DNA of 64,000 nt from an uncultured Clostridia bacterium (GTDB taxonomy: Bacteria > Bacillota > Clostridia > Christensenellales > UBA1242), in assembly GCA_944376905.1 (NCBI GenBank), contig CALWEA010000003.1:1-64000 (forward strand). The letters are read 5' to 3'. The notes under the pieces were generated by a model that was not told the DNA's origin, did not search any database, and saw nothing but the letters and a program-made list of their open reading frames with translations. This document shows positions 1 through 64,000 of the stretch, one piece after another. The position numbers were made by a program, and so were the translations under genes. The stretch's first letter is position 1. Each line of letters starts with the position of its first letter.

Positions 1-112
1 ACATAGGAGGTATTATTCCTCAAAGGTATAACCTCTTTTGAACCCCGGGACTATCCCGGGGTTTTCTTATACAAAAATAAAAAACAAGTATAGATATTAC
101 TTGTTTTTTTTA
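1..112 (+). terminator. Two tandem intrinsic terminators at the window edge
   Basis: A perfect 10-bp stem (AACCCCGGGA at 41-50 pairing with 54-63 across the loop CTA) is followed by T-rich sequence. A second hairpin (AAACAAGTA at 82-90 with TACTTGTTT at 98-106) is followed by a run of T. They end a transcript that begins left of the window. Bases 1-40 also contain short complementary pieces (GAGGT near 7 and ACCTC near 31), so they could be the 3' end of a structured RNA or leader, but too little is visible to name it. The GC-rich first stem stands out in this AT-rich DNA. Confidence 0.75.
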
Positions 113-236
113 TTTTGTTTTTATTATTTTATATAATTTTTATAAAAGAATTTACGTTTGTTTATTTTCTTATGTTTAGTTTTTCATTTAAAAGACACAC
201 ATAAATAAATTTATTCAAAATGGCAATAATAATGTT

Positions 237-614
237 ATGTTAGATAATAGAAGTAAAGATGTTTTAAAATTTTTGGTTAATGAATGTAAAGAAGGTTCCT
301 ATAAGATTATAGAGATAGATGAAATCATAAAATCTATGCCCACTAAATATATGATGGATATGGATTTAATTGTTCAAATTATAAAACATCTTGAAAATCG
401 TGACTATATATCAGTTAAATATGCTGATAATGAACAATTTTGTTTATGTCCTTTGCCTTTTGGACGTCAATTTATTGAAAATGAAAGCATTCATGCAAGA
501 AATAAAAAAGATTTAAAAAAAATTGGAAATAAAATTTATTTTTTTTCGTTATTATGTGCATTATTGGGTTCATTTTTGGGAACACTTTTATTTGATTTAA
601 TATTTAAAAATTAA
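237..614 (+). CDS. Hypothetical small tail-anchored membrane protein (paralogue 1)
   Basis: I do not recognise a family. The 125-residue product has a soluble, helix-rich N-terminal part of about 95 residues that could be a winged-helix-like fold, since it has the length and the 'LVNEC..GSYKI' start of small DNA-binding domains. A single hydrophobic segment follows at about 100-121 and ends close to the C-terminus, so the protein is probably tail-anchored with its bulk in the cytoplasm. The start ATG has no visible Shine-Dalgarno sequence; the ATG 6 bases upstream hits a stop at once. The next gene (676) has the same length, the same 'MLD' start and the same layout, so the two look like a tandem duplication. 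Confidence 0.6.
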   Translation: MLDNRSKDVLKFLVNECKEGSYKIIEIDEIIKSMPTKYMMDMDLIVQIIKHLENRDYISVKYADNEQFCLCPLPFGRQFIENESIHARNKKDLKKIGNKIYFFSLLCALLGSFLGTLLFDLIFKN

Positions 615-675
615 TCTTTTAGTTTTTTTATTATGTTAAATCTTAATATATTTTGTTTTATAGATTTTATTTATT

Positions 676-1035
676 ATGCTAGACAAAAAAGAAAAGTTGG
701 TTATGTTGTTTTTGTGTGAGGTGTGTTCTGGTAAGAAATCATACCTTATTTCTGCTAACCAAATTGCTGAATTTGTTTCTCAAAAGTATATTTTATCTAT
801 TGCAGAACTTGATGAAATAATGTTATCTTTATCCAAAGATAATTATATAGATTTGGTTGTTAGTGATGGAAAAAGAGGTTATTTTTATTGTATTAGTTTA
901 AAAAACAAAGGTATGACTTTTAAAAAGGATTTATCTAAACATAAAAAAGAAATTGCTATGCTTCTTCTTCGAACTTTAGGAATAACTATTTTATCTTTTA
1001 TTATTGGTTTAATTTTAAGAGCTATTTTTGCGTAA
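676..1035 (+). CDS. Hypothetical small tail-anchored membrane protein (paralogue 2)
   Basis: The 119-residue product has an N-terminal soluble part ('MLDKKEKLVMLFLCEVCSG...') and a C-terminal hydrophobic segment at about 97-118. It matches the 125-residue protein encoded just upstream in layout: N-terminal ~90 residues with a lysine/serine/tyrosine turn near residue 21, a basic patch, then a C-terminal membrane anchor. Sequence identity is low by eye, so the duplication is old or the likeness is convergent. No Shine-Dalgarno sequence is visible before the ATG. The function is unknown; a membrane-tethered regulator is possible but is inference. Confidence 0.6.
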   Translation: MLDKKEKLVMLFLCEVCSGKKSYLISANQIAEFVSQKYILSIAELDEIMLSLSKDNYIDLVVSDGKRGYFYCISLKNKGMTFKKDLSKHKKEIAMLLLRTLGITILSFIIGLILRAIFA

Positions 1036-1156
1036 AGTATAATTTTTTTAATTCTTTTAAAAATATTAAATATTATATTTCTTTTTTCTTGTAAATGTGT
1101 TATCATACTTTTAAGTTGTTGTTTTTATTTAACTCTAACTAAATAAGGATTTTAAT

Positions 1157-3127
1157 ATGAACAAATTTGTTTTATCATCTAAATTTAAACCATCTGGAGA
1201 CCAGCCACAAGCAATAGAAAAATTAGTTGAAGGTATAGAAGATGGTTTAAAATCGCAAGTTTTATTGGGGGTTACAGGGAGCGGAAAAACTTTCACAATG
1301 GCAAATATAATAGAAAAAGTTAATAAACCAACACTTGTTATTGCACATAATAAAACTTTGGCGGCTCAATTATGTAATGAGTTTAGAGAATTTTTTCCTA
1401 ACAACCGAGTTGAATTCTTTGTTTCATACTATGATTACTATCAACCAGAAGCATACATTGTTAGTAGTGATACTTATATTGAAAAAGATATGTCAATTAA
1501 TGATGAAATAGATAAACTTAGAAATAGTGCAACTGCTTCTTTATTAGAAAGAGAAGATACCATAGTTGTTGCTTCCGTTTCTTGTATTTATGGTTTGGGA
1601 AACCCTGAGGAATACTGGAAATTACAAGTTTCTTTAAGAGAAGGGCAAAATATTTCTCGCAAAGAGGTTATCAACAAATTAGTTGAAATACAATATACGA
1701 GGAACGAACTTGATTTTCATCGTTCAACATTTCGAGCAAAGGGAGATATTTTGGATATTTTTCCTGCCAATTCTTCAGAAAAGGCAATTAGAGTTGAATT
1801 TTTTGGAGATGAAATAGATAGAATTAGTGAATTTGATCCATTAACTGGACATAAAATTCTTGAACTTAAACATGTTTCAATTTTTCCTGCAACTCATTAT
1901 GCTGTTGGTTCGGATAACTTAAATAATGCATTAGAACAAATAAAACAAGATGCAGATATTGAGGTTGCTGATTTTGTGAGTAGTGGAAAGTTGATTGAGG
2001 CACAACGTTTAAAAGAGCGTGTTTCTTATGATATTGAAATGATGCGTGAAGTTGGTTATTGTAATGGCATAGAAAATTATTCACGTTACTTTGATGGCAG
2101 AAATATTGGCGAACCTCCTTATACTTTATTAGATTATTTCCCTAAAGGTTTTTTAACTTTGATTGACGAAAGTCATATAACATTACCTCAAATTAGAGCA
2201 ATGTATAACGGAGATAAAGCGAGAAAAACAAATCTTGTTGACTATGGGTTTAGATTAAAATCGGCATTTGATAATCGTCCGCTTAATTTTGAAGAATTTA
2301 ATAAAAAAATAGGGCAAACAATTTATATTTCAGCAACGCCTGCTCCTTATGAACTGGGAATTAATGGACAGGTTGTTGAACAAATTTTGCGTCCAACAGG
2401 GTTGCTTGACCCTCTAATTGAAGTTGTTTCAACGGCGGGACAAATGGAACGATTGATGTTTGAAATTGAAGAAGTTATTAAAAGGAAAAATCGTGTTTTA
2501 ATAACAACTTTGACAAAAAAAATGGCTGAAAATTTAACAACATTTTTAATGGAACATAATTTTAAAGTTAAATATATGCACAGTGATATTGATACCATGG
2601 AAAGAATTGAAATTGTTTCTGGTTTGCGTAAAGGTGATTTTGATGTATTAGTTGGTATTAATCTTTTGAGAGAAGGGCTTGATTTGCCGGAAGTTGAATT
2701 AGTTTGTATTTTAGATGCAGATAAAGAAGGATTCTTGAGAAGTGAAGGAGCATTAATACAAACGATTGGTAGAGCAGCACGCAATGAAAATGGAAGGGTT
2801 ATTATGTTTGCTGATACTATAACGGGTTCTATGCAAAGAGCGATAGATGAAACGGAAAGAAGACGAAAAATTCAAAATGAATATAATCTTAAAAATGGAA
2901 TTATTCCTAAAACTATAAAAAAAGATATTGTCAATACATTGGAAATTTCTAAAAAATTTGGGTCTGATGTTGACAACAATGAATTGCCAAAAGAAATTGA
3001 AAGATTGAAAGGTTTAATGAAAATTGCAAGTAATCAACTTGATTTTGAAACTGCTATTGAATTGCGAGAAAAAATAAAAATATTAAAAGAAAAATTGGAT
3101 AAAAATATTTATAAAAAGAAAAAATAA
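1157..3127 (+). CDS. uvrB: UvrABC system protein B (excinuclease subunit)
   Basis: UvrB is the helicase-like damage-verification subunit of nucleotide excision repair. It is loaded by UvrA and recruits UvrC. The 656-residue length is normal. Visible landmarks are Walker [15 protein letters not shown] near residue 38, the beta-hairpin region [11 protein letters not shown] near 93, the DEAD-like box 'LIDESH' near 337, helicase motif VI 'QTIGRAARN' near 536, and a C-terminal UVR domain (IERLKGLMK...[11 protein letters not shown]) at about 612-648 that contacts UvrC. The start is set by AAGGATTTTAATATG. uvrA follows after 288 bases in the same direction; uvrC is not in the window. Confidence 0.98.
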
Positions 3128-3415
3128 AAAATTGTTTTAATATTTAAAATATTTAGATATTTATCTAAATAAATTATTCAATAAATAATTTGTTTGTATT
3201 CAATATAAAAAATATAACAATATTAAATAAAAATGACAAAAATATTAAATAAAAAAATGAAAATATTACAAAAATTAAAAATAAATAAAATTAATAATAT
3301 TAAAAAATTAAAAATAAACAAAATTAAAATTAATAAAAATTTAAATAATACAAATTATAAATAATAAAGTTAATATTTTAAAAATTTTTAAATATTAAAA
3401 AACGAAAGGTGTTTT
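3128..3415. other. AT-only low-complexity spacer between uvrB and uvrA
   Basis: This 288-base gap is almost free of G and C. It contains imperfect direct repeats built on AATATTAAATAAA (about 3222-3265) and AAATTAAAAATAAA (about 3274-3330). I see no gene, no convincing terminator and no clear promoter, so whether uvrA is co-transcribed with uvrB cannot be settled. A good ribosome-binding site (GAAAGGTG) sits 6 bases before the uvrA ATG. Confidence 0.6.
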
Positions 3416-6214
3416 ATGGAAAAAAATATAAAAATTATTGGGGCAAAAGAAAATAATTTAAAAAATATCAGTTTGGAAATTCCTAGAAACAAATTGGTTG
3501 TTTTTTCGGGAGTTAGTGGAAGTGGAAAATCAACTTTGGCATTCGATACTATTTTTGCAGAAGGACAAAGAAGATATGTTGAAAGTTTATCATCTTATGC
3601 AAGAATGTTTTTGGGACAAACTCAAAAACCCGATGTTGAAAGTATAGAAGGTTTGTCACCAAGTATTTCTATTGACCAAAAAAGTACAAATCATAACCCT
3701 AGATCAACAGTTGGAACTGTAACTGAAATTTATGATTATTTAAGATTACTTTATTCAAGAATTGGAATTCCTTTTTGTCCTAATTGTAATAAACCTATTA
3801 AAAGGCAAAGTTTAGACCAGATAGTTGATAGGATTAAAGAAATTGGTGAAGGTGAAAAAATTATAATTTTGGCACCAGTTATTAGGGCTCAGAAGGGAAC
3901 ACATATTAAACTGTTTGATAGTTTGCGTAAAAGTGGTTATGTTAGAGTTGTTGTTGATGATAATAACTATACACTAGACGAAGAAATTATTTTAGACAAA
4001 AATATAAAACATACAATTAATGTTGTTATAGATAGACTTGTTTTAAAATCAGACAATGATTCAAGATTAACTGAAAGTGTTGAAATTGCTTTAAAACTGG
4101 CTGATGGATTAGTTATTTGTGAAAATAATGGAAAACAAGAATTGTTTTCAACCAATTTTTCTTGTCCAGAGTGTGGATTTTCTTTAGAAGAAATAACACC
4201 TCGTTTATTTTCATTTAATAATCCTTTTGGTGCTTGTGATAAGTGTAGCGGTTTGGGCTATACAACTGATATCGATGAGGGAAAACTTTTAGTTAATAGA
4301 AAATTATCAGTTAATGAAGGTGCTTTTAATTTTTCAGGTTGGAGTAATGACCCTGATTCAATTGCGAGTTTATTTTTTAAGGCATTGAGTCAAAAATATA
4401 ATATTGATTTAGATGCTCCAATTGAAAGTTTGCCAAAAAAACATTTAGATATTTTATTGTATGGCAATAATGGTGAAATTTTAGAAATTAAAGGGAAAAA
4501 GACGACATTTGAAGGTATAAGTAATAATATGGCAAGAAGATATAAGGAAACTTCAAGCGAATGGGTTCGCTTTGAAATTGGAAAATATTTTAGTCAGCAT
4601 ACTTGCCCTAAATGTCATGGACAAAGATTAAATCAAAATGCGTTATGTGTTAAAATAGATGGAAAAAATATCGCACAAACGTGTGAAATTAGCGTTGATA
4701 AATTGTTGGATTATTATGAAAATTTGAAATTATCAAAAAATGATTTAGATGTTGCAAATACTATTATTAAAGAAATTGTTGCAAGATTAAAATTTCTCAA
4801 TGATGTTGGTTTGAATTATTTAACACTATCTAGAAGTGCGGAAACATTAAGTGGTGGGGAGGCACAACGTATTAGATTAGCAACACAAATTGGAAGTGGT
4901 TTAGTTGGTGTTTTATATATTTTAGATGAACCAAGTATTGGACTTCATCAAAGAGATAATGACAGGTTGCTTTCAACGCTCTTTAAACTCAGAGACCTTG
5001 GAAACACGCTTATTGTTGTTGAACATGATGAAGATACTATTAGAAGTGCTGATTATTTGGTTGATGTTGGACCTTTGGCGGGTGTCCATGGCGGAGAAAT
5101 AGTTGTTGCTGGTTCGGTCGAAGATGTTGAAAATTGTAGCAGGTCAATAACTGGACAATTTTTGTCTGGAAAAATGAAAATTGAAGTTCCAAAATCGAGA
5201 AGAACGAGTAAAGATTATTTAAAAATAATAGGTGCAAAAGAAAATAATTTAAAAAATATTAATGTTGATATTCCTTTGGGAGTTTTTACTGTTATAACAG
5301 GAGTTAGTGGGAGTGGTAAAAGTTCGCTTATTAATAGAATTTTGTATCCATATTTGTCAAATGCATTAAATAGAAGTAAACATGAAATAGGTAGATGTAA
5401 AGAAATAAAGAATATTGACAAATTAGATAAGGTTATTGCAATTGATCAATCGCCAATAGGAAGAACACCTAGAAGTAATCCGGCAACTTATACTGGTGTT
5501 TTTACGCCAATTCGAGAACTTTTTGCTTCAACACCAGAAGCACGTGAGAGAGGCTATAAGTCTGGGCGTTTTAGTTTTAATATAAAAGGCGGACGTTGTG
5601 AAACTTGTGAGGGGGCAGGTGTTAAAGAAATTGAGATGTATTTTTTACCAGATATAGAAGTTCCTTGTGAAGTTTGTAAGGGGAAACGTTATAACAGAGA
5701 AACGCTTGAAGTTAAGTATAAGGGAAAAACAATTTATGATGTTCTTGATATGACTGTTGAAGAGGCTCTCAAATTTTTTGAAAACATACCTCAAATCATG
5801 GGTAAAATTAAAGCTCTTTATGATGTTGGTTTGGGCTACATTAAGTTGGGTCAATCTGCAACTTTGTTGAGTGGAGGAGAAGCGCAAAGAGTTAAATTGG
5901 CAAGTGAACTCGCTAAAAAAAGTACAGGTAAAACTATTTATATTCTTGATGAACCAACAACTGGATTACATTGGTTTGATGTTAAAAAACTAATATCTAT
6001 ATTACAACGCCTTGTTGATGCGGGAAATACTGTTGTTGTTATTGAGCATAATTTAGATGTTATAAAATGTGCTGATTATTGTATTGACTTGGGACCAGAA
6101 GGTGGTGATAATGGTGGGGAAATTGTTGCAACTGGAACACCTGAAGAAATTGCAAATAATAAAAATTCTCACACAGGAGTTTTTTTAAAAAAAATATTAT
6201 CAAATAATATATAA
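3416..6214 (+). CDS. uvrA: UvrABC system protein A (damage-recognition ATPase)
   Basis: UvrA is the ABC-type ATPase that dimerises, scans DNA for bulky lesions and hands off to UvrB. The 932-residue product has both nucleotide-binding modules. Walker A GVSGSGKS occurs near residues 32 and 643, and ABC signatures LSGGEAQR occur near 480 and 818. Zinc-binding Cys pairs are seen as CPNC near 121, CPEC and CDKC near 247-275, CPKC near 395, and the damage-sensing finger CETC...CEVCKG near 727-756. The length is typical for the family. Transcription probably ends at the hairpin at 6252-6286, which is also the left end of a repeat element. Confidence 0.98.
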
Positions 6215-6251
6215 AAAACTTTTTTAAGTTGTGTTATATAGATAAAAAAAT

Positions 6252-6449
6252 ACTGCGTATATAATGTATAAATACGCAGTTTTTTCTTATCTCAACAATA
6301 ATATTTTAGCATAATAAAACATAAATATCAAATATTTTTTAAAAATTTTATATATTTTAATTTTAATTTATGCTTTTTATGTTTTTATTTACTAAAATTT
6401 TTTGCTATAAATTAAAAATAACTGCGTATATATACATTAAATACGCAGT
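6252..6449. repeat. 198-bp palindromic repeat element, copy 1 (MITE-like or promoter cassette)
   Basis: The element is bounded by two 29-bp ends (6252-6280 and 6421-6449) that are inverted repeats of each other. Each end is itself a hairpin of ACTGCGTAT, an 11-base AT loop, and ATACGCAGT. The interior continues as an imperfect inverted repeat: ATTTTAGCATAATAAAACATAAA near 6303-6325 mirrors the complement of a stretch near 6370-6397. A second copy of exactly the same length lies at 29218-29415, roughly 90 percent identical by eye. Similarity continues about 45 bases past the right end. Both copies lie upstream of an exported-protein gene. The left hairpin plus its T-run also resembles a terminator for uvrA. 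No transposase and no clear target-site duplication are visible. Confidence 0.85.
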
Positions 6450-6503
6450 TAAAAGGGGGATTAAAATTTAAAAAAAGTCTTATAAATAAAGGAGTTTTTG
6501 AAT

Positions 6504-6557
6504 ATGTCTTTTAATTATTATAAAATACAAAAAACAAAAAAGTATCTATCAAATTAA
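6504..6557 (+). CDS. Possible 17-residue leader peptide
   Basis: A short reading frame, MSFNYYKIQKTKKYLSN, begins with ATG 9 bases after an AAAGGAG ribosome-binding site and ends in TAA. It lies in the leader between the palindromic element and the 609-residue exported-protein gene. The sequence up to the ribosome-binding site is shared with the second copy of the element, but there the ATG is missing, so the peptide is not conserved between copies. It may be a leader peptide or simply chance; no function is proposed. Confidence 0.2.
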   Translation: MSFNYYKIQKTKKYLSN

Positions 6558-6679
6558 GATTAAATATTAAATAAAAATTAATAAATATATTAATTGTAAA
6601 TAAAAAAACTTAATATTAAAAATAAGATTGTATACAAATTTAATACAAGTTAAAACTATAAGAGAAAAGGAGTTTTATT

Positions 6680-8509
6680 ATGACAAAATCAAAAAAGAAA
6701 ATAATATTTTTAACAACAACTTTAATTTTAACAATTTGCTTAATGGGTTTTATGGGAGTTTATGCTTTAACAATATTAAAGAATTCACAAATAAATGTTG
6801 GTATATCATATCAACCAGAATATTTAGTTAAAGTTGAAATGGGAATAGACGGAGCAAACGGCGGAACAGATAATCAAACAATTGAAGAGAATGAATATGT
6901 TGAAATATTTAATAGTTTAAACCCTGTTTCAAATGGAATGTATATTCAAAGTATGTCTAATGACACAATACATATAAACTCACAAACATTAACGCCAATA
7001 GGGGTTAATGGTGATGTTTATTTTAGAATAACATCTCTTGAAAATGAAACCAGCGGTAATAAAGATTTGCAATGCATAATAGATTGTGGAAGTTCAACAG
7101 CGGATAGCAAAAAAATTGTTAGTAATGAAACTAAAATATTAACAATTTCAACGGGATTAGACTCAACAAGTGGACAACCAGCAAGCAGTTCTTTGGGTAT
7201 GATTAAAATAAATTTAAATTTTCAAGAATATGAGCCACTTTTAACTGAATTAATTTTTGAAGTTCCTGCTTTGAACGTATTCGAAGGAAGTAGTTATAAC
7301 GATGTTATTAGTAAAATAAATGGATTAAACATTATTGGAAAATACGATGATGATAGTCAAAAAAATCTTATTCTTAATACGGATTATGAATTAAATTTTA
7401 ATCGTACTGATGGTGGAGGAAACGGAAATTTCACTCAACCGGGAATTGCCGGAACTATAACGGCAATTGCAATTTCTGATAATGAAATACAAAAAACTAT
7501 CAATTTAAATGTTCAACCTTATACTGTTTATGAATACGCAAGCGAAACAGGTCCAGTTTATGATAATAGCAATACATCAAACCGCTATGTTCATTATATA
7601 GAAATGGGAGAATATCCACAACGTTATGTAGGAACAACCTCTACAATAAGTGCAACACCACAAGGGACATATTATGTTGATAACAATGACGGTAGTAAAA
7701 AATATGCATTAAAAGGAAATAATTATTATTTAGTTGAGCCAGTACGTTGGATAGTTATAGGAGTAACAGACGGAGTTTATGACGGAGGAGAACATGTTTT
7801 ATTCACGACAGGTTTTCAAGCAGAAAATGAGTCATCAAGTTCGGGATTATGGTTGTATAACGAAAAAACAAACACATTCAAATATAGAAAAACAACAAGT
7901 GGAGAATGGAAAAATGCGAGTGAAGTTTTAGTTTTAAGTGAATATAGTTTACTACATTCAACATATAAAAATACTGGTTATGACTCATCACCATATTATA
8001 ACCATTTTTCCGCATCAGATATAAATGAAGTTTTAAATGATGAGGATAATGCGAATAGTTTATATAACACAATGTTTACAGATAATCAAAGAACAAAAAT
8101 AATACCAAAAACAATGGAAATAACAAGTTATTATAATGGAACTGAGTTCGCAGGACTCAACTCAACAAATTATAATACAACATCATATAACATGTTTTTA
8201 TTGGGTTCAAATATAAATTATAATGGAAGTTTTTATTTAGACTATGCGACAGATTCATATAGTTTAGGAACATATTTTAAACCATCAACTAATACAACGG
8301 AATCTAATAGACTTGCAAAAGAAACGGCATACTCATCAGGAACGCAAGATAGTCCTGGCAGTTATAGTGCATCTTATTGGTGTTTGCGTTCAGGTAATGT
8401 CTGCTACGATTCCGAGGCGTTTCTCGTCGGTTCGACTGGAGATGTGACTGAATACCGTGTCTTTGACTCCTTCGCCTTGCGTCCCGCTTTTGTCCTTGAT
8501 ATAACATAA
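6680..8509 (+). CDS. Exported protein with a DGR-like hypervariable C-terminal domain
   Basis: The 609-residue protein starts with a basic stretch and one transmembrane segment (about 7-30), so it is anchored or secreted. Residues about 38-190 ('YQPEYLVKVE' to 'LNFQEYEP') form a domain shared with the protein at 38806-40383 and partly with the one at 29662. Residues about 200-285 resemble a bacterial Ig-like domain. The C-terminal half ends in 'SYWCLRSGNVC...ALRPAFVLDIT', the DUF6273-like, FGE/C-type-lectin-like layout often used as a DGR target. Codons 567-607 differ sharply in composition from the rest (see the variable-region entry). The ribosome-binding site is AAAAGGAG. No reverse transcriptase is in the window. 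A ligand-binding surface role is inference. Confidence 0.85.
   Translation: MTKSKKKIIFLTTTLILTICLMGFMGVYALTILKNSQINVGISYQPEYLVKVEMGIDGANGGTDNQTIEENEYVEIFNSLNPVSNGMYIQSMSNDTIHINSQTLTPIGVNGDVYFRITSLENETSGNKDLQCIIDCGSSTADSKKIVSNETKILTISTGLDSTSGQPASSSLGMIKINLNFQEYEPLLTELIFEVPALNVFEGSSYNDVISKINGLNIIGKYDDDSQKNLILNTDYELNFNRTDGGGNGNFTQPGIAGTITAIAISDNEIQKTINLNVQPYTVYEYASETGPVYDNSNTSNRYVHYIEMGEYPQRYVGTTSTISATPQGTYYVDNNDGSKKYALKGNNYYLVEPVRWIVIGVTDGVYDGGEHVLFTTGFQAENESSSSGLWLYNEKTNTFKYRKTTSGEWKNASEVLVLSEYSLLHSTYKNTGYDSSPYYNHFSASDINEVLNDEDNANSLYNTMFTDNQRTKIIPKTMEITSYYNGTEFAGLNSTNYNTTSYNMFLLGSNINYNGSFYLDYATDSYSLGTYFKPSTNTTESNRLAKETAYSSGTQDSPGSYSASYWCLRSGNVCYDSEAFLVGSTGDVTEYRVFDSFALRPAFVLDIT
8378..8506 (+). 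other. Candidate DGR variable repeat (VR)
   Basis: Codons 567-609 of the exported protein break with local base usage: bases 8401-8500 contain 53 G or C by my count, about twice the window average. From codon 574 many codons end in C (GTC, TGC, TAC, TCC, CTC, GTC, TAC, GTC, GAC, TCC, TTC, GCC, CCC, GTC), although neighbouring genes strongly prefer NNT. This is what adenine-specific mutagenesis of AAC codons in a template repeat would leave. The framework S-G-N...S..A.....STG.V....V..S.ALRPAF fits the template-type pattern of Asn-rich DGR tails in gut Firmicutes. The paralogue at 38806 has the same fold end (LRDGQ...NIRPACVLD) with ordinary AT-rich codons. Confidence 0.65.
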
Positions 8510-8530
8510 ATTATTTTATTTGTTATTGTT

Positions 8531-8567
8531 AAAAAATATAAGGTTTAAAACTTCCTTATATTTTTTT
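8531..8567. terminator. Bidirectional terminator between convergent genes
   Basis: AAAAAATATAAGG (8531-8543) pairs perfectly with 8554-8566 across a 10-base loop and reads as hairpin plus T-run on both strands. It serves the exported-protein gene on the plus strand and the flippase gene on the minus strand. The flippase stop codon (8556-8558) lies inside the stem. Confidence 0.85.
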
Positions 8568-10130
8568 ATTGTTAAACCTTATTTTTAATTTTTTTATTAA
8601 CTTTTTTATTCTTTTCATTATACTATTGTTTGAATGTTTTTGTATATAATTTTTAACAAACTGTAATATGTCTAAAATTCCAAACATTTGACAAAGTGCG
8701 AGAAAGAAAAATCCTCCTATTGAACATGATATTGCTAAGTTTATAAATAGTGGTAAAAAGTTATTTAATATACTCGTTATAAAACTTGTTAGAGATGCAA
8801 CGGGTAGAGATATTGCCAACATTATCATCAACTGTTTTACTATTTCAACTTTTGTTGATGTTACTTTACTTATCATTCTTATATTTAATATACTTGATAT
8901 TGTCATACATACACCCATTGAAATTATGACAGAATGTATGCCTATGAATTGGGGCAGAAGCCAAATCCCTAAAAGCATCAATATTGAACCGATTATATAA
9001 TTTTTCATACTTTTTAATTCATAGCCCAAAGCATTCAATATTGCTGATGTTATACTTGTTATTCCTATTGGTATCATTATCCATGCGCTACAAACTAATA
9101 ATTGTCCGCTTAAAGCATTGTCATAGAAAAATATTCCAATATTTTCTCCCGCACCCATATAAAGAGGAACAAAAAAACAAGAAATAAAAGTCGTTATTAT
9201 TATTGATTGACTTATTCTATTTTTTACATGTTTTGTGTCTTGTTGCACACTTGCTGATGAAAGGTCAGGGACTAATGCCATTCCTAACGACCCAATTAAT
9301 GCAGATGGTATAAACAAAAATGGTAAAGTCATTCCCATTGCTATCCCAAACAAACTCATTGCTTCTGAACTTGTTAATCCAGAGGCAACAAGTCGAAGAG
9401 GAATTATTATTGCGATAATTGGTTGTATTAAACTTGATGCTAATCTAACGCTTGTTATTGGGGTTGATGTTTTTAATAATTCACAAGTATAACCTCGTGG
9501 TTTAGACAGTTTTCCGCCGTAAACAAAATATAATATAGTTACAAATATTGCGGACAGTGCACAGGCAATTGTTAAAGAAACACTCGCTGTTATTGCTCCG
9601 TCCATTATAGTTATGGCACCTGCTAGCATTATAACACATATTATTATTCTAACTATTTGTTCAAATAATTCTGCTATGCAAAGTCCAAAATAATTGGAGT
9701 GCCCCCATAAATACCCCCTAAATGTTGAATATATGGCGTTAAATATAACTGCTGGCAGTAGGATAATGAGTAAGATTATACATCTTTCATCAGTAAATAT
9801 GTAGCCCAATAAATTCCTAAACAACAACACTATTAAACATGTTATACTTGCAGTTATAACGCCTATAATTAATGCTGTTGTTACCATTGCTCTTTCTTCT
9901 TTTACTTGACCATTTGTTGTTAATCGTGCCGATATTTTTGATATAACTAGCGGTAGACCGCTTGCGACAAAAGTTACTAAGACCATAAATACAGACAATG
10001 CAACTTGAAAAATTCCAAGTGCTTCTGCACCTATTTCTCGTGATAAATAAACCCGGAATACAAAGCCTAAAAATCTTGTTATGATTGTAAAAAAGGTTAT
10101 TAAAGCAACGGCTTTAAAAATTGATTTCAT
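8556..10130 (-). CDS. MOP-superfamily lipid/polysaccharide flippase (SpoVB/MurJ-like)
   Basis: A 524-residue integral membrane protein with about 14 predicted transmembrane segments. The N-terminus 'ITFFTIITRFLGFVFRVYLSREIGAEALGIFQ' is characteristic of the MATE-like polysaccharide transport branch that contains SpoVB and the MurJ-type lipid II flippases. Its probable role is moving an isoprenoid-linked sugar precursor across the cytoplasmic membrane. Whether it acts in peptidoglycan synthesis, spore cortex or capsule cannot be decided, as no sporulation or capsule cluster is adjacent. A basic C-terminal tail of about 25 residues is present. It is divergent from the DUF421 gene. No Shine-Dalgarno sequence is visible; a TATAAT-like box (complement of 10159-10164) lies about 30 bases before the start. 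Confidence 0.85.
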   Translation of the reverse strand: MKSIFKAVALITFFTIITRFLGFVFRVYLSREIGAEALGIFQVALSVFMVLVTFVASGLPLVISKISARLTTNGQVKEERAMVTTALIIGVITASITCLIVLLFRNLLGYIFTDERCIILLIILLPAVIFNAIYSTFRGYLWGHSNYFGLCIAELFEQIVRIIICVIMLAGAITIMDGAITASVSLTIACALSAIFVTILYFVYGGKLSKPRGYTCELLKTSTPITSVRLASSLIQPIIAIIIPLRLVASGLTSSEAMSLFGIAMGMTLPFLFIPSALIGSLGMALVPDLSSASVQQDTKHVKNRISQSIIITTFISCFFVPLYMGAGENIGIFFYDNALSGQLLVCSAWIMIPIGITSITSAILNALGYELKSMKNYIIGSILMLLGIWLLPQFIGIHSVIISMGVCMTISSILNIRMISKVTSTKVEIVKQLMIMLAISLPVASLTSFITSILNNFLPLFINLAISCSIGGFFFLALCQMFGILDILQFVKNYIQKHSNNSIMKRIKKLIKKLKIRFNNKKI

Positions 10131-10351
10131 AATTTTAATATATTATTGTATTTTTCAAATTATAGCAAAATTTAATTTTTATTTTATTTTTTCTTGCTTT
10201 TTTAACAAAATTTATATTCTTTGTTTTTGTTTATTTGTAAATTTTTTGTTTGCAATTTTTATTTTAACATCTTTTCTATTTATTGTATTGATTAAGCGTT
10301 TTGTAGTTTTAAATATAGAATAATATTTTAAAAATCATACATAATACTTTT

Positions 10352-11071
10352 ATGTTAACTTTAATTATTCGTGCAACCATTATTTATCTTCTTGTTTTGG
10401 TTGTTTTTAGATTGATGGGAAAACGTCAAATTGGTCAAATGCAACCGTTTGAATTGGTTTTAACATTGGTTATTGCAGATTTGGCAACTATCCCAATGAC
10501 AGAAACAAGTGTTCCTATTATTCATGGTGTTGTTCCTTTAATAACCTTAGTTGTTGTTCATTTCTTTTTAACCTTTTTTTCTAAGAAAAGCAATAAAGTT
10601 GGTGAGTTTATTAATGGAAAACCTATTGTTATTATGAATCCTAATGGTGTTGATTATAAATCGCTAAAAGAATTAGACATTACTATTGATGATTTATTTG
10701 AAGCAATTAGAAGTGCTGGATATTTTAGTTTAGAAGAAGTTCAGTATGCCATCATGGAAACTAACGGAACTGTTAATGTTTTACCTAAATCTGCCTTTTC
10801 ACCTGTTGTTAATAAAGATTTAAATATACATTTAGAAGAATCAAATTTACCTGTAACTTTAGTTTCAGAAGGAAATTTGATGAAAGAAAATCTTTTAATT
10901 TCAGGATTAAAAGAAGAAGACGTTAAAAATATTATTAAAAATGCCAAAATAAAGAGTTTAAAAGACGTTTTAGTTGCAACCATTGATAAAACAGGTAATG
11001 TTTATATTCAAGAAAAAAATAAACCTTTTCAAATGCTAAAATATCAATATAATGGAGGTAATTTAACATGA
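10352..11071 (+). CDS. DUF421 (YetF-like) membrane protein
   Basis: The 239-residue protein has three N-terminal transmembrane segments (about 2-20, 36-52, 58-78) followed by a cytoplasmic DUF421 domain. The hallmark 'VVFRLMGKRQIGQMQPFELVLTLVIAD' is present near residues 17-44. Homologues such as Bacillus YetF, YrbG and YdfS are widespread in Firmicutes and the biochemical role of the family is not established. The stop codon overlaps the start of the next gene (ATGA), so the two are translationally coupled. No clear ribosome-binding site precedes the ATG. Confidence 0.9.
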   Translation: MLTLIIRATIIYLLVLVVFRLMGKRQIGQMQPFELVLTLVIADLATIPMTETSVPIIHGVVPLITLVVVHFFLTFFSKKSNKVGEFINGKPIVIMNPNGVDYKSLKELDITIDDLFEAIRSAGYFSLEEVQYAIMETNGTVNVLPKSAFSPVVNKDLNIHLEESNLPVTLVSEGNLMKENLLISGLKEEDVKNIIKNAKIKSLKDVLVATIDKTGNVYIQEKNKPFQMLKYQYNGGNLT

Positions 11072-11460
11072 ATAAAAAATTTATTTATGTTATCATTATA
11101 TTAGTTATATTGATTGGTGCTTGCGTTTGGGAACAAGTCATGGTTAATAATTATTTAAGCAATATAAAAGAAAAGGTTTACAACTTAACAGAATTTGTTA
11201 AAGACAAAACAGATATCAATTCTAAACAAATGTATGATTTAGTTGTTGATTTAGATGATACATGGGAAAGATATGAAGAAAAATTATGTTTTTTAGTTAA
11301 TCATAAGGAAATAGCGGACCTTGGGGTTGAATTAACAAAAATGAAAATTTATGTTGTTGAAAATAATGTTACTGAATTTAAGGCTAGTTTGGCACAAGTA
11401 CTTTATTATGCCGAAGGATATGAACATGTTATGGGAATAACTTTACAAAATCTTTTATAA
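11068..11460 (+). CDS. DUF4363-like small membrane protein
   Basis: A 130-residue protein with one N-terminal transmembrane segment (about 5-20) and a helical extracytoplasmic part ('WERYEEKLCFLVNH' near 72-85). Its size, layout and position directly after a DUF421 gene match the DUF4363 family, which commonly accompanies DUF421 in Firmicutes. The ribosome-binding site GGAGG is inside the end of the upstream gene, and the start overlaps the upstream stop by four bases. The function is unknown; the coupling suggests a joint role with the DUF421 protein. Confidence 0.8.
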   Translation: MNKKFIYVIIILVILIGACVWEQVMVNNYLSNIKEKVYNLTEFVKDKTDINSKQMYDLVVDLDDTWERYEEKLCFLVNHKEIADLGVELTKMKIYVVENNVTEFKASLAQVLYYAEGYEHVMGITLQNLL

Positions 11461-11816
11461 TAAAAAAACAACTATTATGGTCTAAACAATTTGAAACTAG
11501 CGGATTAATTAACACTTTAATCAACTTTGGTTAAGGTGTTTTTTATTCTCTTAACCGCCACAAAAACAAATATTTCTGCAGTTGTCAAGGATTGTCGCAA
11601 AAGCGACATTTATTTTAACTTTGATAACAAAGAATATTCGTTTACCATAATAAAAAGAGAAGAAAAAAAATAATAAAAAAGCGAAAGTGTGTTATGCTCT
11701 GTCAACACTTTCGCTTTTTGCTTTCATTTATTTGGTTGTAGAGTGTGCTTGTCTTCGGTGGAGCGAAGCGAAACCGACTTGTATCAAGACAAGCACACGT
11801 TTAAATGCCAAATCGC
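11461..11816. other. Hairpin-rich gap at the edge of the accessory island
   Basis: No gene is seen in these 356 bases, but there are four structures in a row. AACACTTTAA at 11511-11520 pairs with TTAAGGTGTT at 11531-11540 and is followed by T, a terminator for the DUF4363 gene. TGTCGC at 11593-11598 pairs with GCGACA at 11603-11608. AAAAAGCGAAAGTGT at 11676-11690 pairs with 11705-11719, a 15-bp stem that works as a terminator on both strands. GTGTGCTTGTC at 11743-11753 pairs with GACAAGCACAC at 11788-11798 and encloses two smaller hairpins (TCGGT 11755-11759 with ACCGA 11773-11777; CTTG 11778-11781 with CAAG 11785-11788). Confidence 0.75.
11676..11719. terminator. Bidirectional terminator, perfect 15-bp stem
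   Basis: AAAAAGCGAAAGTGT at 11676-11690 is the exact complement of 11705-11719 across a 14-base loop, with A-runs and T-runs on the outer sides. It separates the plus-strand DUF421/DUF4363 pair from the minus-strand FtsZ-like operon and can end transcripts from either side. Confidence 0.85.
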
Positions 11817-12548
11817 TTAATTATTACTAAAATATTCTATAATTGGATTTAAATTATTCTTTTCGTATATAATGTTACATAAATTATCATTTTTTAGTGT
11901 TTTTAAAATATCCTTCATTGATTTTTCTTCTATCTCCTGTGAATATATATATTTAATTACATTTGTTATGCTTAACCGCAACATTTCATCTACTTTGGCA
12001 TAAACTTCAAGTATAGAAATCTTTCTAAACTCAGGATTTTCAAATATTTTGCCTGCGGAAATCACTGCTAAAACATCAACAACCTTTTTCAATTGTTCAA
12101 CGCAATCATCTGCGATTTTACACCTTCTCTTCCCTTCAAAATCAGGAGGACTTGTTGCAAATGCAATAGTAGGGATATGTAATTCTTTTGCCACCTCACA
12201 AACAACTGGTGACGCGCCAGAACCTGTTCCGCCACCAAGACCTGCCACAATAATTAGAAAAGAACAATCTTTTAACGCATCTTTTATTTCTTCACAGTCT
12301 TCTTCTGCTGCAATTTTTCCAAATTTGGGTAAGCCACCAGAGCCCAACCCTTTGGTTGTCTTTTTACCAATTTTTACAAACCGACTTGCTTGTTCGAATT
12401 GAAAATTCCAACCAACAAACCAATCTGTGTTGATGGCCATATATTCAATATTTGGCGCTTTATTACTTCTCAAATTTTCTGTAATATGTATTCCAGCGTC
12501 ACCAACGCCTACAATTTTAATTTTAAAATTTTTATTTTGTTCTCCCAT
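11817..12548 (-). CDS. FtsZ/tubulin-superfamily protein, GTP-binding half only
   Basis: The 243-residue protein aligns by eye with the N-terminal GTPase domain of FtsZ: 'IKIVGVGDAG' at 10-19, 'YMAINTD' at 36-42, the tubulin signature GGGTGSG at 105-111, 'FEGKRR' at 137-142, and an H7-like helix 'VYAKVDEMLRLSITNVI' at 182-198. It stops about where the catalytic T7 loop (NxDFAD) should follow. That loop and the whole C-terminal domain are missing, and so is the PNDRL-type motif ('ISAGKIF' instead). It may bind nucleotide but is unlikely to support FtsZ-type subunit-coupled hydrolysis. It is too short and divergent to be the cell-division FtsZ. It starts 9 bases after the uracil-DNA-glycosylase-like gene, in the same operon. 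Confidence 0.85.
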   Translation of the reverse strand: MGEQNKNFKIKIVGVGDAGIHITENLRSNKAPNIEYMAINTDWFVGWNFQFEQASRFVKIGKKTTKGLGSGGLPKFGKIAAEEDCEEIKDALKDCSFLIIVAGLGGGTGSGASPVVCEVAKELHIPTIAFATSPPDFEGKRRCKIADDCVEQLKKVVDVLAVISAGKIFENPEFRKISILEVYAKVDEMLRLSITNVIKYIYSQEIEEKSMKDILKTLKNDNLCNIIYEKNNLNPIIEYFSNN

Positions 12549-12557
12549 TATTAATTC

Positions 12558-13127
12558 TCACAAAATATTTCTTAAAATTCTTGTTAGTTCGTCTACATAC
12601 TTATTCTGATGTCCGCATGAAGGGAAGGGAGTATTAAAAGCATTAATATTTTCTGAATAACCACTCTCCAAAATCCCCGCAAAAACTTTTTCCATGCAAG
12701 TTTTTTTTACGACAATAATATATTTTGGTGATAAAAGTTTAATTTCATTTTTCAAATCTGGTATATATTTATTTATAATTTCCTTTTTTTTACTCTTGGA
12801 ATTAATAAAACCTATGGGTTCTTTGCAAACATCATACAGCCAACATTCCATTTCTTTAAATTTTGCAAGTGAAAAATCAATCCCTACATTTTCAAAAGAT
12901 TCTTTTGTATATCTGTATAGATTTGAATTCTTATCATAGAAGAAAGTTCCGCCAGATGGTCTACTTTCTCCAACAAACAAAATTTTTGTTTTGCTTGGTT
13001 TGAAATCATTTCGTTTCTTTTCAAATTTCTCTGATTCAACAATGTTTTTAAACAATAATGAGCTTTGCTCTGATTCTTTTACTCTTTTTCTTTCTATTTC
13101 TAAATCTAATAATTCAATACTTTCCAT
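12558..13127 (-). CDS. Uracil-DNA-glycosylase-superfamily-like protein
   Basis: The 189-residue protein has a charged N-terminal helical extension (about 1-45) and then a UDG-like fold. 'ILFVGESRPSGGTFFY' at 49-64 corresponds to the GE-x-P motif loop and 'TPFPSCGHQ' near 166-174 to the C-terminal HPS-type loop. A central 'SPKYIIVVKKT' strand fits the family core. No canonical catalytic Asp or His pair can be assigned, so it may bind a base or nucleotide rather than excise uracil. A strong ribosome-binding site (AAGGAG) precedes the ATG. It lies between a broken winged-helix gene and the FtsZ-like gene. A role in nucleotide sensing or defence is speculation. Confidence 0.65.
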   Translation of the reverse strand: MESIELLDLEIERKRVKESEQSSLLFKNIVESEKFEKKRNDFKPSKTKILFVGESRPSGGTFFYDKNSNLYRYTKESFENVGIDFSLAKFKEMECWLYDVCKEPIGFINSKSKKKEIINKYIPDLKNEIKLLSPKYIIVVKKTCMEKVFAGILESGYSENINAFNTPFPSCGHQNKYVDELTRILRNIL

Positions 13128-13165
13128 TGATATCTCCTTTATATTTTACAAAATGCTTATAGATT

Positions 13166-13413
13166 TTAATCAGTCCTTTCAAAATTTGGATACGACTTCA
13201 TATAACAACCTTTACCTTTGATAGTAACAATCTCACAACCATACTCACGAAGATAGTTTATATTGCGAGCGATTGTTTTTCTATTACACTGTATTCCACA
13301 AAATTGACTTATTTGTTTTGCTATTTTTGTTTGATGTAACAAACATTTTTCAGAGCTTCCATATTTCAGTGCATCATAAACGTACAAAATAATAAGTTTT
13401 TTATTTTTGTCAT
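13166..13413 (-). pseudogene. Winged-helix (HTH_11/WYL-type N-domain) regulator, frameshifted
   Basis: The open frame 13166-13387 encodes 'VYDALKYGSSEKCLLHQTKIA' and 'RKTIARNINYLREYGCEI', the winged-helix domain that starts WYL-family regulators. It has no ATG. A good ATG with ribosome-binding site AGAGGT lies at 13413 in another frame, reading MTKIKNLLLF before it goes off frame. Adding one T to the T-run near 13386-13391 would join both into MTKIKNLLLF-L-YVYDALKYG, which is what the family expects. So a one-base loss (mutation, assembly error or recoding) seems to split the gene. The WYL ligand domain is also missing, leaving a DNA-binding domain only. It is first in line before the UDG-like and FtsZ-like genes. 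Confidence 0.6.
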
Positions 13414-13451
13414 TTTTATTTTACCTCTTTACTAATATTATAACATAAAAC

Positions 13452-13533
13452 ATGGGTCAAAAACAAACCATATAAAAAATCTAAACATATTTTAGTTTAG
13501 ATCTTTTTGCTAGTTTCAAAAGGGTTGACCCAT
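13452..13533. terminator. Nested palindrome between the island and the GDPD gene
   Basis: An inner hairpin, ATCTAAAC (13479-13486) with GTTTAGAT (13495-13502) followed by CTTTTT, sits inside an outer 9-bp inverted repeat, ATGGGTCAA (13452-13460) with TTGACCCAT (13525-13533). The inner part can end the GDPD transcript (minus strand) only weakly and reads better on the plus strand. The outer repeat resembles the boundaries of a small inserted element or an operator upstream of the winged-helix gene. Confidence 0.5.
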
Positions 13534-13558
13534 AATTAGTTGCTTTCAATTATTATAA

Positions 13559-14287
13559 TTATAATTTTGGTTCAAATCCTTCAAAAATAATATTGTCGCA
13601 ATATCCAACAATTTTCATATATTCTTCCTGAGAGCGAATAGTCCATGCTATGATTGGAAGATGGTCCCATTTTTCAACAAATCTATTTGGTAAGGTCGTT
13701 GCATCGTAAGAAATAAAATGAGGCTCGCTAACTGTTTTGTTAAATGCCATTCGCTTTAAAACAATTTTTTTAAATAATGATAGTTTTTGGTTTTTGAAAA
13801 AACCAGATATTTGCCCTCTTATAACAGATGGAGCATTTTTTTTAAACCATGAAAGTGAATAGGGATTAAACGATTGAATAGCATATTGACCTTTATAAGA
13901 TTTTAAATGCTCCCAAACTGCTTTTTCCAAAGAACCAACTTTTCCATAATTTTTTAATTCTATAAGTATTGGAGTTCTGCCATCTATAAAACTTAAAACT
14001 TCTTCCAGTGTTGGAATACTATATTGACTATTAGCAATATAGCAATTTTTCAAATCTTCTTTTTTTAAATTTTTTAAATAACCATCTTTTCCTGTTAGCC
14101 TTTTTAATGTTGAGTCATGAAAAACAACAACAGTTCCATCTGCAATTTGCTGAACATCAAATTCAATAGCATAACCTAAATCTATTGCTGATTGAAAAGA
14201 ACCTAGTGTATTTTCTGGGAATTTATGTTCACATAAACCTCGATGTGCAATATATTGTTGAACAATCCAAGTATCAAATATATCCAT
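13559..14287 (-). CDS. Glycerophosphodiester phosphodiesterase (GDPD family)
   Basis: The 242-residue protein carries the GDPD TIM-barrel motifs: 'IAHRGLCEHKFPENTLGSF' near 13-31 (catalytic His-Arg-Gly and the Glu of PENT), 'EFDVQQ' near 57, 'VVFHDSTLKRLTG' near 68 with the second catalytic His-Asp, and 'ILIELKNYG' near 110. It splits glycerophosphodiesters to sn-glycerol-3-phosphate plus an alcohol, using a divalent metal. There is no signal peptide, so it is cytoplasmic and probably works in phospholipid turnover. The length is normal for a UgpQ-type enzyme. Confidence 0.92.
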   Translation of the reverse strand: MDIFDTWIVQQYIAHRGLCEHKFPENTLGSFQSAIDLGYAIEFDVQQIADGTVVVFHDSTLKRLTGKDGYLKNLKKEDLKNCYIANSQYSIPTLEEVLSFIDGRTPILIELKNYGKVGSLEKAVWEHLKSYKGQYAIQSFNPYSLSWFKKNAPSVIRGQISGFFKNQKLSLFKKIVLKRMAFNKTVSEPHFISYDATTLPNRFVEKWDHLPIIAWTIRSQEEYMKIVGYCDNIIFEGFEPKL

Positions 14288-14565
14288 TAAAAAATATTCC
14301 TCACATTTATTTTATTCATTATCTATTATTATAAGAAAATATTAACATATTATATGCATTATTGCAAATGTTTTAATATAATTTAATAATTTTTAGAAAA
14401 CAGTAATCTTTTTATTTTCAATATTATTTAAGTTTTGTGTGTTTTTAATAAATAAATTAGTTTAATATTAGAAGAAAATTTTATTTTATTTTTTACAATT
14501 TTAATTTTATATATTTACTTTTTAAAATTGCTAAATTATGTATTTTACTTGACTTAATAGATGAT

Positions 14566-15777
14566 ATGAGTATAATAATTTTTGTTATGAAAAATGTTAA
14601 TAATGATTTAATTAATAAAGATAATAAAAAAAATAAAAATAATGAAGAAATTAAAATAGTTAAAGTTGAAACCAAAAAGCAACAAAAATTATTTGTTGAT
14701 TTTCCAACTAAACTTTATGACGGAAACCCTTATTATGTTCACCCGTTGCGTTGTGATGAATTGAATTTATTTAATAGAAAGAAGAACGCTAGTTATGATG
14801 ATTGTGATGCAATCTATTTTTTGGCTTATAAAAATGGTGTGGTTGTGGGGCGAATAGCGGGTATAATTCAACGTTTACATAATCAAAAAACAGGAGAAAA
14901 ACGCGTTAGATTTTCGAGATTTGATGCTATTGATGACCAAAATGTTGCTAATCTTCTTTTTCAGGCTGTTGAAAATTGGGCTAAACAAAATGGCATGAAT
15001 AAAATTTGTGGACCTCTTGGATTTAACGACTTAGACCGTGAGGGTTTATTAATTGAAGGTTTTGACCAACTTTCAACTTTTGAAGAGCAATATAATTACG
15101 AATATTATCCAAAATTAATTGAAAATGCGGGATTTAATAAAGAAACAGACTGGTTTGAGTATCGCTTATTTCCTCCTAAAGAAGAGAATGAGAGAATTGA
15201 AAGACTTTATCAAGTTGTTTTAAAAAGATATAAACTCCATATTGGAACTGCTAAAAATAAAAAAGAATACATAAAAAAATATAAAAAACAAATTTTTGAA
15301 ACTTTGGACGAAGCGTATGGTGATTTATACGGAACTGTTCCTTTTAATGAAAAAATGCAAGAACAAATTATTTCCCAGTTCAATATGTTTATAAAATTAA
15401 ATTATATCATAACTTTATTAGATGAAAATGAAAGAGTTGTTGCTTTTGGTTTTGCAATTCCCTCTATATCTGAAGCGGTTCAAAAATCAAAAGGGCGTTT
15501 AACACCTTGCGGGATTATTAGACTTTTGCGTGAGGTTAATCACACTAAGCGTTTGGATTTGGGGCTTATTGCTGTTCGCAAAGATTATCAAAATAAAGGT
15601 ATAACTGCAATTGTTTTGCATTATGTTTTTAAATTAATTCGTGATGAAAATTTAGAGTATTGTGAAACTAATTTAATGTTGGAAGACAATTTGAAGATTC
15701 AACAAACTTGGAAAAATTTTGATCATATACAACATAAACGTCGTCGTTCTTATATAAAAGATTTGAACATAGAATAA
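14566..15777 (+). CDS. GNAT-like N-acyltransferase family protein (YghO/bCerS-like)
   Basis: The 403-residue protein starts its conserved part at 'IVKVETKKQQKLFVDFPTKLYDGNPYYVHP' (about 29-58), then 'FDAIDDQNVANLLFQ', 'GPLGFNDLDREGLLIEGF' near 147-164 and 'YNYEYYPKLIENAGF'. This layout belongs to a bacterial GNAT-related family that includes E. coli YghO and the bacterial ceramide synthase bCerS. The substrate here is unknown, and members are often left as hypothetical. The first ~20 residues are Asn/Lys-rich. The start is uncertain: ATG 14566 or ATG 14587, and neither has a clear ribosome-binding site. Confidence 0.65.
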   Translation: MSIIIFVMKNVNNDLINKDNKKNKNNEEIKIVKVETKKQQKLFVDFPTKLYDGNPYYVHPLRCDELNLFNRKKNASYDDCDAIYFLAYKNGVVVGRIAGIIQRLHNQKTGEKRVRFSRFDAIDDQNVANLLFQAVENWAKQNGMNKICGPLGFNDLDREGLLIEGFDQLSTFEEQYNYEYYPKLIENAGFNKETDWFEYRLFPPKEENERIERLYQVVLKRYKLHIGTAKNKKEYIKKYKKQIFETLDEAYGDLYGTVPFNEKMQEQIISQFNMFIKLNYIITLLDENERVVAFGFAIPSISEAVQKSKGRLTPCGIIRLLREVNHTKRLDLGLIAVRKDYQNKGITAIVLHYVFKLIRDENLEYCETNLMLEDNLKIQQTWKNFDHIQHKRRRSYIKDLNIE

Positions 15778-16183
15778 TATAAATAAAAAGAGAAATTAGT
15801 AAAAATATAAATTTTAAATGATATGTTTTGTTATTAGAAGGTATTATAGAAAAATTTTATGTTAGAAGTTCGCTAAATCTTGAATCTTACAGTTATTGTT
15901 TTAATATGAATTTTGAAAAAAGTTTATCTTTTAAATATTATAAAAAATATGTCATTATAATAAATATATTATCACAAAATCGATAAATTGTTATAAATAT
16001 TATAAAGAAATTGTTAATATAAGAGACAATAGGTCGATTTAATTTTTGTCAAAAAATAGTACAAAAGTTATATATAAGTCGCACAAAGAATATAAAAAGT
16101 CGTACAAAGAATATAAAAATTTTTTAAATTATTGTTTTTAATTTTTATATGTTTTGTAAATTTTAAAATTTAAGGAGAAAATT
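15778..16183. other. Gap before the XRE-comEC pair, with a tandem repeat
   Basis: No gene is visible in these 406 bases. Two adjacent 21-bp copies of AAGTCGCACAAAGAATATAAA (16076-16096) and its one-mismatch twin (16097-16117) lie about 70 bases before the XRE regulator gene. A third, weaker copy may lie near 16055-16075. The 21-bp period equals two helical turns, as expected for repeated operator sites on one DNA face. Everything else is AT-rich sequence without recognisable signals. Confidence 0.7.
16076..16117 (+). promoter_or_regulatory. Tandem 21-bp direct repeats, candidate operator
   Basis: Two back-to-back 21-bp units, starting AAGTCGCACAAAG and AAGTCGTACAAAG, differ at one base. They lie upstream of the XRE regulator and comEC genes. 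The helical-turn spacing and the position suggest binding sites, possibly for autoregulation by the XRE protein; this is inference. Confidence 0.4.
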
Positions 16184-16531
16184 TTGCGAAAAAAAATGTC
16201 GAATACGCTTGAAAATTGTCGAAAATCTGTAATTTATAAAAAAATCCCCATAAAATTGGTAAAAAATGCCAGTATTTTTGGAATAACACAAGATATATTT
16301 GCAAAAAGAGTATATAATATTGGCATGGAAATTGGAAAAATTATAAGAGAATTAAGATTTGAAAGAAATGTTAGCCAAGAAGATTTGGCTATTGCTTGTC
16401 AAGTTCAGCAGTCTGCTGTTAGCAAATGGGAAAGAGGAGCAACAACTCCAACTGCTGACAAAATTGTTTTATTGGCAAAGTTTTTCGAAGTTTCAAGTGA
16501 TTATATCTTGGGACTTGAAAAACATTTATGA
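16184..16531 (+). CDS. XRE-family transcriptional regulator coupled to comEC
   Basis: The C-terminal 68 residues form a Cro/CI helix-turn-helix: 'IGKIIRELRFERNVSQEDLA', 'VQQSAVSKWERG' as recognition helix, then 'SDYILGLE'. Two starts are possible. A TTG at 16184 with a well-placed AAGGAG gives 115 residues with an unusual 47-residue basic N-terminal extension. The ATG at 16325 gives the usual 68-residue protein but has a TATAAT box only a few bases upstream, which would make a leaderless transcript. The stop overlaps the comEC ATG (ATGA), so the regulator and comEC are translationally coupled. Confidence 0.85.
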   Translation: MRKKMSNTLENCRKSVIYKKIPIKLVKNASIFGITQDIFAKRVYNIGMEIGKIIRELRFERNVSQEDLAIACQVQQSAVSKWERGATTPTADKIVLLAKFFEVSSDYILGLEKHL

Positions 16532-18747
16532 ATTATGCAATAAATTTTCGTGCAATATTTTATTGTTTTGTTAGTTTTGGAATTGGTATTTTGTGTGCCA
16601 ATTATCTTTTTAACTTAAATATTTTTATTTGGTTATTAACAAGTTTATCATTTTTAGCAATTTTTATTTTTTGCTTTAAATTTAAAAAATTTATTATTTT
16701 GATTTGTTTGGTTCTGTCTTTTATTTTTGGGATAGGGGCTTTTTTTATTGATTCAAATAATTTTAACAAGAATATTTATAATGGTGAAAGTGTTAATATT
16801 GTTGGTCGAGTTGGCGAAGATTATACTTTTAAAAATGATCAAAGTTATTTCACCTTAACAAATGTTTTAGTTAATGGAAAAAATGATTCTAATATTGCTA
16901 TAACTGCTAATGGAGAATCTAATAATCTTAAAGTTGGTATGTTTATTGAATTTACCGCTGATTTATATAATTATCAACTTTTTGAAAATGATAAGTTTAA
17001 TTATTTTGCATATAAAGATAAAACTTCTTATTTTGCAGAAATACAAACAAGTGAAGTCGTTTTTCTTGGCGGAGAGATGTCGCTAACAGAAAAATTTAAA
17101 TTTAATATTCGTGAGATTTTAAATAATTCAATGTCTGCCAATGGTGCATCTTTTGCATATTCGGTTTTATTTGGTGATAAAACTTTTTTGTTTGAAGATT
17201 TAAAAAATGATTTTAACAATGCTGGTGTTGCACATGTTTTGGCTGTTTCTGGACTTCATGTTGGAATTTTAGTTGGGTTGTTATTTTTGATTTTTAAAAA
17301 ATTAAAATTTTCAAAACTTCTTCAATTTTTACTTATTTTCTTAATTCTATTAATTTATTCATATATTTGTGATTTTTCTGCATCAGTTGTTAGGGCTAGT
17401 TTGATGTGTGTAATATTTCTTGCAACAGGAGTATTTGGCAAGCGCTATGACATGCTTAATTCAATAGGGCTAGCAGGTTTGATGATTTTAGTTGTTTCAC
17501 CACTTATGGTTTTTGATATTGGTTTTCAATTAAGTTTTATTTGTGTTATTGCGATTGCGTTCTTTTTAAAACCTTTGTCTAATTTTTTTATAAAACATAA
17601 AATTTGCAAATCTGAAGTTGTAGCATCTGCGTTGGCGATTGAAATAGCAACAACTGTTGCGACTTTTCCTTTAATTATAACTTATTTTTCTCAAATATCT
17701 TTGTTGTGTTCGTTTGCTAATCTTTTGGCTATTCCCATTTTTACTATTGGTTATACATTACTATTTATTTTGTTGCCGTTTGTTTTAATTTTTCAATTAT
17801 TCAATTTAGAAGTTGGGTTTATACTATTCTTACCAGATTTACTTTTAAGAATTGTTATAATTGTTGTTGATTTTTTTGGAAACATTGATTTTGCGACAAT
17901 CAATACCATTTATCTTTCTGTTCCTATTATAATTACTTTTTATATAATATTATTTTTGTTAAGTAGATATGTTGTTTTAGGTAAAGCGAAGCGTTTAACA
18001 GTTATATCTTTGGTTATAATGATTTGTTTTATTTTTTCGGCAGGTTTTTCTTCGCCTTTAACACCAAAATCAAATAATATAACTTTTGTTAATTCACAAA
18101 ATCTTGCATGTGTTTTAACAACAGAAAACAAAGATATTTGTGTTATATCTCAAAGTTCTTCATTGAATGATATCAATGATTATTTGATTAATAAAAGATT
18201 TTACTACATTGATTTATTAATACTTACTAATAATAATTTTAATTATAATCAACAACAAAATATTAAAAGTTTTGTTGCAAAATTTAATGTTAATAATGTT
18301 GTTTTATTTGAAGAAATATATTCCGTCGATTTAAATATTTTTAAAAAATCAAATCTTATTTATGTTTCGCAAATGAAAAATGATATTGTTGATATTTCAA
18401 ATAATCAAATTAATATATTCTTTCAAACATTTAATTCTTTAAATTTTCAATATATATTTTTAGGTTCGAATTGTAAAGGTCTTTTTATTAATTTTAATAA
18501 TCAAAACATTTTTATTGGATTAAATAAAATTGGAAGTGTTCAACAAGAAACATTAAAAGAATATTGGAACAATATAACTTTTGATTGTGTTTATGCAAAA
18601 CGGGAAAGTTTAGGCTTTTTTCAAATTAGTTGTAGTTTTAACTATATAACAAATTATAAATTTACTGGTTTGCAAGATTTCCCTAATACAACGAATATTT
18701 TACAAAATTATCATTCACTTTATTTACAAGGAAACTTTACTTTTTAG
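16528..18747 (+). CDS. comEC: ComEC/Rec2 DNA-uptake channel with degenerate C-terminal domain
   Basis: ComEC forms the inner-membrane channel for single-stranded DNA during transformation. The 739-residue protein has N-terminal membrane segments with an OB-like extracellular domain (about 90-175), then the competence domain with 'HVLAVSGLHVGILVG' near 236 and about eight transmembrane helices. The C-terminal part (from about 515) has the length and strand order of the metallo-beta-lactamase-like domain, but the metal motif (HxDxDH) is replaced by 'LTNNNFNYNQQQN' near 570 without any histidine. The channel may still work, while the nuclease-like activity is presumably lost. No comEA or comEB is adjacent. 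Confidence 0.88.
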   Translation: MNYAINFRAIFYCFVSFGIGILCANYLFNLNIFIWLLTSLSFLAIFIFCFKFKKFIILICLVLSFIFGIGAFFIDSNNFNKNIYNGESVNIVGRVGEDYTFKNDQSYFTLTNVLVNGKNDSNIAITANGESNNLKVGMFIEFTADLYNYQLFENDKFNYFAYKDKTSYFAEIQTSEVVFLGGEMSLTEKFKFNIREILNNSMSANGASFAYSVLFGDKTFLFEDLKNDFNNAGVAHVLAVSGLHVGILVGLLFLIFKKLKFSKLLQFLLIFLILLIYSYICDFSASVVRASLMCVIFLATGVFGKRYDMLNSIGLAGLMILVVSPLMVFDIGFQLSFICVIAIAFFLKPLSNFFIKHKICKSEVVASALAIEIATTVATFPLIITYFSQISLLCSFANLLAIPIFTIGYTLLFILLPFVLIFQLFNLEVGFILFLPDLLLRIVIIVVDFFGNIDFATINTIYLSVPIIITFYIILFLLSRYVVLGKAKRLTVISLVIMICFIFSAGFSSPLTPKSNNITFVNSQNLACVLTTENKDICVISQSSSLNDINDYLINKRFYYIDLLILTNNNFNYNQQQNIKSFVAKFNVNNVVLFEEIYSVDLNIFKKSNLIYVSQMKNDIVDISNNQINIFFQTFNSLNFQYIFLGSNCKGLFINFNNQNIFIGLNKIGSVQQETLKEYWNNITFDCVYAKRESLGFFQISCSFNYITNYKFTGLQDFPNTTNILQNYHSLYLQGNFTF

Positions 18748-18975
18748 TTAAACAATGATATACTAATTATGATAAGATTTTATATAAAATATTGATTAAT
18801 AATGATTATTGATTAAATTTTTCTTTTTAATAATCTATTTAATTTTTTGATATCTTTTAGTTTTGCTAATATATTAATGTTTTTTTATGTTTTTTATTTT
18901 ATTAATAATAGGTTATTTTAAATTTTTTAAAATTAATCTAATTATTAAATTATTAAAAAAATTGATAAGGAGTTA

Positions 18976-19995
18976 ATGTTGTTAAATTTTAATGAATTAT
19001 TAAATGAGAATTTATGTAATGTTTATCATGTCTTTGGGGAAGATTTGTTTATAATTCAAGAAGTATGCTTGGAAATTGAAAAGAAATGTAATAATAATTT
19101 AGGAGATTTAAACAAATCTATTTTTGATGATGAAAATTTTGATATTGATGCTTTATTGGCAGTTTGTGAACAAATACCAATGCTTGCAGAAAAAAGATTT
19201 GTTTTAGTTAAAAATCTTCAAAAAATTTCAGAATTTGCTTTAAAAAAAATAATAGCATATTGTGAACATCCGTCAAATGAATGTGTTTTGGTTTTGTGTG
19301 AATTGCCAAATCAAAATATTTTCAAAAAGGTTCCCGCCAAACAAATAGAATGTAAAAAATTACCAGAATTAAAATTAAGAAAATTTATTGAAAGTCAGTT
19401 GGAAAAAGTTAATAAAAGTATAACAATTGACGCTTGTACGCTTTTAATAAATTTTTGTGTTCAAGATTTAATGTTAATTAAAAATGAATTATTTAAACTT
19501 TCATTTTATCATAAACCTTTAACTTTAAACCATTCTTCAATTGACTCAAATCAAAATAAAAATATAGAAAAAATTGATAGTGATGATATTAAACTTCTTG
19601 TTGTTAAAAATGATGATTATAGTGTTTTTGAAATTACTGATGCATTAACAAAAGGCAATCAAAACAGGGCAATTATTCTTCTAAAAAAAATGATGGAGAC
19701 TATGGATTTTAATTTTATTTTGGGTTTAATTTCTTCACATTTTAGACGTATGTATTATAGTTTAATTTCTGCTGGAACTGATTTGGAAATTGCTCAACAA
19801 TTAGGGGTTAAACCTTTTGCTATTACAAAGGCAAAATCATTGGCAAAACACTTAAAACCAATGCAAATTTCTAATATAAATTCTTTAATTCTTAAAATTG
19901 ATTACATGATTAAAGATGGTAAAATGAGTGTTGAAAATGCTATGTATTATTTGGTTTTTGCTATTTCTATGATAATAAAAAATAATACTTTTTAA
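18976..19995 (+). CDS. holA: DNA polymerase III subunit delta
   Basis: HolA is the clamp-loader subunit that opens the sliding clamp. The 339-residue length is typical. Family features are 'VYHVFGEDLFIIQEV' at the start, 'LAEKRFVLVKNL' near 73, 'LKLRKFIESQLEK' near 134, and a C-terminal collar domain with 'FEITDALTKGNQNRAIILLKKMMETMD' near 221. The ATG is preceded by AAGGAG. A stretch of about 20 residues (near 180-200: HSSIDSNQNKNIEKIDSDD) is an Asn/Asp/Lys-rich insertion. comEC followed by holA is the usual Firmicute order, but rpsT, the usual next gene, lies elsewhere (27590, minus strand). Confidence 0.93.
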   Translation: MLLNFNELLNENLCNVYHVFGEDLFIIQEVCLEIEKKCNNNLGDLNKSIFDDENFDIDALLAVCEQIPMLAEKRFVLVKNLQKISEFALKKIIAYCEHPSNECVLVLCELPNQNIFKKVPAKQIECKKLPELKLRKFIESQLEKVNKSITIDACTLLINFCVQDLMLIKNELFKLSFYHKPLTLNHSSIDSNQNKNIEKIDSDDIKLLVVKNDDYSVFEITDALTKGNQNRAIILLKKMMETMDFNFILGLISSHFRRMYYSLISAGTDLEIAQQLGVKPFAITKAKSLAKHLKPMQISNINSLILKIDYMIKDGKMSVENAMYYLVFAISMIIKNNTF

Positions 19996-20075
19996 ATTAA
20001 TTGAAAAAAATAAAAATTAAAAAATAAAAAAATAAAAAAATTAAAAAATAATCTAAAATAAAAAAAAGGTTAACA

Positions 20076-20591
20076 ATGATTAATAAAAATTATTTAAAAA
20101 TTTCTGGTTGGAAAAAGGCTATTTTAATTGTTATTTTGATTCTTTCTTATGCTTTGGTTAAAAGTTTTAATCCTATTGCCATTTATTCGGTTAATAGTAT
20201 TTTTTTATCATTCTTGTTTATTTTAGGATATGGTATTTTTGCTTGGCTTCTTTTTGAAATATTAGTTGGGTTTATGTATAGTGGTTTAAAAAGTAAAATA
20301 GAAAATTTTATTTCCATGAATGAGTTTACTAATTTATTTAGATTTGCTTTTATTCCTTTAAATATAATAACTTACGCTTTGACAAACTTATTTATTTTAT
20401 TAAACTTTTACACTTCATTTATGATACTTTGCACAACAATTATTTTATCGTTTATTTGTTTTTTGCTTATTTATAAAATTCTTGTTAAAAACTATTTTGC
20501 TTCTTTGGATAGTAAAGACTTAAACATGAGTTATTTTAGTTTTGTTTTCATTTATCTATTTTTAATGACTATTATGTGGGGGACTATTTAA
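20076..20591 (+). CDS. Hypothetical integral membrane protein
   Basis: A 171-residue protein with about four to five transmembrane segments (near 15-28, 42-68, 92-112, 114-134, 150-168). I do not recognise the family. Its stop codon is directly followed by the ATG of the M28 peptidase gene, so the two are co-transcribed and probably coupled. It may serve as a membrane partner of that peptidase. The ribosome-binding site AAAAGG is placed 8 bases before the ATG. Confidence 0.75.
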   Translation: MINKNYLKISGWKKAILIVILILSYALVKSFNPIAIYSVNSIFLSFLFILGYGIFAWLLFEILVGFMYSGLKSKIENFISMNEFTNLFRFAFIPLNIITYALTNLFILLNFYTSFMILCTTIILSFICFLLIYKILVKNYFASLDSKDLNMSYFSFVFIYLFLMTIMWGTI

Positions 20592-21935
20592 ATGTTTAAA
20601 AATAAATTTTTTAATCTTGGTTTAGTTTTTATTTTAGTTTTTGTTTTGATGTTTTTAACTTTTTGCTGGTTATGTATTTTTAATTTTCATTTTGATAATG
20701 TTAAAAGTAATTCATTAAGCATAACAACCAATTGTAATGACAAAACAGAAACATTGACTTTAAATAATAATTATCTTAATCAATCTTCAAATTTTTCATA
20801 TAATTCTTTAAGTAGATATAGCAAAACTTTTGAAAATAACGAATTCTTATTTAATGAAACAGATATAAAAAATTTGGCAACAGAATTGTATTTTAATAAT
20901 TTTGACGATATTAAGGATAGAACTGCTGGAAGTAGTGGGGAAAAAAAGTTTGCTGAGATTTTAGCAAATAAATTAGAAAATCTTAATTTTTCTTATTTTT
21001 TAAAAGATAATTCGTATATACAAACATTTTCTTTGGGAAATTATGATTCACAAAATGTTGTTGGTGTTTATAATCAAATAAATTCAAATAATGAATTAGA
21101 CAATAAATATATTCTTTTAGGTGCACATATAGATGCTGTTTATAAGGATGAAAAATCTTTTGGTTTTAATGATAATTTAAGTGGGGTATTGGGAGTATTA
21201 CTTCTTGCACAAAATTTAATTAATCAAAATTTTGGCTGTAATATAATTGTTGCTTTTTACGGGGCAGAGGAAGTTGGGTGTAAGGGTTCACAGTATTTTA
21301 TTGAAAACTTAGATACTAAAATAAAAAATAATATTCTTCTTGCTGTAAACTTTGATAGTATTGGCGCAGGAGAAAATTTATATTATTATCACTCTGATAA
21401 CTCTACTTTATATGGTAGTGTAATTGACAATTTATTTAATAAATATTCTATTTCTAAACTTGGTTTTAATCAAAAATTTTCAACTTTATCTAATCTTAAC
21501 ATCAATCATACAAGTTTAGGGTTTTTAAGTGATAATTCTTCTTTTTTGAAAGCAGGAGTTAATTCTTTAACTTTTTTTGCGGGAGACCTTGATGCTAAAA
21601 ATGGTTTAGGTTTTTTTGAAAAACAAGGACATGAAAAAATTATGCACAATACCGATTCTTTCGAAACCTGTTATGAAGTGTTTGGTGAAAAATTTTATGA
21701 AAATATATTTAATTGTGCTAGTTATGTTTATAATTTGTTAAACAATGAAGGGTTTAACACAATTAATTTTCAACCAAATCAAATTGATGTTATATCTTAT
21801 AGTGATTGGGCTTTAAAAATTGTTGGCGTTGTTTTTATTCTTGTATTGTTTGTTTTATACTTAATCATAATTAATAATAAATATAAAACTAAAAAAAATA
21901 TAACCAACAAAAATGAAGTTAAAAATAAAAAATAA
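20592..21935 (+). CDS. Membrane-anchored M28-family metallopeptidase
   Basis: The 447-residue protein has an N-terminal transmembrane segment (about 8-28), an M28 zinc peptidase domain (about 95-385) and a C-terminal transmembrane segment (about 408-428), followed by a Lys/Asn-rich tail. The metal-binding set is complete: 'GAHIDA' (His about 178), 'FNDNLSG' (Asp about 193), 'GAEEVG' (catalytic Glu and ligand Glu about 225), 'FDSIG' (Asp about 254) and 'HNTDSF' (His about 352). It most likely removes N-terminal amino acids from peptides outside the cell. A start immediately after the upstream stop suggests re-initiation. Confidence 0.88.
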   Translation: MFKNKFFNLGLVFILVFVLMFLTFCWLCIFNFHFDNVKSNSLSITTNCNDKTETLTLNNNYLNQSSNFSYNSLSRYSKTFENNEFLFNETDIKNLATELYFNNFDDIKDRTAGSSGEKKFAEILANKLENLNFSYFLKDNSYIQTFSLGNYDSQNVVGVYNQINSNNELDNKYILLGAHIDAVYKDEKSFGFNDNLSGVLGVLLLAQNLINQNFGCNIIVAFYGAEEVGCKGSQYFIENLDTKIKNNILLAVNFDSIGAGENLYYYHSDNSTLYGSVIDNLFNKYSISKLGFNQKFSTLSNLNINHTSLGFLSDNSSFLKAGVNSLTFFAGDLDAKNGLGFFEKQGHEKIMHNTDSFETCYEVFGEKFYENIFNCASYVYNLLNNEGFNTINFQPNQIDVISYSDWALKIVGVVFILVLFVLYLIIINNKYKTKKNITNKNEVKNKK

Positions 21936-22092
21936 AAATAAAAAACCTTATATTATAAAGTTTGATAACTATTGTTTAATTGTGCGCACTAATAATAAAG
22001 TGATAAAATTACTTTCAAAGAAGTGCGCACGGTTAAAAAATACTACTTGTTAAACTTTATTTAAAAGGTTTTTTTTATTTAATTTTTAATTT
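21936..22092. repeat. Long nested inverted repeat between convergent genes
   Basis: The outer arms, AAAAACCTT.....ATAAAGTTT near 21949-21962 and its complement AAACTTTAT.....AAGGTTTTT near 22053-22075, enclose an inner pair of identical self-complementary octamers GTGCGCAC (about 21981-21988 and 22023-22030). Between the octamers lies AAAGTGATAAAATTACTTT, another hairpin. The whole of about 130 bp could fold into one branched hairpin and acts as a two-way terminator between the M28 peptidase (plus) and gatB (minus). The GTGCGCAC octamers are strikingly GC-rich for this DNA. Confidence 0.7.
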
Positions 22093-22169
22093 TATTTTGT
22101 ATTAATTTAATGAAAATTAATGGATTGAATTGTAAATTTATTACTATAAAATCTTAGAAATGTTAAATT

Positions 22170-23615
22170 TTATTTTTTTAAATAATTTGGCAATATTTCT
22201 TTAATAAATGATTGAGTTGTTATAGGATTTGCTTTACCTTTAGTTAATGCCATAACTTTACCAGTATAAAACATTATAACTTTGTTTGGATTTTTTTCAA
22301 AATCTAGTATGGCATCTGGGTTTGTGTTGATAACTTGTTTAACAAAATCTTTTATCTCTTCATCACTTAAACTCGACAACATTCCTAATTCTTTGGCAAC
22401 ATCTTTTGCATTCTTTGAAGTAAAGCAAATATTTTCAAACAAGATTTTACTATTAGGACGTGTTATTTGTTTGCTATCGAGCAATTCCAAAATGGAAACT
22501 AAGTTTTCTTTGGTTATTATTTCGTTTAAATTCTCGCAATTAGGTTTATCTTTTAAAACTTTTAACAATTCTGTCATAATCCAGTTTGAAATTTGTTTTG
22601 GGTTGTTGTATAAATTTAAACATTCTTCAAAGTAGTCGCTAACAAATTTTTCATTAGTAAGAATTTTGGCATCATATAATGGAAGGTTATATATTTCAAC
22701 ATATTTTTTTATTCTATCTTGTGCTAATTCTGGAAGAGTTGAGCGTATTTTTTCAACATCTTCTTGTGTGATTTCAACTGTTAATAAATCTGGGTCAGGG
22801 AAATATCTGTAATCATGAGAATTTTCTTTGCTTCTTAGTGCAAAACTTTTACCTTTATTATCATCCCATTTTCTTGTTTGTTGAATTATTTTATTGCCTT
22901 TTTCAAGTTCTTCTATTTGGCGTTTAGATTCATATTCAATAGCTCGTTTAACCATTTTAAAACTATTGAGATTTTTCATTTCTGTTCTAATACCAAGTTC
23001 TTTGCTGTCATGAGGTTTAACAGAAATATTAACATCACAACGCATTCCACCTTCTTCCATTTTACAATTTGCAACACCGCTATAAATATAAGTTCTTCTT
23101 AATTTATCAAGAAATTCAACTGCTTCATCTGCATTGGAGAAGTCGGGTTCTGTAACAAGTTCTATTAAAGGAATCCCTCCTCTGTTATAGTCGACAAGAG
23201 TTCCAATGGTTTTGGTTTTGTGGATAAGTTTACCTGCATCTTCTTCAAGATGAATTCTGTTTATTCTAATGGTTTTCCCATTATCAAGTTTTATATTTCC
23301 GCCGATACAAATAGGGCGAACTAACTGACTTATTTGATATGCTTTTGACAGGTCGGGATAAAAATAGTTTTTTCTCTCAAAAACTGCAAGATTATTGATA
23401 GAACAACCAACAGATAAGCCTGCTTTAATAGTGTTTTCAACTGCTTTTTTGTTTAAAACTGGCAATGCTCCTGGAAGTCCCACGCAAACAGGGCAACAGT
23501 TAGTGTTTGGTTCTTCTCCAAAAGTGTTTTTACAAGAACAAAAAACTTTTGTTTTTGTGTTTAGTTCTGCGTGTATTTCTAAGCCGATAACAACATCATA
23601 TTTACTGCTTAACAT
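22170..23615 (-). CDS. gatB: Asp/Glu-tRNA(Asn/Gln) amidotransferase subunit B
   Basis: GatB is the kinase-like, tRNA-binding subunit of GatCAB. It activates the side chain of mischarged Asp-tRNA(Asn) or Glu-tRNA(Gln) for amidation. The 481-residue length is normal. Motifs are 'VIGLEIHAELNT' near 10-21, a Cys set 'CSCKN...CCPVCVGLPG', the 'EDAGKLIH' motif near 125 and the signature 'CKMEEGGMRCDVNIS' near 180-194. The C-terminal YqeY-like tail domain is present (about 340-480). The ATG lies inside the end of gatA (7-base overlap) with an AAAGGAGG site, showing coupling. Confidence 0.97.
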   Translation of the reverse strand: MLSSKYDVVIGLEIHAELNTKTKVFCSCKNTFGEEPNTNCCPVCVGLPGALPVLNKKAVENTIKAGLSVGCSINNLAVFERKNYFYPDLSKAYQISQLVRPICIGGNIKLDNGKTIRINRIHLEEDAGKLIHKTKTIGTLVDYNRGGIPLIELVTEPDFSNADEAVEFLDKLRRTYIYSGVANCKMEEGGMRCDVNISVKPHDSKELGIRTEMKNLNSFKMVKRAIEYESKRQIEELEKGNKIIQQTRKWDDNKGKSFALRSKENSHDYRYFPDPDLLTVEITQEDVEKIRSTLPELAQDRIKKYVEIYNLPLYDAKILTNEKFVSDYFEECLNLYNNPKQISNWIMTELLKVLKDKPNCENLNEIITKENLVSILELLDSKQITRPNSKILFENICFTSKNAKDVAKELGMLSSLSDEEIKDFVKQVINTNPDAILDFEKNPNKVIMFYTGKVMALTKGKANPITTQSFIKEILPNYLKK

Positions 23616-25330
23616 AATGAATCCTCCTTTTGGATTTTTTCTTGATTAGTTTTGTTTAGGTTCAATAATGTTGTTGCTAAACTATTTTTTGATTGTTCAT
23701 AATTTTTAGTCATGTAATTACTTAAATAGTATAGAACTGGTTCGTTGTTTGCTTTCGCTAATATTTGTAGTCCAAGAGGAAGATTGTTTTTCCCTAATCC
23801 ACAAGGTATAGAAATTGCTGGAATTCCTAAAATATTTGCCATTGTTGTAAACATATCTTCAACATACATTTCAACTGGATTTGTTGTTTTTTCACCAATT
23901 TTAAATGCTTCGCCGTATGCAGTTGGGAATATAATAACATCACAATTTTCAAATATTTCATTAAATTGGTTTTTTAAATCTCTTCTTATCTTTAATGCTT
24001 TCATGTAATAAGCGTCATAATATCCACTGCTTAAAACAAAATTTCCAAGCATTATTCTTCGTTGAACTTCTTTTCCAAATCCCTCACTTCGACTATAAAG
24101 ATAAACATCATCAAGTGATGCTGTTGGAATATTGCTTGCTTTTTCACTGCGTGTGGTATATTTAACACCATCAAACCTTCCTAAATTAGAACTTGCTTCT
24201 GCTGATGCCAAAGTGTAGTAGGTTGGCAATGCGAGGTCAAAATAAGGAACGGAAAATTCTTTTAGCGTTGCTCCTTGATTTTGTAACCATTGTGATATTC
24301 TATTATATTGGTCGTTATATTCGGTTTTTTGCATAAGTTTTTGAGTTTCTTTTAATATACCAATTTTTAATCCATTTAAATTAACCGCTTTCTTACTCAA
24401 TTTAACTGCTTGTTTTATAATATTAATGGAGTTTTCGTTATCAATAAAATTTTTTTCATCTTTGTTAGAAATTAAATTTTTAATATTACTGGTTGTTATT
24501 TCGTTATTAGATAAAGATGTTTCGTCATTAATATCTTTTCCTGCAATAACGCTTAAAATTAATGCACTATCTTCTACGTTTTTGGCAATAGGGGAGATTT
24601 GGTCAAAACTGGAAACATAAGCAACAAGTCCATATCTTGAAACTCGTCCATAAGTTGGTTTAATTCCAACCAAACCATTAAAAGCACTTGGTTGTCTTAT
24701 AGAACCGCCTGTGTCGCTTCCGAGTGCAACCGCACACATATCACATGCAACTGCAACCGCACTTCCGCCACTACTGCCTCCGCTAACTCGACTATCGTCG
24801 AAAGCGTTTTTACAAGCACCAAATGCTGAATTTTCACAACTTCCGCCCATAGCGAACTCGTCCATATTTGCACGCGCTAAAATAACAACCCCTTCTTTTA
24901 AAAGTTTATCTATAACAGTTGCGTTGTATTGTGCTTTATAGTTTTTCATAAATTGGGAACCACAACTACATGTTTTACCCTTGTATAAAATATTATCTTT
25001 TATAACAATAGGAAGACCACAAAGTTTAGGTAGTGATGATAAGGCTGTTTTAGGGTTTGCATTTTTATAATAATTTGCAATCATTAAATCAATATTGTCT
25101 GCTTGTTGAAGAGCGTCGTCAAAGATTTCTAAGATAGCATTTTTGTCCCATAACTCTTTCATTCTATTAAGGTAGTATTCACAAATTTCCCGACAAGTAA
25201 ATTCTCGTTTTTTAATTTTTTCTATAACTTCAACCGCACTTAAATTAAAAAATTTAGAATTTGATAAGGTGGCTTGTGGATTTGATTGTGATTTACTGTT
25301 CATTTGATTAGTTATATTTATTTTATCCAT
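23609..25330 (-). CDS. gatA: Asp/Glu-tRNA(Asn/Gln) amidotransferase subunit A, with insertion
   Basis: GatA is the amidase subunit that frees ammonia from glutamine. The Ser-cisSer-Lys centre is visible: 'IVIKDNI' (Lys about 108), 'SGGSSGGSA' (about 183-191) and 'DTGGSIRQPS' (about 205-214). At 573 residues it is about 85 longer than usual. Part is an N-terminal extension of about 25 residues (NQMNSKSQSNPQ), and part is an Asn/Ser/Lys-rich insertion of roughly 45-50 residues at about 274-325, before 'NGLKIGILKETQ'. The insertion probably loops out on the surface. The start overlaps the gatC stop by one base. Confidence 0.96.
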   Translation of the reverse strand: MDKINITNQMNSKSQSNPQATLSNSKFFNLSAVEVIEKIKKREFTCREICEYYLNRMKELWDKNAILEIFDDALQQADNIDLMIANYYKNANPKTALSSLPKLCGLPIVIKDNILYKGKTCSCGSQFMKNYKAQYNATVIDKLLKEGVVILARANMDEFAMGGSCENSAFGACKNAFDDSRVSGGSSGGSAVAVACDMCAVALGSDTGGSIRQPSAFNGLVGIKPTYGRVSRYGLVAYVSSFDQISPIAKNVEDSALILSVIAGKDINDETSLSNNEITTSNIKNLISNKDEKNFIDNENSINIIKQAVKLSKKAVNLNGLKIGILKETQKLMQKTEYNDQYNRISQWLQNQGATLKEFSVPYFDLALPTYYTLASAEASSNLGRFDGVKYTTRSEKASNIPTASLDDVYLYSRSEGFGKEVQRRIMLGNFVLSSGYYDAYYMKALKIRRDLKNQFNEIFENCDVIIFPTAYGEAFKIGEKTTNPVEMYVEDMFTTMANILGIPAISIPCGLGKNNLPLGLQILAKANNEPVLYYLSNYMTKNYEQSKNSLATTLLNLNKTNQEKIQKEDSLC

Positions 25331-25614
25331 TATTCCACCACCAGTGGCACATTAAAACAACCTCGACGTTGTTTTGGTGCATTTTTTAAAATTTCTTCTT
25401 GTTCAAGACTTGGTCTTGGTTCGTCTTCTCTTAATTGTGATATTTTATGACTTTTATTAAAAACTGGCTCATCACTTGTTTTTGCTTGTTGAAGTTGGTT
25501 AACCATATCCAAAATGTTGTTTAAATCTTTAACCAAATTTTGTGTTTCCTCACTAGTAAATTCTAGTTGAGAAAGTTCAGCAAGATGTTCAACATCTTTT
25601 ATTGTTATATCCAT
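25330..25614 (-). CDS. gatC: Asp/Glu-tRNA(Asn/Gln) amidotransferase subunit C
   Basis: GatC wraps around GatA and stabilises the amidotransferase. I choose the ATG at 25614, giving 94 residues from 'MDITIKDVEHLAELSQLEF', because this is the conserved family start and an AAAGGA site precedes it. A longer frame begins at 25656 but adds 14 unrelated residues. The C-terminal 'LREDEPRPSLEQEEILKNAP' is typical. It is the first gene of gatC-gatA-gatB, with overlapping ends throughout. Confidence 0.95.
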   Translation of the reverse strand: MDITIKDVEHLAELSQLEFTSEETQNLVKDLNNILDMVNQLQQAKTSDEPVFNKSHKISQLREDEPRPSLEQEEILKNAPKQRRGCFNVPLVVE

Positions 25615-25934
25615 AATGTTGTATCCTTTTATTAAAGTTTTTAATTCTATTATCAACTAAATTTTTTATAAATTTTAATTAAACTTATTTGTTTGCATCA
25701 AAATATTAATTTTACGATTTTTATAAGTATTAAATCTCAATATATTAAATCTAAATATATTAAATTTAAATATATTAAATCTAAGCATATCAAATGTAAA
25801 GATTTTAAATATAAATACAAACATAATAGTTAAAAATAGTTGTGCTTTTTAAATTTATAAATAGTTGTATTAACTTTTTTTGTTTTTTATTGTATTGAAT
25901 GATTTTAATAGATTTTAAATAATTTAAATAAATA
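25615..25934. other. Gap between aspS and gatC with a 15-bp tandem repeat
   Basis: In this 320-base gap, about six head-to-tail copies of a 15-bp unit (consensus TATTAAATCTAAATA) run from 25728 to 25817. The rest is AT-rich with no clear terminator for gatC direction or promoter, although the gatCAB promoter should lie here. Confidence 0.7.
25728..25817. repeat. Tandem repeat, six units of 15 bp
   Basis: Units start at 25728, 25743, 25758, 25773, 25788 and 25803. The first four differ from TATTAAATCTAAATA at one or two positions and the last two are more diverged. It lies upstream of the gatCAB operon and downstream of nothing on this strand other than aspS, so copy number could influence promoter spacing. 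Slippage-prone DNA of this type often varies between strains. Confidence 0.75.
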
Positions 25935-27224
25935 TTAAGGTTTTATTCTTGTTGGACCTCTAAATATAAACATTGCTTCTTTAATTGTTGGAATGTTTAA
26001 AAGGAGCATAGTAAGTCTATCTAAACCAATTCCAAAACCGCCATGAGGTGGACAGCCATATTTAAAGAAATCTAAATAAAAATCAAGTTTTTCTTTTGAG
26101 TTTCCTTTTTCCAATGCTTGTTCAACTAATTTTTGATAACGATGTTCACGGACAGCACCTGTTGTTATTTCCATTCCTTTCCAATATAAATCATAGCCTT
26201 TTGCTAATGTTGGATTGTTTTCATCTCGCATGTGATAAAATGCACGAAAATCTGCTGGATAGCCTGTAACAAAATAAAATTCATGTCCGTTTTTCTTAAC
26301 TAAATATTCGCCTAATGCTTTTTCTTGCTCGGTTGTGAAATCTTCTCCAAATTCTATGTCAAAATCTAAATCTTGCAGAATTTCAACGGCATCTTTCATG
26401 TTGATTCTTGGAAAAGGTAAACTTGGAACAACAACATCAACACCAAAAACATTTTTTATTTCTTCGCCATAAACTTCTTTAACTTTAATTAATGCATAGG
26501 CGAGCATCTCTTCTTCAAATTGCATAATTTCTTCAAGATTTTTTATGTTTGCCATTTCAATATCAACACCAGTAAATTCAGTTGCGTGGCGAGATGTAAA
26601 ACTTTTTTCCGCTCTAAAAACTGGTGCTATTTCAAAAATTCGTTCCAAACCCGAAGCAATTGCCATTTGTTTGTAAAATTGAGGACTTTGTGTTAAATAT
26701 GCTTTTTCGCCAAAATATTCAAGTGTAAACAAATCACTTCCACTTTCGCTTGGTTGTGAAATAATCTTTGGACTATGAATTTCAATAAAGTTTCTTTCTA
26801 ACATAAAATCTCTCAAACTTTTAGTTAAAAGAGTTTGGACTTTCATCATAAGAGCATTTTTTGGTTGACGAAGGTCTATCCAGCGATAATCTAGTTTTTG
26901 GTCTATATTACTATCTGCTTCTATTGGAAGTGTTTCCGCAATACTTTCGATTATTATATTTTCAGGTATTATTTCTTTTCCACCTAATTTAACAAAACTG
27001 TTTTCAACAACATTTCCCAAAACAGTAACATAAGAACCAACAGTTAGTTTTTCTGTTATTGGTAATAGATCTGGTTTAGTTGCTTTGTCAACAGTTATTT
27101 GTACGCTTCCGTATAAATCACGAACAATTATAAATTGAACGCTTTTTTGGTCTCTAATTCTGTCTATAAATCCGTTAATACAAACATTTGTGTTTGGAAT
27201 TAACTCATTAATTTTCGTTCTCAT
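25935..27224 (-). CDS. aspS: Aspartyl-tRNA synthetase, archaeal-type (probably non-discriminating)
   Basis: A class IIb synthetase of 429 residues: an OB-fold anticodon-binding domain (about 1-100, 'CINGFIDRIRDQKSVQFIIVRD') and a catalytic core with motif 1 ('IEIHSPKIISQPSESGSD'), motif 2 ('FRAEKSFTSRHATEFTGVD') and motif 3 ('GIGLDRLTMLLLNIPTIKEA'). It lacks the GAD insertion of bacterial AspRS and ends in 'FRGPTRIKP', like archaeal/eukaryal-type AspRS. With GatCAB next door, it probably also charges tRNA(Asn) with Asp for later amidation; this is inference from family and context. The ATG follows AAGGAG. Confidence 0.93.
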   Translation of the reverse strand: MRTKINELIPNTNVCINGFIDRIRDQKSVQFIIVRDLYGSVQITVDKATKPDLLPITEKLTVGSYVTVLGNVVENSFVKLGGKEIIPENIIIESIAETLPIEADSNIDQKLDYRWIDLRQPKNALMMKVQTLLTKSLRDFMLERNFIEIHSPKIISQPSESGSDLFTLEYFGEKAYLTQSPQFYKQMAIASGLERIFEIAPVFRAEKSFTSRHATEFTGVDIEMANIKNLEEIMQFEEEMLAYALIKVKEVYGEEIKNVFGVDVVVPSLPFPRINMKDAVEILQDLDFDIEFGEDFTTEQEKALGEYLVKKNGHEFYFVTGYPADFRAFYHMRDENNPTLAKGYDLYWKGMEITTGAVREHRYQKLVEQALEKGNSKEKLDFYLDFFKYGCPPHGGFGIGLDRLTMLLLNIPTIKEAMFIFRGPTRIKP

Positions 27225-27589
27225 TTTTTCTCCTTTAAATTAATAAAAAAATTTATAACAATAAGTGTAATTATACACCAAGACATAAAAAAAATAAAGT
27301 AAATAAACAAATTTCCTTATTAAATACTTAATATAAATTATAGATTTTATAATAAAAGAGAAAATCTAATATAAATAAACCGCCAAACAATTTAAAATTT
27401 CTTTAATATAAAAATTTGAGTTAAATAATAAAAAATATTTATGATAAAACAATTTTTTATTACAACAATATAGCAATAAACAATTTTTGTGTTAATTTTT
27501 GTTTTAGTTAATGGAAAAAATTAATATTTAAAAAATAAAAACCGCTTAATGATATTTAAACGGTTAGACAGTTTTTTTTATTTTTAAAA
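27225..27589. other. Gap between aspS and rpsT
   Basis: No gene is visible in these 365 bases. The right end holds the rpsT terminator (27530-27565). The rest is AT-rich sequence that should contain the aspS promoter on the minus strand, but I cannot place it with confidence. Confidence 0.6.
27530..27565 (-). terminator. rpsT terminator
   Basis: On the minus strand AACCG.TTAA (from 27565) pairs with TTAA.CGGTT (to 27540) around a short loop and is followed by TTTTATTTTTT. It lies 25 bases after the rpsT stop. Confidence 0.8.
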
Positions 27590-27859
27590 TTATGCGTTTT
27601 TAGCATCGCTTAAAAGTTTTGCAAAATGAGCCTTCTTTCTTGAAGCACTATTTGAATGAATTATATTATTTTTAGAAGCAACATCTAATAAACTTGCAAC
27701 TTTTGCATATAAACTTTCCGCATTTGCAATATCTTTTTCGGCGATTGCCTTTTTAAACTTTTTAACATAAGTAGAAATTTCTGATTTTTTTGCACGATTT
27801 CTAAGATTGTTCTTTTTTGCAATTTCCACTCTTTTTTCTGCTGATTTAATGTTTGGCAT
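27590..27859 (-). CDS. rpsT: 30S ribosomal protein S20
   Basis: The 89-residue basic protein 'MPNIKSAEKRVEIAKKNNLRN' with 'NIIHSNSASRKKAHFAKLL' near the end is S20, which binds 16S rRNA in the body of the small subunit. The length is normal. An AAAGGAG site precedes the ATG. It is monocistronic here, with its own terminator, away from comEC-holA. Confidence 0.98.
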   Translation of the reverse strand: MPNIKSAEKRVEIAKKNNLRNRAKKSEISTYVKKFKKAIAEKDIANAESLYAKVASLLDVASKNNIIHSNSASRKKAHFAKLLSDAKNA

Positions 27860-28104
27860 AGTTATCTCCTTTAAAATTCATTCGAAGATTATATCATAAT
27901 AAAAAAATAAAATCAAGTGTTTTTAAATATTTATTTTTTGTTGAATTAAATTTTGTTTGTGTTTTTAATCTTTGATGATGTATTTGATGATGTAAATAAT
28001 AAAAATTTAAGTAATTTGCTTTAAACAAAAAAATAAATGTATAAATTTATTAAAATTATTTTAAAGTTTTAACATATAAAAATTATAAATCATATTTAAT
28101 AAAT

Positions 28105-29130
28105 ATGAGTGTTAAAAAAATTATTGTTATAGACAGTGGGGTTGGTGGTTTACATATTTTAAAAGAATGTCAAAAACTAATGCCAAACATAAACTTTATT
28201 TATGTTGCTGATACATTTAATTCTCCTTATGGAGAAAAATCAAAAAAACAATTAAAAGATATTTCTTTGAATTTGTTAAAAAATTTGGAAAAAACATATA
28301 ACCCGATAGCATTTGTTATTGCTTGCAACACATTAACTGTTAATTGTGTAAAGTATTTGCGACAACATATAAAAACTCAAATTTTTGGAATTGAACCCGC
28401 TTTAAAACAGGCAAAAATTAACGGGGGAGAAACTATATTGTTTGCAACAAAACAAACAATCAAACAATATTCAAAATTAAATAAAAAAATTGTAAGACAG
28501 TTAAAACAAGAATATAAAAAGCAGGGATTAATTTTTAAAAATTATGATAAAGTTTATAAACTCTACATTCCAAATTTACCTAGTTTAATAGACAATAATA
28601 TTGAAAATTTAAATCAAGTAAGACCTATTTTAGAAAAGCGTTTTGCGAAATACTACTTCAAAAATATTAATAATTTAGTTTTGGGTTGCACGCATTTTAT
28701 TGCTTTAAAACCTCTGTTAAAAGAAATTATTGGGCATGATGTAGAAATTTTTGATGGTGCTAAGGCTGTCGCGAACCATACGTATAGTGTTTTAATTTCA
28801 AATAAAGATTCTATAATTAATCAAAATAACAAAATTTATAAAGAAAAAGAAGGGCAAAAGGAAACGACAATTGATAATGAAACAAATATTCAAATAAATA
28901 ATAAAAATTGTTTGGAAGATAATAAAAAAGATATTGAAAATGACATTGATATAGAAAGAGTTTGTGAAAATTCGTTAAGCATAGATAAAGTTGAAAATTT
29001 TTTAACTAAAAAAATAAATAAGGTTACATTTCTAACAACTGATGCTAATCCATGTAAAAAGAATAAATTAAAAAAATATTATTTAAAAATTATTTATAAT
29101 GAAATAAACAAAATTAGCAATAAAGATTAA
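28105..29130 (+). CDS. murI: Glutamate racemase with a C-terminal-half insertion
   Basis: MurI makes D-glutamate for peptidoglycan. Both catalytic cysteines are present: 'ACNTLTVNC' (Cys about 73) and 'LGCTHFIALKPLL' (Cys about 195), with 'VIDSGVGGLHIL' at the start (Asp 10) and 'PYGEKSKKQL' near 43. At 341 residues it is about 75 longer than normal. The extra length is an Asn/Lys/Glu/Asp-rich low-complexity segment at about 236-305, ahead of the last strand 'KVTFLTTDAN'. The core is otherwise complete. No clear ribosome-binding site is seen before the ATG. The transcript probably ends at the hairpin beginning at 29218. Confidence 0.92.
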   Translation: MSVKKIIVIDSGVGGLHILKECQKLMPNINFIYVADTFNSPYGEKSKKQLKDISLNLLKNLEKTYNPIAFVIACNTLTVNCVKYLRQHIKTQIFGIEPALKQAKINGGETILFATKQTIKQYSKLNKKIVRQLKQEYKKQGLIFKNYDKVYKLYIPNLPSLIDNNIENLNQVRPILEKRFAKYYFKNINNLVLGCTHFIALKPLLKEIIGHDVEIFDGAKAVANHTYSVLISNKDSIINQNNKIYKEKEGQKETTIDNETNIQINNKNCLEDNKKDIENDIDIERVCENSLSIDKVENFLTKKINKVTFLTTDANPCKKNKLKKYYLKIIYNEINKISNKD

Positions 29131-29217
29131 CATAAAAGATTAACTCGCCTGTTAAATAAAATTATAAATGCTTATTATAAAAAATGTTAATATGTATGTA
29201 TGAGCAGATAGAAAAAA

Positions 29218-29415
29218 ACTGCGTATTTAATGTATATATACGCAGTATTTTTTTATTTTAACAATAATATTTTAGCATAATAAAACATAAATATCAAATA
29301 TTTTTTAAAAATTTTATATGTTTTTATTTTGTTTTATGCTTTTTATGTTTTTATTTACTAAAATTTTTCACTATATATTGAAAATTACTGCGTATTTATA
29401 CATTAAATACGCAGT
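29218..29415. repeat. 198-bp palindromic repeat element, copy 2
   Basis: Same length and structure as the copy at 6252-6449. The ends 29218-29246 and 29387-29415 are 29-bp inverted repeats of each other (one mismatch), each a self-complementary hairpin ACTGCGTAT/ATACGCAGT. The left end here is identical to the complement of the right end of copy 1. Substitutions are scattered, with several in the central loop. As in copy 1, it follows a housekeeping gene (murI) and precedes an exported-protein gene. Confidence 0.85.
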
Positions 29416-29567
29416 TAAAAGGAGTATTAAAATTTGAAAAAAGTCTTATAAATAAAGAGTTTGTTATTAAAAATTATAAATTTTTAAAAAATACAAATTA
29501 GAAATTTTAAAGGTTTGAGAAATTGTAAATTTAGAATTTTAAAAGTTATGAAAAATATTAAAAAGTT

Positions 29568-29597
29568 TTGACAAAAGTATTAAAGGAATGATATAAT
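29568..29597 (+). promoter_or_regulatory. Sigma-A type promoter of the GLUG-repeat gene
   Basis: TTGACA at 29568-29573 and TATAAT at 29592-29597 are both consensus and are separated by 18 bases. Transcription would start near 29604, leaving a leader of about 58 bases before the ATG at 29662. The palindromic element lies just upstream, so it would be outside the transcript. Confidence 0.85.
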
Positions 29598-29661
29598 CTC
29601 TTAAAGACTGAATATAAAATTTGTCATTGTAAAAACTAAAAAATAAAAGAAGGTAAATTGT

Positions 29662-31722
29662 ATGATAAAAAATAAGTTACAAATAATTATGACAATCGGT
29701 TGGATTTTTTTAATATCTATATTTATGGCAATTGCAGTTTATGCGTTAACTACAACAAAAGAATTAAAGTTTTTTGCTGGAATAAAGTATGATCCAACAA
29801 TAATAGTCGATGTTTATATAAACGATAATTTGGTGTTTAGTAGTAGAGCACCTGGTGAAGTTAATCAAGATTATATAGATAACATTGTCAATGATACAAT
29901 AAATTTTAATAGTAATATTATTGCAGGGGAAACATATAACATAAGGATAGTGAATTGTGATACGCAAAAAGATATATTATACACAATCAACAATAATGGT
30001 GAATTAAGTGGAGTTATTGAAAAAAATAACGGAACAAATTCTAATGAGGCTACAGAAGTAATTACAATAACAGAAACAGGATTAGGACAAACATTATTTA
30101 GTATAAAATTGGAAATATTGTATGATTTAAAAGATTTAGTTGAATTAGTTGAAAACGATGATGAAACTTGGTTAAATTTTGGGGAATTAGGAACAATTAA
30201 AAATATAACGGGCAAAACATTTTATGTGTCTGATATTAACGGATTATTGAATTTATCCGCATTAGTTGGAAAAGTTAATACAATAACTAAATATGATTCA
30301 GAGTTAGAGTTAGAGTACGGCTATGATAATTCCGCGGGGCCAGCGGTAACATTTGAAGGAGCAACAATACAAATGTTAAATGAGATAGACTGTGGTAATA
30401 CAAGTGCTTTTACTAATGCTAAAACTTTTATTCCTATTGGTAATTCTTCAAATAGTTTTCAAGGAACATTTGACGGCAATAATAAAACAATAAAAGGATT
30501 ATATATTGAACAAGAAGCGGACTATGCTGGATTATTTGGATATGTTTCTAATGCCGAAATAAAAGATTTAACAATGCAAAACTGCAAGGTTGTTTCAACA
30601 GGCAACTATGTTGGAAATTTTGTTGGTCGTGCAGATAATTCTTCAATATCTAATTGCAGTGCCGATTGCAGTGCCGATTGCAGTGCCGAAGAAACAGCGG
30701 TTAGTGGTCCTAATTGTGTTGGCGGAATAGTGGGTTACGCTAAAAACGCAACAATCACAAACTGCTATAATACGGGGAATATTAGTGGTGATTATAATAT
30801 TAGTGGAATAGTGGGGTACATTAGCGATGGTGAAGTAACAATCGAGTATTGTTATAATGAAGGAGTTCTAAAGGGTTTGAATCATTATGTCGCCGGAATA
30901 GTTGGGCGTGTTTTTTCGGGTACAACAGTAATTACAAATTGTTATAATGTAGGAAGTATTAATGGTTATCGATGTGTTGGTGGAATATTGGCATATGTTG
31001 ATGAGGGGGCAACAATTAGCATTTCCAATTGTTATAACAATGGAAATGTTAGTGGTTCTAAATGGATTGCTGGAATAGTGGGGTATGTTGTATCTGTTGC
31101 AACAATTACATATTGTCATAATTCGGGAAATGTTAGTAGTGTTGACGGTGACGTTGGCGGAATAGTTGGGATTTGTAAAGTTACAGATGGAGTTGTAAAT
31201 ATTTTAAATTGTTACAATACTCATCAAATAACAGGAGGAGATTGTGGAGGTGGAATAATTGGTTTGTGTGATAATGGTACAATAAATGTATTTAATAATT
31301 TTAATGTTGGCACTGTTGAGATTGATTCTTATTATGTAGGAGGAATCATTGGGTCAAGTAATAATGGGAAAATATATATTAACAATTGTTATCATATTGG
31401 GAATATAGTTGATAATGGAAGTAATCTTGCTCGTGGTGGAATTCTTGGATATATTTGGAGTGCAGATGTAACTGTTAAAAATTCATTTTGTAGTAATAGT
31501 TATAAGGTCATAGGGAATGCTGAAAATGCAAATAGCACTTCATATTATGGGACATTTAGTTCGGCAAGTGATAATGTTGTTCAAACGAGCAGTGAAGATC
31601 TTGTTTATATTGGAAATATACTAGATGTTTTAAATGCTTATATAGAGGCTAATTCTACTTATAATGGAATTGATTTAAAATCTTGGGTTTCTGTAAATGG
31701 CGGTTATCCTGTTTTTGCGTGA
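29662..31722 (+). CDS. Exported GLUG-repeat (beta-helix) surface protein
   Basis: The 686-residue protein has an N-terminal transmembrane segment (about 9-31) and a first domain with 'GIKYDPTIIVDVYIND', similar to the two other exported proteins in the window. From about residue 250 it has 'IPIGNSSNSFQGTFDGNNKTIKGL' and then roughly nine repeats of the pattern GGIVGY....ITNCYNTGNI, the GLUG motif that builds a right-handed beta-helix in adhesins and IgA-protease-type proteins. A 12-bp tandem repeat adds CSADCSADCSAE near 332-343. There is no sorting signal at the C-terminus, so attachment is probably by the N-terminal anchor. An adhesin-like role is likely but unproven. Confidence 0.88.
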   Translation: MIKNKLQIIMTIGWIFLISIFMAIAVYALTTTKELKFFAGIKYDPTIIVDVYINDNLVFSSRAPGEVNQDYIDNIVNDTINFNSNIIAGETYNIRIVNCDTQKDILYTINNNGELSGVIEKNNGTNSNEATEVITITETGLGQTLFSIKLEILYDLKDLVELVENDDETWLNFGELGTIKNITGKTFYVSDINGLLNLSALVGKVNTITKYDSELELEYGYDNSAGPAVTFEGATIQMLNEIDCGNTSAFTNAKTFIPIGNSSNSFQGTFDGNNKTIKGLYIEQEADYAGLFGYVSNAEIKDLTMQNCKVVSTGNYVGNFVGRADNSSISNCSADCSADCSAEETAVSGPNCVGGIVGYAKNATITNCYNTGNISGDYNISGIVGYISDGEVTIEYCYNEGVLKGLNHYVAGIVGRVFSGTTVITNCYNVGSINGYRCVGGILAYVDEGATISISNCYNNGNVSGSKWIAGIVGYVVSVATITYCHNSGNVSSVDGDVGGIVGICKVTDGVVNILNCYNTHQITGGDCGGGIIGLCDNGTINVFNNFNVGTVEIDSYYVGGIIGSSNNGKIYINNCYHIGNIVDNGSNLARGGILGYIWSADVTVKNSFCSNSYKVIGNAENANSTSYYGTFSSASDNVVQTSSEDLVYIGNILDVLNAYIEANSTYNGIDLKSWVSVNGGYPVFA
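30655..30690 (+). repeat. In-frame 12-bp tandem repeat, three units
   Basis: TGCAGTGCCGAT occurs twice and TGCAGTGCCGAA once, head to tail, encoding Cys-Ser-Ala-Asp/Glu. It is GC-richer than its surroundings. Because the unit is a multiple of three, slippage would change the loop length without breaking the gene. Confidence 0.9.
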
Positions 31723-31789
31723 GAATGGTTTATATATGGCTATAAATAAGCGAATATTATATTATTAATCTTATTATTTAGTTGAAAAT

Positions 31790-31826
31790 AAAAAGGAAAC
31801 TTATTCTATATAAAGTTTCTTTTTTT
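31790..31826 (+). terminator. Terminator of the GLUG-repeat gene
   Basis: GAAACTT (31796-31802) pairs with AAGTTTC (31813-31819), flanked by A-run and T-run, about 70 bases after the stop. The rest of the 308-base gap (31723-32030) is AT-rich with no other signal. Confidence 0.75.
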
Positions 31827-32030
31827 ATCTTTGCTATTTTTTTAATTTTTTATATTTGTTTGATTTGTTTAAATTATATATATGTTAATTTTTTTATTAA
31901 ATTATAAAAATCAATTTTATTGTTAAATTATTTTTATTACTTAATTTATTTTGGTTTTAAATTTTTTTATTATTTTAATTTATTTATAAGTTTTAGAAAG
32001 TAAGTCTGATTTTTTTGTTTTTTTTATTTT

Positions 32031-32801
32031 TTATATTTTTTGTATGCTATTTCCTAACGTCTTTTGCAAATATAGAACTTCTATATAATTATATTTTATC
32101 TTGCTACTCAATGTTTGGTTATTGTTCTCGTTGAAATCTATTAACTGTTGAATTAGTGTGCTGACTGAGTTGATACTTAATTTTAATTTTAGTAAACTTG
32201 TTGTTAATTTTGAATTAAACAATGTTTCAAAATCTGCCTTGACTTTACTAACTTCGCTCTGCAAATTGGCTATATTTAATCTACATTGTGTTTCTGTTGT
32301 AACTTCTGTATCCAAACTAACTGATATGTCGTAAAGAGCGTCATAAGTTGTTTTAAAAAGAGAGGTTGCTGATGTCAAAACTGTTATTTCATCGTTGTTG
32401 TAGCCACTATTAATTTTTAATTGAGGTATTTCAATCTTTATAATACTTGGATTATATCCGCTATTCTTCAAATTTTCTAATACTTTTTGTGCATCGTTTT
32501 CTTCAATGTATGCGCTTGCTAAAACATAATATGTTTCGTTTTCTTGCCATATATATCCTGCTCCGTTTGATTTTTGTAGTTTTGTTGATTGCTCATTGGC
32601 TGTACTTTTAACAGTTGTTTCGTAGAGGCTTACAGCATAAACAGAAAATCCACTATTTTTAGTTATTGTATTATTGGAGAATGTGCCCACAGTTATAAAT
32701 GTTGAAAATAAATCGGCAAGTGCAACACAAAGTCCGAAGCATGTTATTATTGACAATATGGCTATTATTTTTCCACCTTTTTTTGTTTTATTTTTAGACA
32801 C
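32031..32801 (-). CDS. Membrane-anchored SPOR-like domain protein
   Basis: The 256-residue protein starts at GTG with AAGGAG placed 5 bases before it. It has one transmembrane segment (about 11-38). Residues about 80-130 ('GAGYIWQENETYYVLASAYIEENDAQKVLENLKNSGYNPSII') have the alternating pattern of a SPOR domain, which binds denuded glycan strands at division septa or spore envelopes. The C-terminal 120 residues look helical or coiled-coil. A cell-envelope or division role is likely; a sporulation role cannot be claimed from the window. Confidence 0.7.
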   Translation of the reverse strand: MSKNKTKKGGKIIAILSIITCFGLCVALADLFSTFITVGTFSNNTITKNSGFSVYAVSLYETTVKSTANEQSTKLQKSNGAGYIWQENETYYVLASAYIEENDAQKVLENLKNSGYNPSIIKIEIPQLKINSGYNNDEITVLTSATSLFKTTYDALYDISVSLDTEVTTETQCRLNIANLQSEVSKVKADFETLFNSKLTTSLLKLKLSINSVSTLIQQLIDFNENNNQTLSSKIKYNYIEVLYLQKTLGNSIQKI

Positions 32802-33229
32802 ATTTTCTCCTTATAAATATAATTTTTTAATAAAAAAATTTTTTTCTACTTTTATTTTCTATTTTAATTTTTGTTTATTGTTTCATCTTTTTGGATTTTT
32901 TCTTTTGATAATTATTAATTTGTTTATAATAATTTTATTTTTCATGTTTGTATTTTTATTTTTTAGTAATGCTTTATTACCATTTTCATTATATTTAAGT
33001 TTTTTTTTATTATTTTTTTTATTAGTTTATCTTATTAGTTTATCAGTTGTCTTTCTTAATATATGTTTATGAAATTATTCGACAAAGTATGAAAAATTTA
33101 GTGGCGGAAATACTTGCTTTTTATTTTTTATGGGTGTATAATTGGCTCTACTATCAAAAATTTTATAGTTTTTTTATCATTTTTGATTAATTTGTGATTT
33201 TTTATTAGTCACTTTTTAAGGAGGGATAT
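32802..33229. other. Gap before groES
   Basis: No gene is supported in these 428 bases, which are very T-rich on the plus strand. A good promoter lies at 33114-33142. There is no inverted repeat of the CIRCE type (TTAGCACTC-N9-GAGTGCTAA), so HrcA control of groES is not supported. Confidence 0.7.
33114..33142 (+). promoter_or_regulatory. Candidate groES promoter
   Basis: TTGCTT (33114-33119) and TATAAT (33137-33142) are separated by 17 bases, about 90 bases before the groES ATG. No CIRCE repeat overlaps it. Confidence 0.7.
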
Positions 33230-33511
33230 ATGCAAATTAAACCGTTGTATGATAGAATTGTTTTAAGTCCAGAAAAAAACAAAAGTCAAACTGAAAGTGG
33301 ATTAATGCTTCCAGAGGCTGTTCAGGAAAAATCTCAAATAGCAAAAGTTGTCGCTGTTGGTGAGGGTGGAACTTTTGACGGTAAGGAAAGTAAAATTCAA
33401 GTAAAAATAGGGGATAGGGTTTTATATAACAGATTCGCTGGAACTGAAATAAAACTTGATGGTGAAGAATTTATAATTATTAGACAAACTGATATTTTGG
33501 CTATCATTTAA
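33230..33511 (+). CDS. groS: Co-chaperonin GroES (Hsp10)
   Basis: GroES caps the GroEL ring during protein folding. The 93-residue protein 'MQIKPLYDRIVLSPE' has the mobile loop 'KSQTESGLMLPEA' (about 19-31) and the C-terminal 'EFIIIRQTDILAII'. The start is supported by AAGGAGG. groEL follows only after a 349-base gap, unusually long for this pair. Confidence 0.97.
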   Translation: MQIKPLYDRIVLSPEKNKSQTESGLMLPEAVQEKSQIAKVVAVGEGGTFDGKESKIQVKIGDRVLYNRFAGTEIKLDGEEFIIIRQTDILAII

Positions 33512-35501
<1,990 letters not shown>

Positions 35502-35541
35502 TAAAAACGGTTTACAAATTTTATATATTTAATGTTAAAAG

Positions 35542-35568
35542 TCACTTAATTAAATAAGTGATTTTTTT
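35542..35568 (+). terminator. groEL terminator
   Basis: TCACTTA (35542-35548) pairs with TAAGTGA (35555-35561), followed by a T-run. It lies 40 bases after the groEL stop. The rest of the 324-base gap to sepF is AT-rich without other visible signals. Confidence 0.85.
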
Positions 35569-35825
35569 TATTTAATCAATGTAATTTTTTATTAATTAGT
35601 TTGCTTATAGGAAAAAATTAATTAAAATAATTAAAAAAAATAATTGTTTTAGTTTTATTTGTTAAATGTTGACTACAAAAATTCTTATTAATAATTAAAA
35701 ATTTTTGAGTTATTATTAGTATTATTTTAAAAAACTTGCTCTATTATTTAAAATATGTTAAAATTATAATTAAATACAATACATAAGAAATTTTTAAACA
35801 CAATCTACAAAGGAGATGTGAAATA

Positions 35826-36449
35826 ATGGGTTTTTTTGATGTTATTTTAAAAGGGTTGGGTTTTGAGGTTGAAGATAAACCCAAAAAAGAAAAAAAAGAA
35901 AAATTAAATAAAAATAAAAAAATAGGAGAATTTGATTTGCAACAAATTCAAAATTCTAATAATCAAAACAATGATTTATTGCTTGAAAATAATGATTTGA
36001 AAAATGAACAAGAAAATAATGAATTGTTTAAAAACACTGCGAATGAAGAAGGTAAGTATTTAGATAAAAATCTAATTAATAATAAAATAAACAATAAAGA
36101 ATTTGATGATTTAGATTTAAATCACAAACAAATAAATGAAGATTATGAAGAGGTTAATAAATTAGATAATAGTGGTTTAAATTTAAGTAAAAATAAAGTC
36201 AATAATGATATTGAACAAAAATTTATAGAAAATCGCTCGAAAAATTTTCTCAATATTAAACCTTTAAGTCAAGGTCAGGTTTTAGCAACTATTGATGAAT
36301 TAAAAAAAGGTTCAAACGTTATTATTGATGTTTCTGCTTTTATAGATGAAGATGTCCTTCGTGTTCTTGATTTTATTTCTGGTGCTTGCTACTGTCTTGG
36401 TGTTCAAATTAACAAAATAGATGAAACGACGTATGGTCTATACCATTAA
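35826..36449 (+). CDS. sepF: Cell division protein SepF with long Asn-rich linker
   Basis: SepF is a membrane-associated FtsZ anchor of Firmicutes. The N-terminal 'MGFFDVILKGLGFEVED' is the amphipathic membrane-binding helix. The C-terminal ~75 residues ('IKPLSQGQVLATIDELKKGSNVIIDVSAFIDEDVLRVLDFISG') form the SepF core. The linker between them (about 20-130) is rich in Asn, Lys, Glu and Leu and is longer than usual. A strong AAAGGAG site precedes the ATG. It is the only division gene in the region; ftsZ proper is not in the window. Confidence 0.93.
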   Translation: MGFFDVILKGLGFEVEDKPKKEKKEKLNKNKKIGEFDLQQIQNSNNQNNDLLLENNDLKNEQENNELFKNTANEEGKYLDKNLINNKINNKEFDDLDLNHKQINEDYEEVNKLDNSGLNLSKNKVNNDIEQKFIENRSKNFLNIKPLSQGQVLATIDELKKGSNVIIDVSAFIDEDVLRVLDFISGACYCLGVQINKIDETTYGLYH

Positions 36450-36610
36450 CATTTGTTTTTTTGTTTTATAAATACTTGTTTATTTAATATTTAATTAATT
36501 ATATATCTGTTTAATTATATATTTGTTTGTTTATCATTTGTATATTAAAATAAGTTATTGAATATAATTAAAACATTAATGTTAAATATAAAAACTTTTG
36601 AGAGGGTTGT

Positions 36611-37291
36611 GTGAATAGTTTTTTAAAAAAATATAAATTTTGGATTATAGTTGCTTGTGTTGTTGTATTTTCTTTATTATTTGATTTAATAACAAAATCT
36701 TTATTTTATGAAAAATATTATACTTTTATTGATGGGGTTATTAATATTTGGTATACATTTAATACGGGTGCGGCCTGGAGTATTTTGGCGAATCAAACAA
36801 TACTTTTGATTATACTTTCTTTGTTGATTTTAGTCGGTCTTACATTGTTTGCTATTTTTTATAAAAGTTCTTCAAGTTTGTATTCTATTGCTGTTGGTTT
36901 GATTTATGGCGGAGCAATTGGAAATTTAATTGATAGAATTTTTTTAGGTGGGGTTAGAGATTTTATTAGACTAGAATTTTGGCCTTCTTTTCCAATATTT
37001 AATATAGCAGATTGTTGTTTGACCATTGGGGCTATTTTGCTATGTGTTTATTTTTTATTTTTTTCTTCTATTTTAAATAAAAAAAGTAGTGTTGCGAATG
37101 AGGGGGAGATTAATAAAAAAGAAGATAAAAATTTTTTTGAACAAGAAAAAAACGTTTTGCATAACCAAAATGTTGAAAATGTTAATATAGAAATTATTAA
37201 TGAAAATAAAAATTTAAAAAAAGAAGATACAATAAAAAAACAGTCAACAAAAAACAATTCATTAAAATTAAAAAAGAAGAATAAAAAATAA
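36611..37291 (+). CDS. lspA: Lipoprotein signal peptidase (signal peptidase II)
   Basis: LspA cuts the signal peptide of prolipoproteins in the membrane. The start is GTG with GAGAGGG before it. Four transmembrane segments are seen in the first 160 residues. The aspartic protease pair is in 'GNLIDRIFLGGVRDFI' (Asp about 111) and 'FNIADCCLTIG' (Asp about 131). 'FNTGAAWSIL' near 50 is also conserved. The 226-residue length comes from an extra C-terminal cytoplasmic tail of about 65 residues rich in Lys, Asn and Glu. Confidence 0.95.
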   Translation: MNSFLKKYKFWIIVACVVVFSLLFDLITKSLFYEKYYTFIDGVINIWYTFNTGAAWSILANQTILLIILSLLILVGLTLFAIFYKSSSSLYSIAVGLIYGGAIGNLIDRIFLGGVRDFIRLEFWPSFPIFNIADCCLTIGAILLCVYFLFFSSILNKKSSVANEGEINKKEDKNFFEQEKNVLHNQNVENVNIEIINENKNLKKEDTIKKQSTKNNSLKLKKKNKK

Positions 37292-37584
37292 AATACAAGG
37301 ATTGATTTTAAATTTTTAAGTAATTATAAAAGTTTTTTATAATAATTTAAAATATTGTTAAAAATAATTAGTAAAAATTTTTGATGGTTTCGTTTTATTA
37401 ACAAAGACAATAAAAATATTAAAATAATATAATAATTAAAAATAAAGCAAATAAAAATGATTGTTTGGCTATAAAGACAAATGATAAAATATGGTCTAGT
37501 ATGAATAATTAGATTTTTATCTAAATAGTAATAAATCTAAATATGTCAATACATTAATTATTTGTTTTAAATATAGGTTTATAT

Positions 37585-38535
37585 ATGGAGATAAAAGAGT
37601 TTATTGTTACAAATGAAGAAAAAAATTTAAGGCTTGATGTTTATTTACAAAAAAAATTAAATAAACTATCAAGGTCTTATATTAAACAATTAATTGAAAA
37701 AAAACAAATATTAATTAATGAAAAGTTGCCTCAAAAAAGCGGTATTTTGATTAAAAGTGGCGATAAAATTATTGTTCATTTACTTGCTCCTGAAAAACCC
37801 AATACTTTACCTGAAAATATTGATTTGGATATTATTTATCAAGATGAAGATTTGGCGGTTATCAATAAGCAACAAGGATTGGTTGTTCATGCTGGTGCTG
37901 GTAATTTTCGAGGAACTTTGGTTAATGCATTACTTTATCATATTAAAGATTTAAGTGGTATAAACGGGGTTTTGCGTGCGGGAATAGTTCATAGATTAGA
38001 CAAAAATACTTCGGGATTATTGTTAATTGCCAAAAATGATTTTGCTCATAAAATTTTAGCAAGTCAAATAGAAAATAAAATTTGTGAAAGAAAATATTTG
38101 GCGATTTTGGACGGTGTCGTTAAAGATGATGAGGGAATTATTGAAACACAAATTGGGCGAAATCCTAAAAATAGAAAATTAATGTCTGTTGTTGATAGTG
38201 ATAAAGGAAAAAAGGCAATAACACTTTTTAAAGTTTTGGAAAGGTTTGATAAACATTGTTTAATTGAGTTTTCTTTAAAAACTGGACGAACTCATCAGAT
38301 TCGTGTTCATTGTAAAGAGGTTTTACATCATTCGATAACTGGTGATTTAGAATACGGTGGAAAAAAGCCAGTTAATTTACCAAAAACGGCACACCAAAGT
38401 TTAGGACAATATTTACATGCTTATAAAATATCTTTTTTTCATCCTAGGACAAATCAGCAACTTAGTTTTCAAGCACCGCTACCAGACTATTTTTTAGATT
38501 TATTAAATTTTTTAAAAAAACAAAACAACCGTTAA
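37585..38535 (+). CDS. RluA/RluD-family 23S rRNA pseudouridine synthase
   Basis: The 316-residue protein has an N-terminal S4 RNA-binding domain (about 15-75, 'LDVYLQKKLNKLSRSYIKQLIEKKQI') and a pseudouridine synthase domain with the catalytic motif 'GIVHRLDKNTSGLL' (catalytic Asp about 140) and 'KTGRTHQIRVHC' near 232. Such enzymes modify helix 69 of 23S rRNA when RluD-like. Its position after lspA matches Bacillus ylyB, an RluD-type homologue; the exact target site is not proven. Confidence 0.93.
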   Translation: MEIKEFIVTNEEKNLRLDVYLQKKLNKLSRSYIKQLIEKKQILINEKLPQKSGILIKSGDKIIVHLLAPEKPNTLPENIDLDIIYQDEDLAVINKQQGLVVHAGAGNFRGTLVNALLYHIKDLSGINGVLRAGIVHRLDKNTSGLLLIAKNDFAHKILASQIENKICERKYLAILDGVVKDDEGIIETQIGRNPKNRKLMSVVDSDKGKKAITLFKVLERFDKHCLIEFSLKTGRTHQIRVHCKEVLHHSITGDLEYGGKKPVNLPKTAHQSLGQYLHAYKISFFHPRTNQQLSFQAPLPDYFLDLLNFLKKQNNR

Positions 38536-38565
38536 TTTAATTCTTTAAGATGGTTGTTTTTATTT
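38523..38565 (+). terminator. Terminator of the pseudouridine synthase gene
   Basis: AAACAACC (38523-38530) pairs with GGTTGTTT (38552-38559), followed by TTTATTTTT; the stem starts inside the end of the gene. Confidence 0.75.
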
Positions 38566-38805
38566 TTATGATAATGTTAAATTTTTGTTTTTGTTTAAAA
38601 TTTAATTTTTATATACCTATTTACATTGAAATTTTTATTTAAATTTTATTTATATTTTTATTTACTTTTATTTTATATGTATTGTATTTAATTTATTTTT
38701 TATTTTTTTAATTTAAATATTATTATTTTTATTACAAAGTCAATTGTCTTTAATAAGACAACAGTTTTAAAAAATTAAAAATTTTTTATAATCTTGTTAA
38801 AGAAT

Positions 38806-40383
38806 TCATGAAACATCTAAAACGCATGCTGGACGAATGTTTCCTAGTGCATTTCCCATATGCCAATAAAGATCTAATGTTTTAAAAGACCCATCTTGTT
38901 GTATTGAAGGATAGTAAGAAGTTTTATATCCATCATATTGACCGTCTCGTAAAAGGTATTCTGTTGGAGTTTCTTTATCTAAACAAGATTTGGCTATTTT
39001 GCTTGTATTATTGTCGAAATAATTATCTATAGAAAATGAAGTTATAACTATTTCTTCCCCCCATTCTGTAGTATATCCCATTAAGAAAAAGTTTGCGAAG
39101 TATGGATATAGTTCGATGTATTTATCTCCCGGATATTTTTGAAACCATATATTATTCTCAAGATATGTGATTTTTGCAAATTTTAAGTCATTAGAATTTT
39201 TTGAAAAAACGGGCGGAAATTGAGTGGAAAAAAAATTCTTTCCAACGGTTTGAGAGTCATTATAATTTATAGGGGGAAATAAAACATATTCGCTTAAAAG
39301 GAGGAGTGATGTTGCTGGCTGGGGAGTTAATGTGTTATCAAAAATATAAAAAATACCATTTTCATAATAATATTTACCTGCAACAGGATTGGTTTTATCT
39401 GTTTTATTTTCAGTTGTAAATAAAATTTGGTTTTCTTCGCTATAACTTTTATATTCTTCACCTGTTGTTTCGTTTGTTGCTGAAACTTCATCTGATTGGG
39501 TGTTGGCGCCCAAAATTATCCATTTTATAGGCTCAAATTTTTGCCAAGTATTTATGTATTTGCCGAGTTCGTTATTATCTCCAGGTTGCATATTAGGCGT
39601 TATTGAATGATTGTATCTAGTTTTGTCTATTTTATTATAATATATGGTAGATATTAAATCGAAAGTTTGATCGGGATTGCCGGTTAGGCTTAAATTATAG
39701 TCAAGTTGGGTAAAGTTAGTTGATAGTTCTTGTTGTGAGGGTTCTTCTATTTCTTGTTGAGGATATTCGCCGTAGATTGCGTAATATTCGTAATAGTTAG
39801 TTTGTAATTGCCCTTGTGAATTTGTAAATGTTCCTTTTGTTGGTTTATCTTCATTATTTAAATATTGGTGGATAGTGTAGGGAACTTCTTGAAAGTTTAA
39901 TGATATTTTTAATTCGCCAAGATTTGATGTTGTTTCGCTTGTTGCTCCTGTTTGTAAATCAAATTCTTTTGTTGTTGAATTAGGTTGTAGGCTTGTTGAA
40001 ATTGCATATTCACCACATTGTGCTTCACATTTTATTATTTTTTCTCCAAAATTGGTTAAACGGAAATGTAAATTTCCTTCTTCGTTAGGAGTTATTGCGT
40101 TAGAATTTAAAATTATCGTGTTTGATGAAATGCTGTTAATATACATTTCATTTGCTTCTTGTGGAGCATTGCTATTATATATTGTTATATATTCGTTAGG
40201 TTGCTGGTTTTGGATTTCTACCTTTATCAAATATTCTGGGTCATATTTTAATGATAAATTAATTTGAGAATTGTTTTGTTTTGTTATTGCAACAACTCCT
40301 AATGTTGTTGTTAATAAAAATAATATTATTAAAAATGCTGAAGTTATTATCTTTATTATTTTTTGTAATTTTACTGTTTTCAT
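38806..40383 (-). CDS. Exported protein, paralogue of the DGR-target-like protein
   Basis: The 525-residue protein has an N-terminal transmembrane segment (about 12-34). Its first domain, 'LKYDPEYLIKVEI' to 'LGELKISLNFQEVP', matches the 609-residue protein at 6680 along about 140 residues. The last part ('YLLRDGQ...DGSF...LYWHMGN...NIRPACVLDVS') has the same DUF6273-like framework as that protein's C-terminus, but here codon use is ordinary and AT-rich, so it does not look hypervariable. The region about 185-460 aligns in part as well ('YEYYAIYGEYPQQ' with 'YIEMGEYPQRY'; 'FEPIKWIILGA' with 'VEPVRWIVIGV'). It is divergent from an XRE regulator. Confidence 0.85.
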   Translation of the reverse strand: MKTVKLQKIIKIITSAFLIILFLLTTTLGVVAITKQNNSQINLSLKYDPEYLIKVEIQNQQPNEYITIYNSNAPQEANEMYINSISSNTIILNSNAITPNEEGNLHFRLTNFGEKIIKCEAQCGEYAISTSLQPNSTTKEFDLQTGATSETTSNLGELKISLNFQEVPYTIHQYLNNEDKPTKGTFTNSQGQLQTNYYEYYAIYGEYPQQEIEEPSQQELSTNFTQLDYNLSLTGNPDQTFDLISTIYYNKIDKTRYNHSITPNMQPGDNNELGKYINTWQKFEPIKWIILGANTQSDEVSATNETTGEEYKSYSEENQILFTTENKTDKTNPVAGKYYYENGIFYIFDNTLTPQPATSLLLLSEYVLFPPINYNDSQTVGKNFFSTQFPPVFSKNSNDLKFAKITYLENNIWFQKYPGDKYIELYPYFANFFLMGYTTEWGEEIVITSFSIDNYFDNNTSKIAKSCLDKETPTEYLLRDGQYDGYKTSYYPSIQQDGSFKTLDLYWHMGNALGNIRPACVLDVS

Positions 40384-40588
40384 ATTTTAGTTTTTCCTTT
40401 TGTTTTGTGATTTTATTTTATTTTATTTGGTAAATTTTTGAAAAATATTTATATTAATTTTTGTAAACATGAAGTTGTAATAAATGATATGTATATTTTA
40501 TATATTACATATTTTTAATATGTATGTCAAGCAAAAAAATATTTTTAGTATGCATATTTTTGTTGTACATAGTGTAAAATAATAAATT
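40384..40588. promoter_or_regulatory. Divergent control region with paired 17-bp repeats
   Basis: This 205-base region lies between the exported-protein gene (minus) and the XRE regulator gene (plus). It contains two similar 17-bp words, ATATTTTTAATATGTAT (40509-40525) and ATATTTTTAGTATGCAT (40539-40555), spaced exactly 30 bases apart, about three helical turns. This suggests a two-site operator, perhaps for the adjacent regulator. The regulator gene has no ribosome-binding site. Confidence 0.5.
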
Positions 40589-40930
40589 ATGAAAAATATA
40601 GATGGTTTTGATGAAAAAGAATTTATTAGAAATAGAATATTTTATTTGAGAAATTCTAAAAATTATTCTGCTAGAAATTTGAGTTTTGAATTGGGAATGA
40701 GTAGTGAGTATGTTAATCAAGCGGAAAATGGAAGGTTAACTCCTTCGTTGGATTTTATAATTAATTTATGTCGTTTTTTTAATATTTCTATTTTTGATTT
40801 TTTTAATGAGCAACCTTTTGTTTTAGAATATAAAGAATTTCTAGATGAACTTAAAAAAATGTCGCAAACAAATCTACAACTTCTTCTTCAACTTGCCAAA
40901 GCATTAAACAAATCTGAAAAAATTTTGTAG
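40589..40930 (+). CDS. XRE-family transcriptional regulator
   Basis: The 113-residue protein has a helix-turn-helix at about 12-70 ('IRNRIFYLRNSKNYSARNLSFELGMSSEYVNQAENGRLTPSLDFI'), with 'SSEYVNQAENG' as recognition helix, and a short C-terminal helical part ('ELKKMSQTNLQLLLQLAKAL'). It is divergent from the exported-protein gene, so it may control it. There is no Shine-Dalgarno sequence before the ATG, and a TAAAAT box only about 8 bases upstream suggests a leaderless mRNA. Confidence 0.85.
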   Translation: MKNIDGFDEKEFIRNRIFYLRNSKNYSARNLSFELGMSSEYVNQAENGRLTPSLDFIINLCRFFNISIFDFFNEQPFVLEYKEFLDELKKMSQTNLQLLLQLAKALNKSEKIL

Positions 40931-41126
40931 GAATTTTTTTTGTTATTTTTTTTATTGGTTAACAAGTTTACATCTTTTTTAAAACAATTTTTTAAAAATA
41001 CTGGACTTTAACATTTTTTCACGCTATAATCATATTTGTTTATATACCAAAATCTTTTTAGTTTATTTTATTTGTATTGAAAAGATTTTGTTTTGAGCAT
41101 TTGCTCTATTTTGTAAGGAGGTTTTT

Positions 41127-41393
41127 ATGTCATCAAATACTAGTGCTAGCTTTAAGAGATTTATCAACCTATTGGCTTTCGTTGCTATTGTTGCAATTGC
41201 TGTTGTGCTTATTATTCAGGCTATTGTTGGTGCGGGTGAATTTTCAAATGCATTAAACATTGTTGCACAATGTATTGCTTATCTTGTTGTCGCTGTTTAC
41301 GCTTTTTATTTCGTTTATTCTAAGCGTAATGTTGTTTACACTATTATTTATTTTGTTGCAGTAATTATTATTATAATTTTACTTATTATTTAG
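41127..41393 (+). CDS. Hypothetical small membrane protein (three segments)
   Basis: An 88-residue protein with about three transmembrane segments (near 12-32, 42-62, 70-88), ending in a run of Ile. I recognise no family. A strong AAGGAGG site precedes the ATG, which suggests good expression. It probably forms a unit with the membrane-protein gene 96 bases downstream. Confidence 0.7.
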   Translation: MSSNTSASFKRFINLLAFVAIVAIAVVLIIQAIVGAGEFSNALNIVAQCIAYLVVAVYAFYFVYSKRNVVYTIIYFVAVIIIIILLII

Positions 41394-41489
41394 TTATGTT
41401 TGTGTAGTTGTGTCCGTGTCTTTAAATAATTTTTGCTACTTGCTACATTATTAAATAATTTTTGCTAAACAAAATTTATTAGGATATCC

Positions 41490-41879
41490 ATGGAAAAAAT
41501 TAAAAAAGGTTTAAAAATAACAAGAATAACGCTGTGGATTTTAACAGCGCTTTTTTTGCTTTTACAATTTGTTTGGAAGCCTTTTGTTTATTTTGCTTTC
41601 GCTTCTTTAACATTGGCTTTTGTTGATCTTGCTATTTTAACAATTTTTCTTTATCAAAATTTGAAAAAGAAGATTGAAAGCGGTTATGATATTTATCTAG
41701 TTGATTGTTATAATCGAGGTGAAATAACAAAGGCTCAATTTGAAGAAAAAGACAGGTCTAGATTTGCAGATTATAGCAAAATGTATAAAAGTGATAAGGC
41801 TAAATTAATTGCTTTATTTATATTGTGGTTTGGTCTTGCTACTGTTTTACTTGCTATTCTTTTCAAACAAATTTTTTAA
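41490..41879 (+). CDS. Hypothetical membrane protein with SHOCT-like segment
   Basis: A 129-residue protein with two transmembrane segments near the N-terminus (about 12-30, 34-53), a cytoplasmic loop containing 'CYNRGEITKAQFEEKD' near 71-86, similar to the short SHOCT motif (a G-x-I-T-x-x-E/Q-F-E-x-K pattern), and a third transmembrane segment (about 105-127). The function is unknown. Confidence 0.7.
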   Translation: MEKIKKGLKITRITLWILTALFLLLQFVWKPFVYFAFASLTLAFVDLAILTIFLYQNLKKKIESGYDIYLVDCYNRGEITKAQFEEKDRSRFADYSKMYKSDKAKLIALFILWFGLATVLLAILFKQIF

Positions 41880-42267
41880 ATATTTATTTTTTTGAATATA
41901 TAGTTAAGTTTATTACGCTTTTTTTGTTATTAACTTTTAACTATTTTTATTTGTTTTTTATTCTAATTATTTTTTCACATTAATTTATTAAGATTTAATC
42001 TACTTTATTATTCTCTTTTTATTTTTTAATTTAAATCTTATATATTTATTGTGGACTTTATTAATTTATTTTAATAATTTTTTATTTATATGATGAAACT
42101 TTTTAAATTATAAATTTTTATATTTTAAGGGCGTATTAAACATTTTTTGTTTGATATGCCTTTTAGTGTGTTTTTTTATCAAATTTCGACATTAAATTTG
42201 ATGATTTGACATAAAAAACTATTTTAAATTAAAATATTGTATGATATAATACAAAACTGGAGGAAAA
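41880..42267. other. Gap before tig with a long hairpin
   Basis: In this 388-base gap, AAGGGCGTATTAAAC (about 42127-42141) can pair with GTTTGATATGCCTTTT (about 42149-42164) through 15 pairs including three G-U, valid only in plus-strand RNA. It is followed by GTGTGTTTTTTT and looks like a terminator for the membrane-protein pair. An extended -10 box TGATATAAT ends at 42250, 17 bases before the tig ATG, with an AT-rich upstream region. Confidence 0.65.
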
Positions 42268-43548
42268 ATGTTTACTTTAGAAAAAGGGGACAATAACAAA
42301 TATAAAATTGTTATTTCTGCAGATAAAAACGCTTGGGAAGAATTTATAAATCAGGCTTATGAAGAAAACAAAAACAAATTTACTGTTCAAGGTTTTAGAA
42401 AAGGGAAGGCTCCTAGAAAAGTTATTGAACAAAATTATGGTTCAACCATCTTCTTTGATGACGCTTTGGATAAACTATTTTATCAGGAATATGCAAATAT
42501 TTTAGAACAACATAAAGAAATTATTCCTGTTGATAATCCTCAAATTTCAATTGACAAGTTTGATGATAATGGTATTGTTCTTTTAGTTGAAATTCAAAGT
42601 GTTCCAGAAGTTGTTTTGGGACAGTATAAAGGTTTGGAAGTTGAAGGGGCAAAAGGTGAAGTTGATAACAAGCAAATAGAAGATGAAATTAATCAACAAA
42701 GAAATAAACTTGCTCGTTTTGTTGAAGTTGAGCGTCCTGCTAAATTAGGTGATTTTGTTACTATTGATTTTGTTGGTAGTGTTGATGGTGTTAAATTTGA
42801 TGGGGGTAGTGCGGAAGATTATCGCCTAGAACTTGGCTCTCATTCTTTTATTAATGGCTTTGAAGAACAAATTGTTGGTATGAATATTGGTGAAAAGAAA
42901 ATTATCAATGTTAAATTTCCTGATGATTATTTTAGTGAAAATCTCAAAGGTAAACCCGCTGAATTCGAAGTTATTCTCAATAAACTTGAAGAAAAAGAAT
43001 TGCCTAAATTAGATGATGAATTTGCTTCAAATGTTAGTGAATTCGAAACATTAAAAGATTATCGTGAGGATATTAAAAAACATCTTGAAGAAAGTTTAAA
43101 ACTTAAAATTAAACGAGAAAATGAAAATAAAATTATTGATTTGATTGTTAAAAATTCTAATGTTGAAATTCCTCAATGTATGATTGATAATGAACTTGAT
43201 AAATTTATTAAAGATTTTGAAATGCGTCTTTCTTATCAAGGTGTTAAATTAGATGAATATTTAACTCATGTTGGTATGAATTTGGAACAATTAAAGAAAG
43301 ACAGAACTGATATGGTTAAAGAAACTATCAAAACTCGTTTGGTTTTGGAAAAAATTATTCAAGTTGAAAATTTAAATATTTCTGAAGAGGAATTAAATGA
43401 TAAATTAACTGAAATCGCTTCAAAATATAAAAAATCGTTAGAAGATTACAAAAAAAGCCTAGGTGAAAGAGAGTTAATTTATTTTGAAAATGGTATACTT
43501 ATGGAGAAACTTACTTCTTTCTTAACAAAAGAAAATAAAATTATTTAA
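42268..43548 (+). CDS. tig: Trigger factor (ribosome-associated chaperone, PPIase)
   Basis: Trigger factor meets nascent chains at the ribosome exit. The 426-residue protein has the ribosome-binding signature 'FRKGKAPRKVIEQNYG' near 45-60, a PPIase domain at about 150-235 ('LGDFVTIDFVGSVDG...FINGFEEQIVGMNIGEKK') and the C-terminal helical chaperone arms. A GGAGG site precedes the ATG. It heads the tig-clpP-clpX block common in Firmicutes. Confidence 0.97.
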   Translation: MFTLEKGDNNKYKIVISADKNAWEEFINQAYEENKNKFTVQGFRKGKAPRKVIEQNYGSTIFFDDALDKLFYQEYANILEQHKEIIPVDNPQISIDKFDDNGIVLLVEIQSVPEVVLGQYKGLEVEGAKGEVDNKQIEDEINQQRNKLARFVEVERPAKLGDFVTIDFVGSVDGVKFDGGSAEDYRLELGSHSFINGFEEQIVGMNIGEKKIINVKFPDDYFSENLKGKPAEFEVILNKLEEKELPKLDDEFASNVSEFETLKDYREDIKKHLEESLKLKIKRENENKIIDLIVKNSNVEIPQCMIDNELDKFIKDFEMRLSYQGVKLDEYLTHVGMNLEQLKKDRTDMVKETIKTRLVLEKIIQVENLNISEEELNDKLTEIASKYKKSLEDYKKSLGERELIYFENGILMEKLTSFLTKENKII

Positions 43549-43643
43549 TAAATTTTTAATTGTTAATAATTTTTACTGAATTTTTGGTTTATCTAAATTA
43601 TTAATTTATCAACATATTAATTTATTAATTCATTTTATTTTGT

Positions 43644-43721
43644 TTTAGTTCAGTTTAGTATAGTTTAGTATATTATAGTTTGGTATAGTATAGTTTAGTT
43701 TAGTTTAGTTTTTTAATTTAG
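43644..43721. repeat. TAGTTTAG-type simple repeat upstream of clpP
   Basis: The words AGTTTAG, AGTATAG and TTTAGT repeat irregularly with 5- to 10-base periods in the 218-base gap between tig and clpP. It contains no hairpin. It could change length by slippage and so affect clpP expression. Confidence 0.6.
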
Positions 43722-43766
43722 TTTGAATTACTTTAATTTACTTTATTTAATGTATGGAGGTTGAAT

Positions 43767-44366
43767 ATGTTAGTTCCTATGGTTGTGGACCAAACAACGA
43801 ATGGTGAACGTTCGTATGATATTTATTCTAGACTTTTAGAAGACAGAATTATTTTCTTAACTGGTGAAGTTAATGATCAAGTTGCCAATATTATAATTGC
43901 CCAGTTAATATATTTAGAAGGTAAAAATCCCGATAAGGACATTTATCTTTATATAAATAGTCCTGGTGGAAGCGTTAGTGCTGGACTCGCTATTTATGAC
44001 ACAATGAACTATATTAAATGTGATGTTTCAACAACTTGTGTTGGTCTTGCTGCGTCTATGGGTGCTTTTATATTGGCGGCAGGGGCAAAAGGTAAGCGTT
44101 ATGCTTTGCCTAATAGTGAGATTATGATTCATCAACCTTTATTAGGAGGTTTGTCTGGACAGGCTAGTGATATTTTAATTCATGCTAACCACTTAAATGC
44201 TACAAAAGAAAAAATTAACAAAATTTTAAGTGAAAAAACTGGACAACCATTGGATAAGGTTATAAAAGACACAGATAGAGACAATTATATGACTGCTGAT
44301 GAGGCTAAATCTTACGGTTTGATTGATAAAATTTTTGTTAACAGAAATAAAGAAAAAACAAATTAA
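43767..44366 (+). CDS. clpP: ATP-dependent Clp protease proteolytic subunit
   Basis: ClpP is the serine protease chamber that works with ClpX. I start at ATG 43767 because a GGAGG site fits it; a TTG 6 bases earlier would overlap that site. The 199 residues include the catalytic triad Ser in '[11 protein letters not shown]' (about 97), His in 'MIHQPLLGG' (about 122) and Asp in '[12 protein letters not shown]' (about 171). clpX follows 72 bases later. Confidence 0.98.
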
Positions 44367-44438
44367 TTTTTTATCTTATTTTTGTATATTTTTGTTTTTT
44401 ATACACATTCTTTTATAGTTGAATAGAGGAGGTGAAAT

Positions 44439-45719
44439 TTGAAAGAAAACGAAAAAGATTTGTTTTGTTCTTTTTGTGGTAAACCGCAAAATTTGGCAAA
44501 AAGATTAATAGCAAGTCCAGATGGCAACAGTTTTATCTGTGATGAATGTGTTGATATTTGTCGTGATATTATCAAGGAAGATAAAGTTACTACTGTTGAA
44601 ACTACTATTGATTTGCCAACCCCAAAGCAAATTAAAGAAAAACTTGATGAATATATTGTTGGGCAAGATGAAGCAAAACGAGTTTTGTCTGTTGCAGTTT
44701 ATAACCATTATAAAAGAATTAATTATAATCTTGTTGCTAGAAAAGAAAAAGAAGAAAAAGATTTGTCTATTGAACTTGAAAAAAGTAATATTCTTATGGT
44801 TGGACCTACTGGAAGTGGAAAAACTTTACTCGCTAGAACATTGGCGAAAATTCTTAAAGTTCCTTTTGCTTCCGCAGATGCAACAACTTTAACTGAGGCG
44901 GGTTATGTTGGTGATGATGTTGAAAATATCTTGCTGAAATTAATTCAAAATGCTGATTATGATATTGCTAAGGCTCAGCGTGGTATTATTTATGTTGATG
45001 AAATTGACAAAATTGCTCGCAAAACTCAAAATGTTTCCATAACTCGTGATGTTTCGGGAGAAGGTGTTCAACAGGCTCTTCTTAAAATTATTGAGAGTAC
45101 GGTTGCTAGTGTTCCTCCTCAGGGGGGACGTAAACATCCTCACCAAGAAATGCTTCAAATTGACACTACTAATATTTTGTTTATTTGTGGTGGTGCGTTT
45201 GTTGGTTTAAATGATATTATTCAAAAACGAATGAATGATAGTAGTATTGGTTTTAATGCTGATGTTAAAACAAAAGTTGAAAATAGTCAAATAAATTTTG
45301 TTAAGCATTTACAACCTCAGGACTTAATTAAATTCGGTCTTATACCTGAATTTGTTGGGCGTCTACCTGTTGTTGTTGGACTTAACGACCTTAATGAAAA
45401 TGCTCTGATTAGAATTCTTACAGAACCTAAGAATTCTATTATCAAACAATATAAAAAAATGTTCAAAATTGACGAGGTTGATTTGAATTTTGAACCTGAT
45501 GCTATCAGGGCAGTTGCCCAAAAGGCTTTGGAGTTAAAAACTGGAGCCAGAGGGCTAAGAACAATTTTGGAAGGAAGTATGCTGGAACTTATGTATGAAA
45601 CTCCAAGTGATTCTCAAATTCAAAAAATTACTATTAATGCAGATTATATTAATGGTAAAAACCCAAAACCGCTTGTTGTTAGAAAACAGGATTCAGTAAG
45701 TCATGAAGAAGTTGTTTAA
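44439..45719 (+). CDS. clpX: ATP-dependent Clp protease ATPase subunit ClpX
   Basis: ClpX unfolds substrates and feeds them to ClpP. The start is TTG with an excellent GAGGAGGTG site. Residues 8-40 form the zinc-binding domain ('CSFCGK' and 'CDECVDIC'). The AAA+ core has Walker A '[15 protein letters not shown]' near 121, Walker B '[11 protein letters not shown]' near 183, the pore loop 'AGYVGDD', and the ClpP-contacting IGF-type loop as 'SSIGFNAD' near 269. The length of 426 is normal. Confidence 0.98.
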
Positions 45720-46290
45720 TGAAAATGATTTGGATATCTCCTTGATCTTTTAAATTTTAGATTTTAACACATTATAAATTTAAAGATAAATCATTTTAAA
45801 AAAAGAGTTAAATAGAATTTAGTTTTATTTAATTCTTTTTTTTATTTATATTTATTATTTTATAAACTTTTTATAAATTTTAAATCTTGTGATTATTTTT
45901 TTCAAATTAATTTATAAATATTAGAAGTTATTATAAATTTTCTATATTATTTTCATATCTAATTATATTTTAATTTTTTTAAATATCTTTTTAAAATTTA
46001 GTTAAAATAAAAATGATATTCATAAAAATGATTGTATTTATTTTTTAATTTTTATTTTTTATTTTTTATTTTTTAATTTTTATTTTTTATTTTTTCAATT
46101 GATTTAATTAAATTTTAATTGTGATGAAAATAAATTATTGTAAATTTTTATTTATTTTTCTTTAAATTTCATTTTATTTCGACAAATTATGTAAAATTTG
46201 TGATTGTGTAGAATTTTAATTGACTAAATTAATTAAAAAATATATAATTAATTTATTAAAATAGGGAATTATATCTTTTAGGAGCGATAA
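45720..46290. other. Gap between clpX and the giant gene
   Basis: No gene is visible in 571 bases. A terminator (AAAGAGTTAAAT near 45801-45812 with ATTTAATTCTTT near 45827-45838 plus T-run) ends the clp transcript. A simple repeat of ATTTTTT-like 7-mers runs from about 46040 to 46096. The promoter of the giant gene should lie in 46100-46280 but no consensus box is clear; a good GGAG site precedes the ATG. Confidence 0.65.
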
Positions 46291-49200
46291 ATGAGATTTT
46301 TTAAGATTTTTTTGATTTGTTTTTTCTCTTTAATAGGTGTTATTGGTGCTGTGCTAGGTATAATGTATTTGGCAGGTAGTTTTAATAAAGTTGTTGTTGA
46401 ACCAACTGAAATCCACTTTGAACAAAAAGATTTTTATGTTGATTCTGATTTTACTTTAACTATTAATTCCTCAACAGAAGGTGTTACTGAAAAAAATGTA
46501 ACTCTTTCTTTGCGTGACCAAGATGGTGATGCTGTTGATGGATTTATAACTGACGGAGTTATTAAAATTCCTCAAAATGTTGAGATTGGCAAACCTTTTA
46601 ATGTTACTTTAATAACCGCACCAAATGAAGAACTTGACAATAATATTAAATGGATAGTTGGGGGAGTTTCTGAAATATTTGCTTCAAGTGAGAGTGATAA
46701 AGCAATTGACATTTCTTGTAGTGTCCATGTTGATGTTCCTATTCATTCTATTTCAGTTGTAACTTATACAAACGATAATCAACAAAATCCACAAAATTCT
46801 TTTGCTTTAGGTGAAAGTTTTTATGCGGAGGCCATTTTTAAACCATCTACAAGTAAGTTTAAATATAGTTCACAAACAATAAAAAAAGTTTTTTTTGATA
46901 TCTCATTTAATAATCGTGGTTACATCGCTGAAAATCAAGATATAATTGATGAAATGAATGATTTGGGCTACTATAACATTTCTGGTTACACCGTTTTAAA
47001 AACAACAAATGAAAGTGTTCCTAAAATCTCTATCAAGGCTAGAACTTTCTTGACGGCTAACATTGAAGATTATTATTTGTCTCTTGGTCTTACCGAAGAT
47101 GATTTGATTAAATATTTACAAAATACTAGTTATGGTTGTAGTAGTGATGCTGATTTGATTTTTACCAACAGAACTGTTGCTGGGTTTGATATTTCTAATA
47201 TTAATACTAAATTTACTTTACCCGTTAATCAAATTTCACAAATTTTTGCTAACACTTTAACAGAGGGTTTGCCAAATTTAAAAATTAATATAACCGCAAG
47301 TGATAAAACTTCGCTTCAAGGAAAAATAAGTGATGTTGGCTTGCGGTTGTTGGTTAATGATGCTGGCGTTTATAGAGAAGCAACAAAAAATGAAATTTTC
47401 TTTGATGAAAACACAAAATTTGAATTTGGTGTTAATCAATCTGGGGAAGGGCTGTACTATTTTGATGGTAATAATTTTGTTGAAATTTCATCTATCATTA
47501 GCGAGCGTTATCGTAAATCTGGCGAAATTTATGTTGAAAGTTTAACTGGTGCATACTACAAAACTAATGATTCATACATTTTAATATCTGAAACTTATGG
47601 CGAAACTTATGATAAATATTATTTCCCTAATATTGTTGCTTCCAATGTTGATAATAGTTTTTGGAATGTTGTTAGTGTTGCAGAAAACCTTCCTTTCTTC
47701 TTTGAAGTTAGACTTTTTGAAAAAGATGATGTTATCCAAACTCCTAATACAATTCTTTATTCTTATAACACTTTAACTTCTTTTGTTACAGGTAATATTG
47801 TTAATTCATCTATTTCTTGGATTGATGAAACTGCTGTTAATTTAACTTATATAGATAGTAATATTGACGACCAAAAAATCTATCCTGAATATAATTTGGC
47901 AGAAAACTTACAATTTTCTAATGTTAATTCAACCTATTCTTTTGTTAAATTTTATGCCTACTCTACTAATGAAATTGTTGATGTTAATTCTATTTTACAA
48001 AACATTCAACCTGCTTCTAAAATTGATTTAAGTCGATTTAATATAACTGCTCCTCTTTTTGAAATTAATGGAAATATTCTTCGTGCTTTGGGGGCGGGTA
48101 GTGTTAATGTTATTGCTGTTGTTTTAAAAACAGACTATTTAGGGCATTTAATTGAAAACAATGGATTTTATGAAGTTTATGCTATTTCAACCCCTAAAGG
48201 AAATTCTGTTGCAAGTTATCAACCTTTAGAATTTAACATAGATAAAACTATTCAAGATATATCGGCTTCTATAAACGTTAAAACTGCGGGAAATGTTATG
48301 AATATTTCTCAAAACACATTAACCCCTGTTAATAAATTGTCTTTTATGCAAAATCAAGATATTTTGCCTATATTTAATTTATCCATAACATTGACCGCAG
48401 ATGCTACAACTGATATTTTAAAAGAAGTTAATTTATTTGTTGATGCTTGGAATAATGGTAAAATTAGTTTACAAGCATTGACTTTGTCTGGGTTGGAGTC
48501 TGATTTACTTCTATTTAATCAAGATGCTTCCATAACGGTTGAAAGTGGTAATTTTGTTGGTAATACATGGACTTTTGACATTGATGTTTTTTCTCTTGAA
48601 ACAAATATTGATACAGATTTAAAAATTTTATTATCTTATCAACAAACTGAAACTCAAAAACTTGAAATTTATGTTCAAGATGTTGTTTTGCCAGTTGAAA
48701 TTGCCGATAAATATCAAGAAACTAATATTGGTTATGCAATAATTGAAATTTACGACGCTAAAGCCTACACCGTTGAGTTTGGTGTTGAAACAACAGAAGA
48801 CAATCCTGTTGTTAAGTCTTTCATGCTTCAAGCAGGAACTCAAATTTCTCCTGATTCTTTTGTTGCAAGTTCTGTTGAAACTGTTTATATGCAAAATGGT
48901 TTAGATGTTAGTGATTTGGTTCTTTACGCTAATGGTGAATATATTCTTATTTTTCATGATAAGTTTGGAAATGTTATAGATGTTCCTAGTTCTGATTTTA
49001 GCATAACTTCTCAAACAACTTCTAGTTTAAAAAATAATCAAATTGTTAGTATGATAGAATATTCTTCTATGTTATCAGAAGTTGATAAACCAACTGCTAT
49101 TTTATATCTTCAAGAAAGTAGTATTGGATTATTAACACAGGTAAAATTTAATCAGGGCAATATTAATAATGGTTATTTTGAAAATCTTTTTGTTGACATA

Positions 49201-52200
49201 ACAGATGATTATTTAGAAAATAACAATAAAATTGTTCAAATAACAAGATATGGTGCAAAAAATGCTAATATTGATTTGCTTGGTGAAAATGGATTGTTGG
49301 ATATTTTATATCAAGCAGTTAATTTAGATAATGATAACACTCAAAATAACATAACTTATCAATTGTATGATATAATTTCATTTAACTTTGAAACAACTAA
49401 TTGGCAATCTACATATCAAGATTGTTTGAGGCTATCTGATGATGGGCGAACTATTGAAATTTTAAAAACTATTGGTACTGCTATTAAACTCAATATCAAG
49501 GCTAATACTGGGCTTGGTTATGTTGTTCAAATTGAATTAAACATTCTTCCTAATATTGACACCACTTATTCGGTTATAACAGAGCAAGAAGGTGCTAGTG
49601 ATTATGTTCAAAACAACACTTATCATGGCATTTATTCAGACAATAATGTTCAAGTTCAAATTTCTTTTACAATGAAATTGAGAGAGTCTTTTTCTGTTGG
49701 TTATTTTTGTAATACTGCACAAAGTAATTTCTTTTTTGCTGACGGTGATAGTAGATTCTTCGTTAACAATGAGTTAGAATCTCAGGCGATTTTGACTGTT
49801 GCTTTTCTTGCTGATGAACTAGGAATGCAAACTATAACAATAACTAGTGGTGAGGGAGCGGGTAGTGCTTATGATTTCAAAAGAGAAATTTATTTGTATG
49901 TAAATCCTAATCTTCAACTCAATAATGCAATAGATAAAACCTTAAATAAAACTCTTACAATTTCCGATTTAGGACTTCCTTACAATATTATAACTACAAC
50001 TGATTATAAAAGAATAGTTGGAAATAAAGAAATAACTTCTTCATTTATTCAAGTTTCTATTGCTGAAACCTTGGATAATGATATTTCAACTCAACAAGTT
50101 TATCTTATAAATGCAGATGGTTCTAAAACTTTAACTTCTAATATCTTTTCAACTAACGGTTTTACTATTTCTGCTAATGAAAGATTGTTGGGAAAATATT
50201 TTGTTATAGTTGATGTTACTTATGGTGGAAGTGTTATAGGACAGGTTTTCTTAACAGTTTCTCCTAATATATCTATTAATACAGAGAGTGAAGATTATAA
50301 AACTATGTTTACTAATTTTGATGGAAAACTACATTTAACTCTTGTTTCTAATAAAACCTATGATATTGATTTGCTTAAAAATCTTTTCTTAAATGTTGAT
50401 TTTGCTTCCTTTAATCCTTCTAATTTACAAAACGTTTATACAACAAGCAATATTGCAGGTTCAACAATAACTGTTAGCGGATTAAATTCTTTCACCACAG
50501 GAAATTATTTACAATTGTCTAATAGTGTTGGAATTATAACTTTCCCTGTATTGTTTGTTCCTGTTGAAATTGGCAGTGTTCAATATGATGTTGTTAATGC
50601 TGTTAATCCAGAGGCAACAATTATTACTAATAATGATTTTGGTTATCTTCAAAACCATAACAACTATTTAATTGAAAATGATATATATGATATATATGAT
50701 AGTGGAAAAACTTCTAGTTTAATCTCCCAAAATTACACTCTTTCTTATACTGATAATATTTACACCTTCAAAAATCTCCTTCCACAAAATGTTTTCTTAC
50801 TTGCTTTTGTTGATGGGCAATATTATTACTATCAAGTTAATGGTATTAACGTTGCAAACACAACTTTTAAATTCGCTCTTCAAGAAGAAGATGTCGCAGT
50901 TGGTGAAGGAAGTGTTAGTGTTGTTGGGCGTGATGGTGATGGCTGGGTTGTTATTGATGAACAAATTATTGATGCAAATTATAAAGTTGCACAAAATGAT
51001 TTTATTGGTGTTTTTAGTTCAGTGGATATAATTTCTAGCATTACCGAATTGCAGGAAAATCGTGGTTCTGGATTGGCGTTGGAATTTTTAAACAATAGTT
51101 CACATTACAATTTTGTTGTTGTTGATGAAATTGGAGATAATTTTGATTTTGATAGTCTTAATAATTTAAATGTTTCTCAATATGCTACCTACAATGCTAA
51201 TCTTGGTCTTTTAACTGCAAATTCTTCAACTAGCAATCAAATTGTTTGGCTTTTGATTAAAAAGGCAGATAGTATTGTTTCTGCATATAGAATTTTTATA
51301 ATTGCTAATTCCGCTTTAAATATTTATTATCCTTATTACAATGAGCCTATTAATTCAAATTCTTCATTAACAGGTGATGAAGGGGAGTATGTATACTTTA
51401 CAAATAATCAAGATATAGTTATAAATTTTAATGACAACATTCCTTCTAATATGCCGTCTAGTTCACTTGGTCAAAATGTCAAGAGAATTATGCTCCAATA
51501 TGGAAATGAGTTAATTGGATTTACTAATGCTGATAATTATTCTTTGGCTATGCAAATTCAAAGCATTAATATTAATGGTGTTACAACACAAGACCCTAAT
51601 GCTTTTAATGCCTATTGTTCCTTTGCTCCGGATACTAATACTTTAACAATTAAAAATACTCGTGATATTATTGTTATTTATATGTATGCAGAAGCAATTT
51701 TGAAAAATTCTCAAAATGTTAATCAATTCGCAACGGGAAATGGTGTTGTGTATAAAATTTTCGTTAACTACAATGCTATAAACTATGAACTTGTTTTGGA
51801 AAATGATTTAGGACAGTTGACTGACCAGCGTTTATCTTCTCAAAAACAAACAATTAATTATGGTGATGTTTACGATTTTTCCAAGGTTGTCCTTGTTAAT
51901 AACACTGGTAGTACATTAAACAGGGTTGAAGGTTTAAAATATTATATTTATGATGTTAATGGTAGAAATCTTAATGAATATTTTGAATTAAATCCTATTT
52001 CTAAAACCTTGTCCATTTTACCAGATGTTGAAATTGTTAGTGACCTCGAAATTAACATGGTTTATTATACTATGTTTGGTGAACTTTGCGAAGTTCCTTT
52101 AGTCTTCAAGTCTAATTTGAATTTGCATTTTAATGATAATCAATCAACTGTTTTGTTTGATGAAGAGCAAAATGTTTATATTGCATTTACAGATATTGCT

Positions 52201-55200
52201 TTTGATTTGTCTAACATTTTTTCTCTCAATAACGGTTTAACTCCTATGAATGTTCCTTCTCAATATTGGTATTATTCTATTAACGGCGGTGAGTCTTATT
52301 TGAATGCTGATAATTTATTGTTTACTCAAGACCAGGCTCGTGAGTATAATGTTTTAGTTAAAGTTGCTCTCTCTGAATTTGCACCTGAAACTTACTTAGA
52401 TGATTATATTTTTGCTGTTGATTTTAATATCAAAAATAGTATCATATCCAACTTTGATGCTCCTAAATATATGACTGTTGGTGTTGATGGTATTTTCGAA
52501 TATCCAACTGATGATAATGGACAATTATCAATTTCTAATATTCTTTTTGAAGAAAGCGATGTTGAAAGTAATGATTATCTATTTAGTATTAAATCTCTTG
52601 ATATTTTAGATGATTATCAAATTAAACTTAATGTTTTAAGGGGTAGTGAATATGTTTCAATCGCTGAGTCTGAGGTTGACTTGCAAAATAATGGAGTTGC
52701 GTTAACACTTAATTCACCTGCTGAATCAGTTGAAATTTTAATTGAAATTAGATTGACAAAAAATGATTTTTCAATTACTTCTAGATTTAGTTTTATGCTT
52801 TCTCCTGATGCTTATATAACTCCTCAATATCCAACTGCAAATGAGAATCATAGTATTGACTACGAGGCTATCTATCTTAATGGGGCGTATATAAATAAAC
52901 ATTCTGATAATTCTCAAATTGGTTCTGGGGGAAGTGAGCAAATTAAATTAACTGGTTTAGGATTCTTTGATACCGCTCGCCTTAAATTGACAAATGCTCA
53001 TAATACTTCTATCAATTTTACCCCTGCAATCATTGCTAGAACAAATGTAACGGTTGCAAGTCAAACAGATAATATTGTTGTTAGAGTTTCTAATAATGGT
53101 CAAAGTTATTTAAATGAAGATATTGATTTTGATGCGGGTGCAACTGTTGATACTATCTTTATGATTCAATGGGTTGGAGGAAATGAAATATCAACTAATA
53201 TAACTGCTGGTTTATCTTTAAACATTTATATTGACGGAATTCATCGTGCAACTTATAACATAACATTCTATTCTCAAATTAGTAATATTTTTGATATTTC
53301 AATAACTCCTCATAATGATGTAAAATCCTATGAAAATATTGATGATGAATTTGAAATATTTTATGTTGAAAATGGTGCAACTGGCAATATTTTTGCCAAC
53401 TCTGACGCTTTAATTCAGTTTAAACTTCGTGAAAATTACACGTTGAATCTTGGTAGTAAAACTGATGTTTGGAATTTTTACATTAATTCTGTTAGTGAGA
53501 ATAATAAAGTTGGCAGTGTTAATATTCGTTCTTCTGATTCAATAATTTCTCTTGCTTTAAGTGGTCGAGAAGCAATATCTTTGGATAATTTATTAGTTAC
53601 AATTAATGATGATGCAAATGCTTACGTTTTCAAAACTACCGTTTCTAACAGTATTTACTTGCAGTTTGTTGATGCTGGAACTAATGCACAGTTGTCTTAT
53701 AGGGCCAACACGTCGTTCATGGGCGAAACTTTGAGTTACGAAAAATTCTCTCAATATATTTTATTTGATACTCAAAATGCTTCTAAGTTTGTTATAAACA
53801 AAAATTCACAAGAAGCAATTAATGCTCCTGCATATGTTTCAGTTAATGTTAAAGGTGTTGAGTTCGCTAAATATGCGTATACTTTGCTTTATGATTTTTA
53901 CGCTGACCCTAATTTTAATTCTGATAATTATGAAATTGTTATGAATGCTGGCGACGAAATTTCCTCTGGCTTACAAGAATTTGAAATAACGCGTCTTAAT
54001 GGTAATGATTTCTCTCAAAATTATTTTGCTGATAATGATGTTACTATTGAGGCAAGAGTTATTATGATAACAGACTCTCAATATCCAACAACTAAATCAA
54101 TTGACAACATTAATTATATTAACAATCAATACATAGAGTATTATAATCCTAATTATGTTAATTTGGGTAGCGAATTCTATAACTATGTTGATTTCCTTTC
54201 TATTGGTTATAAACAAATTGAAAATATTCAAAGAACATATGATTTTACTATTCGTGCTGATGGGGCTGAAAATAACGGTAATTATGTTTACATTTTAATT
54301 AGTTTCTCTGCTGATGGTGTTGAAGGAAGCATGGCATATACAGTTGTTAAAGTTTTAATTAAGCCTGTTTGGAATGTTCAACTTTACAATGATATATCTT
54401 TTACAAGTGTTAATAGTGCGGATAACCCTCTTGAAATTCGTTATGATTCAACTAATTCTAATTTAATAACTAGAATATTCCTTGCGAGCAAAGATTCAAG
54501 TGCTAATTTTATAAATATTTATAATGGTAGTGATAATTCAACTAATTATGCAACACAAGGTAATTTTGCGTTAACCATAAAAGATGAAATTGCAAATTAT
54601 GTTGAACTAGATAAATCTTACAATCAAGGAAGTTCTTATTTTAAAGATTATATTATTCTTCAAAACACTTCTAATACTGCAAAATATGGTGATAAGTATG
54701 GCTATATAGAAATAAAAGATAAGTATGGTTATGTTTGCTATTTCTATCTTCATTTAATTGCTCAGCAAGAAGATGCTTTAAGTTATGCTAGTGCTATAAT
54801 TGGTGCTTCAAATAGCGATGTTTATGAAGGCTCAACTATTGGTATTGTTGATAATTCTTACACAGCGAACGGAACTGAAAAGGCTGATTACTTATTCAAA
54901 ATCAACAATCTTGACAATCTTTTAGATTTAGGGCTTAATTATAAGGTTACTTACTCAATTGCTGATGTTAATGTTGAAAGTTATAACACTAATCCTGGTC
55001 AGGATAATTACAACACTGGTAAAATTAGCGTTCAACCTGCATCTTTCTATGCAACAAGTACATTGAAAAAACAACCAGTTGTTTTGAAAATAACGCTTGA
55101 TGTTAGCGGAACTTTGAATGGCAATACCTATTTTGAAACAATAATAATTGATGCGGGAATGAATTTAGTTCAACGTTATACTGTTAGCAGTGGACAAACT

Positions 55201-58200
55201 TCTTATGTTCGTGAAGGTCAATCTTTTAATGTTAGTGATTATATATATGTTAGAGATGAAACCGTCGATGGAAATGTTGGAAAAATAGACCTATCCAACA
55301 CTGCATTTACTTTGGTTGTTCCTTCTGTTTTAAATGGTGCTTCTATTAGTGTTGAGGCAACAAGTGGAACTGGTAGTAGTAGTGTTTCTGTTGCAACTGC
55401 TGTTATAAATGTTGGAAAAACCGCAAGTGGTGATGTTAAACAAGCAACTTATAACAATTATTATTATCCTATCAATGAATTTACTGGTTTCAAAAATTTG
55501 GCTTTCTCCAACTACACTTTTACAATAAAATCTATAATTTTGCCAAATAATAGTGGATTTGTTCTTTGTCCTTTAACTTCTTACACCATTAATGGCGGTG
55601 AGCAATCCTCTTCAAGTAGTTATATTTTCTATAACTCTTTCTCTAATCAAACTGTTTCTGTTGTTTACTATGCAAATGGGGTTTATTACTACAAAACTTA
55701 TGGTCAAAGTAGTAGGGCAATTGAAATCAACACTCAAACAATTGTAAATGGCTGGAATCGTGATACTGAACATTCTTTCCCTGCACAATCATCTTCTGGA
55801 TTTGTTGGTATTTATAATGAAGATAGAACTAGTTTAATATCTTCTATAAATTCTGCAAATGTCTATAATAATTCTTCAATTAAGTTAATACAAGATAAAC
55901 TTTTAAGTGTTGTTACTTTAAATGTTGATAATTCTTCAACTATTAATGTTTCTCTTAACAATCAAACTTATAAGGTTGACATTCCTTTTAATCTTAATAT
56001 TGATGGAACACAATCAACATCAGTTTATGAAGCAATTTTAAAAATAGCAAATGGAAATATTTCAGACCCTCGTCTTAATAATTTGTCTTTATATGAAAAA
56101 GATAAAAATGTTGTTACTGCTGATGATATGCAAAAACTTAAAGGAATAACAATTTATAACGACACCTTAACTCTTAGTATTGCTGGTGGATATAGCGGAC
56201 GAGATGTTGATGTTCGTGTTCATTTTGATGATGAAAATGGTCAAGCATCAATTAAATCTAAAACTTATAGAATAACAAATAACAATCCTCATTATTATTA
56301 CATTTCTTTATATAGTATTTTAGGTGAAAAATATGGTTTGCAAGTTGATGTTTCTTATAAGATTGAAGTTATCTACACTTTAACAAATATCGAAGCGGGA
56401 ACTGAATATGATTATCAAAATGTTATTAGTCCTGTTTTAAACGGAACGACAAGTAGTGTTGAAGCAACTTATGATGCGGTTAATAATAATTGCACTTATG
56501 TTCATACGATTGATGATTTCTCTATTTCTCAAATGCCAATTGAAAATAATGTTTATTCCGACAAAATTGATATTCTTGCTAGTAGCGAATTTTCAAACAA
56601 AGTTAAATCTAATATTCAAAAATTCTATTTAGTTAAATACACCAAAGATAATGTTGTTTATTATGTTGATGTTAATTATAATGTAACTCCTAAATACTAT
56701 CAAATTGATGCTAGTGGAGTTTTACAAGATGGTAATAGTTATAATATAATCTATTTTAATCAATGTACTCCTGTTGGTGAAAATCAATATCAAATACCTT
56801 TTGAAAACTGGGCTGGAAATTATATTCTCGATGATTATTATGGTAATGATATAACCTTGTTAACCGAAGCGGAAAATGATTTGTATTTTGAAATTCAAAC
56901 AACTGACGAAAATCAAACAACAACTGCAACAGGTGCTGCTTTCTTGAATCCTGACAATAGTTTACAAACAACTTCAAGTTTCGACCCAGAACAACATTAT
57001 ATTAAAGTTTCTGTTTACACTTATGTTCACGGACAAGTTGACCAAAAAGTTTACATTGGTGACATATTTATAAAAATGGATTTGACATCTGTTTCTGTTC
57101 CAGTTCCTGGAATGTATAATATAAAAATAAACTCGCCAAATCTTGGCGGGCTTTGTTATACAATAAACACGCCTTATGAATTTACATCTCGTGTTGCTAA
57201 AATTGATGATATCTTAAAAGATAATCCTAATATGGAAGAACTTGTTAAAGAAAATGAAGAAACTCAAGAATTGCAACTCGGTTTTTACACTGGCAGTTAC
57301 TATACCTACGAAGATGCTAACGATTGTAATTTTTCTGTTGTAACGGTTTTTTCAGGGATTTATAATGCTTCATTTCAAAATGGATTTTTGAATATTAAAA
57401 TCAACTTAAATGAAACACAAGGCTCAATAGGGCAAAGAATAACCTTGCAAGCATTGGCTTTGCCAACAAGCAGTATTAATACATCTAAAACTTCAACAGA
57501 TTTTTATTTGACCGTTGGTTATAATAATGGCGTTTATTATCTAAATTATAGTAATTCTATAAATGGTGTTGACAACACTATTGCACAAATATTTAAGGGT
57601 GATGACGGTTTTTATAATGTTCAAATAGAATTGAATGATATATTTTCTGAAATTTTTGTTGGGACTGATTATAATTATAAAATAACTATTAAAAGTATTG
57701 AAAGCGTTGATGTTTCCTCTTCTTTATCTGTTGTTTATGCTGAAAATACCGAAAGCGCTCTTATAGACCAAACCATGTTTTTCCAAATTTCTTATATAAG
57801 TGAAAATAGTAATTTGCAAAGTAAGGTTATAGGTATTAAAAATACCGTTGAAAATCAAAAACTTGCTGGACCTTTGGGATATGCTATTGATTTACGAAAT
57901 CTTCTTGGGGGCATAAATCTACAAAATTGTACGGTTGCATTTTTAGGAAGTTATAGTTTAAATTGTGATGATGGTGGGCAGTATCAACTTTTATTAGGTT
58001 ATAATGTTTCAACTGATGTTCGTGTTTATAGTATTGCTGTTATAGATAATTATGATATTGTAAATCCTTTTTTCGTTGAAGATTATGCGCTTTCTATGAT
58101 TAATTTTTCAATAGGATTTGACACTTCGGTTGAATTCTATAACTATCCAACTCAAAGTTACACAGTTGGCTCTGGTAGTGACATACAAGAAATATTAATG

Positions 58201-59364
58201 CCAACTTACATAGATGTTAATCAAACTGCTAGTTCTAGTGATAATTACTATTTTGCTTTTCAAGACATTGTTAGTAATATTGATTTAGTTGGAGTTAAAA
58301 CTTCAGGAAGTAAAGTTGTTGTTGAAGTTGTTCTTCCTGATAGTCAATTATCTCAAAGAGATATTAGAATAAAAGATTGTAGTAAGTATATAAGCGAAGA
58401 TATTTCTCAACAATTTTCTTCTCAAAACAGTATTACAACGCAGTGGCAAGCAACAATTGGTGTTACAGAAGTTTATACTGAAACTGAGATAAATAAAAAA
58501 TCTATAAGTGTTAATGGACAATCTTTTCAACAATTTCAATTTGATGTTCCTCCTATAAATTGGGGAATTTCATTTGGTAACGCTCATTTAGTTAGTGATT
58601 CTATTAGTTTGTCAAATATTGCTGGTGTGACATCTCCTGATTCATCTATATTTTTCCAAATTGTCAATAAAGATAGTTTTAATAGAGACAATTTTTTACA
58701 ATCCATTGCTATTGGAATTGATGAAGTTTCTTCTATTAAAATTAACGAAATAACAAATCAAATATCTTCTTTTTCTAGTGAACATAAAATTGCATTTATT
58801 AAGCAAAATGTTTTTGGAAAACTTGATTCGGAAGGAACTTATAAGTTTGAAATTAAAAATATGTCAAATGTTGTTACAGGAATTAACGCTTTAAATTATT
58901 ACTCTTTACAAAACACAAATTATTTTATTTCTCAAATAAATATATTGCCAAATTATGGTCAAGCAACTCTTATAACTGACGATATATATAACTTTTCTTT
59001 AATTGATAATTCTTCCGTAACATACTATACATTAACTGATGAAAACAATAATCAAAATTATTATGTTTCTTATTTATCATTAGGGAATAAGGTTTCTATT
59101 CCTATTGATATTGGGGCTTTGCAAGAAAATCAAAACATTGACATTTTATCAACAACTATTGCTTTAAATATTCTTTATCCAGATAAACCTTTAATTATGT
59201 TTGTTTCATCAAAAAATTATGACCAAATTTTTAATTTAACATCATCTAGTGAAACCAAACAAATAACTATTCCTGCAAATACAAATCAAATTGAAATAAA
59301 TTTAAAAGATTTATTTGGGAATGTGTCTTCTTTAAGGATTGTTGTTACTCCATATACTGTTTAA
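46291..59364 (+). CDS. Giant exported protein (4357 residues)
   Basis: One uninterrupted 13,074-base frame takes a fifth of the window. The N-terminus (about 5-29) is a transmembrane segment or uncleaved signal anchor. The rest is non-cytoplasmic-looking: rich in Asn, Ser, Thr, Ile, Tyr and Asp, very poor in Cys, and full of short beta-strand patterns. The first domain ('EPTEIHFEQKDFYVDSDFTLTINSS') and many later ones look Ig-like, but I could not find exact repeats. There is no LPXTG signal, SLH domain or second transmembrane segment at the end ('RIVVTPYTV'). It is probably a fibrous surface protein. Codon use matches the housekeeping neighbours, so it seems long resident. It is monocistronic, with a terminator at 59467. 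Confidence 0.88.
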   Translation: MRFFKIFLICFFSLIGVIGAVLGIMYLAGSFNKVVVEPTEIHFEQKDFYVDSDFTLTINSSTEGVTEKNVTLSLRDQDGDAVDGFITDGVIKIPQNVEIGKPFNVTLITAPNEELDNNIKWIVGGVSEIFASSESDKAIDISCSVHVDVPIHSISVVTYTNDNQQNPQNSFALGESFYAEAIFKPSTSKFKYSSQTIKKVFFDISFNNRGYIAENQDIIDEMNDLGYYNISGYTVLKTTNESVPKISIKARTFLTANIEDYYLSLGLTEDDLIKYLQNTSYGCSSDADLIFTNRTVAGFDISNINTKFTLPVNQISQIFANTLTEGLPNLKINITASDKTSLQGKISDVGLRLLVNDAGVYREATKNEIFFDENTKFEFGVNQSGEGLYYFDGNNFVEISSIISERYRKSGEIYVESLTGAYYKTNDSYILISETYGETYDKYYFPNIVASNVDNSFWNVVSVAENLPFFFEVRLFEKDDVIQTPNTILYSYNTLTSFVTGNIVNSSISWIDETAVNLTYIDSNIDDQKIYPEYNLAENLQFSNVNSTYSFVKFYAYSTNEIVDVNSILQNIQPASKIDLSRFNITAPLFEINGNILRALGAGSVNVIAVVLKTDYLGHLIENNGFYEVYAISTPKGNSVASYQPLEFNIDKTIQDISASINVKTAGNVMNISQNTLTPVNKLSFMQNQDILPIFNLSITLTADATTDILKEVNLFVDAWNNGKISLQALTLSGLESDLLLFNQDASITVESGNFVGNTWTFDIDVFSLETNIDTDLKILLSYQQTETQKLEIYVQDVVLPVEIADKYQETNIGYAIIEIYDAKAYTVEFGVETTEDNPVVKSFMLQAGTQISPDSFVASSVETVYMQNGLDVSDLVLYANGEYILIFHDKFGNVIDVPSSDFSITSQTTSSLKNNQIVSMIEYSSMLSEVDKPTAILYLQESSIGLLTQVKFNQGNINNGYFENLFVDITDDYLENNNKIVQITRYGAKNANIDLLGENGLLDILYQAVNLDNDNTQNNITYQLYDIISFNFETTNWQSTYQDCLRLSDDGRTIEILKTIGTAIKLNIKANTGLGYVVQIELNILPNIDTTYSVITEQEGASDYVQNNTYHGIYSDNNVQVQISFTMKLRESFSVGYFCNTAQSNFFFADGDSRFFVNNELESQAILTVAFLADELGMQTITITSGEGAGSAYDFKREIYLYVNPNLQLNNAIDKTLNKTLTISDLGLPYNIITTTDYKRIVGNKEITSSFIQVSIAETLDNDISTQQVYLINADGSKTLTSNIFSTNGFTISANERLLGKYFVIVDVTYGGSVIGQVFLTVSPNISINTESEDYKTMFTNFDGKLHLTLVSNKTYDIDLLKNLFLNVDFASFNPSNLQNVYTTSNIAGSTITVSGLNSFTTGNYLQLSNSVGIITFPVLFVPVEIGSVQYDVVNAVNPEATIITNNDFGYLQNHNNYLIENDIYDIYDSGKTSSLISQNYTLSYTDNIYTFKNLLPQNVFLLAFVDGQYYYYQVNGINVANTTFKFALQEEDVAVGEGSVSVVGRDGDGWVVIDEQIIDANYKVAQNDFIGVFSSVDIISSITELQENRGSGLALEFLNNSSHYNFVVVDEIGDNFDFDSLNNLNVSQYATYNANLGLLTANSSTSNQIVWLLIKKADSIVSAYRIFIIANSALNIYYPYYNEPINSNSSLTGDEGEYVYFTNNQDIVINFNDNIPSNMPSSSLGQNVKRIMLQYGNELIGFTNADNYSLAMQIQSININGVTTQDPNAFNAYCSFAPDTNTLTIKNTRDIIVIYMYAEAILKNSQNVNQFATGNGVVYKIFVNYNAINYELVLENDLGQLTDQRLSSQKQTINYGDVYDFSKVVLVNNTGSTLNRVEGLKYYIYDVNGRNLNEYFELNPISKTLSILPDVEIVSDLEINMVYYTMFGELCEVPLVFKSNLNLHFNDNQSTVLFDEEQNVYIAFTDIAFDLSNIFSLNNGLTPMNVPSQYWYYSINGGESYLNADNLLFTQDQAREYNVLVKVALSEFAPETYLDDYIFAVDFNIKNSIISNFDAPKYMTVGVDGIFEYPTDDNGQLSISNILFEESDVESNDYLFSIKSLDILDDYQIKLNVLRGSEYVSIAESEVDLQNNGVALTLNSPAESVEILIEIRLTKNDFSITSRFSFMLSPDAYITPQYPTANENHSIDYEAIYLNGAYINKHSDNSQIGSGGSEQIKLTGLGFFDTARLKLTNAHNTSINFTPAIIARTNVTVASQTDNIVVRVSNNGQSYLNEDIDFDAGATVDTIFMIQWVGGNEISTNITAGLSLNIYIDGIHRATYNITFYSQISNIFDISITPHNDVKSYENIDDEFEIFYVENGATGNIFANSDALIQFKLRENYTLNLGSKTDVWNFYINSVSENNKVGSVNIRSSDSIISLALSGREAISLDNLLVTINDDANAYVFKTTVSNSIYLQFVDAGTNAQLSYRANTSFMGETLSYEKFSQYILFDTQNASKFVINKNSQEAINAPAYVSVNVKGVEFAKYAYTLLYDFYADPNFNSDNYEIVMNAGDEISSGLQEFEITRLNGNDFSQNYFADNDVTIEARVIMITDSQYPTTKSIDNINYINNQYIEYYNPNYVNLGSEFYNYVDFLSIGYKQIENIQRTYDFTIRADGAENNGNYVYILISFSADGVEGSMAYTVVKVLIKPVWNVQLYNDISFTSVNSADNPLEIRYDSTNSNLITRIFLASKDSSANFINIYNGSDNSTNYATQGNFALTIKDEIANYVELDKSYNQGSSYFKDYIILQNTSNTAKYGDKYGYIEIKDKYGYVCYFYLHLIAQQEDALSYASAIIGASNSDVYEGSTIGIVDNSYTANGTEKADYLFKINNLDNLLDLGLNYKVTYSIADVNVESYNTNPGQDNYNTGKISVQPASFYATSTLKKQPVVLKITLDVSGTLNGNTYFETIIIDAGMNLVQRYTVSSGQTSYVREGQSFNVSDYIYVRDETVDGNVGKIDLSNTAFTLVVPSVLNGASISVEATSGTGSSSVSVATAVINVGKTASGDVKQATYNNYYYPINEFTGFKNLAFSNYTFTIKSIILPNNSGFVLCPLTSYTINGGEQSSSSSYIFYNSFSNQTVSVVYYANGVYYYKTYGQSSRAIEINTQTIVNGWNRDTEHSFPAQSSSGFVGIYNEDRTSLISSINSANVYNNSSIKLIQDKLLSVVTLNVDNSSTINVSLNNQTYKVDIPFNLNIDGTQSTSVYEAILKIANGNISDPRLNNLSLYEKDKNVVTADDMQKLKGITIYNDTLTLSIAGGYSGRDVDVRVHFDDENGQASIKSKTYRITNNNPHYYYISLYSILGEKYGLQVDVSYKIEVIYTLTNIEAGTEYDYQNVISPVLNGTTSSVEATYDAVNNNCTYVHTIDDFSISQMPIENNVYSDKIDILASSEFSNKVKSNIQKFYLVKYTKDNVVYYVDVNYNVTPKYYQIDASGVLQDGNSYNIIYFNQCTPVGENQYQIPFENWAGNYILDDYYGNDITLLTEAENDLYFEIQTTDENQTTTATGAAFLNPDNSLQTTSSFDPEQHYIKVSVYTYVHGQVDQKVYIGDIFIKMDLTSVSVPVPGMYNIKINSPNLGGLCYTINTPYEFTSRVAKIDDILKDNPNMEELVKENEETQELQLGFYTGSYYTYEDANDCNFSVVTVFSGIYNASFQNGFLNIKINLNETQGSIGQRITLQALALPTSSINTSKTSTDFYLTVGYNNGVYYLNYSNSINGVDNTIAQIFKGDDGFYNVQIELNDIFSEIFVGTDYNYKITIKSIESVDVSSSLSVVYAENTESALIDQTMFFQISYISENSNLQSKVIGIKNTVENQKLAGPLGYAIDLRNLLGGINLQNCTVAFLGSYSLNCDDGGQYQLLLGYNVSTDVRVYSIAVIDNYDIVNPFFVEDYALSMINFSIGFDTSVEFYNYPTQSYTVGSGSDIQEILMPTYIDVNQTASSSDNYYFAFQDIVSNIDLVGVKTSGSKVVVEVVLPDSQLSQRDIRIKDCSKYISEDISQQFSSQNSITTQWQATIGVTEVYTETEINKKSISVNGQSFQQFQFDVPPINWGISFGNAHLVSDSISLSNIAGVTSPDSSIFFQIVNKDSFNRDNFLQSIAIGIDEVSSIKINEITNQISSFSSEHKIAFIKQNVFGKLDSEGTYKFEIKNMSNVVTGINALNYYSLQNTNYFISQINILPNYGQATLITDDIYNFSLIDNSSVTYYTLTDENNNQNYYVSYLSLGNKVSIPIDIGALQENQNIDILSTTIALNILYPDKPLIMFVSSKNYDQIFNLTSSSETKQITIPANTNQIEINLKDLFGNVSSLRIVVTPYTV

Positions 59365-59466
59365 TTTTATAAATATTACAAAATATTGAAGTGTTTTTGC
59401 TAAATTTTTTGTTCAATACGTTTTTATTTTCAATAAACTATATTTTGTTTTTTACATTATTAAATT

Positions 59467-59520
59467 AACCTTTAAAATTAACTTTGTTATAATTGTTATA
59501 ATTTTAAAGGTTATTTTTTT
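59467..59520 (+). terminator. Terminator of the giant gene
   Basis: AACCTTTAAAATTA (59467-59480) pairs perfectly with 59499-59512 (14 bp), followed by a T-run. It lies about 100 bases after the stop. Confidence 0.85.
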
Positions 59521-59722
59521 TAATCAATTTTGATAAATTTTAAATAATTTTTAAAACATATTAATTGAACTCACAAAAAATTATTAAAAAAATTTACTTA
59601 TAATTTTTTTGTTTATGATTTTTCAGATTAAAGTTAGGGAACTGGGGAAAGTGAATTAATTAAAATTTTTAAATTTTTATTAACAAAATAAACAATTGCA
59701 ATAACAAATATCTTAAAATATG

Positions 59723-59751
59723 TTGACATATTTTTATATTTATGCTATTAT
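59723..59751 (+). promoter_or_regulatory. Promoter of rpmG-secE-nusG
   Basis: TTGACA (59723-59728) and TATTAT (59746-59751) are separated by 17 bases. The predicted RNA starts near 59758, so a hairpin AACTCC-ATTA-GGAGTT (about 59763-59778) followed by T sits at the very 5' end of the RNA. It could protect the message or act as a short attenuator. Confidence 0.85.
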
Positions 59752-59796
59752 ACAAAAAACATAACTCCATTAGGAGTTTTTTTAACGGAGGAAATC

Positions 59797-59967
59797 ATGG
59801 CTAAAAAGAAAAGTCAAATCAACGAGAGAATAACTCTTGCATGTACTGAATGTAAGGAAAGAAATTATGCAACAACTAAAAATAAACGCAATAATCCAGA
59901 AAGAATTGAATTACGCAAATTTTGTCCTCGTTGCAAAACTACTACATTACACAAAGAAACCAAATAA
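59797..59967 (+). CDS. rpmG: 50S ribosomal protein L33
   Basis: This 56-residue gene begins [19 protein letters not shown] and ends in [15 protein letters not shown]. Both CxxC pairs (CTEC, CPRC) are kept, so it is the zinc-binding type of L33. A CGGAGG site precedes the ATG. It is the first gene of rpmG-secE-nusG, the common order in Firmicutes. Confidence 0.97.
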
Positions 59968-60082
59968 TTATTTTTTTGTTTCATTAAATTTTAATATTAA
60001 TTTTATTTTCATATAAAAAATGAAATCTTTGTATTAAATCAATTTATTATAGTAATTTAATAAAATTTAACAGGAGTTTAAA

Positions 60083-60592
60083 ATGCCTAGTAAGAACACT
60101 AAAAAGAAGTTAAAGCAAGCAGCTCAAAATCAACGTGCTCCTAAAACATCAAAATTAGAAGCCGAAGTTTTAAACGCAGAAGATTTAGCATTAAAGAGTA
60201 GTGATTTGGAAAATAAAGAATCTCTAAATCAAAATACTACATCTGAAAAAGTGGTAAATAATTCATCTACAGTAAATGTTGATAATGTTGAAAATTCTTC
60301 TAAGGTAACAAATGATACAGTTGTCAGCAAAGATGAAAAAAATTCTACCAAGTCTGATAATGTTAAAGACTCAAAAAAGAAAAAATCAAAAAAAGAACCT
60401 GGCAGAATGAAAAAGAAAACCAAAGAGGTTTTTAGCGAACTTAAAAAAGTAACTTGGCCAACTTTTGGACAGGTTATGAAAAAAACAGGAACTGTTTTGG
60501 TTGTTGTTTTGTGTTTTGCTGTTGTTCTATTGGGAATTGACACTGTTTTAGAACTCGCATACAATTGGTTTATTGGCGGGTTGAATGCCTAA
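60083..60592 (+). CDS. secE: Preprotein translocase subunit SecE with long N-terminal extension
   Basis: SecE clamps SecY in the protein translocation channel. The conserved part is only the last ~65 residues: 'VFSELKKVTWPTFGQVMKKTG' near 114-134 and one transmembrane segment (about 136-158). The first ~100 residues are a low-complexity extension rich in Lys, Ser, Asn, Asp and Val, not present in standard SecE of Firmicutes (about 60 residues). It is probably disordered and cytoplasmic. Confidence 0.92.
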   Translation: MPSKNTKKKLKQAAQNQRAPKTSKLEAEVLNAEDLALKSSDLENKESLNQNTTSEKVVNNSSTVNVDNVENSSKVTNDTVVSKDEKNSTKSDNVKDSKKKKSKKEPGRMKKKTKEVFSELKKVTWPTFGQVMKKTGTVLVVVLCFAVVLLGIDTVLELAYNWFIGGLNA

Positions 60593-60601
60593 GGAGGTAT
60601 G

Positions 60602-61123
60602 ATGGAAGAGGCTAAATGGTATGTTTTGCATACTTTTTCTAATTATGAAAATGTTGCAAAAGAAAATCTCGAAACTGTTATTGAAAAATTTAATCTTCAG
60701 GATAGAATTTTTGACATTGTTATTCCTATGGAAGAAGTTATTGAAGAAAAAAAAGGAAAAACTAAAGTTGTTCAACGCAAACTTATGCCATCATATATTT
60801 TAGTTAAAATGATTTATGGTGATGATTTGTGGCATAACATTACCAGAACAAGAGGTATAACTGGTTTTGTTGGTCCTAAAGGAAGACCTTTGGCTTTAAC
60901 AGAAGATGAAGTTCGTAAAATGCGTCTTGAACCTTTACACACTGATTTAGATTTAAAACCAGAGGATAAAGTTGAAATTCTTGACGGTCCGCTAAATAAT
61001 TTTGTTGGTAAAGTTGTTTCTGTTGATGCAGAAAATAAAAAAGCTAAAATTGTTGTTGAAATGTTTGGAAGAGAAACACCTGTTGAACTTGATTACTCTC
61101 AAATTAGAAAAATTAATAATTAA
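60602..61123 (+). CDS. nusG: Transcription termination/antitermination factor NusG
   Basis: NusG binds RNA polymerase to aid elongation and couples it to the ribosome or Rho. Two ATGs follow AAGGAGGT directly (60599 and 60602); the second has better spacing and I use it (173 residues). The NGN domain has 'WYVLHTFSNYENVAKENLE' and 'VGPKGRPLALTEDEV'; the KOW domain has 'GDKVEILDGPLNNFVGKV'-like sequence near 120-135. secE ends 9 bases upstream. Confidence 0.97.
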   Translation: MEEAKWYVLHTFSNYENVAKENLETVIEKFNLQDRIFDIVIPMEEVIEEKKGKTKVVQRKLMPSYILVKMIYGDDLWHNITRTRGITGFVGPKGRPLALTEDEVRKMRLEPLHTDLDLKPEDKVEILDGPLNNFVGKVVSVDAENKKAKIVVEMFGRETPVELDYSQIRKINN

Positions 61124-61179
61124 ATTGTTTGGTTTTGGTTTTTATGATTTTTTGATTCATTATGGTTTGTTATGGGCTA

Positions 61180-61260
61180 GGGCACTTCTGTTTTGCAAGC
61201 AAAACAGAAAGCACTTGTTAAACAAGTGCTTGGCACCAACGTTAAGTTGGTGCAGTGCCC
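61180..61260. repeat. Cloverleaf-like hairpin cluster, copy A
   Basis: A closing stem GGGCAC (61180-61185) with GTGCCC (61255-61260) encloses three perfect hairpins in a row: TTCTGTTTTGC (61186-61196) with 61199-61209; GCACTTGT (61211-61218) with 61222-61229; and GCACCAAC (61233-61240) with 61246-61253. Nearly every base pairs, giving a four-way junction. A second element with the same plan is at 63846-63925, and the first arm core TGTTTTGC-A-GCAAAACA is shared. It is GC-rich for the region and lies between nusG and rplK. It is not a tRNA (no anticodon or T-loop features). Confidence 0.85.
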
Positions 61261-61428
61261 ATGTATAACGTTTTAATAAAATCTATTGCAATTTTTTATC
61301 AAGTGTGTTAAAATGAAAATTGTTTTATTAAAAAATTATTTATCAAAACATTTAAATGATTTAACAAAATGTGATATTTTATTTTAATAAGTTATTATCG
61401 CTTTTATGCGTTAATATATAAAATTTTC

Positions 61429-61466
61429 AAGTGGGAGGGAATGTGCCATTTCCCTAAATACCACTT
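61429..61466 (+). promoter_or_regulatory. Structured leader of rplK-rplA
   Basis: AAGTGG (61429-61434) pairs with CCACTT (61461-61466), and inside it AGGGAA (61436-61441) pairs with TTCCCT (61450-61455), leaving an asymmetric internal loop. It ends 14 bases before the rplK ATG and its ribosome-binding site (AAAAGGAG). Position and form fit an autoregulatory site for L1, which in many bacteria binds the rplK-rplA leader; binding here is inference. Confidence 0.55.
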
Positions 61467-61480
61467 AAAAGGAGAATAGT

Positions 61481-61930
61481 ATGGCATCTAAACAAAAACC
61501 TACGGCAATTGTTAAACTTCAATTGCCAGCTGGTAAAGCAACACCAGGACCACCAGTTGGTTCATCACTTGGTCCTCATGGAATTAATATTGCTGCTTTT
61601 ACCAAAGAATTTAATGAAAAAACAGCATCTCAAGCTGGAATGATTATTCCAGTTGAAATTACAATTTATCAAGATAGAAGTTTTTCATTTATCATGAAAA
61701 CTCCTCCAGCACCAGTTTTAATAAAAAAAGCATGTGGTCTTGATAAAGCATCTGCAAAACCTAATACAAGTAAAGTTGGAAAATTGACTAAAGCTCAGGT
61801 TAAAGAAATTGCAGAAATAAAAATGCCAGATCTTAACGCGTCCTCTATTGAAAGTGCAATGAGCATGGTTGCAGGAACTGCAAGAAGTATGGGAATAACG
61901 GTAGAGGAGGATGAAAATGGCAATAAGTAA
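61481..61930 (+). CDS. rplK: 50S ribosomal protein L11
   Basis: L11 forms the GTPase-associated centre stalk base with 23S rRNA. The 149-residue protein has '[25 protein letters not shown]' near 15-37 and the RNA-binding C-domain '[24 protein letters not shown]'. The length is slightly above average. Its last bases carry the ribosome-binding site for rplA. Confidence 0.98.
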
Positions 61931-62603
61931 GAGATATAAATCTGCGAAAGAGGCAGTTGATAATACTAAATTATATCCAATTGACGAGGCAATTGAACTT
62001 GCAACAAGTTTATCAAAAACTAAATTTGATGAAACTCTTGAACTTCATTTGCGACTTGGTGTTGATGGAAGAAATGCTGATCAACAAGTTCGTGGCGTTG
62101 TTGTTTTACCAAACGGAACTGGTAAAAATGTTAAAGTTTTAGTTATTGCAAAAGGTGATAAAGCTGATGAAGCAACAAAAGCTGGTGCAGATGTTGTTGG
62201 TGCTGAAGAAATAGTAACTAAAATTCAAAGTCAAAATTGGTTAGATTTTGATGTTTGTATAACAACACCTGATATGATGGGTGTTGTTGGAAGAATTGCT
62301 AGAATTTTGGGACCAAAAGGACTTATGCCTAATCCTAAATCTGGAACCGTTACAAATGATGTTGCCAAAGCAATTGCTGATGTTAAAGCGGGTAAAGTGG
62401 AATATCGTTTAGACAAATTTAACAATATTCATGTTAGTTTTGGAAAAGTTAGTTTCGGAAAAGATAAATTAATTGAAAATTATGAAGCTATTATGAATGC
62501 AATAATTAAAGCTAAGCCAGCGTCATCAAAAGGGCAATACATTAAAAACGCATCTATTTGTACAACCATGGGACCTGGTATTAAATTAAATGCTCGTTCT
62601 TAA
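61917..62603 (+). CDS. rplA: 50S ribosomal protein L1
   Basis: L1 forms the mobile stalk that ejects E-site tRNA and often represses its own operon. I start at ATG 61917 ('[15 protein letters not shown]'), which has GAGGAGG at the right distance; this overlaps the rplK end by 14 bases. The 228 residues include '[24 protein letters not shown]' and '[15 protein letters not shown]'. A terminator follows (62606-62643), and rplJ/rplL are not next, unlike the usual rplKAJL order. Confidence 0.98.
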
Positions 62604-62605
62604 TA

Positions 62606-62643
62606 AAAAAAGAAATTTTGCTAAATAGTAAAATTTCTTTTTT
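62606..62643 (+). terminator. rplKA terminator
   Basis: AAAAAAGAAATTTT (from about 62607) pairs perfectly with AAAATTTCTTTTTT (to about 62643) just after the rplA stop. It closes the operon before any rplJL. Confidence 0.85.
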
Positions 62644-62715
62644 TATAGTTTTTACTTATATTCTTGTTAAATTTTGTATTTTAAGTTTTATTTTTTATTA
62701 TTTATATTTATATTC

Positions 62716-62744
62716 TTGACAAAAAACAATAATTATGCTAAAAT
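62716..62744 (+). promoter_or_regulatory. Promoter of rplU-prp-rpmA
   Basis: TTGACA (62716-62721) and TAAAAT (62739-62744) are separated by 17 bases. The RNA would start near 62751, about 93 bases before the rplU ATG, leaving a structured leader. Confidence 0.85.
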
Positions 62745-62750
62745 TTTAAA

Positions 62751-62826
62751 TCATCCGCTTGGATTGGGTTTTTATGGTTTGTCCATAAAGAAAAGTTGGT
62801 ACGCCACACCTTAAACAGCGAGTTTA
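62751..62826 (+). ncRNA. Ribosomal protein L21 leader (candidate)
   Basis: The leader holds the hairpin TTTATGG-TTTGT-CCATAAA (about 62770-62788) followed by GGTACGCCACACCTTAAACAGCGAG-type sequence in two pieces (GGTACGCCACACC, then AACAGCGAG) before the rplU ribosome-binding site. The order and the words recall the Firmicute L21 leader family, which is thought to mediate autoregulation. I judge this by memory of the motif, without a covariance model search. Confidence 0.6.
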
Positions 62827-62843
62827 TAAAGAGGAGGAAAAAT

Positions 62844-63146
62844 ATGTACGCAGTTATTGAAACTGGAGGTAAACAATATTCTGTTAATGTTGGTGATGTT
62901 TTAAAGGTTGAAAAACTTGATAAACCTGAAGGCGAAAAATTAACTTTTAGTGCTATCTTTGTTAATGAAAATGGTTCTATAAAAGTAGGCAAAAAGGCAG
63001 AAAGTGTTAAAGTTATAGCAGAAATTGTTTCACATGGAAAAGCTGATAAAATTTTGGTTTCAACTTATAGACCTAAAAAACGCACAAAAAGAAAATATGG
63101 TCATCGTCAACCATACACAGAAATCAAAATTATTGAAATTAAATAA
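62844..63146 (+). CDS. rplU: 50S ribosomal protein L21
   Basis: The 100-residue protein starts 'MYAVIETGGKQYSVNVGD', the conserved L21 start, with GAGGAGG before it; an upstream in-frame ATG would use leader sequence and is rejected. 'RPKKRTKRKYGHRQPYTEIKI' at the end is typical. It is followed by prp and rpmA. Confidence 0.98.
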   Translation: MYAVIETGGKQYSVNVGDVLKVEKLDKPEGEKLTFSAIFVNENGSIKVGKKAESVKVIAEIVSHGKADKILVSTYRPKKRTKRKYGHRQPYTEIKIIEIK

Positions 63147-63154
63147 GGTGGTTC

Positions 63155-63469
63155 ATGACTACTATTAGATTTTTAAAATGTAATGATGATTTTTGGGGTT
63201 TAGAATGTTCTGGACATTCGGGGTTTGCTGAATTTGGTCAAGATATTGTTTGCAGTGCTATCTCCACTTTATGTGGGACACTACACATTGCTTTATCGAA
63301 AGTTTTAAATCTTCCAATTATTCACAAGCAAGATGATAAACAAGGTTTTTTTTACTTGGAATTAAAAAATAAAAAGGATTCCATAATTGCTAATAAGTTC
63401 TTTCAAACAATTTATTATTCTTTTTGTGAAATTGCAAACTCTTATCCTAAGTTTGTTAAAATATTATAG
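63155..63469 (+). CDS. prp: Ribosomal-processing cysteine protease Prp
   Basis: Prp removes the N-terminal extension of L27 in Firmicutes. The 104-residue protein has the catalytic His in 'CSGHSGFAEFGQ' (about 20) and Cys in 'DIVCSAISTL' (about 32). It is placed between rplU and rpmA as usual, 8 bases after rplU, with an AAGGTGG site. Confidence 0.95.
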   Translation: MTTIRFLKCNDDFWGLECSGHSGFAEFGQDIVCSAISTLCGTLHIALSKVLNLPIIHKQDDKQGFFYLELKNKKDSIIANKFFQTIYYSFCEIANSYPKFVKIL

Positions 63470-63478
63470 GAGGATAAA

Positions 63479-63754
63479 ATGAAATTTATTAATCTTCAAC
63501 TCTTCGCTCATAAAAAAGGGGGCGGAAGCAGTAAGAATGGTCGTGATAGTCAGGCTAAACGTTTAGGCGTTAAAGCAGGAGATGGTCAATTAGTTCATTC
63601 AGGTTCTATTATTTTGCGTCAAAGAGGAACTAAAGTTTATCCTGGTTTAAATGTTGGTTTGGGTAAAGACCACACTCTTTTTGCTTTAATTGATGGTAAA
63701 GTTAAATTTGAAGAAAAAGCAGGAAAAAAAGTGGCTAGTGTTTACAAGGCTTAA
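63479..63754 (+). CDS. rpmA: 50S ribosomal protein L27 with Prp-cleavable N-terminus
   Basis: L27 reaches the peptidyl transferase centre. The 91-residue protein starts '[21 protein letters not shown]'. The 'NLQLFA' part is the Prp recognition site, with cleavage expected after Ala-10 to expose 'HKKGGGS'. AGGAGG precedes the ATG. A nested terminator hairpin follows at about 63757-63832. Confidence 0.98.
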
Positions 63755-63756
63755 TT

Positions 63757-63832
63757 TAAAGGTTAGAGTTTTATTTTTATTTTTTTGATATTTAAATAAA
63801 ATTTTAACCTTTATTTTTTTTTGTTTATTAGT
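63757..63832 (+). terminator. rplU-prp-rpmA terminator
   Basis: AAAGGTTA (about 63758-63765) pairs with TAACCTTT (about 63805-63812), with an inner pairing of TTTTATTT and AAATAAAA, followed by a long T-run. Confidence 0.75.
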
Positions 63833-63845
63833 TTGTTCTTTAATT

Positions 63846-63925
63846 TGCTGGCACATTTTGTTTTGCATGCAAAACAATAAATGTTAAAAACATTTTGTCG
63901 GCTGTTGCCGACTAATGTGCCAGCA
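63846..63925. repeat. Cloverleaf-like hairpin cluster, copy B
   Basis: A 12-bp closing stem TGCTGGCACATT (63846-63857) with AATGTGCCAGCA (63914-63925) encloses three hairpins: the 20-base palindrome TTGTTTTGCATGCAAAACAA (63858-63877), AAATGTT (63879-63885) with AACATTT (63889-63895), and GTCGGC (63897-63902) with GCCGAC (63907-63912). It has the same plan and size as copy A at 61180-61260. Arms 2 and 3 differ fully in sequence yet still pair, which argues for selection on structure. It follows the rpmA terminator. Confidence 0.85.
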
Positions 63926-63953
63926 TACTTAGATAAATTATAGAGTTTTTATT

Positions 63954-64000
63954 ATGAAAAATATTTTAATTATAGATAAAAAAATATTAAATATTGTTCA
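63954..64000 (+). CDS. Start of a possible gene cut by the window edge
   Basis: An open frame begins MKNILIIDKKILNIV and runs off the window. There is no ribosome-binding site before the ATG and only 15 codons are visible. It is not the obg gene that often follows rpmA. Confidence 0.25.
   Translation, partial: MKNILIIDKKILNIV

Follow-up and report, generated by a model that had tools for sequence, protein, structure and literature searches.

The variable locus and its composition

The window, the whole stretch of 64,000 nucleotides analysed here, carries at 6680-8509 a gene for a 609-aa surface-type protein, which we call the host gene and which was recognised from its open reading frame, its translation and a C-terminal DUF6273 domain (PF19789). 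Genes for UvrB (1157-3127) and UvrA (3416-6214) lie upstream and a SpoVB-like gene lies downstream; these neighbours give the locus a chromosomal look, in agreement with the proposal that the host gene is a chromosomal one beside uvrA. The features referred to below are as follows.

6680..8509, + strand: host (target) gene, surface-type protein with an N-terminal hydrophobic segment and a C-terminal DUF6273 domain
6680..6775, + strand: Lys-rich start followed by a hydrophobic stretch (MTKSKKKIIFLTTTLILTICLMGFMGVYALTI), read by eye from the translation
7922..8500, + strand: DUF6273 domain, residues 415-607 (hmmscan against Pfam, PF19789, E = 9.4e-11)
8372..8503, + strand: outer limits of the very probable variable repeat (VR) of a diversity-generating retroelement (DGR), common to six other genes (genome search, alignment)
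8396..8473, + strand: hypervariable core corresponding to about 16 codons of an inferred AAY template, with positions 1 and 2 scrambled and the third C or T kept (column table, statistics)
8474..8500, + strand: last segment of the VR, almost invariant, consisting of GCCTTGCGTCCCGCTTTTGTCCTT and a mutable AAT codon (column table)
38806..40383, - strand: paralogue that resembles the host gene at the N-terminus and at the fold end and has no VR (sequence comparison, composition)

The N-terminal stretch is likely to be a signal peptide or membrane anchor, in which case the protein would be exported. Its C-terminus reads WCLRSGNVCYDSEAFLVGSTGDVTEYRVFDSFALRPAFVLDIT, and the Pfam match places the VR at the 3′ end of a DUF6273-like domain, as had been anticipated. 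Twenty-odd matches to the 609-aa protein have either its N-terminal ~190 aa or its DUF6273 part in common. A sequence search returned no homologue of solved structure, and AlphaFold models built from one sequence or from a six-row alignment were unusable (mean pLDDT 30.5 and 39.5). Elsewhere in the window, an open reading frame at 46291-59364 encodes 4357 aa.

The composition of the gene changes abruptly at its end. GC content reaches 53.0% in 8401-8500, the value originally reported, whereas the gene body has 29.8% and the window 27.1%; 53% over 100 bp is attained at just two places in the 64 kb. The whole VR has 48.5% GC. Adenine falls from 41% in the gene body to 13% in 8396-8500. A change of codon usage had also been claimed, and this stands for the gene end, where third bases are T or C in 33 of the 44 codons of 8372-8503; the body has A or T in 474/564 codons and therefore combines NNA and NNT rather than keeping strictly to NNT. 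The paralogue at 38806 gave no Pfam match and, as described in the original prediction, lacks the shift (33.6% GC over its last 131 bp). Among DGRs verified in this bacterial family, VRs exceed both templates and flanks in GC (in G002, VR 0.49, template repeat (TR) 0.38 and flank 0.39), which is what loss of A predicts.

Seven variable repeats in one genome

The genome to which the window belongs (G000) is assembled as 1,371,802 bases in 28 contigs and is 96% complete. A search of it with the terminal 181 bp of the region (cut-off E < 1e-20) found seven places: the window itself and six more occurrences of the 3′ end (E 4e-38 to 6e-21), two on C1 (L002 and L004) and one each on C2, C4, C9 and C12, so that the seven copies span six contigs. 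Each of the seven closes a related DUF6273-type open reading frame and is open to the stop codon. In the aligned ends, constant G, C and T alternate with scrambled columns. Identity ends at the 8474-8500 segment in L001 and L005, and by analogy with the BPP-1 model this segment sits where an initiation-of-homing (IMH-like) segment would be expected; no convincing hairpin of the IMH type was found, the DNA downstream of the VR folding weakly. VR-bearing orthologues were absent from 197 genomes of the family at E ≤ 1e-20, beyond the genome itself. Domain relatives in GTDB contigs comprised five loci in Clostridia MAGs, none with a GC-rich end of this kind, and none was confirmed in IMG/VR.

Adenine-restricted variation

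Although the gene is A-rich, only 1/50 invariant columns of the VR is an A across the seven copies, compared with 207/466 upstream (Fisher 7.6e-11), and a scan across the alignment of the whole domain places the lowest invariant-A windows at 8381-8497. Adenine is present in 33 of the 34 VR columns that hold three or more bases. At the 42 variable columns containing A, the bases number A 111, T 65, G 64 and C 54, which is near-random replacement. The copies differ pairwise by a mean of 0.63 at these mutable sites, compared with about 0.08 at the remaining VR sites and about 0.16 upstream.

The column table shows that the AAY codons of the VR are mutated at positions 1 and 2 while the third base is spared. 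Among differing pairs of hypervariable VR codons, 291/341 have an identical third base, against 231/381 in upstream codons of comparable variability; the associated p of 6e-14 is descriptive, since codon pairs are not independent. Adenine restriction was scored against a template deduced from the seven VRs themselves, and 15/57 variable columns, mostly with single departures, contain no A. This is a normal level for a DGR, given that 18/56 variable columns in the seven-target set of Treponema denticola are not template adenines (PMC4891356). The pairwise distances among the VRs have no structure beyond that of within-column shuffles, 36% of which match their variance, and VR differences retain a weak residual correlation with gene ancestry (Mantel r 0.47, p 0.014).

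The restored template matches DGRs in relatives

Restoring A at the mutable columns yields an AAY-rich template; its real counterpart would be expected as a repeat of ~120 bp that matches TTGCGTTCGGGTAAYRTCAACWACAATAACAATGCGATGTACGTCAATTCG...GCCTTGCGTCCCGCTTTTGTCCTT. Compared with 309 genomes of the family, it matched, besides its own VRs, stretches in other genera at E 2e-9 to 1e-5; weaker matches were short and largely uninformative. It led to two cis DGRs in G119 and to a further template in G184, a genome of the same family:

L115 (G119): cis DGR with TR 1215-1332, VR 680-797 and reverse transcriptase (RT) 1695-2789; 17/17 TR-VR mismatches at A
L116 (G119): cis DGR with TR 1681-1795 and VR 41-155; 21/21 TR-VR mismatches at A
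L117 (G184): template beside an RT

A multiple alignment of templates upheld homology for G119 and G184, as well as for G169, described below; its G185 row came from the wrong stretch and is left out of account. The target protein of L115 ends WWLRSPNTTAYLAYLVNSTGDVISSNVRSDLGVRPAF (WWLRSP...VNSTGDV...GVRPAF), and this end is clearly of the same kind as that of the window gene. Cis DGRs also occur in the same genus as the window genome, with 16/16 mismatches at A in G002 and 17/19 in G006. Unlike the window genome, L115 and L116 hold TR, VR and RT on one contig, and in L117 the TR lies beside the RT.

The variable region proposed from the window alone is thereby borne out by seven scattered copies, by variation that is restricted to adenines and spares third bases, and by a restored template that matches real ones.

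No reverse transcriptase or template in the assembly

The window was said to lack an RT frame, and indeed a YxDD-like motif is absent from every open reading frame of 100 codons or more. The same holds for the assembly: no RT was found in G000 with PF00078, which detected RTs in 15/60 genomes of relatives, or with the RT profiles A3 and A6, the latter (12 rows) returning nothing at E ≤ 10 while finding RTs in 7/11 other genomes at E 1e-118 or better. The accessory DGR protein Avd, which is not universal, likewise has no match in this genome (PF05635). DNA searches for a template return the seven VRs alone, and the template of a relative used as query against the genome gave nothing. Phage and plasmid collections contained no template, and a constant 21-mer of the VR was absent from IMG/VR and GTDB contigs.

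The near-identical AAC-rich repeat next to an RT, which was to be sought in the whole genome, was thus not found in this 28-contig, 96% complete assembly. The suggestion that the cassette must act at a distance is accordingly supported only in part: with RT and template missing from the assembly, the cassette may be unassembled, extrachromosomal or lost. The ends of contigs C12 and C14 seem to lie within one VR-bearing gene, so assembly breaks do occur in the VR-gene family; a whole RT-template cassette would normally be expected to assemble. The absence of RT and TR goes halfway towards the outcome that the original prediction named as its refutation, no TR or RT in the complete genome; the genome, however, is an assembly in 28 contigs, and the seven VRs are positive evidence.

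Dispersed systems in genus g65

Two genomes of g65, a genus other than that of the window genome, carry stand-alone templates, and in each the DGR-type RT lies on another contig:

G169: template L118:614-740 (- strand); RT L129:7300-8472
G185: templates L119:8080-8206 (- strand) and L133; RT L128:2317-3516

The nearest template of G169, located about 0.6 kb into C90, lies outside long open reading frames with no RT nearby. Confident alignments were obtained for sixteen VRs, one of them at the opposite end of C90 and the others spread over fifteen further contigs, and 270/305 mismatches fall at template A. C82 carries the sole DGR-type RT. Because 6.4 kb of that contig separate the RT from its nearer end, the distance to the template would be no less than about 7 kb were the two contigs adjoining. 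In G185 two template-like stretches (C55, C70) were found, with the RT on C98. Like the window genome, the g65 systems (L118, L119, L128-L156) have surface-type VR genes on many contigs, and their template is homologous to the restored one; unlike G000, both g65 genomes contain a template standing alone and a DGR-type RT that is not linked to it. In this family, then, RT, template and targets need not be linked, which does not by itself give the location of the cassette in the window genome.

Origin of the variable repeats

We are highly confident that 8372-8503 is the variable repeat of a DGR, a statement about its origin and not about present activity. An error-prone RT would copy an AAY-rich template RNA, inserting random bases opposite adenines, and the resulting cDNA would replace the 3′ end of target genes; one template would in this way diversify, in trans, a family of seven paralogous surface-type proteins with DUF6273, encoded at unlinked loci. 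Judged by analogy to TvpA and to the published DUF6273 targets, the scrambled residues probably make up the ligand-contacting side of a surface-located C-type-lectin-like domain.

Explanations that dispense with a retroelement have little to recommend them. Diversifying selection of the ordinary kind, acting on a surface loop that duplication then spread, would suit a variable multigene family of surface-type proteins and the trace of ancestry in the VRs (Mantel p 0.014); selection on amino acids, however, cannot fix C or T at the third base of each column or purge invariant adenines, nor would an A-restored sequence then match real templates of other genomes at E = 2e-9. Plain positive selection is rejected on the adenine and third-base tests, and we regard this account as very improbable. 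We think equally little of cassette gene conversion, in which silent blocks are shuffled among paralogues as in pilin or vls systems: the twenty-odd paralogous matches with common segments and the ~150 bp downstream common to four copies might suggest it, but block sharing among the VR variants is not above chance (36% of within-column shuffles reach the distance variance), the seven matches are all gene ends with no silent cassettes among them, and third-base conservation is left unexplained. Gene conversion is rejected on the shuffle, adenine and third-base tests together. The least credible proposal is horizontal acquisition of a GC-rich domain end that is otherwise static. A GC of 51-53% within a 27% GC region is what would be expected of it, yet the family's verified DGR VRs are also GC-richer than their templates and flanks, and acquisition by itself yields no seven differently scrambled versions.

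The fate of the cassette is a separate matter, on which our view is a judgement and not a computation. We lean towards its being still in the organism but outside the assembled contigs, unassembled or extrachromosomal, and a trans-acting cassette is possible. There is also a considerable, though lesser, chance that it was lost recently, a former DGR having made the seven VRs, which would now be frozen; this would alter the present activity of the system and not its origin. Loss accords with the absence of RT and TR from a 96% complete genome, with the frameshift that the VR-bearing L004 and L005 genes have in common, with the 15 variable columns without A and with T. denticola isolates that have VRs but no RT or TR and were interpreted as carrying leftovers (PMC4891356). 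Against it, non-A divergence in the VRs is about half that of the remaining gene (about 0.08 vs 0.16), all seven VRs are open to the stop codon, and the share of non-A columns is no greater than in the cassette-bearing T. denticola set. A bolder and rather unlikely proposal is that DGRs of this family are fully dispersed, with RT, stand-alone template and many VRs each at a locus of its own, and that the window genome is an extreme case in which RT and template reside on an extrachromosomal element and seven surface genes are diversified in trans.

Comparison with known systems

The closest likeness is to the TvpA-type DGR of Treponema denticola, which has seven scattered chromosomal surface-protein targets with one common VR and in which 38/56 variable columns are template adenines (PMC4891356), compared with 42/57 containing A in the window set. 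The targets there are C-lectin proteins of the FGE-sulfatase type, whereas those described here are DUF6273 proteins, and one RT-TR core is known in strain ATCC35405 (PMC4891356), none being seen in the window assembly. Remote VRs, and VRs in strains without RT and TR, are thus already known (PMC4891356). DUF6273 is itself a published DGR target (PMC11792537, PMC10743442). DGRs of Faecalibacterium prophages have their VR at the C-terminus of this domain (PMC11792537), as in the window, and the DUF6273-like domain of tentaclins models as a C-type lectin fold (PMC10743442). The phage systems differ in that their targets are structural or receptor-binding proteins with the cassette in cis (PMC11792537, PMC10743442), while the window targets are bacterial surface-type proteins, here beside uvrAB. 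Thiohalocapsa PB-PSB1 is comparable in that its remote targets were explained by action in trans and in that it has incomplete loci (PMC10907252); the targets there are sensors of conflict systems, and metagenomes demonstrate diversification in the population (PMC10907252).

The chief interest lies in an array of seven VRs without an RT, together with the dispersed systems of relatives. DGR surveys mostly begin at the RT and look nearby, so that arrays such as this one are missed; one survey states that it would not detect remote targets (PMC8144416). In the present work comparison of paralogues was enough to recognise the VRs and to predict a template, and the prediction then led to real DGRs in relatives. 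An extrachromosomal cassette would mean that a mobile element diversifies the surface proteins of its host; a lost one would make the genome a record of the traces that remain after a DGR is gone. Relatives with a lone template provide a natural system in which to ask how template RNA, RT and target meet in trans.

Other features of the surface-protein family

Several further observations concern the genes of this family. The host genes of L004 and L005 (L049, L052) carry the same 1-bp deletion in their N-terminal half, which splits the open reading frame and leaves the VR part open. About 150 bp of common sequence follow the stop codon of the L002, L004, L006 and L007 genes, most with a tandem AT-rich unit of ~28 bp (CACTTATACATTATATGTTTAAAAAA). 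A large serine recombinase gene (L049:6417-7964; best NCBIfam matches CcrB and CcrA, below cut-offs) is separated by ~0.7 kb from the 3′ terminus of a VR gene and could possibly belong to a mobile element or an inversion system. Finally, eight paralogues in the same genome (L081-L088) have the N-terminal ~190 aa, lack DUF6273 and end in GLUG-like repeats (TITNCYNTGSVSG); together with the DUF6273 genes they form a mosaic surface-protein family.
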